A stretch of 64,000 nt of DNA, taken from NCBI RefSeq assembly GCF_020216025.1, contig NZ_JAIWNC010000001.1, positions 62,001 through 126,000 on the forward strand, written 5' to 3'. A program made the translations under genes and the position numbers. This DNA is from Jidongwangia harbinensis. GTDB taxonomy: Bacteria; Actinomycetota; Actinomycetes; Mycobacteriales; Micromonosporaceae. This document shows positions 1 to 64,000 of the stretch, one piece after another. The notes beneath the pieces are model-generated. The model was not told where the DNA came from. It made no database searches and saw nothing but the letters and a program-made list of their open reading frames with translations. Numbering within the stretch: the first letter of the stretch is position 1; every line of letters starts with the position of its first letter.

Positions 1-462
1 CAGCTCCGGCGTCGGCTTCTCCTGGTACGCGCGGATGTCGCGCCAGAAGTCCTCGACGAAACCCTCGTCGTACCCGTTGCCGCTCTGGCTGATGACCGCG
101 GTGACCGCGGCCGGGTGGCGCAGCGCCAGCCGCCAGCCGACCGGCGCACCGTAGTCCTGGACGTAGATCGCGTACCGCGCCACGCCCAGCCGCGCCAGCA
201 GTGCCGCGGTCAGCTCCGCGAGGGCGTCGAACGTGTAGTCGAACGCCTCGACCGGCGGGGCGTCGGACAGCCCGAAGCCCAGGAAGTCCGGCGCGATCAC
301 GCGATAGCGGCCGGCCAGCCGCGGAATCAGGTCGCGGAACATGAACGAGCTGGTCGGGAAGCCGTGCAGCAGCACGACCGCCGGCGCGTCGGCCGGCCCC
401 GCCTCCCGGTAGAAGATCTGCTGCCGGTCGACGGTGGCGTAGCGGTGATGGACGGCGCTCAT
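1..462 (-). CDS. alpha/beta-fold hydrolase, epoxide hydrolase/haloalkane dehalogenase type (3' end outside window)
   Basis: The first 154 residues are present and the gene runs off the left edge. An HGFPTSS motif near residue 35 is the oxyanion-hole signature. A VQDYGAPVG nucleophile elbow near residue 103 places Asp, not Ser, as the nucleophile, which is typical of epoxide hydrolases and dehalogenases. The ATG at 462 follows a GAGGA sequence on the minus strand. The gene is divergent from the CGNR gene at 547 across an 84-bp region with inverted repeats, so the two may share control. The substrate cannot be told, and the catalytic His and second acid lie outside the window. Confidence 0.88.
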   Translation of the reverse strand, partial: MSAVHHRYATVDRQQIFYREAGPADAPAVVLLHGFPTSSFMFRDLIPRLAGRYRVIAPDFLGFGLSDAPPVEAFDYTFDALAELTAALLARLGVARYAIYVQDYGAPVGWRLALRHPAAVTAVISQSGNGYDEGFVEDFWRDIRAYQEKPTPEL

Positions 463-464
463 TC

Positions 465-542
465 CTCTAACCTCCGTAACTATTTTTGATGGTTAGAGTC
501 GACCAGGCGTCGGGTAACCTGTCAAGAAGCTTTTGGAGGTTA
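465..542. promoter_or_regulatory. divergent promoter region with nested inverted repeats
   Basis: Between the hydrolase and the CGNR gene, CTCTAACC (465-472) is matched by its complement GGTTAGAG (491-498). TAACCTCC (468-475) is matched by GGAGGTTA (535-542), which includes the ribosome binding site of the gene at 547. The related half-sites suggest an operator, perhaps bound by the CGNR protein itself. That assignment is inferred; only the repeats are seen. Confidence 0.5.
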
Positions 543-546
543 GGCG

Positions 547-1062
547 ATGGTCGGGCAGTCATCCCGGGACGAGGCGTATCTGCTCGCGCTGCTGAACACG
601 ACGCCGACGGTCGACGGCGCCCGCCGGGACCAGCTGGCGGACGACGGCGCGGTGCGCGACTGGGTGCGCCGGCACCTGACCGATCCGCCCTCCCGCGTCG
701 ATCCCGGCCTGCTGCGCGCCACCCGGGACGCGCTGCAGCACACCGTGCGGGCGACCGGCGAACCGGACGCCCTCGCCGCCGCGCTCGCCGGAATCAGCGC
801 CCGGCCGGCGCTCGCCGGCGGCGCCGTGACCTGGACCCTGACCGGGCCCGCCGAGCGGATGCCGGCGGCCCGCGCGGTCCTCGCCTGGGACGCGCTGGCG
901 GCCGGCCCGCCCGGGCGCCTGCGGGCCTGCGCGAACGACGAGTGCAGCCTGTTCCTGGTCGATCACTCCAAGAGCAACAACGCCCGCTGGTGCTCGATGG
1001 CCGTCTGCGGCAACCGGATGAAGGCCCGCCGCCACTACACCCGGCGGGCGGCCCAGGGGTGA
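547..1062 (+). CDS. CGNR zinc-finger (ABATE domain) putative transcriptional regulator
   Basis: A 171-residue protein with the C-terminal CGNR zinc finger: two Cys in CANDEC, then CSMAVCGNR, followed by a basic tail (KARRHY). The N-terminal part is the variable ABATE region usual in this actinobacterial family, which is regarded as DNA-binding and regulatory, commonly next to the gene it controls. The ATG at 547 has GGAGG eight bases upstream. It is divergent from an alpha/beta hydrolase, the likely target, and the intergenic repeats support autoregulation or control of the neighbour. The effector is unknown. Confidence 0.9.
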   Translation: MVGQSSRDEAYLLALLNTTPTVDGARRDQLADDGAVRDWVRRHLTDPPSRVDPGLLRATRDALQHTVRATGEPDALAAALAGISARPALAGGAVTWTLTGPAERMPAARAVLAWDALAAGPPGRLRACANDECSLFLVDHSKSNNARWCSMAVCGNRMKARRHYTRRAAQG

Positions 1063-1105
1063 CCGCGCCGGCGCTCCGGCCGGACGACCTCGCCGGTGCG
1101 CCCGG

Positions 1106-1780
1106 TCACGGTCGCGGCCGGGCCGGCACCAGCGCCGCTCCCAGCACGAGGTAGCCGATCATGAACGGGTAGATGATGCCCCGCTCGGCGAGGCCGATCA
1201 GGGCGCCCTCCGACGCGACGACGGCCATGAAGACGGCCAGCGAGCCGAAGCCCAGCAGTCCCAGCCCCACCAGGACCCGCCCCCGGGTGCGGGAGACGCC
1301 GAGGAAGCGGTGCGCCCGGCCGGCCAGGATCGCCAGCACGTTGCCGCCGGTGAACGCCGTGAAGGCGCCCAGAGCGTGAAAATCGACCGGGCCGCCACCG
1401 GACTCGCCGGAGCCGGGGAACAGCGCCACCAGGGTGATGCCGGCCGCCAGCAACGTGGCCGTCCCGGCCAGCGCCCAGCGACGCCCGGCCGGCAGTCCCC
1501 GCAGCATCAGCACCCCGGCCAGCACGGCGATGCCGAACAGCACCAGCCCGGTGTTCATCACCCAGGCCAGCGGCGAGTACATGAACTGCCCGAACGCGGT
1601 GGCGGGGCCGTGCACCCCGAGGTTGCTGATGAAGTGGTACGTGTAGCTGTAGGGCGGATCCGTCCAGGCCGCCGCGGTGATGAACTCGGCGGCGAAGTAG
1701 ATGGCGGCGGCGGCCATGAGCGCCACTCCCGCTCCACGATTCCGCGGGACCGGGGACGGTTCGGGCCTGACGTCGTTCAC
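1106..1780 (-). CDS. DUF998 family integral membrane protein
   Basis: A 224-residue hydrophobic protein with about six membrane segments. The first is near residues 15-35 (GVALMAAAAIYFAAEFI) and is followed by the YHFISNLG loop typical of DUF998, whose family members are polytopic proteins of unknown function. The start is taken as the GTG at 1780 because GGAGG lies just upstream (GGAGGAAACGTG on the minus strand). The open frame extends far upstream only because of GC bias. It is divergent from the SARP regulator at 1925, with about 145 bp between the starts. Confidence 0.85.
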   Translation of the reverse strand: MNDVRPEPSPVPRNRGAGVALMAAAAIYFAAEFITAAAWTDPPYSYTYHFISNLGVHGPATAFGQFMYSPLAWVMNTGLVLFGIAVLAGVLMLRGLPAGRRWALAGTATLLAAGITLVALFPGSGESGGGPVDFHALGAFTAFTGGNVLAILAGRAHRFLGVSRTRGRVLVGLGLLGFGSLAVFMAVVASEGALIGLAERGIIYPFMIGYLVLGAALVPARPRP

Positions 1781-1924
1781 GTTTCCTCCGGTGGTGGTGT
1801 CGTCCGGACCCGCGATCGCGGCCCGGCATGCGAAGACTGCGGCGGGCCGCTGACACGGCACCAACACCGCGCTGGTACGGCCACCCGATTTGGGCCCTGC
1901 GGGTGCGCGCGCGAAGATCAGGCC

Positions 1925-4900
1925 ATGGACGGGGGTGCACGGTTGCGCGTCACGCTGCTCGGGGAGTTCGAGGTGACCCGGGACGGCGCCGCCCTGCCCG
2001 TGCCGGGCACCCGTTTGCAGGGCCTGCTCGTCCGGCTGGCGCTGGCCGGCGGGCGCGCGGTCGAGCCGGGCGTGCTGGTCGACGCGATCTGGGCCGAGGA
2101 CCCGCCGGCCGGTCCCGGGCCCGCCCTGCAGACCCTGGTCTCCCGGCTGCGCCGCGCCCTCACCGCGACCGGCCCGGCCGACGGCGTGGTCGCCCAGGTG
2201 GTGGGCGGCTACCGGCTCGCGGTGGACCCGGACGACGTGGACGCGCTGCGTTTCGAGCGGCTCGCCGCGGCCGGCCGGGAGCGGCTGCGGGCCGGCGACC
2301 CGGACGCCGCGAACGCCGCGCTCGCCGGGGCGGTGGCGTTGTGGGGCGCCCGGCCCGGAGCGGAACCCGCGGTCGTCGCCGCGGTCGCGCCGACGGTCGC
2401 GGCGCGGCTGGCGCAGCTGTCGGTCGGGGCGGTCGCCGACCTCGCCGACGCCGAGTTGTCGCTGGGGCACATCGAGGCCGCCGCCGCCCGGCTGACCGGG
2501 TTGCTGGCCGAACGGCCGGTCGAGGAGCGGGCCGCCGCGCTGTTGATCGACGCGCTCACCGCCGCCGGGCGGGAGGCCGAGGGGCTGGCCGTCTACGAGC
2601 GGGTCCGCGCGTCCCTGGCCGACGTCCTCGGCGCCGACCCGGGCACCGCCCTGCGGGAACGCCATCGGCGCCTGCTCGGCCCGGCCCGAACCGCCCCCGC
2701 GCCGGGCGCTCCGGCAGCCGGCACTCCGGCAGCCGGCACTCCGGCAGCGGCTGCTCCGGCAGCCGGCACTCCGGCAGCGGGCGCTCCGGCCGGGCACGAA
2801 TGGCAGCCGGCGCCCGGACCCGGCCGCAACCGGACGGCCGGCCCGCCCGGGGAACGGCAGCCCACCGGCGGCCCCGGTCGCATCCACCCGGCCGGCCTGC
2901 CCGCGCCGGTGACCGGCCTGATCGGCCGCGACGACGAACTCGCCCGGATCGGCGCCCTGTTCGCCACCGGCCGCCTGGTCACCGTCCTCGGCCCGGGCGG
3001 CGCCGGCAAGACCCGCCTCGCGGTCGAGGCCGCCCGCCGCCACCACCCCGACCACCGCGACGGCGCCTGGCTCGTCGATCTCGCGTCCGTCACCGATGCG
3101 GCGAAGGTGGCCTCGGCCGTGCTCGCCGGCATCGGGCTGCGCCGCGGCGCGCTGCTCGACGCGCCCCGGCCGGCCGGGCAGGACGACCGGGACGTCCTCG
3201 CCGGCGAACTCGGCGGCCGGGAGTGCCTCCTGGTGCTCGACAACTGCGAGCACCTGATCGACGCCGTCGCCCATCTGGTCGCCGGTCTGCTGCCGCGCTG
3301 CCCCGGGCTGCGTGTCCTGGCCACCAGCCGGGAACCCCTCGCGGTCGGCGGCGAGGCGCTGGTCCCGCTGGGCCCGCTGGCGCTGCCCGGTCCGGACGAC
3401 GGTGTCGGCCAGGCCCGCGAGACCGCCTCGGTGCGCCTGTTCACCGAGCGGGCCGCCGCCGTCCGACCCGGTTTCGACGTCGACGGGACCACCCTGCCGG
3501 ACATCGTGCGGGTGGTGCGCGGGCTGGACGGCCTGCCGCTGGCCCTGGAGCTGGCCGCCGCCCGGTTGCGTACCCTGGCGCTGCCCGACCTGGCCGCCGG
3601 GCTCGCCGACCGGTTCCGGTTGCTCAGCACCGGCAGCCGGACCGCAGCGCCCCGGCACCGCACCCTGAGCGCGGTGATCGCGTGGAGCTGGGACCTGCTC
3701 GACCAGCGTGAGCGCACCGTCGCGGAACGGATCTCGGTGCTGCCCGGCGGTGTCACCCCGGCCTCGGCCGCCGCCGTCTGCGCCGGCACCGCGGTGCCCG
3801 CGAGCGAGATCCCCGACCTGCTCGCCGCGCTGGTCGACCGGTCGCTGCTGCAGCTCGCGCCCGGCACCGGCCGCTACCGCATGCTGGAGACCATCCGGGA
3901 GTACGGCGCCGCCCGCCTGGCCGGCACCGGCGCCCTCGGCGTGGCCCGCGACCTGGCCGCCGCCCACGTCACCGAGCTGATCGCCGGGTACGACCCGCAG
4001 CTGCGCGGGCCCGGCCAGCTGGCGGCCATGCGGGCCATCGGCGCCGAGTACGACAACACCCTCGCCGCCCTGCGCCACCGCTGCGACACCCACGACGCCG
4101 CCGGTGCGGTCGCCCTCGCCCTGGCCCTGACCTGGTACTGGCAGATGTCCGGCCGGGAGCCGGACGGCGCCGCCTGGCTGGACACCGCGCTGGCGGTGCC
4201 GGGCGGCGGGCCGGCACCGGAGCGCGACTGCGCCCGAGCCGTGCACCTGCTGACCCGCACGGACAACTCGTCGGGGATCGCCGCCGGGCCGGCCGCGGCC
4301 GACCGGGCCGAGATGCGCGAGCTGGCCGGCCGGCTGCTCGCCCGTCCGGAGCTGCCGGCCCAGTACCGCGTGTTCGGTCCGGTGCTGCTCTTCCTGCTGG
4401 ACCCGGCGGAGGCGCACGCCCCCTTCCGGAGCCTGGCCGGCGGCGACGACGGGTGGCTGGCCGGGCTGGCCCACATGTTCCTGGCCGAGATCGCCGGGAA
4501 CGCGGGTGCGCTGGGGCCGATGCGCGCGCACGTGGAGGCGTCTCTGGCCCGCTTCCGGCAGGCCGGCGACCACTGGGGCCGGGCGGCCACCCTGGCGATG
4601 CGCGCCCAGCTGCGGCGGTACGACGACCTCGACGGCGCGCTGGACGACCTGCGGGCGGCCCGGGCGCTGGCCGACGAGTTCGGCACGCCCAGCCTCGGCG
4701 ACCAGCTCCACCAGGACCTGCGCTGGGTCGACGTGCACCTGCGGCGCGGCGAGACCGGCCAGGCGATGGCCATGCTCGACGCCGCCCGGGAACGCGCCCC
4801 GCACGCCTCCGCGACGGAGATGCTGATCCTGATCGACACGTGGGAGGCCGGGCTCCGGATCCGGCTCGGCGACCTGGACCGGGCGGGCGACCTGCTCGGC

Positions 4901-5326
4901 GCCGCGGAACGGGCACTGGCCGACGGCGCCGCGGACGCCGCTCGGCCGTTGGTCGCCGGCGCCCGGGCGGCGCTCTGCCTGGCGCGGGACGACCCGCCGG
5001 GCGCGGACCGGGCGCTGCGGGCGGCGTACGCGGCCGCCCGGGCCACCCGGGAACTGCCGGTCCTGGCACCGGTGGCCGTGCACGCGGCCGCGCTCGCCGC
5101 GGCCCGCGGCCGGCCACCCGACGCGGCCGTGCTGCTCGGCACCGCCGCCCGGCTGCGGGGCACGCACGACCACACCGATCCGCAGGTCCGCGAACTCACC
5201 CGCCGGTGCCGGGCCGCGCTGGGCCCCGAGGCGTTCGCCGCGGCGTACGCCGGCGGCTGGGACCTGGACCCGGAGGCGGCCGTGACCGCGGCCGACCCGG
5301 CCGGGCCGCTCACCGCCGGCGGCTGA
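1925..5326 (+). CDS. AfsR/SARP-family transcriptional regulator (BTAD + NB-ARC ATPase + TPR-like)
   Basis: 1133 residues. Residues about 1-90 form a winged-helix OmpR-type DNA-binding domain (LLGEFEVTRDG, then VSRLRRAL and VGGYRL). Residues about 95-250 are a bacterial transcriptional activator domain, ending in LGADPGTALRERHRRLL. A Pro/Ala linker follows, then an NTPase with Walker A GPGGAGKT near residue 357, Walker B LLVLDNCEH, and an ATSREPL sensor. The C-terminal 500 residues are helical repeats. SARPs of this size integrate nucleotide binding with activation of secondary-metabolism promoters. It lies 16 kb from the cluster at 21 kb, so a link is unproven. The ATG at 1925 starts the domain directly, although its ribosome site is weak. 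Confidence 0.9.
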   Translation: MDGGARLRVTLLGEFEVTRDGAALPVPGTRLQGLLVRLALAGGRAVEPGVLVDAIWAEDPPAGPGPALQTLVSRLRRALTATGPADGVVAQVVGGYRLAVDPDDVDALRFERLAAAGRERLRAGDPDAANAALAGAVALWGARPGAEPAVVAAVAPTVAARLAQLSVGAVADLADAELSLGHIEAAAARLTGLLAERPVEERAAALLIDALTAAGREAEGLAVYERVRASLADVLGADPGTALRERHRRLLGPARTAPAPGAPAAGTPAAGTPAAAAPAAGTPAAGAPAGHEWQPAPGPGRNRTAGPPGERQPTGGPGRIHPAGLPAPVTGLIGRDDELARIGALFATGRLVTVLGPGGAGKTRLAVEAARRHHPDHRDGAWLVDLASVTDAAKVASAVLAGIGLRRGALLDAPRPAGQDDRDVLAGELGGRECLLVLDNCEHLIDAVAHLVAGLLPRCPGLRVLATSREPLAVGGEALVPLGPLALPGPDDGVGQARETASVRLFTERAAAVRPGFDVDGTTLPDIVRVVRGLDGLPLALELAAARLRTLALPDLAAGLADRFRLLSTGSRTAAPRHRTLSAVIAWSWDLLDQRERTVAERISVLPGGVTPASAAAVCAGTAVPASEIPDLLAALVDRSLLQLAPGTGRYRMLETIREYGAARLAGTGALGVARDLAAAHVTELIAGYDPQLRGPGQLAAMRAIGAEYDNTLAALRHRCDTHDAAGAVALALALTWYWQMSGREPDGAAWLDTALAVPGGGPAPERDCARAVHLLTRTDNSSGIAAGPAAADRAEMRELAGRLLARPELPAQYRVFGPVLLFLLDPAEAHAPFRSLAGGDDGWLAGLAHMFLAEIAGNAGALGPMRAHVEASLARFRQAGDHWGRAATLAMRAQLRRYDDLDGALDDLRAARALADEFGTPSLGDQLHQDLRWVDVHLRRGETGQAMAMLDAARERAPHASATEMLILIDTWEAGLRIRLGDLDRAGDLLGAAERALADGAADAARPLVAGARAALCLARDDPPGADRALRAAYAAARATRELPVLAPVAVHAAALAAARGRPPDAAVLLGTAARLRGTHDHTDPQVRELTRRCRAALGPEAFAAAYAGGWDLDPEAAVTAADPAGPLTAGG
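2708..2791 (+). repeat. 15-bp tandem repeat in the regulator's interdomain linker
   Basis: Five near-identical 15-base units of the form GCTCCGGCAGCCGGC / ACTCCGGCAGCCGGC run from 2708 to 2782, with a partial sixth. They encode a flexible APAAG/TPAAG linker between the activator domain and the NTPase. Copy number may vary between strains. Confidence 0.85.
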
Positions 5327-5341
5327 CCGCCGGGTACGCCG

Positions 5342-5950
5342 TCAGCCGGGCCTGCCGACGGCGCGCAGGGCGATGTCGACGGAAGCCTGCAGTTCCTCGC
5401 AGCTCGCGCCGGCCGCGGCGTGGACGGCGTGGCCTTCGCTGAGCGTCATCACGAACCGGGCCAGTGCCCGGGCGTCCACGCCGTCCGGCAGGTCGCCCTC
5501 CGCCGCCGCCCGGTGCAGCCGTTCCTCCAGGGCCTGCTCGGTGGCGGCCCGGCCGGCGGCCAGCACCTCCGCGACGTGGGTGTTCTCCGGCGAGCAGGCC
5601 AGTCCGCCCTGGATGGACAGGCAGCCCCGGGGGTGGTCGCCGGTGGTGAGGCCGTTGGCGCTGGAACGCAGGAAGACCTCGATGGCGGCGTACGCGGTGG
5701 GCTGGTCGAGTGCGGCGCGGGCGTCGGCCACCTTGGTCTCGTGGTATCGGGCGAAGGCCCGCCGGAACAGTTCCTCCTTGCTGCCGAACGCGGCGTACAG
5801 GCTCGGCCGGTTGATGCCCATCGCAGCGGTCAGGACGTTCAGCGACGCCCCCTCGTAGCCGTGTCGCCAGAAGACCTCGGTGGCGCGGTCGAGGACCACC
5901 GCCTCGTCGAAGGCCCGCGGTCGTCCGATGGCCGGCGTCTCCCTGCTCAT
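5342..5950 (-). CDS. TetR/AcrR-family repressor
   Basis: 202 residues with an N-terminal helix-turn-helix (ATEVFWRHGYEGASLN, then MGINRPSLYAAFGSKEELF) and a larger C-terminal ligand-binding region. It resembles YcdC/AcrR-type regulators that act on adjacent oxidoreductase genes. It is divergent from the short-chain dehydrogenase at 6055. The intergenic space contains three copies of an ACCGNNCGGT palindrome, so it very likely represses both itself and the dehydrogenase. The inducer is unknown. Confidence 0.92.
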   Translation of the reverse strand: MSRETPAIGRPRAFDEAVVLDRATEVFWRHGYEGASLNVLTAAMGINRPSLYAAFGSKEELFRRAFARYHETKVADARAALDQPTAYAAIEVFLRSSANGLTTGDHPRGCLSIQGGLACSPENTHVAEVLAAGRAATEQALEERLHRAAAEGDLPDGVDARALARFVMTLSEGHAVHAAAGASCEELQASVDIALRAVGRPG

Positions 5951-5960
5951 GAGGCAACTC

Positions 5961-6042
5961 TACCGCTCGGTACACATCGTGACGGGGGTCACCAACCGAT
6001 CGGTACAGAACTTGCTACGGTGGCTGCACAACCGAGCGGTAC
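5961..6042. promoter_or_regulatory. three TetR-type operator palindromes
   Basis: TACCGCTCGGTA (5961-5972), ACCGATCGGT (5995-6004, a perfect palindrome) and ACCGAGCGGTAC (6031-6042) share ACCGNNCGGTACA. They sit about 33 and 36 bp apart, close to whole helical turns. The last overlaps the leader of the dehydrogenase gene, just before its AAAGGAG ribosome site. The first is eleven bases from the repressor start. The spacing and symmetry fit cooperative repression by the divergent TetR protein. Confidence 0.8.
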
Positions 6043-6054
6043 AAAAGGAGAACC

Positions 6055-6741
6055 ATGACCGTCACACTGATCACCGGCGCGAACAAGGGCATCGGCTTCG
6101 AGACCGCCCGGCAGCTGGTCGAGCTGGGCCACACCGTCTACCTCGGCGCCCGCGACGCCGGGCGGGGCGAGAAGGCGGCGGCGGACCTAGGCGCACGGTT
6201 CGTCCAGCTCGACGTGACCGACGACGCGTCGGTACGCGACGCGCTGGCGGCCATCGACGCGGCCGAGGGCCGGCTCGACGTCCTGGTGAACAACGCGGGC
6301 GTCCTCGGGGCCGGACCGGTCGACGGCCCGGCGGCGCTGCGGGTCTTCGACATCAACGCGGTGGGGATCGTCCGGGTCACCGAGGCGGCGCTGCCCCTGC
6401 TGCGCAGGTCCGCCAACCCGACGGTGGTCAACGTGTCGAGCAGCATGGGATCGTTCTGGGCGGTGACCAATCCCGACCGGCCCGAGTTCGGCCTGCCGCT
6501 CGCGCTCTACGCGGCGTCCAAGGCGGCCGCGACCATGCTCACCGTCCAGTACGCCAAGTCCCAGCCGGGTATCAAGTTCAACGCGCTCGAACCCGGCCCC
6601 ACCGCCACCGACATGACCGCCGCGTTCGGCATCGGACGGCCGCCCGCGGAGAGCGCCCGGACGGTCGTGCGCCTGGCCACGCTCGGCCCGGACGGCCCGA
6701 CCGGCACGCTCCAGGACGAGAACGGCGTCCTGAACTGGTAG
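6055..6741 (+). CDS. short-chain dehydrogenase/reductase (SDR)
   Basis: 228 residues with a complete classical SDR fold. TGANKGIG (residues about 7-14) binds the dinucleotide, NNAG (about 79) is the structural motif, the catalytic Ser lies in VNVSSSMG, and YAASK carries the catalytic Tyr and Lys. The motif resembles carbonyl-reductase-like SDRs that use NADPH, though the cofactor is inferred. The ATG at 6055 has AAAGGAG upstream. Its divergent TetR neighbour and shared operators suggest it is induced by a small carbonyl compound. Confidence 0.93.
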   Translation: MTVTLITGANKGIGFETARQLVELGHTVYLGARDAGRGEKAAADLGARFVQLDVTDDASVRDALAAIDAAEGRLDVLVNNAGVLGAGPVDGPAALRVFDINAVGIVRVTEAALPLLRRSANPTVVNVSSSMGSFWAVTNPDRPEFGLPLALYAASKAAATMLTVQYAKSQPGIKFNALEPGPTATDMTAAFGIGRPPAESARTVVRLATLGPDGPTGTLQDENGVLNW

Positions 6742-6745
6742 CCGC

Positions 6746-6770
6746 CCGCCCGGACGGACGGTCCGGGCGG
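6746..6770 (+). terminator. hairpin after the SDR gene
   Basis: A ten-base stem (CCGCCCGGAC at 6746-6755 pairing with GTCCGGGCGG at 6761-6770) with a five-base loop starts five bases after the stop codon. There is no T-run, which is usual for high-GC actinomycete terminators. Confidence 0.6.
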
Positions 6771-6796
6771 TTGAGCGTCGTCGCTATGCTGACCGG

Positions 6797-7078
6797 GTGA
6801 CCTGGCTCGAGGCGTTCTGGCACCTGGTCAGCGTGCTGACCGACGCCGGCCCGACCGGTCTTCTCGCCGGCGCGGGTGCCGTCGCCGGCGTGCTGCTGGG
6901 CACGGTGGTCGCCGCGGGTGTGCGGCTGGGCCGCCGCCCGGCCGCGATCGGCCCGCACGTCACGCGCCGGGTGCTGCGGGAGCGGACCCGGCGCACCGGC
7001 GTACCCCGCCACCGTGATCCCGACGCCTCCGGGCGCGTCCGGCCGCGAGGGCCCACCCGGCCCCTCGCGGCCGCCTGA
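6797..7078 (+). CDS. small membrane protein, DUF6412-like
   Basis: 93 residues. One hydrophobic segment (residues about 18-42, GPTGLLAGAGAVAGVLLG) is followed by a basic tail with RHRDPDASGRVRPRGP. That tail pattern is characteristic of the short DUF6412 proteins found directly upstream of a YidC homologue in Micromonosporaceae and Streptomyces. The GTG start at 6797 is six bases after a TATGCT -10-like box with no ribosome site, so the mRNA may be leaderless. It is probably co-transcribed with the insertase at 7260. Function unknown. Confidence 0.75.
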   Translation: MTWLEAFWHLVSVLTDAGPTGLLAGAGAVAGVLLGTVVAAGVRLGRRPAAIGPHVTRRVLRERTRRTGVPRHRDPDASGRVRPRGPTRPLAAA

Positions 7079-7259
7079 GCGTCTCCTTTCTCGCACATCG
7101 ATCGCTCGGCTCCTCCCCCACCGCTCGTCGCGGCCGCTGGTGACCCGTCAGGTCCTGATCCAGCCACCGGTCGTCGTACGAGAGGTCCACCATGCCCGCT
7201 GTCCTGAATCCCTGCCGCCGCACGCCGGCCGTCCGCACCACGGTTCGGCGGGCGGCCCG

Positions 7260-8099
7260 ATGAGCGCCCTGTTCAGTCCCCTGATGGCCGCGGTCTACTC
7301 GGCGATCTCGGCGGTGCTGCTGTTCTGGCACGCCGTCTGGGAGCGCCTGCTGGGCGACGCGAGCGGATGGCACACGGACTGGTCCTGGGTGCTCGGCATC
7401 GTCTTCCTGGTCCTCACCGTCCGGACCGCCCTGATCCCGGTGGTGAACCGGCAGATGGCCGCGCAACGGGCGATGCAGGCGCTGCAGCCGAAGGTCGCCG
7501 CGCTGCAGAGCAGGCACCGGGGCGACCGGGTCGCCCTGCAGCAGGAGCTGGCCGCGCTCTACCGGGCGGAGAAGGTCAACCCGCTGATGAGTTTCCTGCC
7601 GATCCTGTTGCAGGCGCCCGTCCTGATCGGACTGCTGCACGTGCTGCGCCACCTCAGGCCGTCCATCGCCAGCGACGCCGCCCGCACCCTGTACGGCTGG
7701 ACCCTGGCCCAGTTCGACAGCGCGTCACAGGCGACGCTGTTCGGCGCGCCGATCGCCGCGACGTTCAACGCCACCGCGGCCCAGCTGCAGCCGCTCGGCG
7801 CCGGCCGGCCCACCGTCACCGTCGTGGCGGCGGTGCTGATCGCACTCATGGCCGCCACCACGTACCTCACCAGCCGGATGACCATCCGCAGCACCGGCTG
7901 GGCGCCCGAACCGCAGGCCCGGACGGTGCAGCGGCTGATGCTGTACGGCGTCCCGCTGTCCCTGCTCGTCTCGGGTGCGTTCTTCCCGATCGGCGTGGTC
8001 CTCTACTGGCTGACGCAGAGCCTGTTCGGGTTCGGGCAGCAGATGTGGATCCTGCGCCGGTACCCGCCACCGCGCAACGGCGCCGGCCCGGCGCGGTGA
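7260..8099 (+). CDS. yidC: YidC/Oxa1-family membrane protein insertase (paralogue)
   Basis: 279 residues with the 60KD_IMP/YidC domain. There is an N-terminal membrane helix, then a cytoplasmic helical hairpin (QMAAQRAMQALQPKVAALQ). A conserved membrane core follows, with FLPILLQAPVLIGLLHVLR, and ends in PIGVVLYWLTQSLFG. It inserts small membrane proteins. The protein lacks the long basic tail of the housekeeping copy, and its neighbours are not rnpA/jag, so this looks like an accessory paralogue with its DUF6412 partner. The ATG at 7260 was chosen because it begins the first helix; a longer frame exists upstream. Confidence 0.92.
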   Translation: MSALFSPLMAAVYSAISAVLLFWHAVWERLLGDASGWHTDWSWVLGIVFLVLTVRTALIPVVNRQMAAQRAMQALQPKVAALQSRHRGDRVALQQELAALYRAEKVNPLMSFLPILLQAPVLIGLLHVLRHLRPSIASDAARTLYGWTLAQFDSASQATLFGAPIAATFNATAAQLQPLGAGRPTVTVVAAVLIALMAATTYLTSRMTIRSTGWAPEPQARTVQRLMLYGVPLSLLVSGAFFPIGVVLYWLTQSLFGFGQQMWILRRYPPPRNGAGPAR

Positions 8100-8106
8100 C
8101 CTGACG

Positions 8107-8148
8107 GGCCGGTGCCGGTGCGCTCCACGGAGGGCACCGGCACCGGCC
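8107..8148. terminator. strong bidirectional terminator hairpin
   Basis: Perfect 15-bp arms, GGCCGGTGCCGGTGC at 8107-8121 and its complement at 8134-8148, enclose a 12-base loop. It sits exactly between the convergent yidC and protease genes and can serve both. Confidence 0.85.
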
Positions 8149-8162
8149 GTCGCCGGTTCGCG

Positions 8163-9440
8163 TCAGCAGGCGAATCCGGCGGCACAGATGTTGAGCGCGC
8201 CGATCTCCCGCTCCACCGGGCCGAATCCGCTGAAGATGCCGTTGGTGACCCCGGCGCCGTTCACGAAGTTGCCCCAGTTGACGCCCACCGCGGTGACGTC
8301 GTTCGTGGCCGGGGAGTTGGTGACCCTGAAGACCGGCGAACCGCTGTCCCCGCCGGCCGAGTTATAGCTGGCGGTCTGCTGGCAGAACAGGTAGATGTCG
8401 GTGTTGTTGACGGTGAAGTCGACGCACGTGCCGGTGACCGTGCCGGTGGTACGGCCGGTGGTCCGCCCGACCTTCTGGACCGCGGAGTTGAGGGCGGCGC
8501 CACCGTCGGCCGCGGTCACCCGGAACGTGTCGGTCCCGTTCCAGTTGGTGCTGTTCACCGCCGGGCGGGCGATCCTGCCCTGGGAGATGTTCACGCCGGT
8601 CTGCGCGGCCACGAAGTTGGCGTCCGCGCTCGCGCACCGCCGGTTGACCGGACAGTCGAACAGGCCGGCGTTGACCGCGGTGTCCGCCGTCTCCAGGCCG
8701 ACCACACCGCCGTCCCCGGCGGGACGGGTGGGCTGCCAGAACCGGCCGTTGTCGACCACGCCGCGGTTGGCCGAGCAGTGCGAGTTCGTCACGAAACCGG
8801 CGACGCCCTGACGGGTCGCGGGGTATCCCAGGGTGCAGGTCGGCAGCGCGGCGGTGGAGACGATCTGGGTACCGCCGTGCAGCGGCCGGGTCTGATCCCG
8901 CACCGTCATCGTCACCGCTCCCCGCCGCACCGCGGTCACCGCGGCCTCGGGGATACCGAGTCGGGTCACCGCCGCACGGACCGCCGCCGAGTGCCGGTCC
9001 GGATCCTCGAGCCCCACGACCACCCGGTTGCGGCGTTCGTCGATCTCCAGCGAGGTCACGCTTGGCAGCGCGAACACCGATCTGGTGGCGTCGCGCCAGA
9101 TCTTCAGCTGGGCGAACGTGTAGTCGGCCCGGTGCACGACGGTCTTGCCCGTACCACCGGACAGGCCGAGCCCGGCCAGCGCGGCACGGGACCGCGCCGC
9201 GCCCTCCTCGTCGGGCCGGGTCAACAGGACGTGCGTCGTGGATCCGTCGGCGTCCAGGTAGGCCCCGCCGAAACCGGGAACGTGCTTGGTGGCGGCCACC
9301 TCCTGAGCGTCCCGGTCCCAGGGCGCGGCGACGGTCACCGGGTCGGCGTCCGCCACGCCGCCGCCGGTGAACGCCACCGCGGTGGCGGCGATGAGGACGA
9401 GCCCCGCGCCGATGGACCTGCCCGCGTTGAGTCGATGCAT
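8163..9440 (-). CDS. secreted S1-family serine protease (streptogrisin/alpha-lytic type)
   Basis: 425 residues. A signal peptide (about 1-32) is followed by a propeptide with alpha-lytic-protease pro-domain character (about 35-190) and a chymotrypsin-like catalytic domain. The triad is readable: His221 in TNSHCS, Asp253 in ETADTAVNAG, Ser366 in GGDSGSP. Paired cysteines at the domain ends fit disulfides of the extracellular enzyme. The ATG at 9440 is preferred over the longer frame because GGAGG precedes it by seven bases and the signal peptide begins there. It is convergent with yidC. Confidence 0.93.
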   Translation of the reverse strand: MHRLNAGRSIGAGLVLIAATAVAFTGGGVADADPVTVAAPWDRDAQEVAATKHVPGFGGAYLDADGSTTHVLLTRPDEEGAARSRAALAGLGLSGGTGKTVVHRADYTFAQLKIWRDATRSVFALPSVTSLEIDERRNRVVVGLEDPDRHSAAVRAAVTRLGIPEAAVTAVRRGAVTMTVRDQTRPLHGGTQIVSTAALPTCTLGYPATRQGVAGFVTNSHCSANRGVVDNGRFWQPTRPAGDGGVVGLETADTAVNAGLFDCPVNRRCASADANFVAAQTGVNISQGRIARPAVNSTNWNGTDTFRVTAADGGAALNSAVQKVGRTTGRTTGTVTGTCVDFTVNNTDIYLFCQQTASYNSAGGDSGSPVFRVTNSPATNDVTAVGVNWGNFVNGAGVTNGIFSGFGPVEREIGALNICAAGFAC

Positions 9441-9560
9441 GAAGACCTCCGGTGGCACGGATTTCGGCTCCGCCACATGTCGGCTCGAGCCTCGAGTGCG
9501 CCCAGGATGGTCCGTGGCGTTCATCGAGAAGGCACACGATCCGCACGGATCGCGGAGGCC

Positions 9561-11081
9561 CTAGAAGTGCTGCACGGCCACCACGCCCGGCATCGCCATC
9601 GTCTCGGCGGCGAGACCACCGAACAGGCCCGGGCTGGCCAGCTCGACGGTCCAGTACCGGGGCAGCGTCTCGGCGGCCTCGGCCCGGACCCGTCCGTGCT
9701 CGCAGAACGGACCGGCGAAGCCGCCCGACCGGGGATCTCCGGAGAACTCCGGGCTGCCGCCGAGCCCGCGCCAGATCGCCGCCTCGGCCAGGTTGCGCTG
9801 GTCCTGCGTGGCCCGCGCGTCGATGAACACCCGGGCCCGGTCGCCCATCCGCGCGCTCGGCGGATCCACGATGCCGGCCGGCACCGACGGGGTGCACGAT
9901 CCCGGCATCAGGTGCCGGTCGACCACGCCGTACAGGCCCAGCACGGCCAGCAGGGACGCGACGGTGGTCAGCCCGACGGCGAGCGGCGACCGGCGTCGTA
10001 CCGCCCCCAGCCACGTCGCCGCCCACCGCCGCCCGCGCGGGAACCGGGGGCGCGGTCGCTGCGCCGCCGCGACGAGCAGGACCAGCGCCGCCAGCACCCC
10101 GAACGGCACCGCCGCACCGGCCGTGACGAAGGCCAGCCCCGCCCAGGACGCCGCGGCGGACTCGTCCGCCAGCCCCGTGCCACCCGCCAGGGCCAGCAAC
10201 GCGAACGGCACCACGCAGAGCACCGCGAGCACCGCGCCGACCGTGGCCAGGGCGGACATCACCGGGCTGGCCTCCAGGCGGCGGCTCGCCCACCCGGTGA
10301 GCAACCAGGCGAGGACCGCGCCGGGCAGGAAACCGAGCCAGGTCACCGCCGCCAGCCACGGTGGCGGTTGCTGCCAGAGGTAGTACAGGGCGTTGCCATC
10401 GCCGTCGTAGGCGGGCCGCCCGGGCCAGTAGTGGTCGGCGAAGCGCAGCCCCAGCTCGCCACGGGCGGCGGTGAAGCCCGCCGCCCGGTCGCCCGGATGC
10501 GCGCCGACCACGTCGGTCTGATCCAGCGGCGGGTCGACACTGGTCACGGTCCAGCCGGCCGCCTCCAGCCGGGCCCGGACGCCCGCGGTGTAGGCGGCGA
10601 CGTCCCGGGTGGCGGTGGTGTGCCTGACCCACGAGACGGCGTACCCGTACTCGATGCCCTCGCCGTCGGCCTGGCTGACGACGTCGGCGGCGTCGCCGCC
10701 GCCCCACACCGTGAGTCCCGGAAAGATCGTCCGGCTGATCTCGGCGGCCTCGGCGCCGACGGGCAGCGGCCGGGACGCCTGCCAGCCCAGCCAGTTGGTG
10801 CCGCCGGCACCGAGAAACCCGCCGGCCAGCGCCAAGAACAGGGCCAGCACGACGATCCCCCGGCTGTTCGGCCGGCCGAGCCGGGCCCGGCCGCCGTGCC
10901 GCGCCAGGTTCACCCGCTCGCGGAGGGCCGGCCGGCGCCGGCCGGGCGGTGCGCACTCGACCAGGGTGTCGAGCAACTCGTCGCGGCGCGGGCCCGGCGG
11001 ATAGATCCACAACAGCCGGCGGTACGCCCGAACGAGTCGCGGGTCGACGGTGCGCGACGAGGCGGTCAGCACGGTCACCAC
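9561..11081 (-). CDS. multi-pass membrane protein of unknown function, co-transcribed with PadR
   Basis: 506 residues. A cytoplasmic N-terminus (RAYRRLLWIYPPGPRRDELLD) resembles the short permease-prefix segment seen next to PadR regulators. One helix lies near residue 75, then an extracellular region of about 140 residues, then four more helices (about 240-385). The C-terminal soluble tail contains a variable, FtsX-like-sized domain. No catalytic motif was found. It overlaps the PadR gene by seven bases, the usual PadR-plus-membrane-target layout, so it is probably the regulated partner. It might be an envelope-stress or transport component; this is a guess from context. Confidence 0.7.
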   Translation of the reverse strand: MVTVLTASSRTVDPRLVRAYRRLLWIYPPGPRRDELLDTLVECAPPGRRRPALRERVNLARHGGRARLGRPNSRGIVVLALFLALAGGFLGAGGTNWLGWQASRPLPVGAEAAEISRTIFPGLTVWGGGDAADVVSQADGEGIEYGYAVSWVRHTTATRDVAAYTAGVRARLEAAGWTVTSVDPPLDQTDVVGAHPGDRAAGFTAARGELGLRFADHYWPGRPAYDGDGNALYYLWQQPPPWLAAVTWLGFLPGAVLAWLLTGWASRRLEASPVMSALATVGAVLAVLCVVPFALLALAGGTGLADESAAASWAGLAFVTAGAAVPFGVLAALVLLVAAAQRPRPRFPRGRRWAATWLGAVRRRSPLAVGLTTVASLLAVLGLYGVVDRHLMPGSCTPSVPAGIVDPPSARMGDRARVFIDARATQDQRNLAEAAIWRGLGGSPEFSGDPRSGGFAGPFCEHGRVRAEAAETLPRYWTVELASPGLFGGLAAETMAMPGVVAVQHF

Positions 11082-11440
11082 GCCACCCGCCCGCCCAGCC
11101 GGTGTGCGCCCGCCGAGCCGAGCCCGAAGCGCTTGAGCTGGGTGGTGGCCGCGTGGACACTGGTCCGCAACCGCTCAGTCTCGGCGCCCAGGGCGCCCGC
11201 GCCGTGGTCGGTGAGCCGGTAGTAGCGCCGGTTCCGCCCGCCGACGAGTTCCTCCCGGTCGATCTCCACCAGGCCGTCGGCGGCCAGCCGGTCGAGTGCC
11301 GCGTACAGCGTGCCGGCCTGCAGGTTGACCGCGCCGCCGGACAGGGCGGTGGCCTCCTGGATGATGCCGTAGCCGTGCCGGGGTTCCGACGCCAGTGCGG
11401 TGAGGATCCAGAAGGTGGGTTCACGCATCGGGGCAGCCAT
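11075..11440 (-). CDS. PadR-family transcriptional regulator
   Basis: 121 residues with the PadR winged helix: FWILTALASEPRHGYGI, then LQAGTLYAALDRLAADGLVE and NRRYYRLTDHG, followed by a short C-terminal dimerisation helix. The ATG at 11440 lies about seven bases after TATATT with no ribosome site, so it may be leaderless; an internal ATG four codons on (MREPTF) is the alternative. It leads a two-gene operon with the membrane protein at 9561. Confidence 0.9.
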   Translation of the reverse strand: MAAPMREPTFWILTALASEPRHGYGIIQEATALSGGAVNLQAGTLYAALDRLAADGLVEIDREELVGGRNRRYYRLTDHGAGALGAETERLRTSVHAATTQLKRFGLGSAGAHRLGGRVAW

Positions 11441-11567
11441 GCACCCAATATAGAGATCATCTGAGTATCAGGCAACGGTCAGCTGCCGAGGTGCCGTTCC
11501 CGGCCGGCCGGGAACGGCGGGTAGCTTGTCGGTCTATTCTGTCGTCCGGACGTCGGGAGTCGCCGCG

Positions 11568-12689
11568 ATGTGGGAAGCCACCACGATCGACAATGTCCGG
11601 GTCTTCGACGGGGCCGGCCGGACTGAGCCGCGTTCCGTGCACCTCGACGGCGGTCGCATTGTGTCCGCACCGCCGGACGCCGCGCGCCGGGTGGACGCCC
11701 GTGGCGGCACGCTGCTGCCCGGGCTGATCGACACCCACGTCCACGTCGAGGATCGCGCCGACCTGGAGGCGTCGGCGCACTGGGGTGTCACCACCGTGCT
11801 CGACATGGGCACCCCGCACCTGGACCGCACCATGCCGCTGCGCCATCTCGACGCGGTGGCGGACCTGTTCAGCGCGGGCCACCCGGCGGTCGCCCCCGGT
11901 GCCACGGCGATCCGCAAGATGGGTTATCCGCCCAGCATCGGCGTGGCGGACCCGTCCGGTGCCGAGGAGCACGTCGCGGCCCGGGTACGGGACGGCGCCG
12001 ACTACGTGAAGATCCTGGTCGAGGACCCGAAGCAGCCCGGCACGAAGGCGCTCGACCGGGCCACCGTGCAGGCGCTCGTCGACGCCGCCCATCGGCACGG
12101 GCTCACGGTGATCGCCCACACGGTCACCGGCCCGACGTTCCGGACGGCGGTCGACGCGGGCGCGGACGTGGTGACCCACGTGCCGGTCCAGGCGGTGGTG
12201 AGCCGGGAGGCCGCCCGGCCCGGGCTCGTGGTCTCCCCCACGCTTGTCATGATGCGCGGGATCTGCGCCACCATCGGGCGCCGCCCGGCGTTGCGCGCGC
12301 TCGCGGCCCTGCGGGTCATGCCGCGGATGGACTTCACCAACTCCCTCGACTCCGTGCGGCGGCTGCACCACGCGGGCGCGACCGTCCTCGCCGGCACCGA
12401 CGCGAACCGCGACCCGGCCACGCCGTTCTCGCCGCCGCACGGTGAGGCGATGCACCAGGAACTGGGACTGCTCGTCGAGGCCGGCCTGTCACCGGTCGAG
12501 GCGCTGCGGGCCGCCACGGTCCGGCCCGCGCAGGTCTTCGGTCTCGCCGACCGGGGCGAGATCACCGCCGGGCGACGGGCCGACCTGCTTCTCGTCGACG
12601 GCGACCCCACGACCGACATCGGGGCGACCCGGAACATCACCGGCGTCTGGGTCGCGGGGCACCGGTTCCGCGGCGTGCCCGGATCGTGA
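11568..12689 (+). CDS. amidohydrolase-superfamily metal-dependent hydrolase
   Basis: 373 residues. The metal-binding HVHVED motif follows LLPGLIDT (about residue 56), the carboxylated Lys or metal site is near YVKILVED, HTVTGP and THVPVQ supply further His, and the metal Asp is in AGTDANRDP. The C-terminal LADRGEITAGRRADLLLVDGDP is the composite sandwich typical of imidazolonepropionase/prolidase-type amidohydrolases. The ATG at 11568 has GGGAG eight bases upstream and a TATTCT box at about 11534. A TTG 14 codons earlier is possible but less likely. The substrate is probably a cyclic amide or dipeptide, but this is not determinable. Confidence 0.88.
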   Translation: MWEATTIDNVRVFDGAGRTEPRSVHLDGGRIVSAPPDAARRVDARGGTLLPGLIDTHVHVEDRADLEASAHWGVTTVLDMGTPHLDRTMPLRHLDAVADLFSAGHPAVAPGATAIRKMGYPPSIGVADPSGAEEHVAARVRDGADYVKILVEDPKQPGTKALDRATVQALVDAAHRHGLTVIAHTVTGPTFRTAVDAGADVVTHVPVQAVVSREAARPGLVVSPTLVMMRGICATIGRRPALRALAALRVMPRMDFTNSLDSVRRLHHAGATVLAGTDANRDPATPFSPPHGEAMHQELGLLVEAGLSPVEALRAATVRPAQVFGLADRGEITAGRRADLLLVDGDPTTDIGATRNITGVWVAGHRFRGVPGS

Positions 12690-12742
12690 TCTGAGGGCGA
12701 GCGGGCCCCGCCACGACCACGCCGGGCACGCCGGGCATCCGC

Positions 12743-13927
12743 CTACCGGGTGCGGCCACCACACCCGTAGAAGCACGCCTGGAACTGGGCGAAGTGCGGG
12801 CGCTTGACGCTGCCGAACGCGGTGAACTCGCCGCCGACCGCGATCGCGTTGGCCGCGGCGGTCAGGGTCAGCACGCCCCACCGGCCGTTGCTGCGCGGAT
12901 TCCAGTCGAGCAGGCGGCCGGTTTCCGGGTTCAGGGCGGCCAGCTTCGGCTGGGTGCGCAGCGTCGTCGGGCACCACGAGGTGGCGGTGCGCGACGGCCG
13001 GTCACAGGCCACGGTGAAGTGCCCGCCGGCGTAGATCGTGCCGCGCAGGGTGGTGAGCGCCTGGACGTCGCCGTCGGTGACGGTGCTCCAGACCAGGTTC
13101 CCGGTGGGCTCGTACGCCGCCACCCGGCCGCCCGGGCCGGCCAGCCCCGCGTACACCCGGCCCGCGGTGATGGCGAGCGCGAACGCGGTGTACGGGGTGG
13201 CCGGACGGAACCCCGGGTCCACCTGACCGTCGGCCAGGCGCAGGGCGGCGAGGCGGGCGGTGCCCTCCGTCCCGTTGAGACGCTTGAAGCCGCCGCCGAC
13301 GTACAGCCGGGACCCGGCCACGGACAGCGCCCGCACCTGCCCGTCGGCGCCGCCGACGAACGTGGTGTCGTGCGCCCCGTCGGACAGCCGGAACGCCGCC
13401 AGGTTGCGAACCGGGCGACCGTCCACGGCGGTGACCGTGCCGCCCAGGTAGAGCCGTCCGCCGCCGACCGCCAGCGCGGTGCCTTCGCCCTTCACGGTGT
13501 GCCGGAGCGGGCCGACCGCGCCGCTGGCCGGGTGGAGGCCGGCCAGGCCGGCGCGCGGCTGCCCGGCGACGGTGGTGAACTTGCCGCTGGCGTACAGCGC
13601 GGAGCCGGACGCGGCGAGCGCCAGCACCGTGCCGTTGGTCTCGGGCGCCCACGGCAGCAGCTTGCCGGTCCGGGTGTCCACGGCGGCCAGTCGCTTGCGG
13701 GGCACCGACCGGCCGTTGACGATCGCGTTCCGGAAGCTGCCGCCGACGTACACGGTGGAGCCGACACGTGCGCTGGCGTACACCAGGCCGTCGAAGCCGA
13801 CGGTGGGGGCCGGCGCGGCGGACACCAGGGGTACGGCGGCGACCGCCGGGGAGGGCGTCCCGGCCACGGCGACCGCCGCAGCGAGCAGCACGCCGAACGA
13901 ACTACGCAGGAATGAAGAAAGTTGCAT
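12743..13927 (-). CDS. secreted beta-propeller repeat protein
   Basis: 394 residues with a signal peptide (about 1-32, FGVLLAAAVAVAG) and six or seven repeats containing VYVGGSF, LYASGKFTTVAG, LYLGGTVTAVDG, LYVGGGFKRLNG and IYAGGHFTVA. This is the delta-60/DUF5122-like propeller pattern in which each blade ends by relating position to a looked-up value. It is predicted to be extracellular and binding, with no catalytic residues seen. The C-terminal CFYGCGG may form a disulfide. The ATG at 13927 begins the signal peptide; no clear ribosome site precedes it. Confidence 0.82.
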   Translation of the reverse strand: MQLSSFLRSSFGVLLAAAVAVAGTPSPAVAAVPLVSAAPAPTVGFDGLVYASARVGSTVYVGGSFRNAIVNGRSVPRKRLAAVDTRTGKLLPWAPETNGTVLALAASGSALYASGKFTTVAGQPRAGLAGLHPASGAVGPLRHTVKGEGTALAVGGGRLYLGGTVTAVDGRPVRNLAAFRLSDGAHDTTFVGGADGQVRALSVAGSRLYVGGGFKRLNGTEGTARLAALRLADGQVDPGFRPATPYTAFALAITAGRVYAGLAGPGGRVAAYEPTGNLVWSTVTDGDVQALTTLRGTIYAGGHFTVACDRPSRTATSWCPTTLRTQPKLAALNPETGRLLDWNPRSNGRWGVLTLTAAANAIAVGGEFTAFGSVKRPHFAQFQACFYGCGGRTR

Positions 13928-14017
13928 GAACCGGACAATATGGCAGGCAAGAAGCAGGCGTGGCCGAAACAGGGAGATATCTACCGCAGGGTGTAGTCGC
14001 CAAATTACGAACATCAC

Positions 14018-14048
14018 TTGACAGAAAACCAAAGGAAACCGCCATGAT
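14018..14048 (+). promoter_or_regulatory. candidate promoter of the GH43 gene
   Basis: TTGACA (14018-14023) and CATGAT (14043-14048) are separated by 19 bases, in an AT-richer stretch 31 bases before the glycosidase start. The -35 is perfect and the -10 is poor. Confidence 0.4.
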
Positions 14049-14078
14049 GTAACACCCGCCGACCTCAGTGGAGAATCC

Positions 14079-15458
14079 ATGACCCTGTCCCATGCCCGGC
14101 GCGGCTCCCTGCGCCTGGCGACCGCCGTCACCGCCGCCCTGGCCCTGGCCGCCGGCCTGCTCACCGCCACGGCCACGCCGTCGGTCGCCGTCGCGTCCGG
14201 ACCGGTCATCGACCAGAACTTCGCCGACCCGGACGTCATGAAGGTCGGCGGCACCTATTACGCGTACGCCACCAACAGCGACGGCCGGAACATCCGGTGG
14301 GCCACCTCCACCGACCTGGTCAGCTGGACCGCGCAGCAGAGCGACGCGCTGCCGTCCCTGGGCGCGTGGGCCGACCCGGCCTGGTCCTTCCCGCCGGGCG
14401 GGCCGGGCGACCACGGCGTCTGGGCACCGGAGGTGTTCGCGACCGGGCCGGCCAGCTTCGTCATGTGGTACACCGCGCACGACCGCGCCTCCGGCAAGCA
14501 GTGCATCGGCGCCGCCACCGCCACCACGCCCGGCGGGCCGTTCGTCCCCCGCGACACCACCCTGGTCTGCACCCCGGAGACCGGCGGCGTGATCGACGCC
14601 TCCTCGTTCACCGAGGACGGGCGCCGCTACCTGCTATGGAAGAACGACGGCAACTGCTGTGCCCAGGACACCTGGCTGCACCTGCAGCAGGTCACCGCGA
14701 ACGGGCTGCGCCGGACCGGCACCGAGACCGCGCTGATCAAACAGGACAAGCCGTTCGAGGGCATCCTCGTCGAGGCGCCGACGCTGTGGAAGCACAACGG
14801 CCGGTACGTGCTGTTCTACTCCGCCAACTTCTTCGGCAACGGCAGCTACCTGAGCAGCTACGCCACCGCGACCCGGCTGCGTGGGCCGTACACCAAGGCA
14901 CCGGCGCCGCTGATGACCACCGACGCGTTCGCCGGGTCGGTCCGCGGCCCGGGCGGCCAGGACATCGTGACCGGCCCGGACGGCCAGGACCGGATCATCT
15001 TCCACGGCTGGAACCCCGGCTTCAGCTACCGGGCGATGTACTCGCAGCGACTCGACTGGCAGGGCGGCCGGCCCGTCGTGGCGGGTGCCAAGGTGCGGTA
15101 CGAGGCCGAGGACGCCACGTTCGCCCGTGCCAACGCCCGGTACGCGCCCGGTGCCAGCAACGGCGTGGTCGTCGGCGGCATCGACTTCGACGACAGCCGG
15201 GTCACGTTCACCGTGCACGTACCCCGGGCCGGCACCTACCGGCTGTACACCCGCTACGCCAACGGATCCGACGCCGGCGCGGCCAGCCACACCCTGGTCG
15301 TGAACGACACCGCGGCCGGCACCGTGGACTACCCCGTCACCGGCTGGGACAACTGGCAGACGGCCGAACGCGGCATCACCCTCACGGCGGGCCGGAACAC
15401 GATCGCGTACGGCAAGGGCGCGCACTTCGCGGAGATCGACGCGATCGACGTGGCCTGA
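14079..15458 (+). CDS. secreted glycoside hydrolase family 43 protein with C-terminal CBM35-like domain
   Basis: 459 residues. The signal peptide covers about residues 1-40. The five-bladed GH43 propeller follows, with the general-base Asp in NFADPDVMK, a second Asp in VIDASSFTEDG, and the catalytic acid Glu in ILVEAPTLWK. Residues about 335-459 form a carbohydrate-binding module (YEAEDATFARA to HFAEIDAIDVA) of the CBM6/35 type. Family members act on arabinose- or xylose-containing polymers; specificity is not determinable. The ATG at 14079 has GGAGA upstream. With the neighbouring propeller and beta-helix proteins it suggests plant-polymer use. Confidence 0.92.
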   Translation: MTLSHARRGSLRLATAVTAALALAAGLLTATATPSVAVASGPVIDQNFADPDVMKVGGTYYAYATNSDGRNIRWATSTDLVSWTAQQSDALPSLGAWADPAWSFPPGGPGDHGVWAPEVFATGPASFVMWYTAHDRASGKQCIGAATATTPGGPFVPRDTTLVCTPETGGVIDASSFTEDGRRYLLWKNDGNCCAQDTWLHLQQVTANGLRRTGTETALIKQDKPFEGILVEAPTLWKHNGRYVLFYSANFFGNGSYLSSYATATRLRGPYTKAPAPLMTTDAFAGSVRGPGGQDIVTGPDGQDRIIFHGWNPGFSYRAMYSQRLDWQGGRPVVAGAKVRYEAEDATFARANARYAPGASNGVVVGGIDFDDSRVTFTVHVPRAGTYRLYTRYANGSDAGAASHTLVVNDTAAGTVDYPVTGWDNWQTAERGITLTAGRNTIAYGKGAHFAEIDAIDVA

Positions 15459-15508
15459 CCGTCAGCGGACGGCCGGCGGAGGGGACGCGGGGGCATCGAC
15501 CCTCGTCG

Positions 15509-16252
15509 CTAAGGCGCCCCTCGGCCGGCCTGGAAGATGGCGGAGCCGAACCAGCTGCCGCCGACCCGGGTGACCAGGTCGGGCAGCAGGTTCCGGTCGC
15601 TCAGCTGGGGCCAGGACTGGAGCAGCTCCTGCAGGTCCCGGCCGAGGGCGTCCAGCTCCTTGCCGCCCATCGGCTCACTCCGGATCACCTGCGTGGCCTG
15701 CACCGGCCAGTCCCGTGCTCCGATGTCCACGGTCGGCAGCGCCACCGCGGCCATCTCCAGCGCGGTCTGCTCGACCACGGCGAGCCGGAGCAGCAGTTCC
15801 ACGACCCGGCGGTGCGTCCCCGCCTCGTGATGGTCCGAGCGGACCAGGTTGGCCGCCCCGTAGTCGGAGTTCGCGAGTTCGACCAGGCCGGCCCGGTCCG
15901 CCTGACTGGCCTGCGGAAGTTGACGGAGGAGGACGTCCTCGGCGGCGATGAGCGACAGGATCACCGGGTCCTCCTGATCCGAAACCAGAGGCGAGACCTT
16001 CTTGCCGAGTTCCTCGAGCTCGCCCAGCACATCGACGAGATCCTGTTCCGCGTCGGCGCGTAGCCGGTACTGGATCGACTGGCCGCCACGGCGCCCCTCG
16101 GACCGGGTGCCGGCCCGCTCGACGAACCGCGCCTCCCGCGCCAGGACGGTGCGTACGGTGGTGTCCTTGACGTCGCTGTAGCGCGCGAGGTCGGCGACGG
16201 TGAACTGGCGTAACGCCAGGATGCCGTTCAGCACCCGGTAGCGGTGAATCAT
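15509..16252 (-). CDS. winged-helix DNA-binding protein of unknown function
   Basis: 247 residues. The N-terminal 65 residues read as a winged helix (ILALRQFTVADLARYSD, VKDTTVRTVLARE, GGQSIQYRLRAD). The remainder is helical with no recognised domain. It is the last gene of a three-gene operon with the metallopeptidase-like protein and a small membrane-associated protein; the gap to the gene before it is 78 bp. It could regulate the operon, or the helical part could sense a partner protein. No close family is recognised. Confidence 0.7.
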   Translation of the reverse strand: MIHRYRVLNGILALRQFTVADLARYSDVKDTTVRTVLAREARFVERAGTRSEGRRGGQSIQYRLRADAEQDLVDVLGELEELGKKVSPLVSDQEDPVILSLIAAEDVLLRQLPQASQADRAGLVELANSDYGAANLVRSDHHEAGTHRRVVELLLRLAVVEQTALEMAAVALPTVDIGARDWPVQATQVIRSEPMGGKELDALGRDLQELLQSWPQLSDRNLLPDLVTRVGGSWFGSAIFQAGRGAP

Positions 16253-16330
16253 GACCCGACCCTCTGCGCTGGCTGGCTTGCCCCTGACCGTTCCTTCGTG
16301 GCATCAGCCTCGTCCATCGTTATTCGTTTG

Positions 16331-17464
16331 TCAAGTGAACAACCCGGTCACCTCTTTGACAAGGCGGCCGAGGTCCCGGGTCTCCACGTACGTGCGCAGC
16401 TCCGCCACCAGGCCGGGGTGGATCCGGCCCAGCGTCGCCCGGTACACCTCGGTGGCGAACAGGTCCCGCTGCTTGTTGTCGAAGCTCGACGTGTTGAGCT
16501 GCACGCTCAGCATGAGGAAGACGGCCGCCGGATCGAGGTGCCGGACCTCGGGGAGCCGGCCCAGCAGCGCCTGCACGGCCCGCGCCGCCCGGGCACCCTT
16601 GGCCCGCTGGCTCCAGGCCCGGTCCCAGCTGCTCTGCGCGTGCCGGGCGGCGTGCACCCGCTCCGCGGCCTCCGCGTGCGCCGCCGGCCGCGGGGCCACG
16701 AGCAGATCGAGCGGCGACCCGGACGGAGGCCGCAGGCGGTCCAGCATCTGATGCGCCACGAAGGCCGCCACGTCCATCCAGCCCTCGGCGAACCGGCTGC
16801 TGGCATCCGGCTGGCGCCGGCCCGGCTGCCACGGTCCCTGCAGGACGTGACAGACGCATTCGTGCAGCAGGACGTACGGCAGCGAGAACACGGTGAGCTC
16901 GTCCAGCATCTGCGCGTTGACCCGGACCGCCACGCAGGCGGAGGGCCCGTCGGCGAGATCCTGCAGCACGGTCGTCGCGGTGAGCGCGACGGGCAGTTCC
17001 GAGCGGACCGGCTCGGACTGGTACTCGAACGACGCGGTGATCCGCTGACGCAGATCGTCCGGCAGGTCCAGGCCGTGGCACCGGTACAGTTCGACGGCCG
17101 CCGTCACCGCGTCACCGAAAGCGCCGGTCAACAGGTCATCGGTGGCGCGGCCCGCTTCGTCCAGGACCTGATCGATCTCGTCGAGGAGAGGCTCGCAGAC
17201 CCCGCGCGCATCGGCGTCGGGAAACGACAGATTCGCTCTGATCTCGGCACCCAGCTGATGCAGGTATTCGCTCAGCGAGCCGGTCGGGCAGAACTCCACC
17301 TGGTACAGCGTCGAGTCCAGGACCCGGCTGCGGATCCCGGTCCACAGCACTCCGTACCCGGCCGAGTCCAGCTCGACGTGATACAGATCCAGCGCCCGGT
17401 AGACGAGCGCACGCCCGACGACGGCCTTCTGGGCATGCAGGGGAAGCAGACGCCTGGTGCTCAC
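16331..17464 (-). CDS. putative zinc metallopeptidase-like protein with HECVCH motif
   Basis: 377 residues. LLHECVCHVLQG near residue 202 is an HExxH zinc site. About 30 residues later, EGWMDVAAFVAHQM could supply the third ligand (Glu), as in gluzincin-type enzymes. No signal peptide or membrane segment is seen, so it should act in the cytoplasm. The N-terminal 190 residues match no family known to me. The start overlaps the stop of the small gene upstream by four bases, showing translational coupling. Whether it is a true protease is unproven. Confidence 0.65.
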   Translation of the reverse strand: MSTRRLLPLHAQKAVVGRALVYRALDLYHVELDSAGYGVLWTGIRSRVLDSTLYQVEFCPTGSLSEYLHQLGAEIRANLSFPDADARGVCEPLLDEIDQVLDEAGRATDDLLTGAFGDAVTAAVELYRCHGLDLPDDLRQRITASFEYQSEPVRSELPVALTATTVLQDLADGPSACVAVRVNAQMLDELTVFSLPYVLLHECVCHVLQGPWQPGRRQPDASSRFAEGWMDVAAFVAHQMLDRLRPPSGSPLDLLVAPRPAAHAEAAERVHAARHAQSSWDRAWSQRAKGARAARAVQALLGRLPEVRHLDPAAVFLMLSVQLNTSSFDNKQRDLFATEVYRATLGRIHPGLVAELRTYVETRDLGRLVKEVTGLFT

Positions 17465-17802
17465 GGCTGGGTCGTTTCCTCGTCCCGTATGGCGTCACGG
17501 CCGAACCGGTCACGGATCTTCGGCAGCAGCACCTGCTCCCACAACGAGACCAGCACGGCGTTCGCGACCGGAGCGAAGGCCACGATCAGCGCCACCGAGG
17601 TGGGGTCCAGCCCGGCGCCGCGCACCCGGACCTGAATGGCCTCCGGCCGTCGTTCCGGCGGGACGGCGCGCAGATCCAGCCCGGCCGCCCGCAGCTCCGC
17701 CTGCAGCTTGTCGTCGTGCTCCAGCTCGGCCCAGAACCGATCGATCTCGCGCTGAACCTCGTCGGCGGAGCGGGTTCCGCGCCCGTACACCAGTTCCGTC
17801 AT
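17461..17802 (-). CDS. small protein with one hydrophobic helix, first gene of a three-gene cassette
   Basis: 113 residues. The N-terminal half is charged and helical (DEVQREIDRFWAELEHDDKLQ). A hydrophobic segment (about residues 69-90, SVALIVAFAPVANAVLVSLW) precedes a basic, acidic tail. GAGGAGGG lies just before the ATG at 17802. It is coupled to the HECVCH protein by an ATGA overlap, which implies the two proteins are made in register and may interact. It could be a membrane anchor or a substrate of the peptidase; neither is shown. Confidence 0.65.
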   Translation of the reverse strand: MTELVYGRGTRSADEVQREIDRFWAELEHDDKLQAELRAAGLDLRAVPPERRPEAIQVRVRGAGLDPTSVALIVAFAPVANAVLVSLWEQVLLPKIRDRFGRDAIRDEETTQP

Positions 17803-18380
17803 TCCGCCCTCCTCGGCCCCAACTTCCGATCAGTCGGTCAAAGGAATTCAAGAGCATCAATCGCCGGCCGCCGGGTACTAAATCGCAGCAGACCGGACAA
17901 CACCTTTGACTTAATCAGATAAAGACCGACCACGACACCGCCCGGACCGTCGAACCCGACAGATGATCTGCACAATTCCCGACACCGGCCGCCAATCCAA
18001 TCCCGGAATCGAATTGTCCCGAGAAGCTCGACCGAAAGGGGTGATCGAGTGAAGAGATCCGTGGGAGAGGCAACTTGGTGGTGGGGTGATCGGCGCGCCC
18101 CGGTGGCCGGCGGTCGCTCGTGCCATGGCGGCCGCGACACAGCCCACCTGCACCAGATCTCCGGAGGGATGTAGCAGTGAGATGATCGCGGACTGTCACC
18201 GCCCACCTCGGCGACACACCGACGTCGTCATGCGGGGCACCCGGTCCGGGCCGGGCGTACCGGGTCCGGCCCGGGTGCCGGCGCGCGCACGGCCGGCCCA
18301 GGATCTGCGCGTCTCCGGAGCCGGCCCGGAGCCGTTCTTGAGCCTGGACCGGCAGGATTGCTCCCGTGGGTCGCGGTCGA
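17803..18380. other. 578-bp non-coding region, AT-richer than its surroundings
   Basis: No supported gene. It holds the leader of the gene at 17802, a widely spaced inverted repeat ACAATTC (17972-17978) / GAATTGT (18011-18017), and two GC hairpins near 18246-18331 that may end the beta-helix gene. Short open frames here lack ribosome sites and plausible composition. Confidence 0.6.
18246..18274 (-). terminator. candidate terminator of the beta-helix gene
   Basis: CCGGGCCGG (18246-18254) pairs with CCGGCCCGG (18266-18274) around an 11-base loop, 107 bases beyond the stop codon of the minus-strand gene. A second six-bp stem (CTCCGG at 18313, CCGGAG at 18326) lies between. Confidence 0.4.
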
Positions 18381-20747
18381 TCAGGAGGTGGTGAGGCTGG
18401 TGACTGCCGAGTTCTCCCCGTTCACGACGCCGTACGCGACGACGTCGAACCGCCCGGCCGTGCCGGACGGGTCGGCCCACTGCTCGGTCGCGGTGCCGGC
18501 GACCAGGCCGAGCCGGTCCAGCAGATGGACCTCGCCCGCCACCGCGCCCTCGACCATCATGAACGCCTGGACCGCGACCGTCCCGGACGGCGCCTTCGCG
18601 GTGTAGGAGCTGGTGGTCCAGCCGGCCGGGCCGTCCACGGTGGCCGAGTTGTGGCTGCCCAGACGGGTGACCTTGCCGGCCGCGTCGGTGAAGGCGAGAC
18701 CGGCGCGGACCCGGCGGCCGGCCCCGCCCGCGCGGAACGAGCCGACCGAGGTGTACGTGTCGCCGGCCACCGCCGTGACCTTGCGGCCGGACGCGCTCAA
18801 CTGGCCGGCGCCGGTGGCGCTGAGCAGAAGCGATGACGTGCCGACGGCGCCGGCCGTGTCGGTACGCGAGACCCGGGTCAGGGCGCCCGCGGTCCACCCG
18901 GCCGTGCCCGCGGCCGCGGACTCCAGGTCGGCCGCGTCCGGGTCCAGCAGGTTGCCCGGCACCGCCGCGCTGCCGACCGGCAGATCGGCCACCGGCACGC
19001 CGTCGCGGTACACCCGGTAGCCGGCGATCGGGTTCCCCGCCGGGTACGCCTCGTCCCAGGTCAGCACGGCGCCGTCGGCCGTCAGGTTGCCCGGCGCCTC
19101 GGGCGCGAGGGCGGCGGTGCGCAGCGGTGTGGCGATGATGCCGTCCGCGGTGTTGGTGACTCCGTCCGGGCCGGTGAGCGAGGTGTCGCTCGGGCGCGCC
19201 GCGGACCTGCGGGCGCCGAGCTGGACTCCGTACCAGGTGGTCGGGTGTTCCTGGTCGTCGACCACCGCGTTGCCGTGGATCGCGTCGCCCCGGCCCACGG
19301 AGAGCCCGATGCCCGCGGTGTCGAAGTATCCGGAGCCGGTGTTGTACGTGGTGGAGCCGCCGAAGCCGGCGTTCACGATCCGGTTGCCCAGCACCGCGTC
19401 GGGGGCGTTCTTCGCGTGCGCGGTGCCGTACACGATGATCCCGGACTGGCGCGGGCGCTCGATGAGGTTGTCCCGGACGATGTTGTTGCCGCCGGGCCGC
19501 ACGACGTGGTCGGCCGGGCCCGTGCTGGCGTCGGTCCACCCGCCGGGCGTGCCGCCGGTGCCGTCCGCGTCGGGGTAGTCGGCGTATCCGACGGCCACGC
19601 CGACGGTCGCGGAGTCGACGATGCGGTTCCCCGCCACCAGCATGTCCCGCGGGTTGGTGATGTCCTTGTTCGTTCCGGAGTGCGCGTACCCGGCGTTGGA
19701 CGTCAGCACGATGTGCGCGCCGAAGAGCACGTTGCCGGTCACCGCGGCGCCGACCACGCCCTCGAAGTACATGTTGCCGTACTCGGACTCGTCCCGGGAC
19801 GCCGCCACCGCGGGGTCGGTGTGCACCACGTTGTTGCGTACCGTGGTGCGGATCGCGTTGGTGAAGTCGAAGCTGTTGCCGCGCACCGTGCGGTCGAACC
19901 GGTTGTGTTCGATCACCGTGCCGTCGTTGCGGCCGCCGCCGCCGATGTTGTCTTCGCCGTCCGACTCCGCGCCGCCCCAGTTGTCGAAGCGGTTGTCGAC
20001 GATGCGCACCCCCTCGGTGCCGGAGACCCAGAGCTTGAAGTACTCGAAGTTGGTGAACCGGACCTGGCGCACGGTCCACCGGTTCCCGACCGCGATGCCG
20101 CCGCCGGTGTTGGTGTGCGCGCCGAGCGCGGCGCGCAGGTCGCACGGCTGGCCGGGCCGGCCCGGGAGGTCCGCGGGCTCGGGCGCCCCGGCACCGGTGC
20201 GGCAGTTGCCGTTGACCGTGAGGTCGGCCACCAGGTTGGCGCTGCCGGGTTCCTTCTTGTCACTGGCCCGCACGAGGAAGCCGTAGCTGAAGTTGCGCCA
20301 GTTCAGGGTCGCGTCCATGACGAGGCTGGTGGCCGCGATCCCGGCACCGCGCAGGTCGACGTTCGGCGGTAGCCGCAGGCTGCTGGTGAGCCGGTAGACG
20401 CCCGGCGCGAGCCGCACGGTCGCGGTGACCGGCGGGGTCAGCACGGAGCCGTCGGCCGCCATGACCGCCGGGCGGGTGCGGGTCGCGGCGGTGCTCACCG
20501 CTTGCAGCAGGGCGGTGTAGTCGTCGAGGTCTCCGCCGCGCGGGGCGGCGGCCACGACGCAGGCCGGGTCCGCCGCGCAGGCGTCCGCGCCGAGCGGCGC
20601 CGGGCTCAGCGTCGAGGCGAGCGTGTACGCCGGGGCGTCCGGCAGCGCGGCGGTGGCGGGGGTGGCCACGGCGGCGGAGGCGGCCGGCAGGGCCACGGCG
20701 AGGGCGGTCAGGACAACGGCGCGACGAACGCGGAAAGCAAGGGGCAT
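18381..20747 (-). CDS. secreted right-handed beta-helix protein with fibronectin-type and carbohydrate-binding-like C-terminus
   Basis: 788 residues. The signal peptide is about 1-34. A pectate-lyase-like parallel beta-helix covers roughly 40-520, with coils such as VRIVDNRFDNWGG, TVIEHNRFDRTV, TVRNNVVHTD and NIVRDNLIERPRQSG. A fibronectin III-like module (APGNLTADGAVLTWDEAY to YRVYRDG) and a terminal jelly-roll-like region follow. Proteins of this shape are extracellular polysaccharide lyases, epimerases or binding proteins; the Asn-ladder and disulfides fit but no catalytic set is certain. The ATG at 20747 has GGAG upstream. Confidence 0.85.
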   Translation of the reverse strand: MPLAFRVRRAVVLTALAVALPAASAAVATPATAALPDAPAYTLASTLSPAPLGADACAADPACVVAAAPRGGDLDDYTALLQAVSTAATRTRPAVMAADGSVLTPPVTATVRLAPGVYRLTSSLRLPPNVDLRGAGIAATSLVMDATLNWRNFSYGFLVRASDKKEPGSANLVADLTVNGNCRTGAGAPEPADLPGRPGQPCDLRAALGAHTNTGGGIAVGNRWTVRQVRFTNFEYFKLWVSGTEGVRIVDNRFDNWGGAESDGEDNIGGGGRNDGTVIEHNRFDRTVRGNSFDFTNAIRTTVRNNVVHTDPAVAASRDESEYGNMYFEGVVGAAVTGNVLFGAHIVLTSNAGYAHSGTNKDITNPRDMLVAGNRIVDSATVGVAVGYADYPDADGTGGTPGGWTDASTGPADHVVRPGGNNIVRDNLIERPRQSGIIVYGTAHAKNAPDAVLGNRIVNAGFGGSTTYNTGSGYFDTAGIGLSVGRGDAIHGNAVVDDQEHPTTWYGVQLGARRSAARPSDTSLTGPDGVTNTADGIIATPLRTAALAPEAPGNLTADGAVLTWDEAYPAGNPIAGYRVYRDGVPVADLPVGSAAVPGNLLDPDAADLESAAAGTAGWTAGALTRVSRTDTAGAVGTSSLLLSATGAGQLSASGRKVTAVAGDTYTSVGSFRAGGAGRRVRAGLAFTDAAGKVTRLGSHNSATVDGPAGWTTSSYTAKAPSGTVAVQAFMMVEGAVAGEVHLLDRLGLVAGTATEQWADPSGTAGRFDVVAYGVVNGENSAVTSLTTS

Positions 20748-20962
20748 CAAGGCTCCGGAAACGGTTGCGGATTCGTGGGATTCGGGGTGCGAATCGGGTG
20801 CAACCGTACGAGGGCCCGCGTCGCGGCTACCTCCACCGAAGGGACGAATACCGACGTACCGATCAGCGCCGCGCGCTCGACCTCGCATTTTCCGTGACGC
20901 ATGGCACATCCGGCCGGAAGGTATCGCCCGGCCGTTCGGACGGAAACGCGGGCCGCCCGGTG

Positions 20963-21559
20963 CTAAATCAGTGAATGCTGGTCCAGTACCGCGGCCCGGG
21001 TCAGTTCCGCCTTGTTTCCCAGTCGGAGTTTGCTGCGAATGCGCTTCACGTAGGTGTCGACCGTGTGCTGGCTGATGCCGAGCGTGCGCGCCACCTGCGC
21101 GTGGGTGCGCCCGAGCGCGATCTGCCCGAGGACCTGCCGCTCCCGATGGGAGAGCACCGGGCGGCCCGGGTCGACCGACCCGTCCGCGGCCGCCGGGGCG
21201 GGCCAGTAGTCACCACCCAGCGCCACGGCGCGGAGCGCGTCCGCGATGACCACAACGTCGGCATCCCGGTGCACCGCGCCGTTCGCGCCCTGCCGCCGGT
21301 ATTCGGCGAGCGCGTCGGGGTCCGGCGCGTCGGTCGTCACGAGGACCGGGGCGACCGCCCGGGCACCGGTCAGGAACCGGCCGAACATCTGGCCCGCCAT
21401 TCGCGGATCGACAATTACCATGTCCGCCCGCTCCGACGGTCCCTCCAGCGGCGACGACCGGAAAACGACGACCTGGAATCCCTGTTCAATACATATTCGG
21501 CGGAGGCCGTAAGCGAACGTCGGGCACGTCTCAAATATTTCGACCACGCCCATTCCCAT
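20963..21559 (-). CDS. LuxR-type response-regulator-like transcription factor
   Basis: 198 residues. The N-terminal half is a degenerate receiver domain (MVIVDPRMAG, PVLVTTDAPD, GANGAVHRDAD), so phosphorylation is doubtful. The C-terminal LuxR/GerE helix-turn-helix is complete: LSHRERQVLGQIALGRTHAQ, then LGISQHTVDTYVKRIRSKL. It is divergent from the GT4 gene that opens the biosynthetic cluster and is the best candidate for the pathway-specific regulator. Several in-frame ATG/GTG codons compete; the ATG at 21559 has AAGGA ten bases upstream. The region is a little AT-richer than its neighbours. Confidence 0.88.
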   Translation of the reverse strand: MGMGVVEIFETCPTFAYGLRRICIEQGFQVVVFRSSPLEGPSERADMVIVDPRMAGQMFGRFLTGARAVAPVLVTTDAPDPDALAEYRRQGANGAVHRDADVVVIADALRAVALGGDYWPAPAAADGSVDPGRPVLSHRERQVLGQIALGRTHAQVARTLGISQHTVDTYVKRIRSKLRLGNKAELTRAAVLDQHSLI

Positions 21560-21691
21560 CCCTATCACAATCCTTCCCCGTGATCGATAGGTAGACGGAA
21601 GGCAGCCGCCGCGGCACACCAGGATGCCGGCAGGAATCGGCTTTGATCGACCGTTGTCACTATCCTGCGGTACGTGTCGCGACTCGGCAAG

Positions 21692-21707
21692 ACGTGGAGA
21701 TCCACGT
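21692..21707. promoter_or_regulatory. palindromic operator candidate upstream of the cluster
   Basis: ACGTGGAGATCCACGT has seven-base inverted arms around two central bases. It lies 51 bases before the GT4 start, in the region divergent from the LuxR gene. It is a plausible site for that regulator or for a dimeric repressor. Confidence 0.5.
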
Positions 21708-21758
21708 CCCCCCTTTACGTGACGACCGGGCCGGCCGGGGCGCACCGATACTGGACGC

Positions 21759-22934
21759 ATGCCGCTGCGGCTTGGACTGATGACTCCCGAGTGGTACGCG
21801 GACGAGGCCGGCGGGGGCATCGGCACGTACTGCCGGGTGCTGGCCGGCGCGGCCGTGTCCGCCGGCCACCATGTGGTGGTGTTCGCCGCGACCGGACGGG
21901 CCCGGCGGGTACGGCGACCGCAGGACCGGCTCACCGTGATCCCGGTGCCGGTGGGCGGGCTCCCCGCGGGGCAGGCGGCCCGGGCGTTCGCCGCCCGCTT
22001 CGACCGGTTCCGCGCGGAGGGCGGCCGGATCGACGTGATGGAGGCCGCCGAGTTCGGTGGCGTCGCGGCGGAACTGTCCGCCGTGGACGTGCCCGTGACC
22101 ACCCGCCTGCACACCCCGCTGGCGACGCTGCTGGCGCGCAACGAGGGGCGGCGCATCTACCGCGACGACGCCGAGCGGTGCGCCCTGGAGGAGCGTCAGG
22201 TGCGCGGCTCCGCGCTGGTGACCAGCCCGTCACGGTGGCTGGCCGGGGAGGCCCGGAACCTGTGGGGGCCGATCAGCCCGCCGGTGGTGATCCCCAATCC
22301 GGTGCCGATCCCGCCGGCCTGCGCACCGATGCCGCCGCGGCCGGCGCGGGTGCTCTATCTGGGCCGCCTGGAGTACCGCAAGGGCGTGCTCACGCTCGCC
22401 GCCGCGGCGCGGCGGTGGCTGTCCGCCGAACCGGCCGCCCGGCTCACGTTCGCCGGGGCGGACACCAGATGGGCGGGCCGGTCGATGCGGGACCGGATGC
22501 GCGAGATCCTCGGTCCGCACGGCGACCGCTGCCGGTTCCTGCCGTCCCGTCCGCCGGCCGCCGTCGCCGCGCTGATCGACCGCGCGCATCTGGTGGTGCT
22601 GCCCTCGCTGTACGAGAACTTCGCCTACGCGGGCCTGGAGGCGATGGCCCGGGGCCGCCCGGTCCTGGCCACCACCGGGAGTGGCTTCCCGGAGATGATC
22701 TCGCCGGGCCGGACCGGGTTCCTGGTGCCGCCCGGCGACCCGGACGCGCTCGCGGACGCGCTGACCGAGCACACCCGCGACACCGCCGGCCTGGCGGCGA
22801 CCGGCCTGCGCGCCCGCCACGCCGCCGGCCGGTTCGCCGCCGCCCCGGTCGCCGCCCGGCTCTGTGCCGCCTACGGCCGGATCGCGACCCGGCCGCCGGC
22901 GCGCCGCGCGGCGGCACCGGCCGGAAGGGCCTGA
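21759..22934 (+). CDS. glycosyltransferase family 4
   Basis: 391 residues with a GT-B fold. The N-terminal Rossmann half contains GGGIGTYCRVLA (acceptor loop). The C-terminal half has VLYLGRLEYRKGV and the retaining-GT E-x7-E region (LPSLYENFAYAGLEAMARGRPVLAT). It uses a nucleotide-activated sugar in the cytoplasm. It opens a rightward operon with a HAD phosphatase eight bases on and a sugar epimerase. That trio suggests a sugar is synthesised or isomerised, attached and dephosphorylated for the cluster product. The ATG at 21759 was chosen; its ribosome site is weak. Confidence 0.92.
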   Translation: MPLRLGLMTPEWYADEAGGGIGTYCRVLAGAAVSAGHHVVVFAATGRARRVRRPQDRLTVIPVPVGGLPAGQAARAFAARFDRFRAEGGRIDVMEAAEFGGVAAELSAVDVPVTTRLHTPLATLLARNEGRRIYRDDAERCALEERQVRGSALVTSPSRWLAGEARNLWGPISPPVVIPNPVPIPPACAPMPPRPARVLYLGRLEYRKGVLTLAAAARRWLSAEPAARLTFAGADTRWAGRSMRDRMREILGPHGDRCRFLPSRPPAAVAALIDRAHLVVLPSLYENFAYAGLEAMARGRPVLATTGSGFPEMISPGRTGFLVPPGDPDALADALTEHTRDTAGLAATGLRARHAAGRFAAAPVAARLCAAYGRIATRPPARRAAAPAGRA

Positions 22935-22941
22935 CGCGGGG

Positions 22942-23799
22942 ATGGTCCCGGAACGCGACACGACCCCGTTCCTGCCCGGCGGGCAGCTGGTGGCCTGTGA
23001 CCTCGACGGCACCCTGCTGCGCGACGACGGCACGGTCAGCCCGGCCACCCGCCGCACGCTCGACCGGCTGGCCGCCGCCGGGATCGGTTTCCTGGTCGTC
23101 ACCGGCCGCCCGGTGCGCACGCTGCCGGCGGCGCTGCGGTACCTCCGCGCACCCGGACTCGTCGTCTGCGTCAACGGCGCGGCCTGTTACGACCCGGACG
23201 CCGACCGGGTCCTCGCCCGGGCCGCCGTCGCGCCGGCCGCGCTGGCCGAAGCGGTCGACCGGCTGCGGCACCTGTTCCCGGACGTGGTGTTCGCGGCCGA
23301 GGTCGACGGCGGGCGATGGCTGATGTACGAGCCGGCCTATCCGCTGGACCCGCGCACGCCGTGGTCGCGGCGGATCGGCCTGACCGCCCTGATCCGCCGG
23401 CCGGTGTGCAAGTTCCTGGCGAAGGTCCGGGACGAGGACCCGGACGACCTGCTGGCCGCCGTCGGAACCGCGCTGGACGGGGTGGTCGAGGTCGGCACCA
23501 CCCGCTGCCCGGGCGTCCTGGAGATGACCGGAGCGGGCGTGACGAAGGCCGCCGCGGTGTCCCGGCTGGCGGCCGCGGCCGGCATCCCGGCCGCCCGGGT
23601 GACCGCCTTCGGCGACATGCCCTGCGACCTGTCCATGATGGAGTGGTCCGGTGCCGGGGTCGCGGTGGCCAACGCCCATCCCGCCGTCCTGGCCCGGATC
23701 ACCACGGTGACCTCGTCCAACCAGGACGACGGCGTGGCCCGGTACCTGGACCGGATGCTCGCCGGGCCGGCACCGGAGCCGGTACGGCGGAGCGGGTGA
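22942..23799 (+). CDS. HAD-superfamily (Cof-type, IIB cap) phosphatase
   Basis: 285 residues. Motif I is CDLDGTLL (nucleophile and acid Asp), motif II is VVTGRPVR, and motif IV is GDMPCDLSMMEWSG with metal Asp, with a IIB cap domain between. The fold dephosphorylates sugar or sugar-nucleotide phosphates. It starts eight bases after the GT4 stop and ends two bases before the epimerase, so the three are one operon. It may remove a phosphate from a glycosylated intermediate, as phosphatases in aminoglycoside pathways do, but the substrate is inferred. The ATG at 22942 is preferred over the longer frame. Confidence 0.85.
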   Translation: MVPERDTTPFLPGGQLVACDLDGTLLRDDGTVSPATRRTLDRLAAAGIGFLVVTGRPVRTLPAALRYLRAPGLVVCVNGAACYDPDADRVLARAAVAPAALAEAVDRLRHLFPDVVFAAEVDGGRWLMYEPAYPLDPRTPWSRRIGLTALIRRPVCKFLAKVRDEDPDDLLAAVGTALDGVVEVGTTRCPGVLEMTGAGVTKAAAVSRLAAAAGIPAARVTAFGDMPCDLSMMEWSGAGVAVANAHPAVLARITTVTSSNQDDGVARYLDRMLAGPAPEPVRRSG

Positions 23800-23801
23800 C
23801 G

Positions 23802-24779
23802 ATGGCGCCACGGGTGCTGGTGACCGGCGGCGCCGGCTACCTGGGCGGTCACGTCGTCCTCCGGCTGTGCGCGGCCGGCGCCCGGGTCGGTGTGCTGGAC
23901 AGCTTCGTCACCGGGACCCGGGCGAACCTGGAACCCGCGATCCAGCTCGGGCTGCGGACGGACGACGTGCTGGTCGGCGACATCCGGGACCGGCAACTGC
24001 CGCACCGGGTCGCGGCGTGGGACCCGGAGGTCGTCATCCACCTCGCCGCCCAGCCCTCGGTGGCCGCCTCGGTCCGCGATCCGCTGCTGGACGCGGAGGT
24101 GAACGTCCTCGGCACGCTCAACGTGCTGACCGCCGCGACCCGCGCCGCCGTCCGCAAGGTGGTCTTCGCCTCCAGCGGCGGGACGGTGTACGGCTCGCTG
24201 CCGCCGCGCCTGGCGCGCGCCACGGAACAGACCGCCCACCGCCCGGAGAGCCCGTACGGGTTGAGCAAGGCGACGGCGGACCGGTACCTGCGCCTGCACG
24301 AGCGCCTGCACGGCCTGCGCTTCACCAGCCTGGCGCTGGGCAACGTGTACGGCCCGCGCCTGGACGGCGGCCGCCCGGCCAACGTCGTCGGCGGGTTCGT
24401 GTTCGCGTTGCTCGCCGGGCACCGGCCGGTGCTGCACGGCGACGGCCGGCAGACCCGGGACTTCGTCCACGTCACCGACGTGGCGCGGGCCTTCGAGTCG
24501 GCCTGCGACCGGGGCGACGGCACGTTCCTCAACATCGGCACCGGGGTGGAGACCAGCGTGCTGCGGCTGCTGCGGATCGTCGCCGGGGCGGCCGGCGCCG
24601 GCCGGGAACCGCCGGTCGAGCACCGGGCCGCGCCACCGGGCGAGGCGCGGCGGGTGTGCCTGGACATCACGGCCGCGGGTACCCACCTCGGCTGGCGGCC
24701 CCGGCTGCGGCTGGCCGACGGGGTGGCCCGGCTGGTGGCGGAGGTCCGGGGACTACCCGCCGCCGCGGCCGGCGGCTGA
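23802..24779 (+). CDS. NAD-dependent nucleotide-sugar epimerase/dehydratase (GalE-like)
   Basis: 325 residues of the extended SDR type. GGAGYLGG binds NAD near residue 8, the catalytic YGLSK gives Tyr and Lys, and Ser lies in VFASSGGTVYG. LGNVYGPR and the substrate-binding C-terminus (FLNIGTG, GWRPR) fit UDP-sugar 4-epimerases. It presumably supplies a hexose donor for one of the cluster's glycosyltransferases. Its 3' end overlaps the convergent GT2 gene by 27 bases. Confidence 0.9.
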   Translation: MAPRVLVTGGAGYLGGHVVLRLCAAGARVGVLDSFVTGTRANLEPAIQLGLRTDDVLVGDIRDRQLPHRVAAWDPEVVIHLAAQPSVAASVRDPLLDAEVNVLGTLNVLTAATRAAVRKVVFASSGGTVYGSLPPRLARATEQTAHRPESPYGLSKATADRYLRLHERLHGLRFTSLALGNVYGPRLDGGRPANVVGGFVFALLAGHRPVLHGDGRQTRDFVHVTDVARAFESACDRGDGTFLNIGTGVETSVLRLLRIVAGAAGAGREPPVEHRAAPPGEARRVCLDITAAGTHLGWRPRLRLADGVARLVAEVRGLPAAAAGG

Positions 24780-25658
24780 CCGGCGTCCCGGGCCGGCGGC
24801 GCCGGTGTCCCGCTCGGGGTGGGCGCCCGCCCGGGCGTTGCCGTGGCGGTAGGGGCCGAAGCCGTCGATCATCTCCTCGGCGATGGCGAAGTTGCGGCGC
24901 CTCCCCCGCGCGCGTTCGTCCGGGCTCAGCGAGCCGCCTTCCTGGTGGTACACGTGCGCGTCCGGCAGGTAGGCGAACGACCGGCCGAGGCGGTGCAGCC
25001 GGTAGCCCAGCTCGATGTCCTCGTAACCCCAGCGGCCGTCGAACACCGCTTCGAACCGCTCGTCGCCGAGGCAGCTGCGGTGCATGGCCATGTCGCTGGC
25101 GTACATCAGGTCGTAGGGACGGTCGTGCGCGGCGAGCGCGTGCAGCTCGGGCAGTCGCCGTTCCACGTCCAGCCCGTAGTTGGAGGTGGACCGGACCGGC
25201 GGCAGGCGGTCGAGCAGGCGGCGGTCCGCGGCGACGTCGGCGGCCGCCAGCCCGGCCGGGTCGACGAACACCCGGTGGCCGAGGAAGACCGTGTGGTGGG
25301 AGCGGGCCACGGCCGCCGCGTAGGCCGGAATCAGCCCGGTCGAGGGCACGCAGTCCGCGTCCAGGAACACCAGGCACGGATGGCGGGCCTGCTCGATGCC
25401 GATGTTGCGGGCCGCGCCGGGCTGGAAGTTGCGGCCGCCGAGCCCGGTGCGGAAGACGAAGCGCACGCCGGGGTGCGCGGCGGCGAACCCGCGCGCCGCC
25501 CGCCGGAAGCCGGGCCCGCTCTCGTTGTCGACGGCCAGCACCTCCCACGGCCGGCCGGAGGCCCGGCAGTCCGCGGCGACCGCGGCGAGCGTGCGGTGCG
25601 CGATCGGCCACGCCTCGAACGTGGGGACGATGACCGTGACCCCGGCGGCGTGCGTCAC
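24753..25658 (-). CDS. glycosyltransferase family 2
   Basis: 301 residues with a GT-A fold: VTVIVPTFEAW, VDNESG, and a DxD-like FLDADCVP near residue 109. GRWGYEDIELGYRLHRLG supplies the ED catalytic base region. The last 30 residues are Gly/Arg-rich and probably disordered. It is the last gene of the radical SAM operon; its GTG start overlaps the preceding stop (GTGA). It probably adds a sugar to the radical-SAM-processed intermediate, acceptor unknown. Confidence 0.88.
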   Translation of the reverse strand: MTHAAGVTVIVPTFEAWPIAHRTLAAVAADCRASGRPWEVLAVDNESGPGFRRAARGFAAAHPGVRFVFRTGLGGRNFQPGAARNIGIEQARHPCLVFLDADCVPSTGLIPAYAAAVARSHHTVFLGHRVFVDPAGLAAADVAADRRLLDRLPPVRSTSNYGLDVERRLPELHALAAHDRPYDLMYASDMAMHRSCLGDERFEAVFDGRWGYEDIELGYRLHRLGRSFAYLPDAHVYHQEGGSLSPDERARGRRRNFAIAEEMIDGFGPYRHGNARAGAHPERDTGAAGPGRRSAAGRGGG

Positions 25659-26740
25659 GCCCGCTCACCCGGCCGGACCGGAATGCCCAGCAGGACCGGC
25701 CCCACCGCCTCGTTGAAGTCGCGGTAACGGGAGCACGCACCGCAGGACGGCAGGCGGGCCGGGCGCAGCCGGCGCAGGGTGTCCTGGTAACCCTCGCCGC
25801 CCAGCAGGTCGGCCACCGACGTCTCGGCGAGCGAGCCGATCCGGTTCGGCCGGTCCTGTACGTGGCAGCACGGGTACACGTCGCCGTCCGGCTGGATCAC
25901 GAAGTGGCCCATCGGCACCACGCAGTCGCCGGTGAACGGGCCGTCGTGGCGCAGCCGGTCCAGTTCCAGCGTGACCCCGGCCGCCCGGGCACGCTCGGCC
26001 AGGTCGGCGAGCGCCCGGCGCACGTCGGCCAGCGAGTCGGCGGACAACTTCTCGCCCTTCGCCTCCTCCGCCCACGGGCCCCAGTCGTTGTCCTCGCGGC
26101 CGGACAGCGAGCGGAGCCAGCGCATGTCCAGGCCGACCGGGAACACCCGCAGGTGGTCCGGGAGCACCGGCAGCGTCAGCAGGTCCCGGACGGTGTGCGC
26201 GGTGGACGCGGACACCACCGTGTTGACCACCAGCCGGACGTGCGGCGCGCGCAACCGCAGCAGCGCCATGCCGCGGGTGGCCCGCTGGAACAGGCCGCGC
26301 ATCTTGCGGACCTCGTCGTGCACCACCGGGTCGGCGCTGTCCAGCGACACCGTGATCTGGCGTAGCCCGGTCAGCGTGGCCAGCCGGGCCACCCGGGTCT
26401 CGTCCAGCATGCTGCCGTTGGTGATGATGGCGGTGCCCACGCCGAGACCGTCCACGTGCTGGATGATGTCCAGGAAGTCCGGGTACAGCATCGGTTCGCC
26501 GCCGGTGAACAGCACGTGGGCCAGGCCGGCCGCGGCCAGGTCGGTGAAGATCTCCCGCCACCGCTCGACCGGCAGCATGCCCGCCCGGTCGTACTTCCAC
26601 ACGCCGCAGAATTTGCACTTGGCGTTGCATCGCCAGTCCAGCCGCACCTCCAGCTCCAGCGCGCCGATCGGGCGCAGCTCCCGGTACGCCTGGCGGAACT
26701 CCTCCGGGTGCTCCCGGATCCGCCTCATCACCGTGTCCAC
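25655..26740 (-). CDS. radical SAM protein with SPASM/twitch-type C-terminus (1 of 4)
   Basis: 361 residues. Cys38, Cys42 and Cys45 (CNAKCKFC) bind the S-adenosylmethionine [4Fe-4S] cluster; FTGGEPML is the GGEP motif. C-terminal cysteines in GDCVVP, YPCCHV and SCGAC can hold one or two auxiliary clusters. Such enzymes modify peptides or, as in BtrN of butirosin, oxidise cyclitols and sugars. The GTG start at 26740 has GGGAG upstream and lies three bases after the DUF362 stop. The sequence is the most divergent of the four copies; it has SLDSADP instead of the SLDGxG shared by the others. Confidence 0.92.
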   Translation of the reverse strand: MDTVMRRIREHPEEFRQAYRELRPIGALELEVRLDWRCNAKCKFCGVWKYDRAGMLPVERWREIFTDLAAAGLAHVLFTGGEPMLYPDFLDIIQHVDGLGVGTAIITNGSMLDETRVARLATLTGLRQITVSLDSADPVVHDEVRKMRGLFQRATRGMALLRLRAPHVRLVVNTVVSASTAHTVRDLLTLPVLPDHLRVFPVGLDMRWLRSLSGREDNDWGPWAEEAKGEKLSADSLADVRRALADLAERARAAGVTLELDRLRHDGPFTGDCVVPMGHFVIQPDGDVYPCCHVQDRPNRIGSLAETSVADLLGGEGYQDTLRRLRPARLPSCGACSRYRDFNEAVGPVLLGIPVRPGERA

Positions 26741-26743
26741 GGT

Positions 26744-27736
26744 TCACTCCCTCTCCGGTGGGCCCGCACGCAGGCGGCGGAACTCCTCGATCGCGTACCA
26801 CGGGTTCTTGCCGTGCATCCGCTCCAGCCGGTGCCCCGACTCCGTCTCCGCCGCCGCGGCCGGGGGCAGGAACTCCGGCAGCGCCGCCGGCAGGAACGGC
26901 GCCTCCTGGACCGCCAGCAGGGTCGCCTCGTCGACGTCGGCCGGATCGTTGCCGAGGAACAGCCCGATGTCCGGGACGAAGGCCGGCGAGGACAGGCCCC
27001 AGCAGTCGCAGTAGGGGTGGACGTTGAGCGCGACGTTGAGACAGAGCACCTTCTCGGCGGGCAGGCCGCGCAGCACCTCGTGCGCGGAGCGGGCCAGCGC
27101 GGCGGAGAAGTACCGCCCGCGCGCCACCCCGGCGGACAGCGCCTCGTGCGGCACGGCGGCGGACTCCACGACCTCGTGCCGCCAGCCGTCGTGCCCCTCG
27201 AACGTGTGGATGTGGTTGCGGGTGCTCTGTGCCACGCAACCGATCCCGATGTTCTTGATCGACGCGCCGAAGCCGCAGGAGGCGTGACCCTTCGCGTGCG
27301 AGACGACGATCAGCCCGTCGGCGTGCGCGACCATGCCGGCGACCTGGATCGCGTCGAAGTACGGCGAGTCGTCGACCCGGCGTTCCTCCAGATACCGGTC
27401 CACCACGCCGGAGATCGGGTAGACCGGCGCGCCGAGCGTCTCCCTGCTGTAGCCGCGCTTCCAGGCGCTGCGGGCGGCGCGGTGCTCGTCCACCACGTAC
27501 ACGAACGCGTCCGAGGCGTCGAAGCGCTCCACCAGCGCCCGGACGAACTGCGGGTGCACGGTGGTGTAGCTGTCCGCGTCGCCGACGTGCAGCTTGACGG
27601 CGATCTTGTCACGCGGCCCGAACGCCCGCTCCGGCCGGATCTCCGCCAGCAGGTCGCGGAACCGGCGCAGCAGGGTCGCCCCGCGGCTCACCGCGGAGAT
27701 CTGCGCCGGTATCGAGTAGACCTTCTCGGGGAGCAT
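26744..27736 (-). CDS. DUF362-domain protein
   Basis: 330 residues matching the DUF362 core: IAVKLHVGD near residue 46, then SHAKGHASCGFGASIKN and IGIGC. Conserved cysteines occur in HPYCDCWG. No ferredoxin [4Fe-4S] repeat is present, unlike many DUF362 proteins. The family's function is not established, though it is often seen with iron-sulfur enzymes. Its place between radical SAM genes suggests it serves their clusters or electron supply, or catalyses its own step. GGAGG lies five bases before the ATG at 27736, and the preceding gene's tail overlaps it by 128 bases. Confidence 0.85.
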   Translation of the reverse strand: MLPEKVYSIPAQISAVSRGATLLRRFRDLLAEIRPERAFGPRDKIAVKLHVGDADSYTTVHPQFVRALVERFDASDAFVYVVDEHRAARSAWKRGYSRETLGAPVYPISGVVDRYLEERRVDDSPYFDAIQVAGMVAHADGLIVVSHAKGHASCGFGASIKNIGIGCVAQSTRNHIHTFEGHDGWRHEVVESAAVPHEALSAGVARGRYFSAALARSAHEVLRGLPAEKVLCLNVALNVHPYCDCWGLSSPAFVPDIGLFLGNDPADVDEATLLAVQEAPFLPAALPEFLPPAAAAETESGHRLERMHGKNPWYAIEEFRRLRAGPPERE

Positions 27737-28757
27737 CGGTGCCTCCAGCGCGTCGGCGGTTCGCGGACCGGCGGGCAGTGCGCGGGGCGAACCGGCCGGT
27801 GAGGTAGCCGGCCGAGATCGTCAGCATCGCGGCGGCGTGCAGCGCCGCCTGCGGCAGGACCGGCCGGTCCGGGTCCCGCCGCCGCCAACCGGTCGCGTGC
27901 CGGCCGCCGGTGGCCAGCACGGCCGTCGCCGCGAGCACCGGCACGAACCGGGAACGCGGCCGGGCCGCCACGGCGACGGCGGCGATCGCCGTCACGCCGG
28001 CCGTCCGGAAGGCCCGGCGCCGCCACCCGAAGCAGTCGGGAAAGGCACCACGGGTACGCCGGTCGAGCTGCCCCAGCGCCCGGGCCTCCGCGGCCACCTT
28101 GGTCAGGAACGCCCCGACGCCCTCCCGGGCCAGGTGCGCCGGGCGGTGGCCGAGCGTGGTCGCGCCGCGGAACCGGCCGGAGCGGCGCAGCCGGTACGCC
28201 AGCTCCTTGTCCTCGCACGCCGCGAGGTCCTCGTCGAACGGGCCGGGCGGCAGGGCCGCGCGGCGCGCCACGAGATGCACCGTGCTGCACCGGGCCACCA
28301 CCCCGTCGTCGCACGTCGGGTACAGCGTCGGGACGAGCGTGGCCAGCCAGGGCCGGCGGCCGGGCGGCGTCACCAGGTCGAACCGCCCCAGCACCAGGTC
28401 GACCGGCTGCTCCACGGCGGCCGCCACCTCGGTCAGCCAGTCCGGGCCGACCCGGACGTCGGCGCTGAGGAACGCCACCCAGGGGTACCGGGCGGCGGCG
28501 ACGCCGGCGTTGCGCTGGTGGCCGTACCCGGGCCGGTGGCATCGGACCACCCGGACCGGGACCGGCGCGCCGGTGCGCCGGGACCAGGTGCCGGCCCGGT
28601 GCACCGTGTCGTCGGCGGAGGCGCCGTCCACCACCAGCACCTCGACCGGCACCGTGCGGGCCGCGGCCGCCCGGCCGATCGCGGTCAGGCAGCCGTCGAT
28701 GTAGCGGGCCTCGTCGCGGCAGATCACCACCACGCTCACGCCGGTCGGTCCGCTCAT
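27609..28757 (-). CDS. glycosyltransferase family 2 with hydrophobic C-terminus
   Basis: 382 residues. The GT-A core reads GVSVVVICRDEARYIDG, VLVVDGASADDTV, FLSADVRVGPDW and a CEDKELAYRLRRSG region. Two hydrophobic segments (about residues 245-285 and 300-325) suggest membrane association, so the acceptor may be lipid-linked. The ATG at 28757 forms an ATGA overlap with the radical SAM gene upstream. The last roughly 45 residues are low-complexity and overlap the DUF362 gene by 128 bases, an unusually long overlap; the true end may be shortened by a sequencing frameshift. Confidence 0.82.
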   Translation of the reverse strand: MSGPTGVSVVVICRDEARYIDGCLTAIGRAAAARTVPVEVLVVDGASADDTVHRAGTWSRRTGAPVPVRVVRCHRPGYGHQRNAGVAAARYPWVAFLSADVRVGPDWLTEVAAAVEQPVDLVLGRFDLVTPPGRRPWLATLVPTLYPTCDDGVVARCSTVHLVARRAALPPGPFDEDLAACEDKELAYRLRRSGRFRGATTLGHRPAHLAREGVGAFLTKVAAEARALGQLDRRTRGAFPDCFGWRRRAFRTAGVTAIAAVAVAARPRSRFVPVLAATAVLATGGRHATGWRRRDPDRPVLPQAALHAAAMLTISAGYLTGRFAPRTARRSANRRRAGGTDAPREGLLDTGADLRGEPRGDPAAPVPRPAGGDPAGAGVRAA

Positions 28758-29779
28758 GGGCGCGGTCCGGGTGGTCCGAGCAGCGGTGAGCCGAAGCCGA
28801 CGTAGCAAGGGCTGGGACAGCTGGAGCAGAAGCGTTCCTCGATGGTCTGCACGATCCGCAGCCGGCGCTCACCGTGCCAGATCTGCTCGAACGACTCCTC
28901 GGTCAGCGACCCGAACAGCAGGTCGGACGAGCGCCAGCAGGGTCGTACGTCGCCGTTCGGCTCGAGGAAGAACCCGCCGCGCTGGAAGATGCACGGTGCG
29001 CTGCGGCGCTCGCCGCGCAGCGTGGCCTGCAGGCTGCGGTAGAAGGACAGCGGCGGGCTGATCCGGCCGGCGTGCGGTTCCAGCGTGTCCAGGAACGCGA
29101 TGAACCGGTCCACCATCTCCCGGTCCGCGCTGAACCGTTCGACCCGGTCGGCGTTGTTCATGTAGACGTCGGTCTGCATCGGGAAGGTGAACGAGACGGC
29201 GATGTCCCGGTCCACGGCGAACCGCAGGACGTCGTCCAGGTGGTCGATGTTCTTCCAGGTGGCGGTGGCGGACACGCCCAGGCTCAGCTCGGTGGACGGG
29301 CGGTCCAGCGCGCGGATCGCGTCGATCGTGGCCACGGTGCGGGCGAAGGCGCCGGGCACGCCGCGGATCTCGTCGTGCAGGTCGCCCACCCCGTCCAGGC
29401 TGATGAACAGGTAGAGCTTCTTGCCCCGGTCCCGGGCCACGTCGATGACACCGCGGATCCGCGCGAAGCTCGGCCGCAGCATGCCGTTGGAGTTGAGCGA
29501 GAAGCTCTCCAGGCGCGGGCAGCAGTCCACCAGCCGCGCGACGAGCTGCGGCAGGTCCTTGCGCAGGGTGGGTTCCCCGCCGGTGAAGTTGATCGCCCGC
29601 AGGGTGCCCGCCACCGACGGGTGCCCGAAGATCTCCGCGAGGTGGTCGTCGGAGAGCTGGTCCCGCTGGTTCAGGTCGCCGAGGGCGCACATGTCGCAGT
29701 TGGCGTTGCAGAGGTACGTCACCGGTACGACGGCCACTTCGGGCCAGCCGACCGCGGGGTCAGCGTGGGGCAGGGCCAT
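28754..29779 (-). CDS. radical SAM protein with SPASM/twitch-type C-terminus (2 of 4)
   Basis: 341 residues. CNANCDMC gives Cys24, Cys28 and Cys31; FTGGEPTL is the GGEP motif; LFISLDGVGDLHDEIRGVP is shared with the next two copies. The C-terminus has APC, RPCW and CSSCPSPC for an auxiliary cluster. GGAGG precedes the ATG at 29779, which overlaps the previous gene by 20 bases. The paralogues probably act in sequence on one scaffold or on different sugars; no precursor peptide is encoded in the operon. Confidence 0.92.
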   Translation of the reverse strand: MALPHADPAVGWPEVAVVPVTYLCNANCDMCALGDLNQRDQLSDDHLAEIFGHPSVAGTLRAINFTGGEPTLRKDLPQLVARLVDCCPRLESFSLNSNGMLRPSFARIRGVIDVARDRGKKLYLFISLDGVGDLHDEIRGVPGAFARTVATIDAIRALDRPSTELSLGVSATATWKNIDHLDDVLRFAVDRDIAVSFTFPMQTDVYMNNADRVERFSADREMVDRFIAFLDTLEPHAGRISPPLSFYRSLQATLRGERRSAPCIFQRGGFFLEPNGDVRPCWRSSDLLFGSLTEESFEQIWHGERRLRIVQTIEERFCSSCPSPCYVGFGSPLLGPPGPRP

Positions 29780-30761
29780 CCGAGTTCCTCCACGCGTAGC
29801 AGTTCGTGGTGCAGGTCCGGCACGTCTCGGCCGCGCCCTCGGCGAGTAGCTGCGGGCGGCGGGCCAGCGCCTCGTCCCACGCCTGGGCCGTACCGTCGGC
29901 CGGCAGCGGTCCGCCGAGGACCATCCGCTGGCTGGTGCCGCAGATCGCGGTGGTGCCGTCCGAGGTGAGCAGCACGCCCTTGTGCAGCAGGCGGCAGGGC
30001 ACGGTGCGCGGTTCGCCCCGCAGCACCCGCCGCAGATCGGTGTCCAGCCGCTGGGTGCTGCGCCGGGTGAGGAAGTCCGCGGCGCGGGCGGACTGCTCGG
30101 CGTCCAGCCGCACGTCGCGGTAGAGCGGCAGGCTGTTGATGTAGTGGTCGGACCGGTTCACCACGGCGTACGAGACCGGCAGGGCCAGTTCGGCGGCGTG
30201 GTCGGCCAGCTCGTCCAGCGCCGACACGTTGAGCTTGTTGATGACGCAGGTGAGCGCGACCGCCACCCCGGGATGGCGGCGGGCCTCGGCGAGGAACCGG
30301 GAGACGTCGGCGAACGCGCCCGGCCGGCGGCGCACCCGGTCGTGCACCTCGCCGACGCCGTCCAGCGACACGTAGAGGTCCAGCGGTGTGCCGCCGAGGT
30401 GGCCGCACAGCTCGGACAGGCCGGTCAGCGCCGCCGTCACCGGGACGCCGGCGGTGCTCACGCTCAGCCGCTCGAACCGGGACCGGGCGGCGGCGAGCAC
30501 CGGAAAGAGCCGGCGGGCGGCGGGGATGACGAGCGGGTCGCCGCCGGTGAGGTTGACCTCCTCCCACCGGTCGGCCTGGCCCGGCGGCCGGGCCAGCGCG
30601 GTGCGCAGGGCGCCGGCCGGCAGCACCGTGTGCGGGCGGCTGTCCGGCAGGCCGCAGAACACGCAGTCGCATCCGCAGGCGCTGGCCAGCGACGCGATCA
30701 GGATGCCGCGGGCCCGCCGCGCCCCGGCCGGGGTCCGCTCGGCCTGCTCGGCGACGGTCAC
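29760..30761 (-). CDS. radical SAM protein with SPASM/twitch-type C-terminus (3 of 4)
   Basis: 333 residues. ACGCDCVFCG supplies Cys29, Cys33 and Cys36 plus an extra Cys31 inside the loop. The usual GGEP motif reads GGDP (NLTGGDPLV). SLDGVGEVHDRVRRRPGAF places it with copies 2 and 4. C-terminal cysteines lie in VPCR, ICGTS and CRTCTTNC. The GTG at 30761 overlaps the preceding stop (GTGA) and has GGGAG upstream, so it is preferred over the 20-codon-longer frame. Confidence 0.9.
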   Translation of the reverse strand: MTVAEQAERTPAGARRARGILIASLASACGCDCVFCGLPDSRPHTVLPAGALRTALARPPGQADRWEEVNLTGGDPLVIPAARRLFPVLAAARSRFERLSVSTAGVPVTAALTGLSELCGHLGGTPLDLYVSLDGVGEVHDRVRRRPGAFADVSRFLAEARRHPGVAVALTCVINKLNVSALDELADHAAELALPVSYAVVNRSDHYINSLPLYRDVRLDAEQSARAADFLTRRSTQRLDTDLRRVLRGEPRTVPCRLLHKGVLLTSDGTTAICGTSQRMVLGGPLPADGTAQAWDEALARRPQLLAEGAAETCRTCTTNCYAWRNSDGPAPR

Positions 30762-31759
30762 ACCAGCGCTCCCACGGCGAGATCCCAGTCCTCGTAGGAG
30801 TTGGAGAAGCAGGACTCGCACTTGCCCGGGATGAGGGTGTCCTGGCAGCTCTTGCGCCGGGCCCCGCGCCAGATCGTCTCGAAGTCGTCGGTGAGCAGGT
30901 CACCGATGTAGAAGTCCAGGAACGTGCCGCAGATGTAGGTCTTGCCGTCCGGCATCAGCACGAAGCCCTTGTCCGGGAAGAAGCAGCCGCGGCTGCGCCG
31001 GCCGGTGCGCAGCGTCTCCAGCATGGTGGCGTAGAAGCGGCTGGAGAAGTTGATGCTCTCCGGGTAGCGGCACACCTCGCTGATCGCCGACCGGACGATC
31101 TCGAACTGCTCGTCGGTGACCTGGAAGCGGCGCTCCAGCCCCGCTCCCCCGATGAAGACCTCGGGCCGGGCGGCCAGGTTGTAGTCCACCCGTACGCCGA
31201 GCGCGCGCACGTAGTGCAGGACCGGGAGGATCTGGTCGGCGTTGCGGTCGGTGATGGTGAAGCTGGCGGTGACCCGCAGGGTGTCGGGCCACCGTCCGGT
31301 CGCCTCGCCCAGGAACCGCAGCGCCTCGTCGGCCCGTTCGAACGCGCCCGGGTGGCGGCGGTGCCGGTCGTGGGCCTGGCCGAGTCCGTCGAGCGAGATG
31401 TACACCCGGAGCTTGACGCCGCGGTCCCGGCACTGCGGCAGCACCTGCTCCAGCGTCGCCTCGATCTGCGGGCGCAGGTGGCCGTCGGTGTTGATGCAGA
31501 TCTCCCGCAGGTTGGCGTACCCGCTGATCATCTCGCTGGTCAGCGCCGCGATCCGGGGGTGGATGAACGGTTCGCCGCCGCTGAGGTTGACCGACTCCAC
31601 GTGCGCGCGCAGGAACTCGTCGCCGGCCACCCGGGTCAGCAGATCGGCGCCGGAGTGCTCCTTCGCCGTCTCGGGCAGCCGCCAGATGCCGCAGCTGCGG
31701 CACTTGCTGTTGCAGGTCATGGTGATCGGGAAAATCATGACCCGTGGGTAGCTGCTCAC
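30758..31759 (-). CDS. radical SAM protein with SPASM/twitch-type C-terminus (4 of 4)
   Basis: 333 residues. CNSKCRSC gives Cys16, Cys20 and Cys23; LSGGEPFI is the GGEP motif; YISLDGLGQAHDRHRRHP is nearly the same as in copy 3. C-terminal cysteines in RGCF, YICGTF, KSCQ and CESC suit an auxiliary cluster. The GTG at 31759 has GGGAGGAA upstream and overlaps the stop of the GT2 gene (GTGA). Copies 3 and 4 have identical length, indicating tandem duplication followed by divergence. Confidence 0.92.
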   Translation of the reverse strand: MSSYPRVMIFPITMTCNSKCRSCGIWRLPETAKEHSGADLLTRVAGDEFLRAHVESVNLSGGEPFIHPRIAALTSEMISGYANLREICINTDGHLRPQIEATLEQVLPQCRDRGVKLRVYISLDGLGQAHDRHRRHPGAFERADEALRFLGEATGRWPDTLRVTASFTITDRNADQILPVLHYVRALGVRVDYNLAARPEVFIGGAGLERRFQVTDEQFEIVRSAISEVCRYPESINFSSRFYATMLETLRTGRRSRGCFFPDKGFVLMPDGKTYICGTFLDFYIGDLLTDDFETIWRGARRKSCQDTLIPGKCESCFSNSYEDWDLAVGALV

Positions 31760-32673
31760 TGGCGTTCCTCCCGAGATGGCCGGTCGGTGGGCGCCGCGGG
31801 GCCCGCCGCTGGTGCGGCGGTCGATCCGCGGCCGTGCACGACGAACAGGCTCACCGATGCGATGAGCAGAAAGAGGTCTACCGCGAGGAACGCCGGACGC
31901 CGGGCGCGCAGGTCCGCGCCGATCGCGGTGCGGATCTGGTCGTGCGGGCGCCGGTGCATTCGCAGCGCCGCGCGTACCGGGCCGACCCCCGGGGAACCGG
32001 CGTTCACGGCATGGCTGAACGCGCCGTAGGACCACACCTTGCGGGGCAGGGTGCGCAGCGTCTCGCGATGGTCGTGCCAGACCACGGCGGCCGGGCGGTA
32101 CGCCAACCGGCCGCCGGCCGCGCGCAGCCGGCGGCAGAAGTCCACGTCCTCGTACGCGATCGTGTAGCGCGGGTCGAACCGGACGCCGGCCAGCCGGGTC
32201 ACATCCAGCAGCAGGTTGCCGCCGGAGAGGTGATCGGGGTCGTCGAGATCGGTGGTACCGCGGTCCTGCCGGAGGTGAACCGCCTTCCAGCGCTCGGCCA
32301 GCGTCTCCGCCCGCAGTTCCTCCTGCCGTCCGCCGGCCACCGCCGCGCCGTCGGCCAGCACGGGCAGCAGGGTGTCCAGCCAGTCCGGCTCCGGATAGCA
32401 GTCGGCGTTGAGGAAGGCGAGGTAGCGGGTCGTGCAACTGTCCAGGGCGAGGCTGCGGGCGACGCCGAGGCCACCGGCGCCGGGCACCTGGACCACCTCG
32501 GCGCCGGCGGCGCGGGCGATCCGCGCGGTGCGGTCGGTGGAGCGGTCGTCCAGCACCACCACCCGGGCCGGCCGGACGGTCGACGCGGCGACGGCGGCGA
32601 GGCAGCGGGCCAGGGTGCGTTGTTCGTTGCGGGCCGGAACGAAGACCGTGACGTCGTGGCTGGCGCGTGCCAT
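31756..32673 (-). CDS. glycosyltransferase family 2, first gene of the radical SAM operon
   Basis: 305 residues with GT-A motifs VTVFVPARNEQ, VVLDDRSTDRT, FLNADCYPEPDW and IAYEDVDFCRRLRAAG. A membrane helix lies near residues 262-285. The ATG at 32673 with GAGGGGG upstream is chosen over a 19-codon-longer frame that lacks a ribosome site. It leads eight coupled genes running to 24753, so its promoter probably drives them all. Confidence 0.88.
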   Translation of the reverse strand: MARASHDVTVFVPARNEQRTLARCLAAVAASTVRPARVVVLDDRSTDRTARIARAAGAEVVQVPGAGGLGVARSLALDSCTTRYLAFLNADCYPEPDWLDTLLPVLADGAAVAGGRQEELRAETLAERWKAVHLRQDRGTTDLDDPDHLSGGNLLLDVTRLAGVRFDPRYTIAYEDVDFCRRLRAAGGRLAYRPAAVVWHDHRETLRTLPRKVWSYGAFSHAVNAGSPGVGPVRAALRMHRRPHDQIRTAIGADLRARRPAFLAVDLFLLIASVSLFVVHGRGSTAAPAAGPAAPTDRPSREERQ

Positions 32674-32707
32674 GGACACCCCCTCGGTGGCCACGATCCG
32701 GTCACCG

Positions 32708-32722
32708 GTGCGCCCGGCGCAC
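32708..32722. promoter_or_regulatory. palindrome in the leader of the radical SAM operon
   Basis: GTGCGCC-C-GGCGCAC is a perfect seven-base inverted repeat around one base, in the 75-bp space between the methyltransferase stop and the GT2 start. It may be an operator or a weak attenuator. Confidence 0.4.
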
Positions 32723-32748
32723 GTCCCCAATAGACGTGACAGTCGGTC

Positions 32749-33801
32749 TCAGTGCCTGCCCGATGCGGGTTTGCGGGCCACCAGGACGTCCCGGATGATC
32801 GCCTGGTCCACCCGGTGCCGCAGGTTCAGGTACGGCCCGTCGTCCATGACCTCCAGGCCGGCGTCGGTCAGCACCTTGGCGGCGTCGTCCCGGCTGGCCA
32901 CGTAGGTGTTCCAGGAGATGCCGAGCGCACCGCCCGGCCGCAGCAGCCGCGCCCACACCGGCGCACCGGCCGCCAGCAACGCCAGCGGATCCCGGGACAG
33001 GCCCTTCGCCTCGGTCCGGCTGCCGTGCTGCACGCCGTACGGGGCGTCCGCCACCACCAGGTCGATCGTGGCCGGCCGGAAGAACTCACCCGCCCGGGTG
33101 GTGTCGGCGTTCACCACGTCCAGCTGGAGGACGTCGCCGGACCGGTACTCCTCCTTCGAGGGGGCGAGTTCGACGCGCAGGCGGCGGCCCACCACCCGCC
33201 GTTCGCGCCGCACCGGGCCGGACTCCAGCACCCGGTGCTTGATCCGCTTGCGCTTCAGCCAGGTGGTGATGAACGCCTGGTACGCCTCGAAGTCCTTCTG
33301 GTCGACGTCCACCCCGGCGGCGTCGAAGCCGTACATCAGCGCCTGGTTCAGCGTGGTGCCCCGGCCGCACAGCGGATCGAGCACGCGGAACCGGCGTTCC
33401 AGCATCTCACCGGCCCGGTCCGAGGCGAGCAGCGTCGCGTTGAGCAGCAGCTTGGTGAACTGTTCGTTGGTCTTGCCGGAGTACTTCTGGATGGTGATCA
33501 GGTCGTCGTCGAACCGGTCCAGCCGCCGCAGCTCCACCGGCCGCAGCAGATCACCGACGAACTCGAACAGCGCGTAGACCGACGACAGGTTGCCCAGCAA
33601 CGCCGTGTCCCGCTCGTCCAGCCGGTCCGCCTCGAAGGTGACGTAGCGGGCGCCGCCGATGGTCGCCACGTCCGACTCACCGATCCGCCCGCCCAGCACC
33701 GACCGGCTGAACAGCGCCAGCTCGGCCCTCGTCAGGTCGACCGAGGACTCGGCGTAGACCCGGTTGGTGGCCGGCAGGATCAACAACCCGTAGCGCGCCA
33801 T
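32749..33801 (-). CDS. TRM11/DNA-methylase-like SAM-dependent methyltransferase
   Basis: 350 residues. An N-terminal region of about 130 residues is followed by LDPLCGRGTTLNQAL (SAM-binding motif I, near residue 140) and DAPYGVQHG, which replaces the D/N-PP-Y catalytic motif of amino-methyltransferases. The arrangement fits tRNA guanine-N2 methyltransferase-like proteins. It could be a housekeeping gene inside the cluster or a self-resistance RNA methyltransferase. Start 33801 (ATG) is preferred; a GTG six codons upstream is possible. It is divergent from the carbamoyltransferase. Confidence 0.82.
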   Translation of the reverse strand: MARYGLLILPATNRVYAESSVDLTRAELALFSRSVLGGRIGESDVATIGGARYVTFEADRLDERDTALLGNLSSVYALFEFVGDLLRPVELRRLDRFDDDLITIQKYSGKTNEQFTKLLLNATLLASDRAGEMLERRFRVLDPLCGRGTTLNQALMYGFDAAGVDVDQKDFEAYQAFITTWLKRKRIKHRVLESGPVRRERRVVGRRLRVELAPSKEEYRSGDVLQLDVVNADTTRAGEFFRPATIDLVVADAPYGVQHGSRTEAKGLSRDPLALLAAGAPVWARLLRPGGALGISWNTYVASRDDAAKVLTDAGLEVMDDGPYLNLRHRVDQAIIRDVLVARKPASGRH

Positions 33802-33918
33802 ATCGCGGCAGTATTTCACGGACCGTGCGGGCCGCCGCGCCGGCCGTCCCCTCTTCTCGTGACGTGCCCGGCCCTCGGCGGTTGGGGACCATGGGGCCCG
33901 GCTGCGGAAGGGCTACCC

Positions 33919-35511
33919 ATGTGGACCTTGGGCATCAACTGGAAATGGCACGACGGCGCCGCCGCCCTGGTGGACGGCGACGGGCGGCTGTGGGCCCTGG
34001 CCGAGGAGGAACGGTTCACCCGGGTGAAGCACGCCTGGGGCGCGTACCCGGTCCGGGCCGCCCGGTTCTGCCTGGACCGCGCCGGGATCGACTGGCCGGA
34101 CCTGGACACCGTGGTGATCGGGTGGGACCTGCCGCAGCTGCTGCCGTGGACCGACGCGGACCGGGACGAGCTGTACGTTGCGCTGTTCGGCCGCGCCGCC
34201 GCCGGGGCGCGGAAGCCCGCCCTCGCGTTCGTCGACCATCACCTGGCGCACGCCGCGTCCGCCTTCCACGCCTCCGGCTTCACCCGTGCGGGTGTGCTGG
34301 TGGTGGACGGCGCCGGCGAGCGGGACGCGATCTCGGTGTACGCCGCCGGCCCCGGCGGGCTGGCCCGCAAGCGCCACTGGCCGCGGGCCTTCTCGCTGGG
34401 CGCGATGTACGAGGCGGCCACGCACGTGGTGGGCCTGGGCGACCTCAACGCCGGCAAGACGATGGGACTGGCCGCGTACGGCGACGGGCACGACAGCGCC
34501 CTGCTCCCGGTCGGGGACCTGGTCGGCGACGGCAGCCCGCTGTTCGACTGGCCGGCCGACCTCTCCTACGGCGACTTCACCGGCCGGTGGCGGGACCATC
34601 TGGCCGACCGTTTCGGCAAGGTCACCCGGGCACCGGCGGACCTGGACCAGGACCCGGTGGCGGTGCGGGTGGCGGCGAGTGCCCAGCGGACCACCGAGGA
34701 GGCGATCCGGGCGCTCTACACCGAGACGAGGTGCCTGACCGGCGAGCCGGCGATCTGCCTCGCCGGCGGGGTCGCCCTCAACTGCGTGGCGAACGGCCGC
34801 CTCCCGGAACCGCTCTACGTGCCGCCGTTCCCGCACGACGCCGGGGTGGCGCTCGGTGCCGCCTGGACGGTCCGCCCGCCGCGGCCGGCCGCCGAGCCGA
34901 TCACGCCCTACCTCGGCACCGACATCGCACCGGGGGACGTGCCGGACCTGCCGGAGTCCGGGTTCACGGTCCGCCCGTTCGCTCCGGAGGCGGTCGTCGA
35001 CCTGCTGCTCGCGGGCCGGATCGGCGCGGTGGCCGAGGGGCGCGCCGAGATCGGGCCGCGGGCCCTGGGCCACCGCTCGATCATCGCGCTGCCGCGCCCG
35101 GCGGCCGTCCGGGACCGGATCAACACCATCAAGGGCCGGGAGCCGTGGCGGCCGCTGGCGCCGGTGGCCGACGCCGGCCACGCGCCGCGGTTCTGGCCCG
35201 GCCAGGGGCGGCGGGAGCTGTACATGGTCGGTTCGGCGGTCGTCTCCGCGGCGGGCCGGCGCGAGCTGCCCGCCGCCACCCACGTCGACGGCACCACCCG
35301 GCCGCAGACCGTCCCGACCGGCCACGCGCCGGTGGTGGAGAGCCTGCTCGCCGGTCTGGGCTCGGCCGGTGTCGCCCCGGTCCTGGTCAACACGTCGTTC
35401 AACGGTGCGGCGGAGCCCATCGTGGACACCGCCGCCGACGCGGTCCGTACGTTCGTCGGGCTGGGCCTCGACTTCCTGGTGCTGGCGGACCGGCTGATCC
35501 GGCGCCGGTAA
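33919..35511 (+). CDS. NodU/CmcH-family O-carbamoyltransferase
   Basis: 530 residues. The Kae1-like N-terminal half has the metal-binding HHLAHAASAF near residue 110 and nucleotide-binding VVDGAGERD. AGKTMGLAAYG and CLAGGVALNCVANG are family signatures. The YrdC-like part has EIGPRALGHRSI and VNTSFNGAAEPIV. Family members transfer carbamoyl from carbamoyl phosphate, with ATP, to a hydroxyl of a sugar or other scaffold, as in tobramycin, novobiocin and cephamycin. GGAAGG precedes the ATG at 33919. It predicts a carbamate on the product. Confidence 0.93.
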   Translation: MWTLGINWKWHDGAAALVDGDGRLWALAEEERFTRVKHAWGAYPVRAARFCLDRAGIDWPDLDTVVIGWDLPQLLPWTDADRDELYVALFGRAAAGARKPALAFVDHHLAHAASAFHASGFTRAGVLVVDGAGERDAISVYAAGPGGLARKRHWPRAFSLGAMYEAATHVVGLGDLNAGKTMGLAAYGDGHDSALLPVGDLVGDGSPLFDWPADLSYGDFTGRWRDHLADRFGKVTRAPADLDQDPVAVRVAASAQRTTEEAIRALYTETRCLTGEPAICLAGGVALNCVANGRLPEPLYVPPFPHDAGVALGAAWTVRPPRPAAEPITPYLGTDIAPGDVPDLPESGFTVRPFAPEAVVDLLLAGRIGAVAEGRAEIGPRALGHRSIIALPRPAAVRDRINTIKGREPWRPLAPVADAGHAPRFWPGQGRRELYMVGSAVVSAAGRRELPAATHVDGTTRPQTVPTGHAPVVESLLAGLGSAGVAPVLVNTSFNGAAEPIVDTAADAVRTFVGLGLDFLVLADRLIRRR

Positions 35512-35519
35512 AGCCCGGC

Positions 35520-37184
35520 TCAGGGCCGGCTCGCCCGGACCGCCTCGGTGAACTCGGCGAACCGTGGCCGGTCGTAGTGCACCGACAGCGGCAGCATCAC
35601 GCCCAGCCGCTCCTCGACCAGGGAGTTGCACAGCACGGTGAGCAGGGAGTCGGCACCGAGCGCGAAGAAGTCGTCGTCCGGCCCGATCGCCGGGCGGCCC
35701 AGCAGTTCGGTCCAGATCTCCCGCACCGTGCCGGCGACCGGGTCCTCCCCGGTGGCCGGCGCCGCCCGGACCAGATCCTCGGCCCGGCGGGCGATGTCGG
35801 CGCGGCGCAGCTTGCCCTGCCCGTCCCGGGGCACCTCGGCCACGCCGAGGACGACGGCCGGGGTGGCCGCCGCGCCGAGCCGGTCCCGCAGGTGCCGGCG
35901 CAGCTCCTCGTCCCTCGCCTCGCCCCGCCACACCACGGCGACCGCGAGCCGGTCACCCGGCGCCCGTTCGACGACGGCCGCTCCGGCGTCGACGGCCAGT
36001 CCCGAGGCCAGTGCCGCCATCTCCACGGCGGCCAGCGACACCACGGCACCGCCCGCGCTGACCAGGTCGGCGTCCCGGCGTTCGAACACCAGGGTGCCGT
36101 CGGCCTCGAGCCGGCCGACGTCCGCGGTGTCCACCCACCGGGTCACCGGGCCGTCCGGGGCGTACGCCAGCTGAATCGCCCCCGGCGTGCCGGCCGGCAC
36201 CGGTCGGCCGTCCGCGCCGAGGATCCGGATCCGGGTGCCGGCCAACGCCCGGCCCACCGATCGGGGGTCGTCGCGGCCGTACCGCATCACCGTGCCGGCC
36301 GGCCAGGCCTCGCTGGTGGTGTAGACGTTGAGCACGGTGAGCCAGGGCAGCCGGTCGGCGACGTCCTCGACCAGGTCCGCGGCGGCCGGTGCCATGCCGA
36401 GGCGCAGCACCCGGACGCCGCGCAGTCGTCGCAGGTCCGCCTCCGGCAGGGCGAGCAGCTGTGCCGCCAGCGCCGGTGCGAGCAGGACCGCGCCGGCCCC
36501 GGCGCGTTCGGCCAGGGCGGCGAATCCGGACGGCGACCAGGTGGTGCAGCAGGCCAGCCCGCCGGACCGGCCCAGGAGCGCGTCCACCAGGGCGGTGTGT
36601 GCGGCGGTGGTGCCCGGCGGCGCGGTGAGCGCGACCGGCCCGCGGGGTTCGCCGCCGGGGCGGCCGGTGGCCGCCATCCGGGCCGCCGCGGTGACGGCGA
36701 CGACGGCCGGCTCGCCGGTCGTGCCGGAGGAGACCAGATACTCCAGCACGTCGCCGGCCGGCCGGGCCCGGTCCGGCGGGGACACCTCGGCCACCTGGTA
36801 GCCGCTCCCGCCGGGGTGCCCGCGAACCAGGCACCGCACCGGGAGCCGGTCCAGCAGTGCCTGCCGGCGGTCGTCGCCGCCGCCCGCGGTGACCAGGGCG
36901 GGGACCACGCCGGCCAGGTGGCATCCGAGGTACGCCCCCACGAACAGCGGCCACGCCCGGCCGTCGAACTCCAGCACCACCACGTCGCCGGAGGCCACGC
37001 CGTGGTCGCGGAGCAGGGTCCGGCAGTCGTCGGCGAGGGCGCCGATCCGGCGCCGGGTGACGTCGGTCCCGTCGTCGAGGAACAGCAGAACCGAATCCGG
37101 GTCGTGCCCGGTGCCGGCGCGCAGTGCCCGGCGGTAGTCGTCCGGGACGATGTCCACGGTGGACGGTGCCATTTCAGGGACCAC
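35520..37184 (-). CDS. adenylation-carrier didomain protein (A-PCP)
   Basis: 554 residues. Residues about 1-465 form an AMP-binding domain: VSSGTTGEPAVV (A3 region), VYTTSEAWPAG in place of the usual NxYGPTE, DTADVGRL (A7), and GQGKLRR with the A10 Lys. Residues about 470-550 are a carrier domain with FFALGADSL, Ser being the phosphopantetheine site. No condensation or reductase domain follows, so it loads its own carrier and hands the acyl group to a partner. The GTG at 37184 has AGAGG seven bases upstream; ATG 37172 is the alternative. The substrate is not predictable by eye. Confidence 0.88.
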   Translation of the reverse strand: MVPEMAPSTVDIVPDDYRRALRAGTGHDPDSVLLFLDDGTDVTRRRIGALADDCRTLLRDHGVASGDVVVLEFDGRAWPLFVGAYLGCHLAGVVPALVTAGGGDDRRQALLDRLPVRCLVRGHPGGSGYQVAEVSPPDRARPAGDVLEYLVSSGTTGEPAVVAVTAAARMAATGRPGGEPRGPVALTAPPGTTAAHTALVDALLGRSGGLACCTTWSPSGFAALAERAGAGAVLLAPALAAQLLALPEADLRRLRGVRVLRLGMAPAAADLVEDVADRLPWLTVLNVYTTSEAWPAGTVMRYGRDDPRSVGRALAGTRIRILGADGRPVPAGTPGAIQLAYAPDGPVTRWVDTADVGRLEADGTLVFERRDADLVSAGGAVVSLAAVEMAALASGLAVDAGAAVVERAPGDRLAVAVVWRGEARDEELRRHLRDRLGAAATPAVVLGVAEVPRDGQGKLRRADIARRAEDLVRAAPATGEDPVAGTVREIWTELLGRPAIGPDDDFFALGADSLLTVLCNSLVEERLGVMLPLSVHYDRPRFAEFTEAVRASRP

Positions 37185-37241
37185 GGGCCACCTCTGCGAC
37201 AAACGATGCGGTACGCCGCTGGAGCTTATAGCGTTCCGGGC

Positions 37242-37532
37242 GTGAGCACAGGAGCGCCGCACCACGCCGAACCCGAGCCCGCGCCCGACTGGGACGAACG
37301 CTTCGAGGCCGTCCTGCGCCGGTACTGCACGCGGGCCGACCCGGCGGCGCCGATCGACCCGCACGCCCCGCTGGCCGCGCAGGGCCTGGACTCCCTGGAC
37401 CTGGTGGGCATCGTCTACGACGTGGAGGAGACGTTCGGGGTCGAGATACCGGCCACCCTGCTCGGCGCCCCGCCCGGACCGTCCGCCGCGGACCTCTGGC
37501 GGGAGGTCGTCAGGACACTCCGGCCCGCTTGA
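37242..37532 (+). CDS. stand-alone acyl carrier protein
   Basis: 96 residues. APLAAQGLDSLDLVGIVYD holds the phosphopantetheine Ser51, with PATLLGAPPGPSAADLW completing the four-helix bundle. The GTG at 37242 is divergent from the A-PCP gene and lies shortly after a TATAGC box, so a leaderless or short leader is likely. It is one of three free carriers in the cluster. Its 3' end overlaps the convergent gene by 23 bases. Confidence 0.9.
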   Translation: MSTGAPHHAEPEPAPDWDERFEAVLRRYCTRADPAAPIDPHAPLAAQGLDSLDLVGIVYDVEETFGVEIPATLLGAPPGPSAADLWREVVRTLRPA

Positions 37533-38283
37533 GCGCGGCGGAGAACCCGGCGAGCCACTGCTGCAGCTGGTCCAGTTCGGCGAGGGCCTGCCGGCGTTCC
37601 TCGCCCCGCAGGTCGGTGACCAGGGCGCGGGGATCGAGCCGGATCAGATTGCCGATGTAGAGCCGGCTCCGGTAGTACTCCCCGCGGGCCGTCTCCGCCC
37701 CGGCCGGCGGCTGGGTACGGGCCTCGGCGCGGTCCTCCGCCTCGAGCAGCCGCCGGGCGAGGGCGAGCGCGGCGGACGCGGTGATCTCCCGCCGCTCCTC
37801 CCGGCACCGGCGGACGAACTCCTCGAACGTCGCGGCCGGTATGCCGGCCACCCGCTGCCACCGGTGCGACTCGTGCACCTCGATGCCGAGTTCCCGCAGC
37901 GTGGGCGGGCGCGGAACGACAACCCCTTCCCCCGTGGAAGCGGTTCTGGGCCGGCCGCCGCGGTGCTTCGCGCGCGCCGTCAGCAGTTCGCCGGCCCGCC
38001 GCTGGGTGCGCAGATGCGCCTCGGCGGCGTCCTGCTTCAACTCGAACTGCTCGCGCTCCAGGAGCTGGCAGACCCGCAGCGCGTCGGAGAGCACCTTCTC
38101 CATGGCGTCCGTGCGCCGCACCGTGAGCACCGCCTGCGCCAGCGTGTGCACCTCGCCGAGTTCGTGTCTGGCGTAGGCGAGCAACCGCCGCGTCTCCGCC
38201 AGGGTTTCGTTGACCTCCAGCGCGGCGCCGCCCGGTCCGGGCGGCGTACGGCGCGCAGGTATGAGCTGATTCTGGCTGTCCAT
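37510..38283 (-). CDS. putative DNA-binding protein of a type common in actinobacterial mobile elements
   Basis: 257 residues. A long helical N-terminus (EVNETLAETRRLLAYARHE) precedes AHLRTQRRAGELLTARAKH. PTLRELGIEVHESHRWQRVA is a predicted helix-turn-helix, and a second helical region follows it. The RAGELL plus TLxELGIxxxxSxRWQ pattern is familiar from ParB-like or phage-associated proteins, but I cannot name the family. Inside the cluster it may be a regulator or a leftover of the insertion that brought the genes. GGGGGA lies nine bases before the ATG at 38283. Confidence 0.65.
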   Translation of the reverse strand: MDSQNQLIPARRTPPGPGGAALEVNETLAETRRLLAYARHELGEVHTLAQAVLTVRRTDAMEKVLSDALRVCQLLEREQFELKQDAAEAHLRTQRRAGELLTARAKHRGGRPRTASTGEGVVVPRPPTLRELGIEVHESHRWQRVAGIPAATFEEFVRRCREERREITASAALALARRLLEAEDRAEARTQPPAGAETARGEYYRSRLYIGNLIRLDPRALVTDLRGEERRQALAELDQLQQWLAGFSAALKRAGVS

Positions 38284-38426
38284 GCTGCAGCATCCCCCGA
38301 TTGCTCGATCGCCCGGATCGCCAGTGCGAGAGTCGCAGAATGATCGAGACCCGTCAACACGTGGTGGAACCGGTTAATCGCCGCATTTGTGGTCCCCCGG
38401 CCGGGGTGTCAGTGGATCACCAGGGA

Positions 38427-39419
38427 CTACCGCATCCGGCGGTGCAGTTCCTCGAACGCGGCCGTCTCCAGGTCGGTGATCTGCCGCAGCCGGGGCACGA
38501 ACCCCCGCACCAGCGCGCCGACCGGCTGGCCCTGCCGGTGCCCGAGCATGAACCGGTGCAGCAGGACGTTCCACCGGTAGGCGCTGGTGTGCAGCTGGGT
38601 CGCGACGGTCGTAAGGTCGATGCCCAGCCGGTCCCCGGCGTGTGCCACGAACATGGCGTTCAGCTTGCGGCCGGTGGTCAGCGTGCCGAACGTGACCACC
38701 CCGGCCGGCAGCAGGTCGCCGGCCGGTTCCGGTCCGCCGAGGTAGGCGGCGAGGTCGTCGTGGAAGCGTTCCACCGCGGCCGGCCCGGCCAGCCCCGTCC
38801 CGGCCCGGTACCGCCGGACGTTCGCGTCCAGCCGGGCCCGCAGGGCGGCATCCGGGAGGTCGCGACGGTCCGGGTCCGGATCCGGCAGGTCGATGGTCAG
38901 CCGGCGGGCGTCGTACCCCCAGGCGCCGTCGGCGAGCTCCGGTTCCGCCATCGCCGTCTCCAGCGTGGTCAGGGGGAACCGGGCGGCGACCCGGCCCGGT
39001 CCGCTCCCGTCCAGCACGAGCGCCGTCGCGTCGTCCCGGGCGGCGATCACCACCCGGTGGGGGTAGTGGTGCCGCCCGGCGTACGGGGAGCGGGGATAGT
39101 GGTGCACGTCGAGCACCACGGCCGGCAGGCGCCCGTCGGCCAGCACCCGGTCGACGTGCGCCCACACCTGAGCGGCGCTCCGGTGACGGGTCAGCCGGGG
39201 GGCGATGCCGTACCAGTCGGTCAGCGCCTGTTCCGGCGGCCGGCCGACCCCCCACCATCCGGCCAGCGGCCACGGTTCGAGGCCGGGCGAGTACCAGTGT
39301 CCCCAGTCGTCACCGAGAACCAGCGGCCAGAGCCCGGCGTGCCGGAGCTGCCGCGTGTAGGTGTTGGTGACGCAGTCGAGATAGGTGTCGGCGAATCCGT
39401 CGATCTCCTCGAGGATCAC
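38427..39419 (-). CDS. BtrH-like (BtrH_N/DUF4872) cysteine acyltransferase
   Basis: 330 residues. The N-terminal half matches the papain-like BtrH_N pattern: a candidate nucleophile Cys16 in YLDCVTNTYTRQL, GRLPAVVLDVHHYPRSPYAG, then HHYPHRVVIAARDD with candidate His121 and an acidic pair. In butirosin, BtrH moves the ACP-bound gamma-glutamyl-AHBA chain onto the aminoglycoside. With the ATP-grasp, ACP and PLP decarboxylase genes of the 50-kb operon this points to an analogous transfer. The GTG at 39419 has AAGGACGGAG upstream, so the 22-codon-longer frame is rejected. Confidence 0.75.
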   Translation of the reverse strand: MILEEIDGFADTYLDCVTNTYTRQLRHAGLWPLVLGDDWGHWYSPGLEPWPLAGWWGVGRPPEQALTDWYGIAPRLTRHRSAAQVWAHVDRVLADGRLPAVVLDVHHYPRSPYAGRHHYPHRVVIAARDDATALVLDGSGPGRVAARFPLTTLETAMAEPELADGAWGYDARRLTIDLPDPDPDRRDLPDAALRARLDANVRRYRAGTGLAGPAAVERFHDDLAAYLGGPEPAGDLLPAGVVTFGTLTTGRKLNAMFVAHAGDRLGIDLTTVATQLHTSAYRWNVLLHRFMLGHRQGQPVGALVRGFVPRLRQITDLETAAFEELHRRMR

Positions 39420-39514
39420 CGTTGCTCCGTCCTTCAGTGTCGCCGGTCGATGTCCGTAGAGTGTCGTCGGATGCGGCACCCGCACTCAAGTGCCGTCGAC
39501 TCACGGGGATCAGC

Positions 39515-41350
39515 TTGCCGTCTCTCCCGCGCACCGTCCGGGACCGGTGGGTGCTGCTGCGCGCGCTCCGGCCCGGCGGCACCGTTCCGGTGACCCTGCT
39601 CTGCCTCGGATACGGCGGTTTCGCGCTGCTGCCGGCCGGATCGGCGGTCGCGATGGGTCTGCTGGTCGACCGGGTACGCCAGGCGTCCGGCGCACCGGCG
39701 GTGTGGCTGCCGGCGCTGGCGCTGTTCGTGGGTACGGTCCTGGCCGGGCACCTGATCGACGCGGCGCTGGAACCGCTGCGCTACCTGGTCCGGGCCCGGG
39801 TCAACGGGTCGCACCGGGCCACGGTGGCCGCCCTGGTCGCCGGCGCGCCCACCGTCGCGGTCCTGGAACGACCGGCGGTGCAGGACCTGATCCGGACCGC
39901 GTCCGGCGATCCGCAGAGCTGGACCGAGCAGACGCCCGGGGACGGCGCGGTCGCCCAGGTGGGTGTGCTGGCGCGCTGGCTCGCCGCGGCGTCGGCGGCC
40001 GCGGTGCTGGTCGTGTTCGCCTGGTGGCTCGTCCCGCTGCTGGCCGTGCCGGCGCTGGCGAGCCGGGCGATCCGGCGCCGCGACCTGCTCCGGGTGGTGC
40101 GGGTCTGGGCGCACGGCGCCGGCGACGGGCGCCGGGCCGACTACTGGAAGCGGACCGTGCTGTCGCCGTCCACCGGAAAGGAGCAGCGGGTGTACGGGTT
40201 CGGCGACTGGGCGGTCGCCCAGGTGCTCACCGCGGTCCGCGCCATGTACGGCCCGATCTGGGCGACCACGCTCCGGGTCCAGCGCTCCGGGGCGGCGAGC
40301 GCGCTGCTGATGCTGCTGCCGCTCACCGTCGCCTACGCGGCCGTGACCGTCGCGGTGGTCGACGGCCGGACCCCGGTCGGCGTCCAGGTGGCGGTGTTCC
40401 TGGCCGGGCTGGGCGTGTACGTCGCGCTCGGGCCGACCTGGGACGCGCTGGAGACCGAGGGCGCCCTGCGGGTGATGGCCGCGGCGGAGCAGTTGCGCGA
40501 CGTGCTGGCGCCGGTCCACCGGCGCCCGGCGACCGCACCGGTCGCCCCCCGGAACGGCCGGCCACCGTTGGTCACGTTCGAGGACGTCGGCTTCGGGTAT
40601 CCGGGCACCGGCCGCACGGTCCTGGACGGCCTGGATCTGCACATCCGCCCGGGCGAGATGCTGGCGCTGGTCGGGCTGAACGGTGCCGGGAAGTCGACGC
40701 TCACCAAGCTTCTGGCCGGCCTCTACGAGCCGACCGCCGGGCGGATCCGCGCGGACGGCGTCGATCTCCGCGACGTCGGGCTCCCCCGGTGGCGCGACCA
40801 GCTGGCCGTCGTGTTCCAGGACTTCGTCCGCTACGAGCTGCCGATGGCGGACAACGTCACGCTCGGCCGGGCGTCGGTTCCCCCCGATCCGGTGGCGCGC
40901 GACCGCGCCGCCGCCGAGGCCGGGCTCGCCGAGGTGCTGGCCCGGCTGCCGGACGGCTGGGCCACGCCGCTGTCCCGGGGCCGGTCCGGCGGGGTCGACC
41001 TGTCCGGCGGTCAGTGGCAGAAGGTGGCGCTGGCCCGGGCGCTGTACGCGGTGCACACCGGCGCCCGGATCCTGGTCCTGGACGAACCCACGGCGCATCT
41101 CGACGTGCGCAGCGAGGCGGAGCTGTTCGACCGGCTGCGCGACCGCCCGGCCGGCGTGACCGTGGTGCTCATCTCGCACCGGCTGGCCACGGTCCGCCGC
41201 AGCGACCGGATCGTGCTGCTGGACGGCGGGCGGGTGGCCGAGTCGGGACACCACGACGACCTGATCCGGCTCGACGGCCGGTACGCCCGGATGTTCCGGA
41301 CCCAGGCCGAGCGCTTCCGGCCCGGCCACCCGGACCGGGTCGACGTGTGA
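39515..41350 (+). CDS. ABC exporter half-transporter (membrane + ATPase fusion), first of a pair
   Basis: 611 residues. Residues about 1-330 hold the membrane domain with helices such as LLCLGYGGFALLPAG and LLMLLPLTVAYAAVTVAVV. The ATPase follows, with Walker A GLNGAGKST, Q-loop VVFQDF, signature LSGGQWQ, Walker B ILVLDEPTAH and the switch His in LISHRLA. TTG at 39515 with ACGGGG upstream is the preferred start; no in-frame ATG exists nearby. It overlaps the second transporter by GTGA, so the two probably form a heterodimer that exports the product or a lipid-linked precursor. Confidence 0.88.
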   Translation: MPSLPRTVRDRWVLLRALRPGGTVPVTLLCLGYGGFALLPAGSAVAMGLLVDRVRQASGAPAVWLPALALFVGTVLAGHLIDAALEPLRYLVRARVNGSHRATVAALVAGAPTVAVLERPAVQDLIRTASGDPQSWTEQTPGDGAVAQVGVLARWLAAASAAAVLVVFAWWLVPLLAVPALASRAIRRRDLLRVVRVWAHGAGDGRRADYWKRTVLSPSTGKEQRVYGFGDWAVAQVLTAVRAMYGPIWATTLRVQRSGAASALLMLLPLTVAYAAVTVAVVDGRTPVGVQVAVFLAGLGVYVALGPTWDALETEGALRVMAAAEQLRDVLAPVHRRPATAPVAPRNGRPPLVTFEDVGFGYPGTGRTVLDGLDLHIRPGEMLALVGLNGAGKSTLTKLLAGLYEPTAGRIRADGVDLRDVGLPRWRDQLAVVFQDFVRYELPMADNVTLGRASVPPDPVARDRAAAEAGLAEVLARLPDGWATPLSRGRSGGVDLSGGQWQKVALARALYAVHTGARILVLDEPTAHLDVRSEAELFDRLRDRPAGVTVVLISHRLATVRRSDRIVLLDGGRVAESGHHDDLIRLDGRYARMFRTQAERFRPGHPDRVDV

Positions 41351-43173
41351 GGCGGTACCCGGGCCTGTGGTGGCGCCTGTTCCGGCTGTCCTTCCGGGCC
41401 CGTCCGGGGGTGGCCGTGGCGGCCCTGACCTGCCGGTTGCTGAGCCTGGTCACGGTGCCCGCGACCGGGCTGGCGCTGAGCTGGGCGGTGAACGCGAGCG
41501 GCGCCGGGCTGCGGTCCACGGCGCTGGTCGGCGCCGCCGCGGCCGCGCTCGCGTACACCCTGAACGCGACCGTCGAAGGCGTCGGGCACGGGCTCGGCCT
41601 GGTGGTCGTGGACCGGACCGGCCTGCTGCTGCTGGAGCCGGAGATCCTGGGCGAGATCTGCGGCATCGACGGGCTGGACCATCTGGAACGCAGTGACTAT
41701 CTGGACCGGGTGTCCACCCTGGACCGGGCGGCCTGGGGGCTGGTGGCGGCCGCCTGGAACGCGCTGGACTCGCTGGTGAACCTGGCCCGGCTGGGGATCG
41801 TGCTGGCGTTGCTCGGCACCGTCACGCCGTACCTGACGCTGCTGCTGGTGTTCGCGGCGGTCCCGCTCTGGTTCGACGTGCGGGGCCGGCGGGTGCTGAC
41901 CCGGACCGAACTCGCCACCGCCGAGGACGACCGGCTGCAGCGGCACCTGTTCGACCTGGCCACCCGGGCGGCGCCGGGCGGGGAGATCCGGGTCGCCGGG
42001 GCCGCGTCCGACCTGGTCCGCCGGCAGGCCCGCGCCTGGCGGAACGTGCACGACGCCCGGTTCCGGGCGCAGCTGGTGAGCGCGGCCTGGCGGGCCGGCG
42101 CCTGGACGGTGTTCACGCTCGGGTTCGCCGGTGCCCTCGCCCTGGTGATCCTGCGGGCGGACCGGGCGCAGGGCACGGTCGGCGACGTGGTGCTGGCGGT
42201 CAGCGTCGCCACCACGGTACGCGGGCTGGTGCAGCAGACGGTGGCGAAGTCGGCGCAGACCGCGGAGTCCGGCGTCCTGGTCGAGCCGTACCTGTGGCTG
42301 CGCCGGTACGCGGCCGAGGCCCGGGGCGGCGAGGCGGGACACCGGGCGGCGCCGCGCCGGCTCACCGACGGCATCTCGCTGGTCGACCTGACGTACCGGT
42401 ACCCGGGCACCGGCCGGAACGCGCTGGACGGCGTCACGGTGCACCTCCCGGCCGGCAGCGTCACCGCGGTGGTGGGCGAGTACGGATCCGGCAAGACGAC
42501 GCTGGTGAAGCTGCTCTGCGGGTTCCACCGACCGGACGGTGGCCGGATCCTGGTGGACGGCGTGGACCTGGCCGGGCTGGACACCCGCGGCTGGTGGCGC
42601 CGGATGGCGGTGGCGTTCCAGGACTTCGGCCGTTACCAGGCACCGTTCCGGGAGGCGGTCGGGCTGGGCGAGCCGGGCGACCTGGCGGACGACGACCGGA
42701 TCCGGGCGGCCGTCCGCGCGGCCGGGGCGGACGACCTGCTCGACCGGTTGCCGCAGGGGCTGTCCACGCCGCTGGGCCGCGACTTCGGCGGCGTGGAGCT
42801 GTCCGAGGGCCAGTGGCAGAAGACCGCCCTGGCGCGTGCCTGCATGCGCCGGTCGCCCCTGCTGTTCGTGCTGGACGAGCCGACCGCCTCGCTGGACGCG
42901 CCGAGCGAGCGGGCCGTCTTCGACCGCTACCTGCGCCGGGCCCGCGACGCGGCCGGGGACGCCGGTGCGATCACGCTGATCGTCTCGCACCGGTTCGCCA
43001 CGGTGGCCGACGCCGACCTGATCCTGGTGCTGGACGGGGGCCGGCTGGCCGAGGCGGGCAACCACGACGAGCTGATCGCCGCCGGCGGCCGGTACGCCGC
43101 GCTGCACGCGGTCAGCACCCGGGGATACGCGACAACTTCCGGGCCACCGCCGCCAGCGACGCCAGCCCGATGA
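41347..43173 (+). CDS. ABC exporter half-transporter, second of a pair
   Basis: 608 residues. The membrane domain covers about 1-330, and the ATPase about 340-590: Walker A GEYGSGKTT, Q-loop AFQDFG, signature LSEGQWQ (Glu replacing Gly) and Walker B LFVLDEPTAS, with the switch His in VSHRFA. The altered signature suggests one degenerate ATP site, common in heterodimeric exporters. The GTG start overlaps the first transporter. The last 62 bases overlap the convergent gene at 43112. Confidence 0.88.
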   Translation: MRRYPGLWWRLFRLSFRARPGVAVAALTCRLLSLVTVPATGLALSWAVNASGAGLRSTALVGAAAAALAYTLNATVEGVGHGLGLVVVDRTGLLLLEPEILGEICGIDGLDHLERSDYLDRVSTLDRAAWGLVAAAWNALDSLVNLARLGIVLALLGTVTPYLTLLLVFAAVPLWFDVRGRRVLTRTELATAEDDRLQRHLFDLATRAAPGGEIRVAGAASDLVRRQARAWRNVHDARFRAQLVSAAWRAGAWTVFTLGFAGALALVILRADRAQGTVGDVVLAVSVATTVRGLVQQTVAKSAQTAESGVLVEPYLWLRRYAAEARGGEAGHRAAPRRLTDGISLVDLTYRYPGTGRNALDGVTVHLPAGSVTAVVGEYGSGKTTLVKLLCGFHRPDGGRILVDGVDLAGLDTRGWWRRMAVAFQDFGRYQAPFREAVGLGEPGDLADDDRIRAAVRAAGADDLLDRLPQGLSTPLGRDFGGVELSEGQWQKTALARACMRRSPLLFVLDEPTASLDAPSERAVFDRYLRRARDAAGDAGAITLIVSHRFATVADADLILVLDGGRLAEAGNHDELIAAGGRYAALHAVSTRGYATTSGPPPPATPAR

Positions 43174-44971
43174 AGTCGGCCGGCTGGGCGCCGGCGTACC
43201 CGGCCGTCCGCAGGCCCACCATCATCGACGGGATCAGCAGGTACTCGCCGCCGGCCTGCGCGTAGCACCGCGACGGGTCGCAGCGGACGCCGGGATGCCA
43301 GCGCTGGAACACCGCGACGAGGGCCGCGATGCGCTCGTCGTCCGCGGCGGTGCGCCGGTAGTCCTCCCGGGGACGGAACCGCCCGGTCGCCTCGCACCCG
43401 CGCCACGCCGCCTCGCTCGCCGGACGGTCCGGCGCCGAACGGACCAGGCGGTACGAGGTGGGCACGCGCAGCAGCGGGTTGCCGGCCGCGGCGAGCATCA
43501 GGTCCTCGTGCAGCGCGGTCAGGTCGACGCCGGTCCCGCTGAGGTGGGCGCGGACCGGCGACGGTCCGGCGTCGTCCACGAAGACCGCCGCCCGGTCCAC
43601 GCCGTCGTGGGCGGCGATCCGGCGGCCGAGCTGCGCGGCGTCGGCGACGGGAGGCCCCGGCCGGTCGCCGGTCCCGATCGGCGGGACCCCGCGCAGCAGG
43701 TCGGCGACGGGACGGTCCGGGTCCTCGGCGACCGCGCGGAGCAGGCCGACCATCCGGTGCAGGGTGTCCACGGCCGGCCCGGGCGGCAGGACGGCGGTGT
43801 CCGCGACGAGGTCGATCCGCAGGCCCGGCCACAGCGGGGCGACCTCGAAACGGAGTTCGTCGATCCCGCCGTCCCGCACCTCGACCCGGGCGTCGTCGAA
43901 GAGCACACGCGGGCGGTCGTCGGCCTGCTCGCCGAGATAGCCGAAGTACTCGATCATGGCGGGGACCACGAGGGTACCGCCGAACTCGGCGTCCGCCCGG
44001 ACGCCGTTCATCCGGCAGGCGCCGAAGTCGCGCTGGCTGTGCTGGTAGGCCCGCAACAGGATGCCCTGGGTGTCCCGGCACAGCTGCCGCGCGGTGTGGG
44101 CCGGGTCGACCGGCACCCGGCAGACGGTCGCCGTGGCCACCCGCCCGACCATGTGCCGCGTCTCGCGCCGCCACCGGTTGGCCACCGCGGTATGGAAGTG
44201 GGCGTCGCCCCCGCCGGCCAGACCGGACAGCACGATCGCGGCGGTCGCGTGGACCACGGCCGCCACCGTCACGCCGCACCGTTCGGCCACCGACGTCAGC
44301 GCGGGCAGCAGGTCCACCACCTGCACCATGGCGGCCGAGCGCTGCCGGGTGCCGCCGATGCGCTCCCGGTCGCCCCGGCCCAGCAGCACGTTGCGGGGTA
44401 CGGCGCGGCGGAACTCCTCCGCCCAGCGCATTCCCCGTTCGCTCCGTCCCCGCAGCCGGCCGGTCTCCAGGTGCGCCCAGTCGATGTTGTGGAACTGGTC
44501 GTCGTACCGGATCGCCGGGCCGCCCGGCGCCGGGTCCAGCCGCGCCTCGATCAGTCTCGCCACCGTGGCCAGCGAGAATCCGTCCAGGTCCGCGCAGTTG
44601 ACGGTCAGCTCGGCCGCGTCGGTCCGGCCCCGCGACCGCGGTACGACGACCCGGACCGCGGGCCGGTCGAGGATGCCGAAGTCGGTCCGCTCGGCCTCGG
44701 CGCGGCTCAGCACCGGCACGTCGTAGGACGACAGCACGCACTGCTCCGGCCGGCCGGCGCCGGGTTCGGTGTAGACGGTCCGCAGCGCCTCGAACCGTTC
44801 CGCGCACGCGGCGGCCGCCGCCCCCAGGTCCGCCACCCGGGTCCCGTCCGGGACGGCCAGCTGCCAGGTCATCTCCGGACGTGATCCGGGATGGTCCGTC
44901 CACCAGGTGTGGTTGTAGAACCAGAACAGCTGCTGGCCCCAGGTGAGCGGGCCGGTACGGACGATCCTCAT
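43112..44971 (-). CDS. decayed NRPS-like protein: condensation domain, adenylation remnant and carrier-like domain without Ser
   Basis: 619 residues. Residues about 1-400 have condensation-domain structure, but the HHxxxDG motif reads NCADLDG (residues 125-131), with Cys126 in place of the catalytic second His. Residues about 430-540 resemble only the small C-terminal part of an adenylation domain. Residues about 545-610 look like a carrier (CYAQAGGEYLLIPSMM), yet Tyr577 sits where the phosphopantetheine Ser belongs. It closes a 14-gene operon, eleven bases after the monooxygenase. It may be a Cys-dependent acyltransferase, a scaffold, or inactive. Confidence 0.7.
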   Translation of the reverse strand: MRIVRTGPLTWGQQLFWFYNHTWWTDHPGSRPEMTWQLAVPDGTRVADLGAAAAACAERFEALRTVYTEPGAGRPEQCVLSSYDVPVLSRAEAERTDFGILDRPAVRVVVPRSRGRTDAAELTVNCADLDGFSLATVARLIEARLDPAPGGPAIRYDDQFHNIDWAHLETGRLRGRSERGMRWAEEFRRAVPRNVLLGRGDRERIGGTRQRSAAMVQVVDLLPALTSVAERCGVTVAAVVHATAAIVLSGLAGGGDAHFHTAVANRWRRETRHMVGRVATATVCRVPVDPAHTARQLCRDTQGILLRAYQHSQRDFGACRMNGVRADAEFGGTLVVPAMIEYFGYLGEQADDRPRVLFDDARVEVRDGGIDELRFEVAPLWPGLRIDLVADTAVLPPGPAVDTLHRMVGLLRAVAEDPDRPVADLLRGVPPIGTGDRPGPPVADAAQLGRRIAAHDGVDRAAVFVDDAGPSPVRAHLSGTGVDLTALHEDLMLAAAGNPLLRVPTSYRLVRSAPDRPASEAAWRGCEATGRFRPREDYRRTAADDERIAALVAVFQRWHPGVRCDPSRCYAQAGGEYLLIPSMMVGLRTAGYAGAQPADFIGLASLAAVARKLSRIPGC

Positions 44972-44982
44972 TCGGGTGCACC

Positions 44983-46593
44983 TCAGGCGCTCAGCGCGAA
45001 GCCGCGGTAGCCGGCGGCGGCGATCTCGTCACACATCTTCCGGTACCCGCCGACGCCGCCGAGATACGGCATGAAGACCCGCGGCCGGCCGGGCACGTTC
45101 GCGCCCCGGTACCAGGAGTCGACCGTCGGGTACAGCGTGCCGCGGGCGACGGCGTCGACCTGGCCGACCCAGTCGTCCACCGCCGGCCGGGTGGCCTCGA
45201 TGGTGGTCAGGCCGCGCCGGCGCAGCGCGTCCAGGCAGTCGGCGATCCACTCCACGTGCTGCTCGATGGAGACCAGCATGTTGCTGAGCACCGACGGGCT
45301 GCCCGGCCCGGTGACCGTGAAGAGGTTGGGGAATCCCGCCATCGCCAGGCCGAGGTAGGTGCGCGGCCCGGCCGCCCACTCGTCGCGCAACGACCGGCCG
45401 CCGCGCCCGCGCAGGTCGATCGACGCCAGCGCGCCGGTCATCGCGTCGAAGCCGGTGGCGACCACGATGACGTCCAGCCGGTACTCCCGGTTCGCCGTGC
45501 GCAGCCCGTGCGCGGTCGCCCGGACCAGCGGGTCGGCCCGGACGTCGACGAGTTGGACGTTGGGCCGGTTGAACGCGGTGTAGTAGCCGGTGTCCAGGCA
45601 GATCCGCCGGGTGCCGAAGGGGTAGTCCGGGCACAGCAGCCGGGCGACGCCGGGGTCGCGGACCGTTCGGTGGATCTTCGAGCGGACGAAGCCGGCCACC
45701 GTGTCGTTGGCCGGCCGGTCGGTCATCAGGTCGGTGTACGCGGTCATCAGCGCCATCAGGCTGCCGGACCGCCAGCGCTGTTCGAACGTGCCGGCCCGCT
45801 CGTCCGGGTCGACGTCGAGCGCGGACCGGGTCGCCGGCGGATACCCGGTCACCATGCCGGAGGACGACAGCCGCTGCTGGCGCCGGAACTCGTCGTGCCG
45901 TGCCGTGAACCGGTGCCGCTCGGCGGCACTCAGCGGCCGGTTGTGCGCCGGAACGCTGTACGCCGGGGTGCGCTGGAAGACGCTCAGCCGGCCGGCCTGT
46001 TCGGCGAGCACGGGAACGGCCTGCACGGCGGACGAGCCGGTGCCGATCACGCCGATCCGCCGGCCGGCGACCTCGACGCCGTCCGGCGGCCATTCGGCGG
46101 TGTGGTGCACCGGGCCGCGGAAGCCGTCCAGGCCCGGAATCCGCGGCCACCTCGGCACCGACAGGCAGCCGGTGGCCAGGACGCAGTACCGGGCCGACAC
46201 GGTGGTGCCGTGGCTCGTGCGGACCCGCCACACCCGCACCGCCTCGTCGTAGTGTGCCGCGACCACCCGGGTGCCGAGCCGGATGTCGCGACGCAGATCG
46301 AAGCGGTCGGCCACCTGCCGCAGATAGCGGAGGATCTCGGGCTGGCCGGCGAACCGTTCCGACCAGTCCCACTCCCGCTCCAGGTCGGCGGAGAAGGAGT
46401 ACGAGTACTGCAGGCTCTCCACGTCGCAGCGGGCACCCGGATAGCGGTTCCGGTACCAGGTCCCGCCGAGGTCGTCCGCGGCCTCCAGGACCACCGCGGT
46501 CAGGCCGAGCCGGCGCAGGCGGTGGAGCAGGTACAGGCCGGCCGGGCCGGCCCCGACGACGACGACGTCCGGCCGGTCGGCGGGCCCGTCCAT
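44983..46593 (-). CDS. flavin-dependent Baeyer-Villiger-type monooxygenase
   Basis: 536 residues. GAGPAG (residues 14-19) binds FAD, GTGSSA (about 184) binds NADPH, and FRGPVHHTAEWP (158-169) is the complete BVMO fingerprint FxGxxxHxxxWP. GTWYRNRYPGARCDVES is also characteristic. The enzyme inserts oxygen next to a carbonyl or N-hydroxylates an amine. It overlaps the P450 stop by one base (TGATG). In the cluster it could act on a keto group made by the radical SAM or P450 enzymes; its substrate is not visible. Confidence 0.93.
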   Translation of the reverse strand: MDGPADRPDVVVVGAGPAGLYLLHRLRRLGLTAVVLEAADDLGGTWYRNRYPGARCDVESLQYSYSFSADLEREWDWSERFAGQPEILRYLRQVADRFDLRRDIRLGTRVVAAHYDEAVRVWRVRTSHGTTVSARYCVLATGCLSVPRWPRIPGLDGFRGPVHHTAEWPPDGVEVAGRRIGVIGTGSSAVQAVPVLAEQAGRLSVFQRTPAYSVPAHNRPLSAAERHRFTARHDEFRRQQRLSSSGMVTGYPPATRSALDVDPDERAGTFEQRWRSGSLMALMTAYTDLMTDRPANDTVAGFVRSKIHRTVRDPGVARLLCPDYPFGTRRICLDTGYYTAFNRPNVQLVDVRADPLVRATAHGLRTANREYRLDVIVVATGFDAMTGALASIDLRGRGGRSLRDEWAAGPRTYLGLAMAGFPNLFTVTGPGSPSVLSNMLVSIEQHVEWIADCLDALRRRGLTTIEATRPAVDDWVGQVDAVARGTLYPTVDSWYRGANVPGRPRVFMPYLGGVGGYRKMCDEIAAAGYRGFALSA

Positions 46594-47846
46594 CAGCGGT
46601 CCCGGGCCGGGCGCGCCACGACGGGCAGCCGCCGGAAGCCCCGCATCGTCGCGCTGCGCCGTCGCCGCCCGGAACCGCCCGGGCGCAGGTCCAGCCGGCG
46701 GGCCAGCACCTCCAGCGCCACCTCCCCCTCCAGCCGGGCCAGCGCCGCACCGAGGCAGAAGTGCGGGCCGGCGGAGAAGGCCAGGTGCTCGGCGGCCGGC
46801 GGGCGGGTGAGGTCGAATCGGTCCGGATGGGCGTACGCCGCCGGATCGCGGTTCGCCGCGCCCAGCAACGCGAAGACCCATTCGCCCGGCCGCAACGGCA
46901 CGCCGCCGAGCTCGACCGCCTCGTGGGTGACCCGGGCGACCCGCTGGACCGGCGCGTCGTAGCGCAGCGTCTCCTCCACGGCGCGGGCGGCCAGGGCCGG
47001 GTCGGCCCGCAGCATCGCCCACTGGTCCGGGTGGCTCAGCAGCGCGTGGACCGCGTTCCCCAGCAGGTTCACCGTCGTGTCGAACCCGGCGACCAGCAGC
47101 AGCGTGCAGAGCGCCCGCAGCTCGGCCGGGCTGAGCTGCTCCCCCTCGGCGGCGAGCAGCCGGCTGACCAGGTCGTCGCCGGGTGCCCGGCGGCGCCGCA
47201 CGATCAGCTCGGCGAAGGTCCGGTCGAGCGCGGCCCGGGCCAGCCGCAACCGCCTGGCCTGGCCGAGTGACCGGGCACCGTCCAGGCCGTCGCCGATGGT
47301 CCGGCCGTACCGGACCAGGGCGGCCCGGTCCGCGCCGGACAGGCCGAGCAGGTCGCTGATCACGGCGATCGGCAGCGGCACCGCGACCGCCGCGATCAGG
47401 TCGAAGGAGCGGTGGCCGGCGGCGCTCTCCACGAGCCGGGCGGTGATGTCCTCGACCCGCGGCCGGAACTGCGCGATCCGGCGGGGCGTGAACGCCGGCG
47501 CGACGAGTCGCCGCAGCCGGCCGTGGTCGGGCGGGTCCCGGTCGAGGAAGGACAGCTCGGTGGGGCTGTCGGCGGGCGGCTCGTCCCGGGCCTGCACGCC
47601 GTACCGGCGGTCGCGGAGCATCTCGTCGCACAGCGCGTGGCTGGTCGTCACCCAGGCGCCCGTGCGGGTGCGCACCATCGGCCCGGTGGCCCGGATCCGG
47701 TCGTAGCGGGGGTACGGATCGAACCGGCCCGGCCACACCTCGAGCTGCGCCATCGGGTCCCGGCGGGCCAGCGCGTGCACGGCCAGGCGGGCCCGCCGCC
47801 GGTGCAGCGCGATCCCGTACGCCACGGTGTCGGTCAGCGCGCTCAC
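46593..47846 (-). CDS. cytochrome P450
   Basis: 417 residues with all P450 marks: I-helix AGFDTT (253-258), ExxR at Glu292-Arg295, and the heme loop FSAGPHFCLG with Cys364. The length fits soluble bacterial P450s fed by ferredoxin; no redox partner is in the window. The GTG at 47846 overlaps the stop of the thiolase-like gene (GTGA), so the 43-codon-longer frame is rejected. A hydroxylation of a carrier-bound acyl or aminoacyl chain is one plausible role, by analogy to tailoring P450s acting on carriers. Confidence 0.95.
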   Translation of the reverse strand: MSALTDTVAYGIALHRRRARLAVHALARRDPMAQLEVWPGRFDPYPRYDRIRATGPMVRTRTGAWVTTSHALCDEMLRDRRYGVQARDEPPADSPTELSFLDRDPPDHGRLRRLVAPAFTPRRIAQFRPRVEDITARLVESAAGHRSFDLIAAVAVPLPIAVISDLLGLSGADRAALVRYGRTIGDGLDGARSLGQARRLRLARAALDRTFAELIVRRRRAPGDDLVSRLLAAEGEQLSPAELRALCTLLLVAGFDTTVNLLGNAVHALLSHPDQWAMLRADPALAARAVEETLRYDAPVQRVARVTHEAVELGGVPLRPGEWVFALLGAANRDPAAYAHPDRFDLTRPPAAEHLAFSAGPHFCLGAALARLEGEVALEVLARRLDLRPGGSGRRRRSATMRGFRRLPVVARPARDR

Positions 47847-48721
47847 GGCTGCTCGTCGGAGTCCACCGCGGCCAGGCAGAGGTGCCGCAGCCGGGCGTCG
47901 TATCCGATCAGGACGGTCCGCCCCGGCGCGCGGGTCCGGCCGGCCCGGGCCAGTTGCGACCAGCCCGCGGTGCACAGCTGCCCGGGGCGGGCCACGGTCA
48001 CCGGCGACGCGACGGAGCCGAGGTGGTCCGCCGGGACCGCCGGGGAGGCGATCACCCGTACCCGGTCGTGCTCGCCGGCCAGGTCCGGCAGGTGCGCCTT
48101 GAGGAGCGCACCGACCTCGTCCGGAGCCACGCCCGGGAACTGCCGCAACGGCAGGCCGGGACGGCCCGGCCCGGGCGCCGGTTCGAGCAGCAGCGCGACC
48201 GCCCGGTCGGTGGCCGGCAGACCGGTCCGGTCGGCGACGTGCCAGGGGACGGTGGCCTGGTCCAGGATCAGCACCAGGATGTGGCGCAGCGGGACGGTGG
48301 CGGCGTACGCACCGGCGACCCGCAGCGCGCTGAACGGCACCACCGAGCCCTGGTCGCAGAGCGTCAGACCGAGCGGCGCGGCGGGCAGCGCGCCGGTCAG
48401 GAACGTGCCGGGGAACCGGCGGTGGTCCAGATCCGGTACGGCGTGGCAGAGGATCACCAGGTCCACCGACGACCAGCCCGGACCCAGCTCGTCGACCAGC
48501 CGCCGGGCCATCGTGGTGAACGCGGTGTATCCACCGGCCCGCAGGATCTCCGGCCGGAACCGGCCGCCGCCGCTCGCGACGAGGTCGGACAGGTACTCCT
48601 CCGCCCCGGGACCCGGCCGGTCGGCGCCCGGCGGCCCGAAACCGCGGTCGTACGCGGCGACCAGGCGCAGCGGCAGCGCCGCGGTCCCGCCGGGGCGGCG
48701 TGCGGGCGCGGCGGCGGTCAC
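47843..48721 (-). CDS. short thiolase-fold (KAS III-like) protein without the usual catalytic Cys
   Basis: 292 residues. VDLVILCHAVPDLDH and LTLCDQGSVVPFSALRVAGAY resemble the core of KAS III-like proteins. Aligned by eye with the complete homologue at 51700, the nucleophile position falls on Ser126, while a Cys lies four residues earlier. No clear His/Asn pair was found. It may be a partner subunit of 51700 or an acyltransferase with altered chemistry. The GTG at 48721 overlaps the ACP stop (GTGA); a GTG two codons upstream is possible. Confidence 0.65.
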   Translation of the reverse strand: MTAAAPARRPGGTAALPLRLVAAYDRGFGPPGADRPGPGAEEYLSDLVASGGGRFRPEILRAGGYTAFTTMARRLVDELGPGWSSVDLVILCHAVPDLDHRRFPGTFLTGALPAAPLGLTLCDQGSVVPFSALRVAGAYAATVPLRHILVLILDQATVPWHVADRTGLPATDRAVALLLEPAPGPGRPGLPLRQFPGVAPDEVGALLKAHLPDLAGEHDRVRVIASPAVPADHLGSVASPVTVARPGQLCTAGWSQLARAGRTRAPGRTVLIGYDARLRHLCLAAVDSDEQP

Positions 48722-49011
48722 GAGCACGGCGGACCGCTCACCTGGGTGTGCACGTACCCGGCCAGCGACCGCACGGTGGCGAAGTGGTGCTGTTCCAGGT
48801 CGTCCAGGTCGAAGTCGGCGTCCAGGCCGGCCTCGATCTCCAGGATCAGCTGCAGCGCGCTGATCGAGTCGACGCCGAGCTCGTCGAGCAGGCGGTCGTC
48901 GTACCCGATCTCGCCCACTCCGCGCCGGAGCACCCGGGCGACCACCCGGCGGACCAGGTCCAGGTGCCCGTCGCCGGGCTGGACGGCGGAGGTGGTGCGG
49001 CGATCGGTCAT
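48718..49011 (-). CDS. acyl carrier protein next to the PLP decarboxylase
   Basis: 97 residues with the phosphopantetheine Ser49 in LLDELGVDSISALQL, followed by DFDLDDLEQHHFATVRSLAGY. It is flanked by and coupled to the decarboxylase (ATGA) and the thiolase-like gene. This layout is like BtrI in butirosin, where the carrier holds the amino acid during decarboxylation. It is the best candidate carrier for the ATP-grasp ligase. Confidence 0.93.
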   Translation of the reverse strand: MTDRRTTSAVQPGDGHLDLVRRVVARVLRRGVGEIGYDDRLLDELGVDSISALQLILEIEAGLDADFDLDDLEQHHFATVRSLAGYVHTQVSGPPCS

Positions 49012-50318
49012 CGTGCGGCTCCTTCGGTCATCGGATGCGGCGTCCCGGCCATCAGGTCGTCGCTCAGGTGCTGGGCCCGGAGCAGGTCGTCCACGGTGTC
49101 CCGGCGGCGGATCAGGTAAGCCCGGCCGCGGTCGACCAGCACCTCGGCCGGGTGGCCGTGGCTGAGGAACAGCACCGGCGAGGCGGACGGCCCGTACGCG
49201 CCGGAGCGCAGCACCCCGACGAGGTCGCCGACCCGGACCGGCGGCAGGCCGACCGCCTTGCCGAGGGTGTCGTTGGGCGTGCACAGCGGCCCGGTCACGT
49301 GCCACCGTTCGGTGCGCGGCTCGTCCATCCGGTTGAGCAGCGCCAGTGGATAGTTCCGCTTGACCAGGGTGCCGACGCCCACGGCCGCCATGTGGTGGTT
49401 GGTGCCGCCGTCCACGATCGCGAAGTTCTCGCCGTGCGAGGTCTTGGTGTAGTTGACCCGGGTCACGTACACGCCCGCGGGTCCGGCCAGGTAGCGGCCG
49501 ACCTCGAGCAGGATCCGGGTCCGCGGGTGGCGGGCCGCGAAGTCGCCGACGATCGGGGTGAGCAGGCCGGTGAGCAGGTCCAGGTCCAGGTCGCGTTCGC
49601 CGTCGAAGTAGGCGATGCCGAGGCCGCCGCCGACGTCCACCATCTCCAGCGGGAAGCCGCCGTGCCGGCTCAGGCGATCGGCCAGCTCGAGGATGCGGGC
49701 GGTGTTCTCCGCGACGACCTGTTCGTTCAGGATCCGGGTGCCCACGTACGTGTGGATCCCGGTCAGGCGGACACCCGGGCGGCGTAGCCGGCCGGGTCCG
49801 GTCGCCAGCAGGTGGGCCTCGTCGATGCCGAACTGACCGGGCCGGCCACCCATGGTCAGCGCCGAGCCCTTCACCGCGAAGCCGGGGTTCACCCGCAGCA
49901 TCACGGGCGCGACCGTGCCGTGCGCCCGGGCCCGCTCGTCGATCAGGTCGAGTTCGCCGAACGACTCGCAGACGATCGCCGCGACGCCGGCCCGCAGGCA
50001 GGCGTCCACCTCGTCGACGGTCTTGCCCGGGCCCAGGAACACGATGTGCCCCGCGGGCACCCCGGCGCGTTGCGCGGTGACCAGTTCGGCCAGCGACGAG
50101 ACCTCGGCCCGGGCGCCCAGCCCGCGCAGCAGTGCGCAGATCGACAGGTTCGGGTTGGCCTTGAGCGAGTAGAACACCTCCATCGCCGGGGGCAGCCCGG
50201 CGCGGAGGCCGGCCCATCGCCGCCGCAGGATCTCGCCGTCGTAGAGGTACAGGGGGGTGCCGAACGTGCCGGCCAGCCGGCCGACGGGCAGTCCCTGGAT
50301 CGCGAATTCGGCGGTCAT
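49008..50318 (-). CDS. PLP-dependent (fold III) decarboxylase, BtrK/LysA-like
   Basis: 436 residues of the diaminopimelate/ornithine decarboxylase family. The PLP Lys53 lies in VFYSLKANPN, HTYVGTRI and VDVGGGLGIAY bind the cofactor phosphate, and GPLCTPNDTL carries the active-site Cys. The alanine-racemase-like C-terminal barrel is complete. The close BtrK-type context (ATP-grasp before, ACP after, both by ATGA overlaps) suggests it decarboxylates an amino acid tethered to the ACP, such as glutamate to a GABA unit. The amino acid is inferred. Confidence 0.9.
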   Translation of the reverse strand: MTAEFAIQGLPVGRLAGTFGTPLYLYDGEILRRRWAGLRAGLPPAMEVFYSLKANPNLSICALLRGLGARAEVSSLAELVTAQRAGVPAGHIVFLGPGKTVDEVDACLRAGVAAIVCESFGELDLIDERARAHGTVAPVMLRVNPGFAVKGSALTMGGRPGQFGIDEAHLLATGPGRLRRPGVRLTGIHTYVGTRILNEQVVAENTARILELADRLSRHGGFPLEMVDVGGGLGIAYFDGERDLDLDLLTGLLTPIVGDFAARHPRTRILLEVGRYLAGPAGVYVTRVNYTKTSHGENFAIVDGGTNHHMAAVGVGTLVKRNYPLALLNRMDEPRTERWHVTGPLCTPNDTLGKAVGLPPVRVGDLVGVLRSGAYGPSASPVLFLSHGHPAEVLVDRGRAYLIRRRDTVDDLLRAQHLSDDLMAGTPHPMTEGAAR

Positions 50319-51688
50319 CGCTCCGCCGCCTCCCCCAGCACCGCGAGCCGCCGGGCCAGTTCCCGGTCCAGGGCGCGCAACCGCGCCTCCGAATCGGCCA
50401 GCAGGAGCACGTACAGCCGCCCGTCGAACGGCCCGGCGCCCTCGGTCGCGGCCGCGGCCGCGTTGAGCGTGGCGAAGTTGTGCACCACGACTCCGCCGTC
50501 GCCGTGCCGGGTGTGCAGCAGTCCGCCGAGTTCCCGGCGCAGCGTGCCGAACGGCACCCGGGCCGCCAGCCGGACCGGATGGTGCCGGGCCAGCGCCCGC
50601 CGCCCGGCGCCCAGCAGTTCCTCGAGGCGCAGCTGGTAGGTGGACATGTTGTTCCGGGCGTTGATCTCGATGACCGGGAACAACCGGCCGTCCTCGGTGA
50701 TGAGCGCGTCGATCCCGGCGACGCCGCGGTACCCGTCGGCCGCCAGCCGCCGGCCGATCGCCTCGCCCGCGTCGCGCAGCACCGACTCCTGCCCGCCGGT
50801 CAGATCGGGCGGGAACCGGTGTCCCCGGTGCACTCCGCCGTCGGTCACCGCCTCCTTGACGAAGTCGAATCGGACCGCGCCGTCGGCGCCCACGGTGACC
50901 TGGTAGTTCAGGTCGGTCCGGCGATCCACCCAGAACTCGACGACGACGGCCAGCCGGTCGTCGCCGGTGCGCTCGGCCCGCCGGGCGAACTTGCGGGACA
51001 CCTGGTCCAGACGGGCCGCGTCCGCGACGATCAGGATGCCCTTGCCGGACACCCCGAACGCCTCCTTGACCGCGACCGTGACACCGTCCGCGACGAGCGG
51101 CCGGGCGTACCGGCAGGCCGCCGCCCAGTCGGCGAGGTTCTCGCAGGTCCATCCGGTCGGCTGGGGCAGGCCGAGCGCGTCCGCCAGCCGCCGGCTGTAG
51201 ATCTTGCTGTTCACCGCCTTGCAGACCGCGGCGGGACTGCCCGCGAGCGGCAGGCCGCAGGCCCGGGCGAGATCCTCCTCCAGCGCCGAGACACCGTGCG
51301 GCACCAGCTGCGCGCCGGCCGGCGACAGCTGCCGGAGCCGGTCCAGCAGCCGCGGGTCGGCCAACGCGTCCGCGGTCACCACCCGGTGCGGCTCCGGCGC
51401 GGCGGGAGACAGCACCTGGGGCGGGTCCACCCCCAGCTCGCACAGGTAGCTCAGGAAGTCGGGGTCGGGCGGCGCCTTGACCAGGACGTGGTCCTTCTCC
51501 CCGGCCAGGAACAGCGCGAACTCGTCCATCCGGTGCACCACCGCGGTGCTGGTGGTGAGTCCGGTGCCGGGCAGCCCGGGTTCGCCCGCGGCCCACTGGC
51601 GCTCGACCTCGAAGTTGCCCACCACGACCATGGGCGCCGCGCGGTCGGTGAGCAGCGACTCGCGCAGCCGGTCCAGGAAGTCCCGCAT
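50315..51688 (-). CDS. ATP-grasp ligase with pre-ATP-grasp domain, BtrJ-like
   Basis: 457 residues. The N-terminal MVVVGNFEVERQW region is typical of pre-ATP-grasp domains. The grasp core has AVKEAFGVSGKGI (ATP-binding Lys and Gly loop), VVVEFWVDRRTDLNYQ and the metal-binding PVIEINARNNMSTYQ. In butirosin, the homologous BtrJ links glutamate to the ACP BtrI with ATP. This gene is four bases from the BtrK-like decarboxylase, itself coupled to an ACP, so it probably loads the amino acid. GGGGG precedes the ATG at 51688. Confidence 0.85.
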   Translation of the reverse strand: MRDFLDRLRESLLTDRAAPMVVVGNFEVERQWAAGEPGLPGTGLTTSTAVVHRMDEFALFLAGEKDHVLVKAPPDPDFLSYLCELGVDPPQVLSPAAPEPHRVVTADALADPRLLDRLRQLSPAGAQLVPHGVSALEEDLARACGLPLAGSPAAVCKAVNSKIYSRRLADALGLPQPTGWTCENLADWAAACRYARPLVADGVTVAVKEAFGVSGKGILIVADAARLDQVSRKFARRAERTGDDRLAVVVEFWVDRRTDLNYQVTVGADGAVRFDFVKEAVTDGGVHRGHRFPPDLTGGQESVLRDAGEAIGRRLAADGYRGVAGIDALITEDGRLFPVIEINARNNMSTYQLRLEELLGAGRRALARHHPVRLAARVPFGTLRRELGGLLHTRHGDGGVVVHNFATLNAAAAATEGAGPFDGRLYVLLLADSEARLRALDRELARRLAVLGEAAER

Positions 51689-51699
51689 CCGTACCCCCG

Positions 51700-52632
51700 T
51701 CAGTGTTGTAGGACCATCGCCGAGAACGTGGCGCCCAGACCGACCGACGCCATCAGGTACCGGTCGCCGCGTCGCAGCTGCCCGGCTTCGACCGCGGTGC
51801 GGTAGTTGAGGAACGGGTCGGCGCAGAAGCAGTGCCCGAGCAACGGCACGTTGGTCAGCAGCACCCGGTCGACCGGAAACGGCAGCACCTGGCACAGCCG
51901 GATCCAGGAGTGCCGGTTCACGTTGTGCGGCAGGATCACCGCGAGGTCCGCCAGCCGCAGTCCGGCCCGGCGCACCGCGGCCCGCACGACGCCGGCCAGG
52001 CGGTCGAAGTACTCGGCCCGGAACTGCTCGGCGAGGCGTTCCGGCAGCCGCCGTCCGAGGTGGAACCGGCCCTCCGTCCGGGTGGCGTAGGACAGCACCC
52101 GATCGGTGCGGCCGTCCAGGCGGACCAGCGCCGCGGCCGACGCCTCGCCCATGGCCGACGTCTCCGGGATCGTCCGGACGTCCGCGGTGAACGCCTTCTC
52201 CCCGGACAGCACCAGCGCCCGGGCCGCCGGGTCGCCGTCCTGGGCCAGCAGCCGCCCGGCCAGATCCACCGCGAGCAGGCCGGACGCGCAGGCGTGCTGG
52301 GTGACCGTGAAGGCCATGGCGCCGTCCAGGCCGAGGCCGTCCCGGACCTCCTCGACCGCACAGACCGGGTACGGCTGCGCCGACTCCACCGTGCGGGCGT
52401 GGATCAGGTACCGGATCCGGTCCTCGCGCCCGCGCAGCCCGGTCAGGCCGTCCGCCGCGGCGCGCAGCAGGTGGGTGAGCCCGCCGTCCGGATCCCGGGC
52501 CACCTCGCGGAGTCCGAAGTAGCGCTGGAACACCCGCACGTCCGTCGGGCCGAGGCCGCCCGGGCCGGTGAGGTCGCCGATCGGTGTCCGCGCCGCCGGG
52601 ACGAACGTGGCCACCTCCTCGATCGCGGTCAC
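51700..52632 (-). CDS. KAS III-like acyltransferase/condensing enzyme
   Basis: 310 residues. TVTQHACASGLLAVDLAG places the nucleophile at Cys115; LPHNVNRHSW supplies His236. In place of the usual GNTS with catalytic Asn it has LGHCFCADPF (His267, Asp272), as in KAS III relatives that transfer acyl groups rather than condense. It follows the ACP at 52629 by a GTGA overlap. It probably moves the ACP-bound chain to an oxygen or nitrogen acceptor, or forms one C-C bond with an acyl-ACP. The former is favoured by the Asn loss. Confidence 0.82.
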   Translation of the reverse strand: MTAIEEVATFVPAARTPIGDLTGPGGLGPTDVRVFQRYFGLREVARDPDGGLTHLLRAAADGLTGLRGREDRIRYLIHARTVESAQPYPVCAVEEVRDGLGLDGAMAFTVTQHACASGLLAVDLAGRLLAQDGDPAARALVLSGEKAFTADVRTIPETSAMGEASAAALVRLDGRTDRVLSYATRTEGRFHLGRRLPERLAEQFRAEYFDRLAGVVRAAVRRAGLRLADLAVILPHNVNRHSWIRLCQVLPFPVDRVLLTNVPLLGHCFCADPFLNYRTAVEAGQLRRGDRYLMASVGLGATFSAMVLQH

Positions 52633-52904
52633 GGCTGGTGCTGCTTCGCGACGGCGTCCGACAGGTGCGCCACCAGATCGTCGATGGTCGGGTGGTCCCA
52701 GATGAACGTGGGCTCCAGCCCGATGCACAGCCGGTCCTCGATGTCCGCGCCCAGCGCGAGCGCCAGCACCGAGTGCAGCCCGTACTCCGCCAGCGACCGG
52801 GCCGGGTCGATCTGCCCGGGCGGACAGTCCAGGTAGACGGCGACCCGCGCGGTCAGCCAGGAGCGCAGGGACGCGGCCGCGTCGCCGGCGGCGAAACTCG
52901 TCAT
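52629..52904 (-). CDS. acyl carrier protein in the lipid-starter sub-operon
   Basis: 91 residues. AEYGLHSVLALALGADIE holds the phosphopantetheine Ser45; IDPARSLAEYGL and WDHPTIDDLVAHL are typical of carriers that receive chains from fatty-acyl-AMP ligases. GGGGAGGG precedes the ATG at 52904. It sits between an acyl-CoA dehydrogenase-like gene and the KAS III-like gene, so it is the probable carrier for the fatty chain. Confidence 0.9.
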   Translation of the reverse strand: MTSFAAGDAAASLRSWLTARVAVYLDCPPGQIDPARSLAEYGLHSVLALALGADIEDRLCIGLEPTFIWDHPTIDDLVAHLSDAVAKQHQP

Positions 52905-52933
52905 CGCACCCTCCCCGGGTCGAAGTCGGCCGG

Positions 52934-54648
52934 TCACCCGGCCGGTGGCCGGTCGGCCAGGTCGAACGTGCGCCGGCCGGCGAACCGGTCGGTCAGCTCG
53001 CGGTACAGCGCCGGGCGGTACGCGGCGGCGGGCCCCGGTGCCGCGCCGGCCGGCAGCCCCGCCGCGCCGGCCAGCCGGTGCAATGCGGCGACCGCCCACG
53101 CCGGATCGCCGAGGAAGCCGTCCCGGGGCCGGTGCGCCCAGACGTTCAGGCAGGCGGACGCGGCCAGCACGGTGGCGTACCGGGCGGCCAGGGCCAGCGC
53201 CTCCGGGCGGGCGTGCGGTCCCAGATCCGGTGGGCGCAGCCGTGCGCCCTGCCGGCCGAGGCCGGCCAGCTCCGCGCAGAACGCCGTGGCGAGGCGGTGC
53301 AGCTCCGGATCGGCACCGGCCGCGGCCCGGCGGCCGTGATGCAGGGCACCGGCCAGGGCGTCGACGCGGCCGGCGCGCGTGGTGAGCCGGTCGAAGGACA
53401 GCTCCGGCACCGCGGCCCCGTCCCGGTACACCTGGCCGGCGACCGGCGGCGGGGTCCCGGCCGGCGTCCGGTCCGCCAGTCCCGGCAGGTACCGCAGCAC
53501 GGTCCGCAGACAGGTGGTGGGCGCGGCGTAGCCGGACACGGCGAGGGCCGCGTCCCGGCGCACCTTCTGGAAGATGCCGTACTCGCCGTCCCGGAGGTAG
53601 GAGTGGGCGCCGAGGACGCGGGACAGCCGGTCCATGGCCGCGGTCAGCCGTCGTCCCACGGTGTACAGCGCCGCGGAGGCCGGTGCGCCCGCCTGCTCGG
53701 GCAGGACGTGCAGCGCGCGGGCCGTCACGGTGCCGACCGCGTCGAGGATGAGCAGGTCGGCGAACGCGTCCGCGAGCGCGGCACGGACGGCGGGCAGGGC
53801 ATCCATGCCCTGCCCGTAGAGCCGCCGCCGGGTGGCGAACCGCAGCACCGTGCGCAGCCCGGTGTCGAGCGCACCGGGCAGCGTCCCGGCCAGGCACGCG
53901 CGGGTGACCTGGGCCGCCCGCGCGGCCGCGTCGGCGCCCCCGCCGGGCGTGCCGAGCAGCGCCGAGCCGGGCACCGGGCAGTCCCGGAACCGCACTCCGC
54001 CCAGGGCCAGCCCGCGCAGGCCGGCGGTGGCCGGCCGGGCCGGGCGCGTCACGCCACCGGGTGGCAGCGTCGCGGTGTCCACCAGCAGATGGGCCAGGCC
54101 GGCGCCGTCGGCGTCGGCCGGCCGGCCCACGTCGGCGAGCAGGACGAGCGCGTCGGCCCGGCCGCCGTCCGGCACGGCGTCGGCACGACCGCTCACCCGC
54201 AGGTTTCCGGTGCCGTCCGGGTGGGCGGTCACCGTGCCGCGGTACGGATCGTCGCCGTGCGCCAGGTCCGGGCAGACCGTGGCGACCGTGCCGCCGGCCA
54301 GTACCAGTGCGGCCACCCGCCGGCGCTGGTCCGCGGTCCCGGACGTCCACACGGTGGCGGCGGCCAGGAACGAGCCCAGCCCGTGCCCCAGTGCCAGCGT
54401 CGGATCGCGGCGGCACACCGTCCGGGCGGCCGCGACCAGCTCGTCGAGCCGCGCCAGCCGGCCACCGAGCGCGGCCGGGACGAACTCGGCGGTGAACCCC
54501 GCCCGGTGCAGCAGGCGCCGGCCCTCGGCGCACAGCTCGGCACGTTCGTCGGCGGCCAGGACGGCGGTGTACGGCAACGGCCCGCCGGCCTCCCAGAGGT
54601 CGCTCAGCAGCCGCTCCAGCTCCGCCACCCGGGCGGTCCCTCCCGGTG

Positions 54649-54652
<4 letters not shown>
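52934..54652 (-). CDS. acyl-CoA dehydrogenase-like flavoprotein (second of tandem pair)
   Basis: 572 residues, longer than the roughly 380 of standard acyl-CoA dehydrogenases owing to a C-terminal extension of about 190. The helical N-domain (LGGRLARLDELVAAARTV), a beta-domain, and a C-terminal helical domain (LYGQGMDALPAVRAALADAF, RVLGAHSYLRDGEYG) are visible. Together with the ligase at 56403 and the ACP at 52629 it probably introduces a double bond into an ACP-bound fatty chain. A catalytic Glu cannot be assigned by eye, so this copy may be the less active partner of the pair. Confidence 0.82.
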
Positions 54653-56402
<1,750 letters not shown>

Positions 56403-56406
<4 letters not shown>

Positions 56407-58229
56407 GCGGCGGCGTCCCCGGGCGGCCGGGCCGGTGCGGGGTCGAGGTACCGGGCGCCGGCGGCGGCGCGGGCCAGCGGCACGGTCAGGCGGATCGCCG
56501 CGGGCGCCAGCGCGCCGTCGAGGAAGAGCCCGCGTGTGTCGGCCCGGCGGACCTTGCCGCTGGTCGTCCGGGGCACCGTGCGCGGTGGTACCAGCACCAC
56601 GCTGACCGCCACCCCGAACGCCCGGGACAGGTGCAGCTGCAGCCGGCCGGCGACGGCTTCCGGGTCCGCCCGCTCGGCGCCGGCCCGCCACTCGTGCACC
56701 AGCACCGCCTCCTCCTGCGGCGCCGGCACGGTGAACGCGGCGCCGACCAGCCCGGTCAGCCCCGGGTGGCAGGTGCGGGCCTCCGCCTCGATGTCCTGCG
56801 GGTACAGGTTCCGGGCGGACACCACGAGGACCTCCTTGATCCGCCCGGTGAGGTACAACTCGTCGCCGTGGAACGTGCCCAGGTCCCCGGTCCGCAGGAA
56901 ACCGGGCTCCCCGTCCGCGGTGACCGCCGCGAACGTCTCGCGGGTGGCCTCGGGTTGCGCCCAGTACCCCTCGGCGACGGTGTGGCCCCGTACCCAGATC
57001 TCGCCGACCGCGCCCGCCGGCCGGACCGCCCTGGTGTGCGGGTCGACGATGCGGACGTCCAGCCCGGACACCGGGCCGTTGCCGACCAGCTGCCGGGTGG
57101 GCGCCGGCCCGCCGGCCGCGGCACCCGGGGGTACCGCGGCGGTGGGCCGCAGCGTGTGGTGGGCGACGGCACCGGGGTCCACCGGGGTGATCGCCGGTGG
57201 CCGGTCGGCGCGGCTCAGGCTCACCGCGAGCGTGGCCTCGGCGAGGCCGTAGCCGGGGCAGACGGTCTCCGGCCGGAGTCCGGCGGGCGCGAACCGGTCG
57301 ATGAACGCGGTGACGGTCCGCGCCTGCACCGGTTCCGAGCCGTTGATCGCCACCACCCACCGGGACAGATCGAGGTCGCGGAGTTCCTCGTCGGACACCC
57401 GGGCGGTGCACATCTCGTACGCGAAGTTCGGCGCGGCGGACATGTGCAGGCCGTAGTGCTGCACCAGGCGCAGCCAGGCCACCGGGCGGCGCAGGAACAC
57501 CGCCGGTGGCATCAGCACGCTGGTGCCGCCGCAGAACAACGGGGTGATCACGTGCCCGATGAGGCCCATGTCGTGGAACAGCGGCAGCCACCCGCCGATC
57601 GGGACCGCGCCGGTGACGCCGAGCATCGACCGGAACATGCGGCAGTGCCGCGCCAGGTTCCGCTGGCTGATCATGCTGCCCCGGGGTACGCCGGTCGAGC
57701 CGGACGTGTACTGCAGGAACGACAGCGCCTCGGGCCGGGACCGGATCGTGATCCGGTCCGCGGGTGCGGCGCCGTGGTCCGCCGGCGGCGTGATCGCCGG
57801 AAGGTCGATGCCGGCCGCGTCGGTCCACGCCCGGACGGCGTCGGCGGAACGGCCGTCGGTCAGCACCGCCAGGCTGCCGCTGTCCCGGGCGATGCCCAGC
57901 AGGCGCTGCCGCCGGTAGGTGTTCCCGTCCGGCCCCGGCGCGGGCACCGCGACCAGGCCGGCGTACTGGCACGCGACGAACGCGATGACGAAATCCGGTC
58001 CGGGCGGGCAGCAGAGCAGCAGGCGGGCGCCGGCCGGGTACGCCGCCCGCAGCCGTGCCGCCAGGGCCGACGCCGCGTCGTGCAGCCGGCGGTAACTCAG
58101 TCGGACCTCGGCCCCGGCGGCTCCGGGGTCCTCCGTGTAGATCACGGCCGGGTGGTCCGGGCGGGTCCGCACCTGCCGCAGCAGTTGTCCGGTGAACGTA
58201 CCGGCCGGGCTCAGGCGACTCTCCGGCAC
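56403..58229 (-). CDS. fatty-acyl-AMP ligase (FAAL)
   Basis: 608 residues. QYTSGSTGVPRGS (about 173-185) is the AMP-binding P-loop; GGWLPLFHDMGLIGHV and PGYGLAEATLAVS are FAAL-typical. The C-terminal domain has YLTGRIKEVLVVSARNLYPQDIE and the terminal Lys in TTSGKVRR. FAALs activate fatty acids as adenylates and load them on an ACP, without coenzyme A. The ACPs and dehydrogenases beside it complete a lipid-starter module, as in ramoplanin- or friulimicin-type pathways. The GTG at 58229 overlaps the preceding gene by 19 bases. It opens the lipid part of the operon. Confidence 0.94.
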
Positions 58230-59476
58230 GCCAGGTCACCTCCGTCGAGGATCAGCCGCATGCTGGCCGACACCAGCTCCCGGCAGCTCGCCGCGGAGAT
58301 CAGGTGGGTTCCGGCGCGCAGTTCGAGGACCACCTCCCGGGCGGACAGCAGCACGTGGAAGTTCAGGCCGGCGCAAGGCCGGTCCGACACGGTCGCACCG
58401 GCCTCCGGGAACGTGCCGGCAAGTCCCTCGTCGCCGGGGACGTCCGCGGTCTCCGCCCGGAGGATGTTCACGCTGGGCGCGGTGATCGGGTATCCGCGCG
58501 GGCCGGTGAACACGCCGGCCAGCGCCCGGGTGAGTTCCCGGCCGTCGCAGTACGCGTGCGCCTGTGCCCGCAGCAGCCCCGACCAGGCGCCGGCCACCGC
58601 GGCCGGGAGGGACCGCGCGGACGGCACGTCGATCGGACACAGCCCGCTCTGGGCGAGCGAGCACACCGAGCGGCGGACGCCGGGCAGGTGCCGGTTCGGC
58701 GACAGCAGCGTCAACGGCACCCGGTCGATGCGCAGGAACCGGGCCAGGGCGACGGCGATCGCGCCGACCACGCCGGCGGTTTCCAGGCGACCGGCGGACG
58801 GCGTGCCGCACCGGGTGCGGACCCGGTGCGTCGAGCCGGGCCCGGCGTCGCGGGGCGTCCCGTCGACGCCGGCCGCCAGCCGCCGGATCATCTGGTCGAG
58901 GTCGCCGGCGTGCCGCCGCCAGTAGCGGACCGCCTTCGCGGTGGTGGCCGCGCCGGCCGGCGAGGACTCGTAGGCGGCGAGGTCCAGCGCCTGGCGGGGA
59001 GCCGCCTCCGGCCGACCGGCGGGACCGCCGGACAGTGCGCCGCGCAGTTCGTCGCGGAGCACGGCGACGCCGTGCAGATCGGCCGCGATGTGGTGCACCG
59101 ACAGGCCCAGGGACCGCCGGCGCCCGGTGCGCAGCAGGGCCGCGCGGAGGGGCCAGCCGGAGCCGAGGTCGTACGGCCCGGCGAGCCACCGCTCGCCCGC
59201 CGCCGCGTCGGTGAACTCCCGGAACGCCAACCGGCCGGGTTCCGCCGGCCAGACCCGCTGCCGCGGCTCGCCGGAGCCGTCGGCGGCGAACGTGCTGCGC
59301 AGCACGGCATGGCGGGCCACCGAGCGCAGGACCGAGCGCCGGAGGTCGTCCGGCTCGGCGTCGTCGGGTACCGGGATCAGGCGGCGCAGCAGCAACGTCG
59401 GGGCTCGCCGGCCGGCCGGGAGCTGCTGCTGCTCCCACGCCCACTGCTGTCCCCAGCACAGCGCGCCGCTCCTCAC
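58211..59476 (-). CDS. stand-alone condensation-domain-like acyltransferase
   Basis: 421 residues, about one condensation domain. GALCWGQQWAWEQ opens the fold, and SVHHIAADLHG (His128, His129, Asp133) is the HHxxxD active site in intact form. It lacks the C-terminal DFGWG seen in modules. It likely joins a carrier-bound acyl chain to an amine or hydroxyl acceptor, as free-standing C domains do. The GTG at 59476 overlaps the adenylation stop (GTGA). It is the only condensation protein here with a proper catalytic His; the one at 43112 has lost it. Confidence 0.85.
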   Translation of the reverse strand: MRSGALCWGQQWAWEQQQLPAGRRAPTLLLRRLIPVPDDAEPDDLRRSVLRSVARHAVLRSTFAADGSGEPRQRVWPAEPGRLAFREFTDAAAGERWLAGPYDLGSGWPLRAALLRTGRRRSLGLSVHHIAADLHGVAVLRDELRGALSGGPAGRPEAAPRQALDLAAYESSPAGAATTAKAVRYWRRHAGDLDQMIRRLAAGVDGTPRDAGPGSTHRVRTRCGTPSAGRLETAGVVGAIAVALARFLRIDRVPLTLLSPNRHLPGVRRSVCSLAQSGLCPIDVPSARSLPAAVAGAWSGLLRAQAHAYCDGRELTRALAGVFTGPRGYPITAPSVNILRAETADVPGDEGLAGTFPEAGATVSDRPCAGLNFHVLLSAREVVLELRAGTHLISAASCRELVSASMRLILDGGDLACRRVA

Positions 59477-60981
59477 CGGCCGGGTCCTTCGACCGCCGCC
59501 CGCGTTGCGGGGTCCCGCCACCGGATCGCCTTGCCGAGCGCGTTCCGGCGGATCGCGCCGGTCGGCTCGACGCGCACGCGGGCGGCCGCGGACCCGAACC
59601 GGTCGGCCAACCGCCGGTGCATCAGCCGCGGGACCGCGTCGCCGGGCCGGCCGGGCACCACGGACGCCACCAGCACCGGCGGTTCCCCGGCGCGCCCGGT
59701 CACCGCCACGTCCGCGACCTCCGGCATCGCGGCGAGGACCGCCTCGACCCGCTGCGCGGTCAGCCAGCCGCCGGGCACCGGGAGCAGATCGCCGGCCCGG
59801 CCGCCCAGCCACAGCCGGCCGGCCTCGTCGATCAGCCCGGCGTCGTCGGTGCGCACCCAGCCGTCCGCGAACACGCCGGGCCGCCGGTCCTGCGGGCAGT
59901 ACCGCAGCGTGCCGGCCAGTCCCGGGCGCAGCCAGATCCGGCCCACCCGGCCCGGGCCGAGACGGGCACCGGCCGGACCGGTGACCCGGACCTCGGTGCC
60001 GAAGATGGGGACGCCCACATCGGAGAACGGGTCGCCGCCCGGCCCGCCGGGCGGAGGGTCGCCGTCCGGGCCGGCCGGGTAGGTACGCCAGGTCTGCCCG
60101 CGTCCGGCCTCGGCGACGCCGTACACGTTGGTCACCGCGGCGTTGCGGAACGCGGTACGCAGCCCGCGCAGCACCTCCGGCCCGGTGAAGTCGAACGCCA
60201 GGTAGACGCTCAGCACCCCGTCCGCGACCGGCGCGGGCGGTCCGGCCGGCCGGGGACCGGTGAACACGCGCCCGGCCGCGGCGGTGAGGAGCACGTCGAC
60301 CGGCCGGTGCCGGGTCAGGTCCCGCACCAGCGTCCCGGGACGGCCGGTGGGACTGCGCATGCCCGGGTAGCGCAGCAGGGTCCGCAGCACCCGGCCGAGC
60401 GCGGCGTCGGTGTGCAGCGGGAAGTCGTTCAGGTGCGGGCGCCGCTGCGGCGTCCCGGTCCAGCCGGTCAGCCAGGTGAGCAGGTCGGCATGGGTCCACC
60501 GCACCGCGGCGGGCGGGCCGGTGGTGCCGGCGGTGAACACGACGGCGCCTCCGGCCGGGGCGCGCTCCGGCAGCACCGGCCGGCCGCGATCCGCCGGCAC
60601 GTCGTCCGGCGTCAGGACCACGGCGCCGTACCGGGTGGCGACCCGGGAGACGTCGTCCGGTCCGGCGGCGTCGTCCAGCGCCAGCAGGAAGCAGCCGGAG
60701 CGGACCGCGCCGAACAGCGCGGCGGCGAACCAGGCGTCGGACCGCTCGCCGAGCCGCACGACGACCGTGGCACCCGGCGGAACCCGTCCGCGGAGCGCCG
60801 CGGCCACCCGATCGGCCCGGCGGTCCCACTCCCGGTACGTCAGGGTAGAACCGTCCGGGGCGACCAGCGCGATCTCGTCCCCGGCGGCGCGGGCGCAGGT
60901 CCGCAGCGCGTCGCTGAGCGAGTCCGGCCGGGTGGCCGGTGCCCGGTGCGCGGGCGCCGGCCGCGTGGTCCGCGTGCTCAC
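59473..60981 (-). CDS. stand-alone adenylation-domain protein
   Basis: 502 residues. VVFTAGTTGPPAAVRWTHADL (A3), NVYGVAEAGRG (A5 region), DDAGLIDEAGRLWLGGR (A7-A8) and RRNALGKAIR (A10 Lys) show a full adenylation enzyme without a carrier. It must load one of the free ACPs; which one is unknown. It is the first gene of the 14-gene operon. The GTG at 60981 has GGAG seven bases upstream, so the frame starting at 61218 is rejected. Signature residues are not scored here, so substrate is open. Confidence 0.88.
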   Translation of the reverse strand: MSTRTTRPAPAHRAPATRPDSLSDALRTCARAAGDEIALVAPDGSTLTYREWDRRADRVAAALRGRVPPGATVVVRLGERSDAWFAAALFGAVRSGCFLLALDDAAGPDDVSRVATRYGAVVLTPDDVPADRGRPVLPERAPAGGAVVFTAGTTGPPAAVRWTHADLLTWLTGWTGTPQRRPHLNDFPLHTDAALGRVLRTLLRYPGMRSPTGRPGTLVRDLTRHRPVDVLLTAAAGRVFTGPRPAGPPAPVADGVLSVYLAFDFTGPEVLRGLRTAFRNAAVTNVYGVAEAGRGQTWRTYPAGPDGDPPPGGPGGDPFSDVGVPIFGTEVRVTGPAGARLGPGRVGRIWLRPGLAGTLRYCPQDRRPGVFADGWVRTDDAGLIDEAGRLWLGGRAGDLLPVPGGWLTAQRVEAVLAAMPEVADVAVTGRAGEPPVLVASVVPGRPGDAVPRLMHRRLADRFGSAAARVRVEPTGAIRRNALGKAIRWRDPATRAAVEGPGR

Positions 60982-61076
60982 CGCCGGGTCTCCGCCGGAA
61001 GGTGTCTGCTCTGCGCCGCGGGCGGCCACGCGGCGCCGCCGATCTCCACCAATTCGACCGACCCCGTCCGCTCGCG

Positions 61077-61114
61077 AATATGGTCCGAATCGGCGCCCGT
61101 TAGCGCTTGCAAGC
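61077..61114. promoter_or_regulatory. operator-like palindrome and -10 box for the 14-gene operon
   Basis: GCTTGCAAGC (61105-61114) is a perfect ten-base palindrome inside a longer imperfect one (AGCGCTTGCAAGCACT). It resembles LacI-family operators. On the minus strand a CATATT -10-like box lies 22 bases downstream (61082-61077). It lies in the 275-bp space divergent from the gene at 61257 and may control both directions. Confidence 0.5.
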
Positions 61115-61256
61115 ACTATCGACCTGGCCCGGACGGCCGGGCAAGAACGTCGGTGGAAACCGGAACCGGTGACTTGACACCCGCGCCGGCGGTCACTTCC
61201 CGGCGGCTCGGGCATCACCTTGACGAGTCATCGACGGTCGTGTTTCCCTCGTCCGG

Positions 61257-62111
61257 GTGAAGATCGTAACCATTGCGAGCGATCCGGAAAATCCGTTTCT
61301 CACCCGGCTTCTGGCACCCTCGTGCGCCTCACTGGGACTCGATCTGGTGGTGCTGCACCCGGCCGGTGCGCAATTCGAATTCTCCGACAAGCGCAGGGTT
61401 CTGGCGGAGTATCTCACCACCGTGGACGGTGCCGAGATCGTCGTTTTCACGGACGCCTACGACACCCTTTTCCTGCGCGGCCAGAACTTTATCGAAACAG
61501 CGTACGCGCGCTTCGGCAAGCGCATCGTGTTCAGCGGCGAGCCGAACAGCTGGCCGTTGGGCGCGATCGGCATGGCCTTGCATCCGCATCCTCCGGCCGG
61601 GCGTTTCCCGTACCTCAACAGCGGCGGATTCATCGGGCCGGCCGGGGATATCGCGCGCCTTCTCCGGCGGTACCAGGATCCACCGGTCCACCGGTTCGAA
61701 ACGCTGACCCGGCTGCGCGCACACGGTTACGACACCGACCAGTTGTACGGCTGGAGCGATCAGTATTTCTGGACGCTGGTGCGCCTCCTCGAACAGTCGT
61801 CCATCGGCGTCGACCAGGACGGCACCCTGTTCCATTTCCTCGGTCCGCGCATTCCCGATGTGGTGCACCGGGAGGTGATGCGGGACGTGCACGATTTCTA
61901 TGACCGGGGACGGGCCGCCGCGTCGTACCGGCGGGAACGCGAACGTCTCCCCCAGTTGCTGACCGAGCCGAGCGGCGCGGCCCAGCTGCATTTCGCCGGG
62001 TCGGTCACGAAGGCGGTGGCCCTGGACCTGCTCGACGAGGGCTCGCTGCCCGGCTGGCTCACCGACCACTGCCGGGCGCCGCGGGTGCCGGCCCCGAGCG
62101 TCGAGGCGTAG
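61257..62111 (+). CDS. PLOD/procollagen-galactosyltransferase-like glycosyltransferase
   Basis: 284 residues. VVFTDAYDTLF carries the DxxD metal-binding acid pair of the PLOD glycosyltransferase fold; RFPYLNSGGFIG and SDQYFWT match it. In animals this domain adds glucose to hydroxylysine; bacterial relatives occur in a few clusters. The first 120 bases are AT-richer than the neighbours. The GTG at 61257 has no ribosome site, so it may be leaderless. It is followed two bases later by the methyltransferase gene. It is the fifth glycosyltransferase of the cluster; acceptor unknown. Confidence 0.8.
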   Translation: MKIVTIASDPENPFLTRLLAPSCASLGLDLVVLHPAGAQFEFSDKRRVLAEYLTTVDGAEIVVFTDAYDTLFLRGQNFIETAYARFGKRIVFSGEPNSWPLGAIGMALHPHPPAGRFPYLNSGGFIGPAGDIARLLRRYQDPPVHRFETLTRLRAHGYDTDQLYGWSDQYFWTLVRLLEQSSIGVDQDGTLFHFLGPRIPDVVHREVMRDVHDFYDRGRAAASYRRERERLPQLLTEPSGAAQLHFAGSVTKAVALDLLDEGSLPGWLTDHCRAPRVPAPSVEA

Positions 62112-62113
62112 CC

Positions 62114-62779
62114 GTGGGAGGGGAACCTTCGCCCGTCACGCCACCGGAGCGCGGCGCCGACACCCGGGAGCCGCACGAGATCTATGACGCCGGCTTCTTC
62201 GACGACGTGGGGGCGCACTTCGACAATTCCGCCCGGACCGTCGTACCGCTGGTGACGGAGATGATGTCCACCCGCCGGGTGGTCGACATCGGCTCCGGGG
62301 AAGGCACCTGGGCGGCGCAGTTCCTGGCGCACGGGTGTGCGGTGCTCTGCGTCGACGGCGGCTATGTCCGGCCCCGGCTGCGGGTCCCCGAGACGTGCTT
62401 CGTCGCGCACGACCTGCGCGAGCCCCTGCCGCCCGAGGTCGTCGGATGGCAGGCCGACCTGACGGTGTGCCTGGAGGTCGCGGAACATCTTCCGCCGTGG
62501 CGCGGGCCGTCGTTCGTGGCGGATCTCTGCCGCTGCGCCGACCGGCTGCTGTTCTCCGCGGCGGTGCCCGGTCAGGGCGGGCCGGGACACGTCAACGAGC
62601 GGCCGGTGGAGTACTGGATCGAACTGCTCGAGGACCAGGGGTTCGCGGTCAGCCTGAAGCTGCGGCGGGTGCTGCGCGGGCGCGCCGGAGTCGCCTGGTG
62701 GTACGCGCAGAACATCCTCACGGCCGTGCGGATACCGCGGGACCCGGTACCTCCGGCGCCGAACGGGCGGGCGGGCTGA
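62114..62779 (+). CDS. class I SAM-dependent methyltransferase
   Basis: 221 residues. VVDIGSGEGTWAAQFL is motif I near residue 57; LCVDGGY supplies the acid for the ribose, and VCLEVAEHLPPW is motif III-like. The fold is complete and resembles small-molecule O-methyltransferases. The GTG at 62114 is two bases after the glycosyltransferase stop, and its own stop overlaps the next start by one base (TGATG), so all three are coupled. It may methylate the sugar just added. Confidence 0.88.
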   Translation: MGGEPSPVTPPERGADTREPHEIYDAGFFDDVGAHFDNSARTVVPLVTEMMSTRRVVDIGSGEGTWAAQFLAHGCAVLCVDGGYVRPRLRVPETCFVAHDLREPLPPEVVGWQADLTVCLEVAEHLPPWRGPSFVADLCRCADRLLFSAAVPGQGGPGHVNERPVEYWIELLEDQGFAVSLKLRRVLRGRAGVAWWYAQNILTAVRIPRDPVPPAPNGRAG

Positions 62780-63888
62780 TGCGTCTCGGCCATGCCGCCA
62801 CCGCCGCGGCGGCGCTCGTCGCGGACGGCGCGACGGACGGCATCTGCTACGCCGCGGCCGCCGGTTCCGGGCCGCCGGCGTTCGCGGTCGTGGGGGCGCC
62901 GCTCGCGCTGTCCGAACCGGCGGTGGCGGCGAACTCCGGCACCGAACCGTCGGTCGACTGGCTCTGCGCCGGCAAGTCGGTGCTCGCGTACGTCGCGGTG
63001 CGGGCCGTGCTGTCCGGCGGTCTCGGCGCCGACGACGACCTGCGCCCGCTGCTGGCCACCGCGGCCGGCTGCCCACCGGTCACGCTGCGCCAGTTGCTCA
63101 CCTACCGCTCCGGCCTGGTCCGCTCCGCCGGGGCCGGGCATCTGCCGTGCACCACCGACCCGCCGCTGTTCCGCCCGCGGGACTGGAATCCCGAGGTCGA
63201 CGCGGAGTACACGAACGCGGGCTGGGACCTGCTGCCCGGGCTGGTGCGCCGGCTGACCGGCCTGCCGTTCACGGTGTTCGCGTTCGAGGACGTGCTCGGC
63301 GCCATGGGGGTCCGTGGGCTGTGGCTGCGGCCCGGCCTCAACCCCCGCTACGCCGACCCGGCCGTCTGGCGCAATCCCGGGATCCGCCGCGTCATGTCCG
63401 CCAGCGACTTCGCGACCGCGCTGGCCGGTCCGCCCACGCAGCTCGCCCACTTCTACCGCACGGTGCTCGCGGACCGCGCCGGCGACGGCCCCGGACAGCT
63501 CGCGGCGCAGCTGCTCACCAGCGTGAACCCCGGGCCGGACTTCTTCCGCCGCGGCATCAGTGCCACGCTGCGCTGGTCGATGGGATACCCGGCGCGCCTG
63601 CACGACCAGGGGTTCGAGCGGTTCGCGCCGGACGGCTCCTTCGGTGCGCAGGGCTCGGTGCTGACGCTCACCACGGACGGCCTGCGGTACGCCTGGACCA
63701 TGGTGGCCGGCGCGCTGCCCACCGCGGGCGGCGCCTTCGCCGTCACGATGAACGGGTTCCGGCCGGTACCGGACGAGCGGTACCGCACCATGGCCGAGGC
63801 GCTCGTCCGGGACCTCGCCGGACAGGTCGGCACCGCCGGGCCAGTCCCGGGAAACCGGGACACGACCGGCGTCCTGCCGTCCCCATAG
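62779..63888 (+). CDS. beta-lactamase/serine hydrolase-fold protein with Cys at the nucleophile position
   Basis: 369 residues. The catalytic SxxK motif of class C-like hydrolases reads CAGK (Cys63, Lys66) in VDWLCAGKSVLAY, while the YxN motif is intact (YTNAGWDLL, Tyr144 and Asn146). The third motif is FGAQGSV. LTYRSGL and the helical layout fit the family. No signal peptide is evident. With Cys, it might be an acyltransferase or thioesterase-like enzyme working on carrier-bound chains, rather than a penicillin-binding protein. The ATG at 62779 overlaps the methyltransferase stop. Confidence 0.8.
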   Translation: MRLGHAATAAAALVADGATDGICYAAAAGSGPPAFAVVGAPLALSEPAVAANSGTEPSVDWLCAGKSVLAYVAVRAVLSGGLGADDDLRPLLATAAGCPPVTLRQLLTYRSGLVRSAGAGHLPCTTDPPLFRPRDWNPEVDAEYTNAGWDLLPGLVRRLTGLPFTVFAFEDVLGAMGVRGLWLRPGLNPRYADPAVWRNPGIRRVMSASDFATALAGPPTQLAHFYRTVLADRAGDGPGQLAAQLLTSVNPGPDFFRRGISATLRWSMGYPARLHDQGFERFAPDGSFGAQGSVLTLTTDGLRYAWTMVAGALPTAGGAFAVTMNGFRPVPDERYRTMAEALVRDLAGQVGTAGPVPGNRDTTGVLPSP

Positions 63889-63898
63889 TTTGGGGGTC

Positions 63899-64000
63899 AT
63901 GACCGCGACGGAGATCGAGGGCCGGCTGGCGACCGTGGAGCAGGTGCTGGCGGACCCGCCGAACGTCCACTTCGCCGATCCGGTCTACGGCCTGGTGCCG
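63899..64000 (+). CDS. N-terminal fragment of an unidentified protein
   Basis: Only 34 residues are inside the window (MTATEIEGRLATVEQVLADP, then NVHFADPVYG). GGGGG lies two bases before the ATG, after an 10-base gap from the hydrolase-like gene, so it belongs to the same operon. No family is recognised. Confidence 0.6.
   Translation, partial: MTATEIEGRLATVEQVLADPPNVHFADPVYGLVP

Follow-up and report, generated by a model that had tools for sequence, protein, structure and literature searches.

A conserved locus of Jidongwangia harbinensis sets four twitch-type radical SAM genes beside a probably LarA-like DUF362 gene in a putative sugar pathway

The radical SAM enzymes BtrN, NeoN and BlsE carry a CxxxCxxC motif together with one four-cysteine auxiliary motif, as do the radical SAM proteins described here, and AviX12 is a further radical SAM enzyme named beside NeoN, HygY and SpeY. 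TobZ, an aminoglycoside O-carbamoyltransferase, acts on tobramycin-type aminoglycosides. Going by the titles of the papers on them, HygY and SpeY share the twitch-type label with the four proteins considered below, and for HygY the title also reports that one cysteine governs a change of product from epimer to ketone. One passage in the literature gives Cys249 as the hydrogen donor of NeoN and cites BtrN as a dehydrogenase (PMC10991966). In the mycofactocin cluster a radical SAM enzyme, MftC, is paired with a family 2 glycosyltransferase, MftF, a pairing that recurs in the present locus, but here with four radical SAM genes and with no conserved precursor found. The LarA enzymes known so far, according to the extracts retrieved, act on 2-hydroxy acids, and DUF362 figures in the corresponding extract of a LarA study merely as an outgroup to LarA. 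A literature search found no function assigned to DUF362 in the extracts it returned, no paper joining DUF362 with radical SAM and glycosyltransferase, and none joining "nickel-pincer" with "biosynthetic gene cluster". The locus analysed here has sugar-type neighbours in common with BtrN, NeoN, HygY, SpeY and BlsE; unlike those twitch enzymes of aminoglycoside and sugar-nucleoside pathways, its radical SAM proteins are encoded four to one operon.

Within the window, the whole 64,000-nucleotide stretch of DNA that was analysed, four radical SAM genes (rSAM-A to rSAM-D), a DUF362 gene and three family 2 glycosyltransferase genes (GT2a to GT2c) are directly seen to form one tightly packed minus-strand operon from 24753 to 32673, as the first-pass annotation had proposed. 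In order of transcription these are GT2a (31756-32673; PF00535, with a hydrophobic segment in its C-terminal part by hydropathy), rSAM-D (30758-31759), rSAM-C (29760-30761), rSAM-B (28754-29779; 341 aa), GT2b (27609-28757; PF00535, E 1e-19), the DUF362 gene (26744-27736; PF04015), rSAM-A (25655-26740; 361 aa) and GT2c (24753-25658; PF00535, E 1.3e-18). Six of the seven junctions overlap by at least 4 bp, with start/stop overlaps of 4 bp at GT2a/rSAM-D, rSAM-D/rSAM-C, rSAM-B/GT2b and rSAM-A/GT2c, and the DUF362 and rSAM-A genes are 3 bp apart. The start of GT2b was picked from its ATGA overlap, its open frame extending to 28808, and the open frame of rSAM-C extends to 30821.

In Rugosimonospora africana all eight operon genes are collinear with those of the window and share a single strand, with identities of 60-82% (GT2a and GT2b 60%, GT2c 68%, rSAM-C 73%, DUF362 77%, rSAM-A 78%, rSAM-B and rSAM-D both 82%); the eight-gene set is a real unit. 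Several neighbours recur on the same R. africana contig. Upstream of the operon and on its strand lies a methyltransferase gene (32749..33819; 74% to R. africana, where the orthologue sits near the same cluster), from which an O-carbamoyltransferase gene (33919..35511, plus strand; 70%) diverges. The latter product has both the Carbam_trans_N and Carbam_trans_C domains (PF02543 and PF16861), as TobZ has, and TobZ is its nearest solved relative (E 4e-79), although the acceptor here may differ. The methyltransferase has no Pfam match and only a weak Trm14-like one (23 bits, where the cut-off is 280), with a DAPY motif visible by eye; from that motif and its presence in both clusters one might guess at a self-resistance function. 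On the other side of the operon the plus strand carries genes for a GT4 glycosyltransferase (21759..22934; assigned by Pfam, 52%), a HAD-family phosphatase (22864..23799; PF08282) and an NDP-sugar epimerase/dehydratase (23802..24779; PF01370, 51% to its counterpart near the R. africana cluster), beyond which a LuxR-type regulator (20963..21574, minus strand; PF00196) is 40% identical over 190 residues to an R. africana protein. In R. africana the GT4 gene directly follows GT2c on the same strand, whereas in the window it runs on the opposite strand and is separated from GT2c by the epimerase and phosphatase genes, and a SurE protein (PF01975) is encoded near GT4 instead of the HAD phosphatase. 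An AMP-forming ligase with a carrier domain (35520..37364, minus strand; PF00501 and PF00550) belongs to the flank and is not conserved, the R. africana contig giving only partial matches of 26-38%, to other NRPS-type genes. Beyond the core the two loci diverge, the window encoding AMP-ligase, carrier-protein and BtrH_N products and R. africana an NRPS-like set, judged by eye, and a phosphopantetheinyl transferase.

The cassette is rare in whole genomes. At E 1e-60 rSAM-D was found in 2 of 354 genomes of the family (its own and that of R. africana), in its own genome only among 397 of the order, 394 of the class and 296 of the phylum, and in 0 of 148 genomes of one other genus, these samples overlapping and each being a draw; a set of 20 relatives gave no close copy, just weak radical SAM matches. 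The DUF362 query was negative across its genome samples (0 of 3, 0 of 15 and 0 of 5), a contig scan returned, among the matches listed, R. africana and one match at 25%, and no close plasmid-borne relative appeared (5 records at 23-26%; 41 records, all below 60%). In the protein database, rSAM-D has 32 close rows at 53-100% (its own included) before a drop to 28%, DUF362 has 26 at 65-100% and then 28% and less, and rSAM-A has 27 further relatives at 54-82%, the DUF362 and rSAM-A searches having scored the best 7999 and 8000 candidates by common words. Orthologues of rSAM-A, rSAM-D and DUF362 apparently reside together on eight contigs, Nocardia terpenica and R. africana included, contigs of equal length being treated as identical and R. 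africana entering the rSAM-D set from the contig scan; Kutzneria kofuensis has DUF362 and rSAM-A. Left out of the alignments were rows P0001 (own), P0031, P0032 and the weaker matches from P0033 on (A1), P0121 (own) and the fragment P0146 (A2), and P0155 (own) and P0182 (A5).

All four radical SAM proteins are of the twitch type and match Radical_SAM in Pfam (PF04055), SPASM being matched by A, B and D and not by C. As had been noticed at the outset, each has a CxxxCxxC motif and C-terminal auxiliary cysteines: the four-cysteine twitch motif, C-x17-C followed by CxxC, can be read directly in all four, and B and C have one further cysteine, as CxxCxxxC. Copies C and D are indeed equal in length, at 333 aa each. 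The sequence SLDGxGxxHDxxRxxPGAF is common to B, C and D as reported, but does not hold as a special signature, its core SLDG..HD..R occurring in 46 of 88 distant radical SAM matches. In the alignment of rSAM-D with 29 relatives (51-85% identity) the C-terminal cysteines are invariant in 30/30 rows, and of the cysteines that are not ligands C98 is kept in 30/30 and C240 in 27/30 (numbering of the 343-aa frame). In rSAM-A eight cysteines, the C-terminal set included, are invariant in 27/27 rows, and no cysteine is conserved apart from the radical SAM motif and that set. A tree that included every second distant radical SAM row of 250-420 aa (44 rows) gives A, B, C and D each its own clade common to both genomes, with only two rows each in the B and C clades and a C-with-D grouping supported at just 90/81 on flagged long branches. 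Since each clade spans both genomes, the four copies parted before the loci did, and they are old, separate families and not recent duplicates; a recent tandem duplication is ruled out by their mutual identity of 23-30% and by the separate clades.

The structure model of the DUF362 protein matches the LarA fold (Foldseek, VIA-align), and H85, H151, K161 and H177 correspond to LarA H108, H174, K184 and H200 at identical spacing (66 residues from H85 to H151, 10 on to K161 and 16 on to H177), a correspondence read directly from the sequences. The positions of the cofactor lysine and the nickel ligand are kept throughout (K161 and H177, each 33/33 rows), and those of the catalytic histidines nearly so, H151 in 32/33 rows and H85 in 25/25 cluster-type rows, the latter being absent from eight outgroup DUF362s. 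LarB and LarC score over cut-off in both genomes, but LarB does so in 14 of 18 relatives too. Four of the five LarA residues and the predicted fold together suggest that the DUF362 protein is probably LarA-like. The fifth, the phosphate-binding R75, is not kept, Thr58 standing there in a weak profile alignment, and Pfam finds no Lar_N (DUF2088, PF09861) match, only DUF362 at E 0.001, which makes the protein a clan relative; on these two counts we do not class it with LarA itself. It also differs from the LarA/DUF2088 superfamily (LarA1, malate racemase, LarAH) in lying within a glycan-type cluster with radical SAM genes, and its cofactor and substrate are predictions. A search against PDB sequences found nothing. 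It is possible, if on balance doubtful, that the DUF362 protein is instead a non-catalytic nickel or Fe-S maturation or electron-transfer partner of the radical SAM enzymes, an idea compatible with the other readings of the locus. The name "uncharacterized Fe-S center protein" is attached to several relatives, one outgroup has Fer4 domains, and C243 and C245 are present in 33/33 rows, all of which would fit such a partner; the DUF362 protein itself has no Fer4 match in Pfam, however, and it retains the LarA catalytic pair, including the H85 that the outgroups do not have.

The reading we prefer, at a probability of roughly 45%, is that of a conserved cassette building a carbamoylated sugar-based product, in which the four twitch radical SAM enzymes and a LarA-type DUF362 epimerase edit stereocentres. 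The GT4 enzyme and the three GT2s would assemble a glycan from NDP-sugars. Each radical SAM enzyme would use its 5'-deoxyadenosyl radical to take the hydrogen atom from one carbinol C-H, after which either a hydrogen is returned from the opposite face, making the enzyme an epimerase as NeoN is, or the electron passes to the auxiliary cluster, making it a dehydrogenase as BtrN is. C98 and C240 are candidate hydrogen donors in rSAM-D, and rSAM-A, having no extra conserved cysteine, would more likely be a dehydrogenase. The DUF362 protein may hold the nickel cofactor via K161 and H177 and, with H85 and H151 serving as its pair of bases, use hydride transfer to invert one more carbon that bears a hydroxyl group; given the 2-hydroxy acid substrates of LarA, its target would more likely be a unit of uronic, aldonic or glyceric acid. 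Finally the TobZ-like enzyme would cap the product with a carbamoyl group.

Quite what the radical SAM enzymes act on has been approached through their relatives. The first-pass annotation had suggested sugars or cyclitols by analogy with BtrN. BtrN is the closest by neither sequence nor fold, the proteins being nearer in sequence to BlsE or SkfB than to BtrN or SpeY, and since the closest solved relatives act either on a sugar nucleoside (BlsE) or on a peptide (SkfB), the radical SAM sequences leave the substrate unsettled. For rSAM-C the best match among solved proteins is SkfB, which also heads the fold matches of the rSAM-D model and ranks second for A and B. All four proteins fall below the cut-off of every listed family model (the best 25 of 64 families for A, of 48 for B and of 40 for D, and all 23 for C). 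The part of the suggestion that stands comes from the neighbouring genes, which favour sugar substrates over a peptide. Somewhat unlikely, in our view, is that the radical SAM and DUF362 proteins modify nucleotide-sugar or cyclitol units before glycosylation, in the style of BlsE or BtrN, with the GT2s receiving finished unusual sugars; the likeness of rSAM-A and rSAM-B to their solved relatives is limited to the common radical SAM core, and the BlsE family model, whose cut-off is 400, scores A to D at 70, 35, 25 and 28 bits.

The operon was said to encode no precursor peptide, and from GT2c to the carbamoyltransferase gene there is no room for one, the largest gaps being 75 bp (32674-32748, with the chosen GT2a start) and 99 bp (33820-33918), with 184 bp beside GT4. 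Nor did a comparison of the window with the 97 kb R. africana contig bring out a convincingly conserved small ORF: among 67 in the window of 20-120 aa, mostly outside called genes, one matched, a 22-aa ORF at 53683, along a stretch of 17 residues (E 0.002). No PqqD domain was found by Pfam in 40 frames of the window, and CxxxCxxC begins at residue 16-38 of the radical SAM proteins, so that a leader-binding domain could not fit ahead of it. These results lower the chance of a RiPP pathway whose precursor lies at a distance, and that four SPASM/twitch peptide maturases act on a precursor from another part of the genome, the GT2s glycosylating later, is decidedly improbable: besides SkfB, it has in its favour the many peptide-maturase models that match the radical SAM core domain, and MftF as the nearest model to GT2a and GT2b among the matches listed (119 bits for GT2a, far under the cut-off of 280), but no maturase model among those listed reaches its cut-off, and the carbamoyltransferase, GT4 and NDP-sugar epimerase indicate sugars.

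Returning to the sugar-based cassette, its notable point is the probable placing, judged from the structure model, of a LarA-type nickel-pincer enzyme within a pathway of four radical SAM enzymes. The fuller proposal, that DUF362 is a nickel-pincer-nucleotide epimerase in a natural-product pathway and that radical and hydride-transfer chemistry together edit a glycan, is offered tentatively and could well prove wrong; the predicted fold, the residue spacing and the cluster-specific second histidine make for a sharp and cheap test of the DUF362 protein. If true, nickel-pincer chemistry would be extended to natural products and the nickel cofactor would enter secondary metabolism, the DUF362 family would gain a function, and there would be a reason for the DUF362 protein to travel with four radical enzymes.

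Beyond the cassette the window carries, at 38427-52728, genes for a BtrH_N protein (with an N-terminus like that of the butirosin acyltransferase), a Pre-ATP-grasp ligase, carrier proteins, a KAS III-like protein and a P450, and the enzymes of this stretch may acylate the cassette product. The P450 comes nearest to the P450-derived glycosyltransferase activators, at 259 bits and so below the cut-off of 343. Among the matches listed in a window-wide tblastn, none above 80 bits joins 38427-52728 to the contig of Rugosimonospora africana, the second genome with the cassette's gene order. In the R. africana locus, condensation-domain genes adjoin an apparent fusion, judged by eye, of a carrier domain to a beta-lactamase-like domain (L015:8185-9516).

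The clusters of the window and R. africana also have a methyltransferase (32749-33819 in the window; 74% identity between the two) with a weak likeness to tRNA-methyltransferase. The gene may serve self-resistance, and that would be a hint that the product targets the ribosome.

The window's GT2b frame overlaps the DUF362 gene by 128 bp (27609-27736), unlike that of R. africana, which ends near the DUF362 start; either an altered C-terminus or a sequencing difference could account for this. In eight outgroup DUF362 proteins (P0147-P0154) the lysine and nickel-ligand histidine of the lactate racemase LarA are retained, whereas its first catalytic histidine is replaced by Tyr in all eight. This residue pattern suggests that the wider DUF362 family may also bind the nickel cofactor, perhaps with one base.
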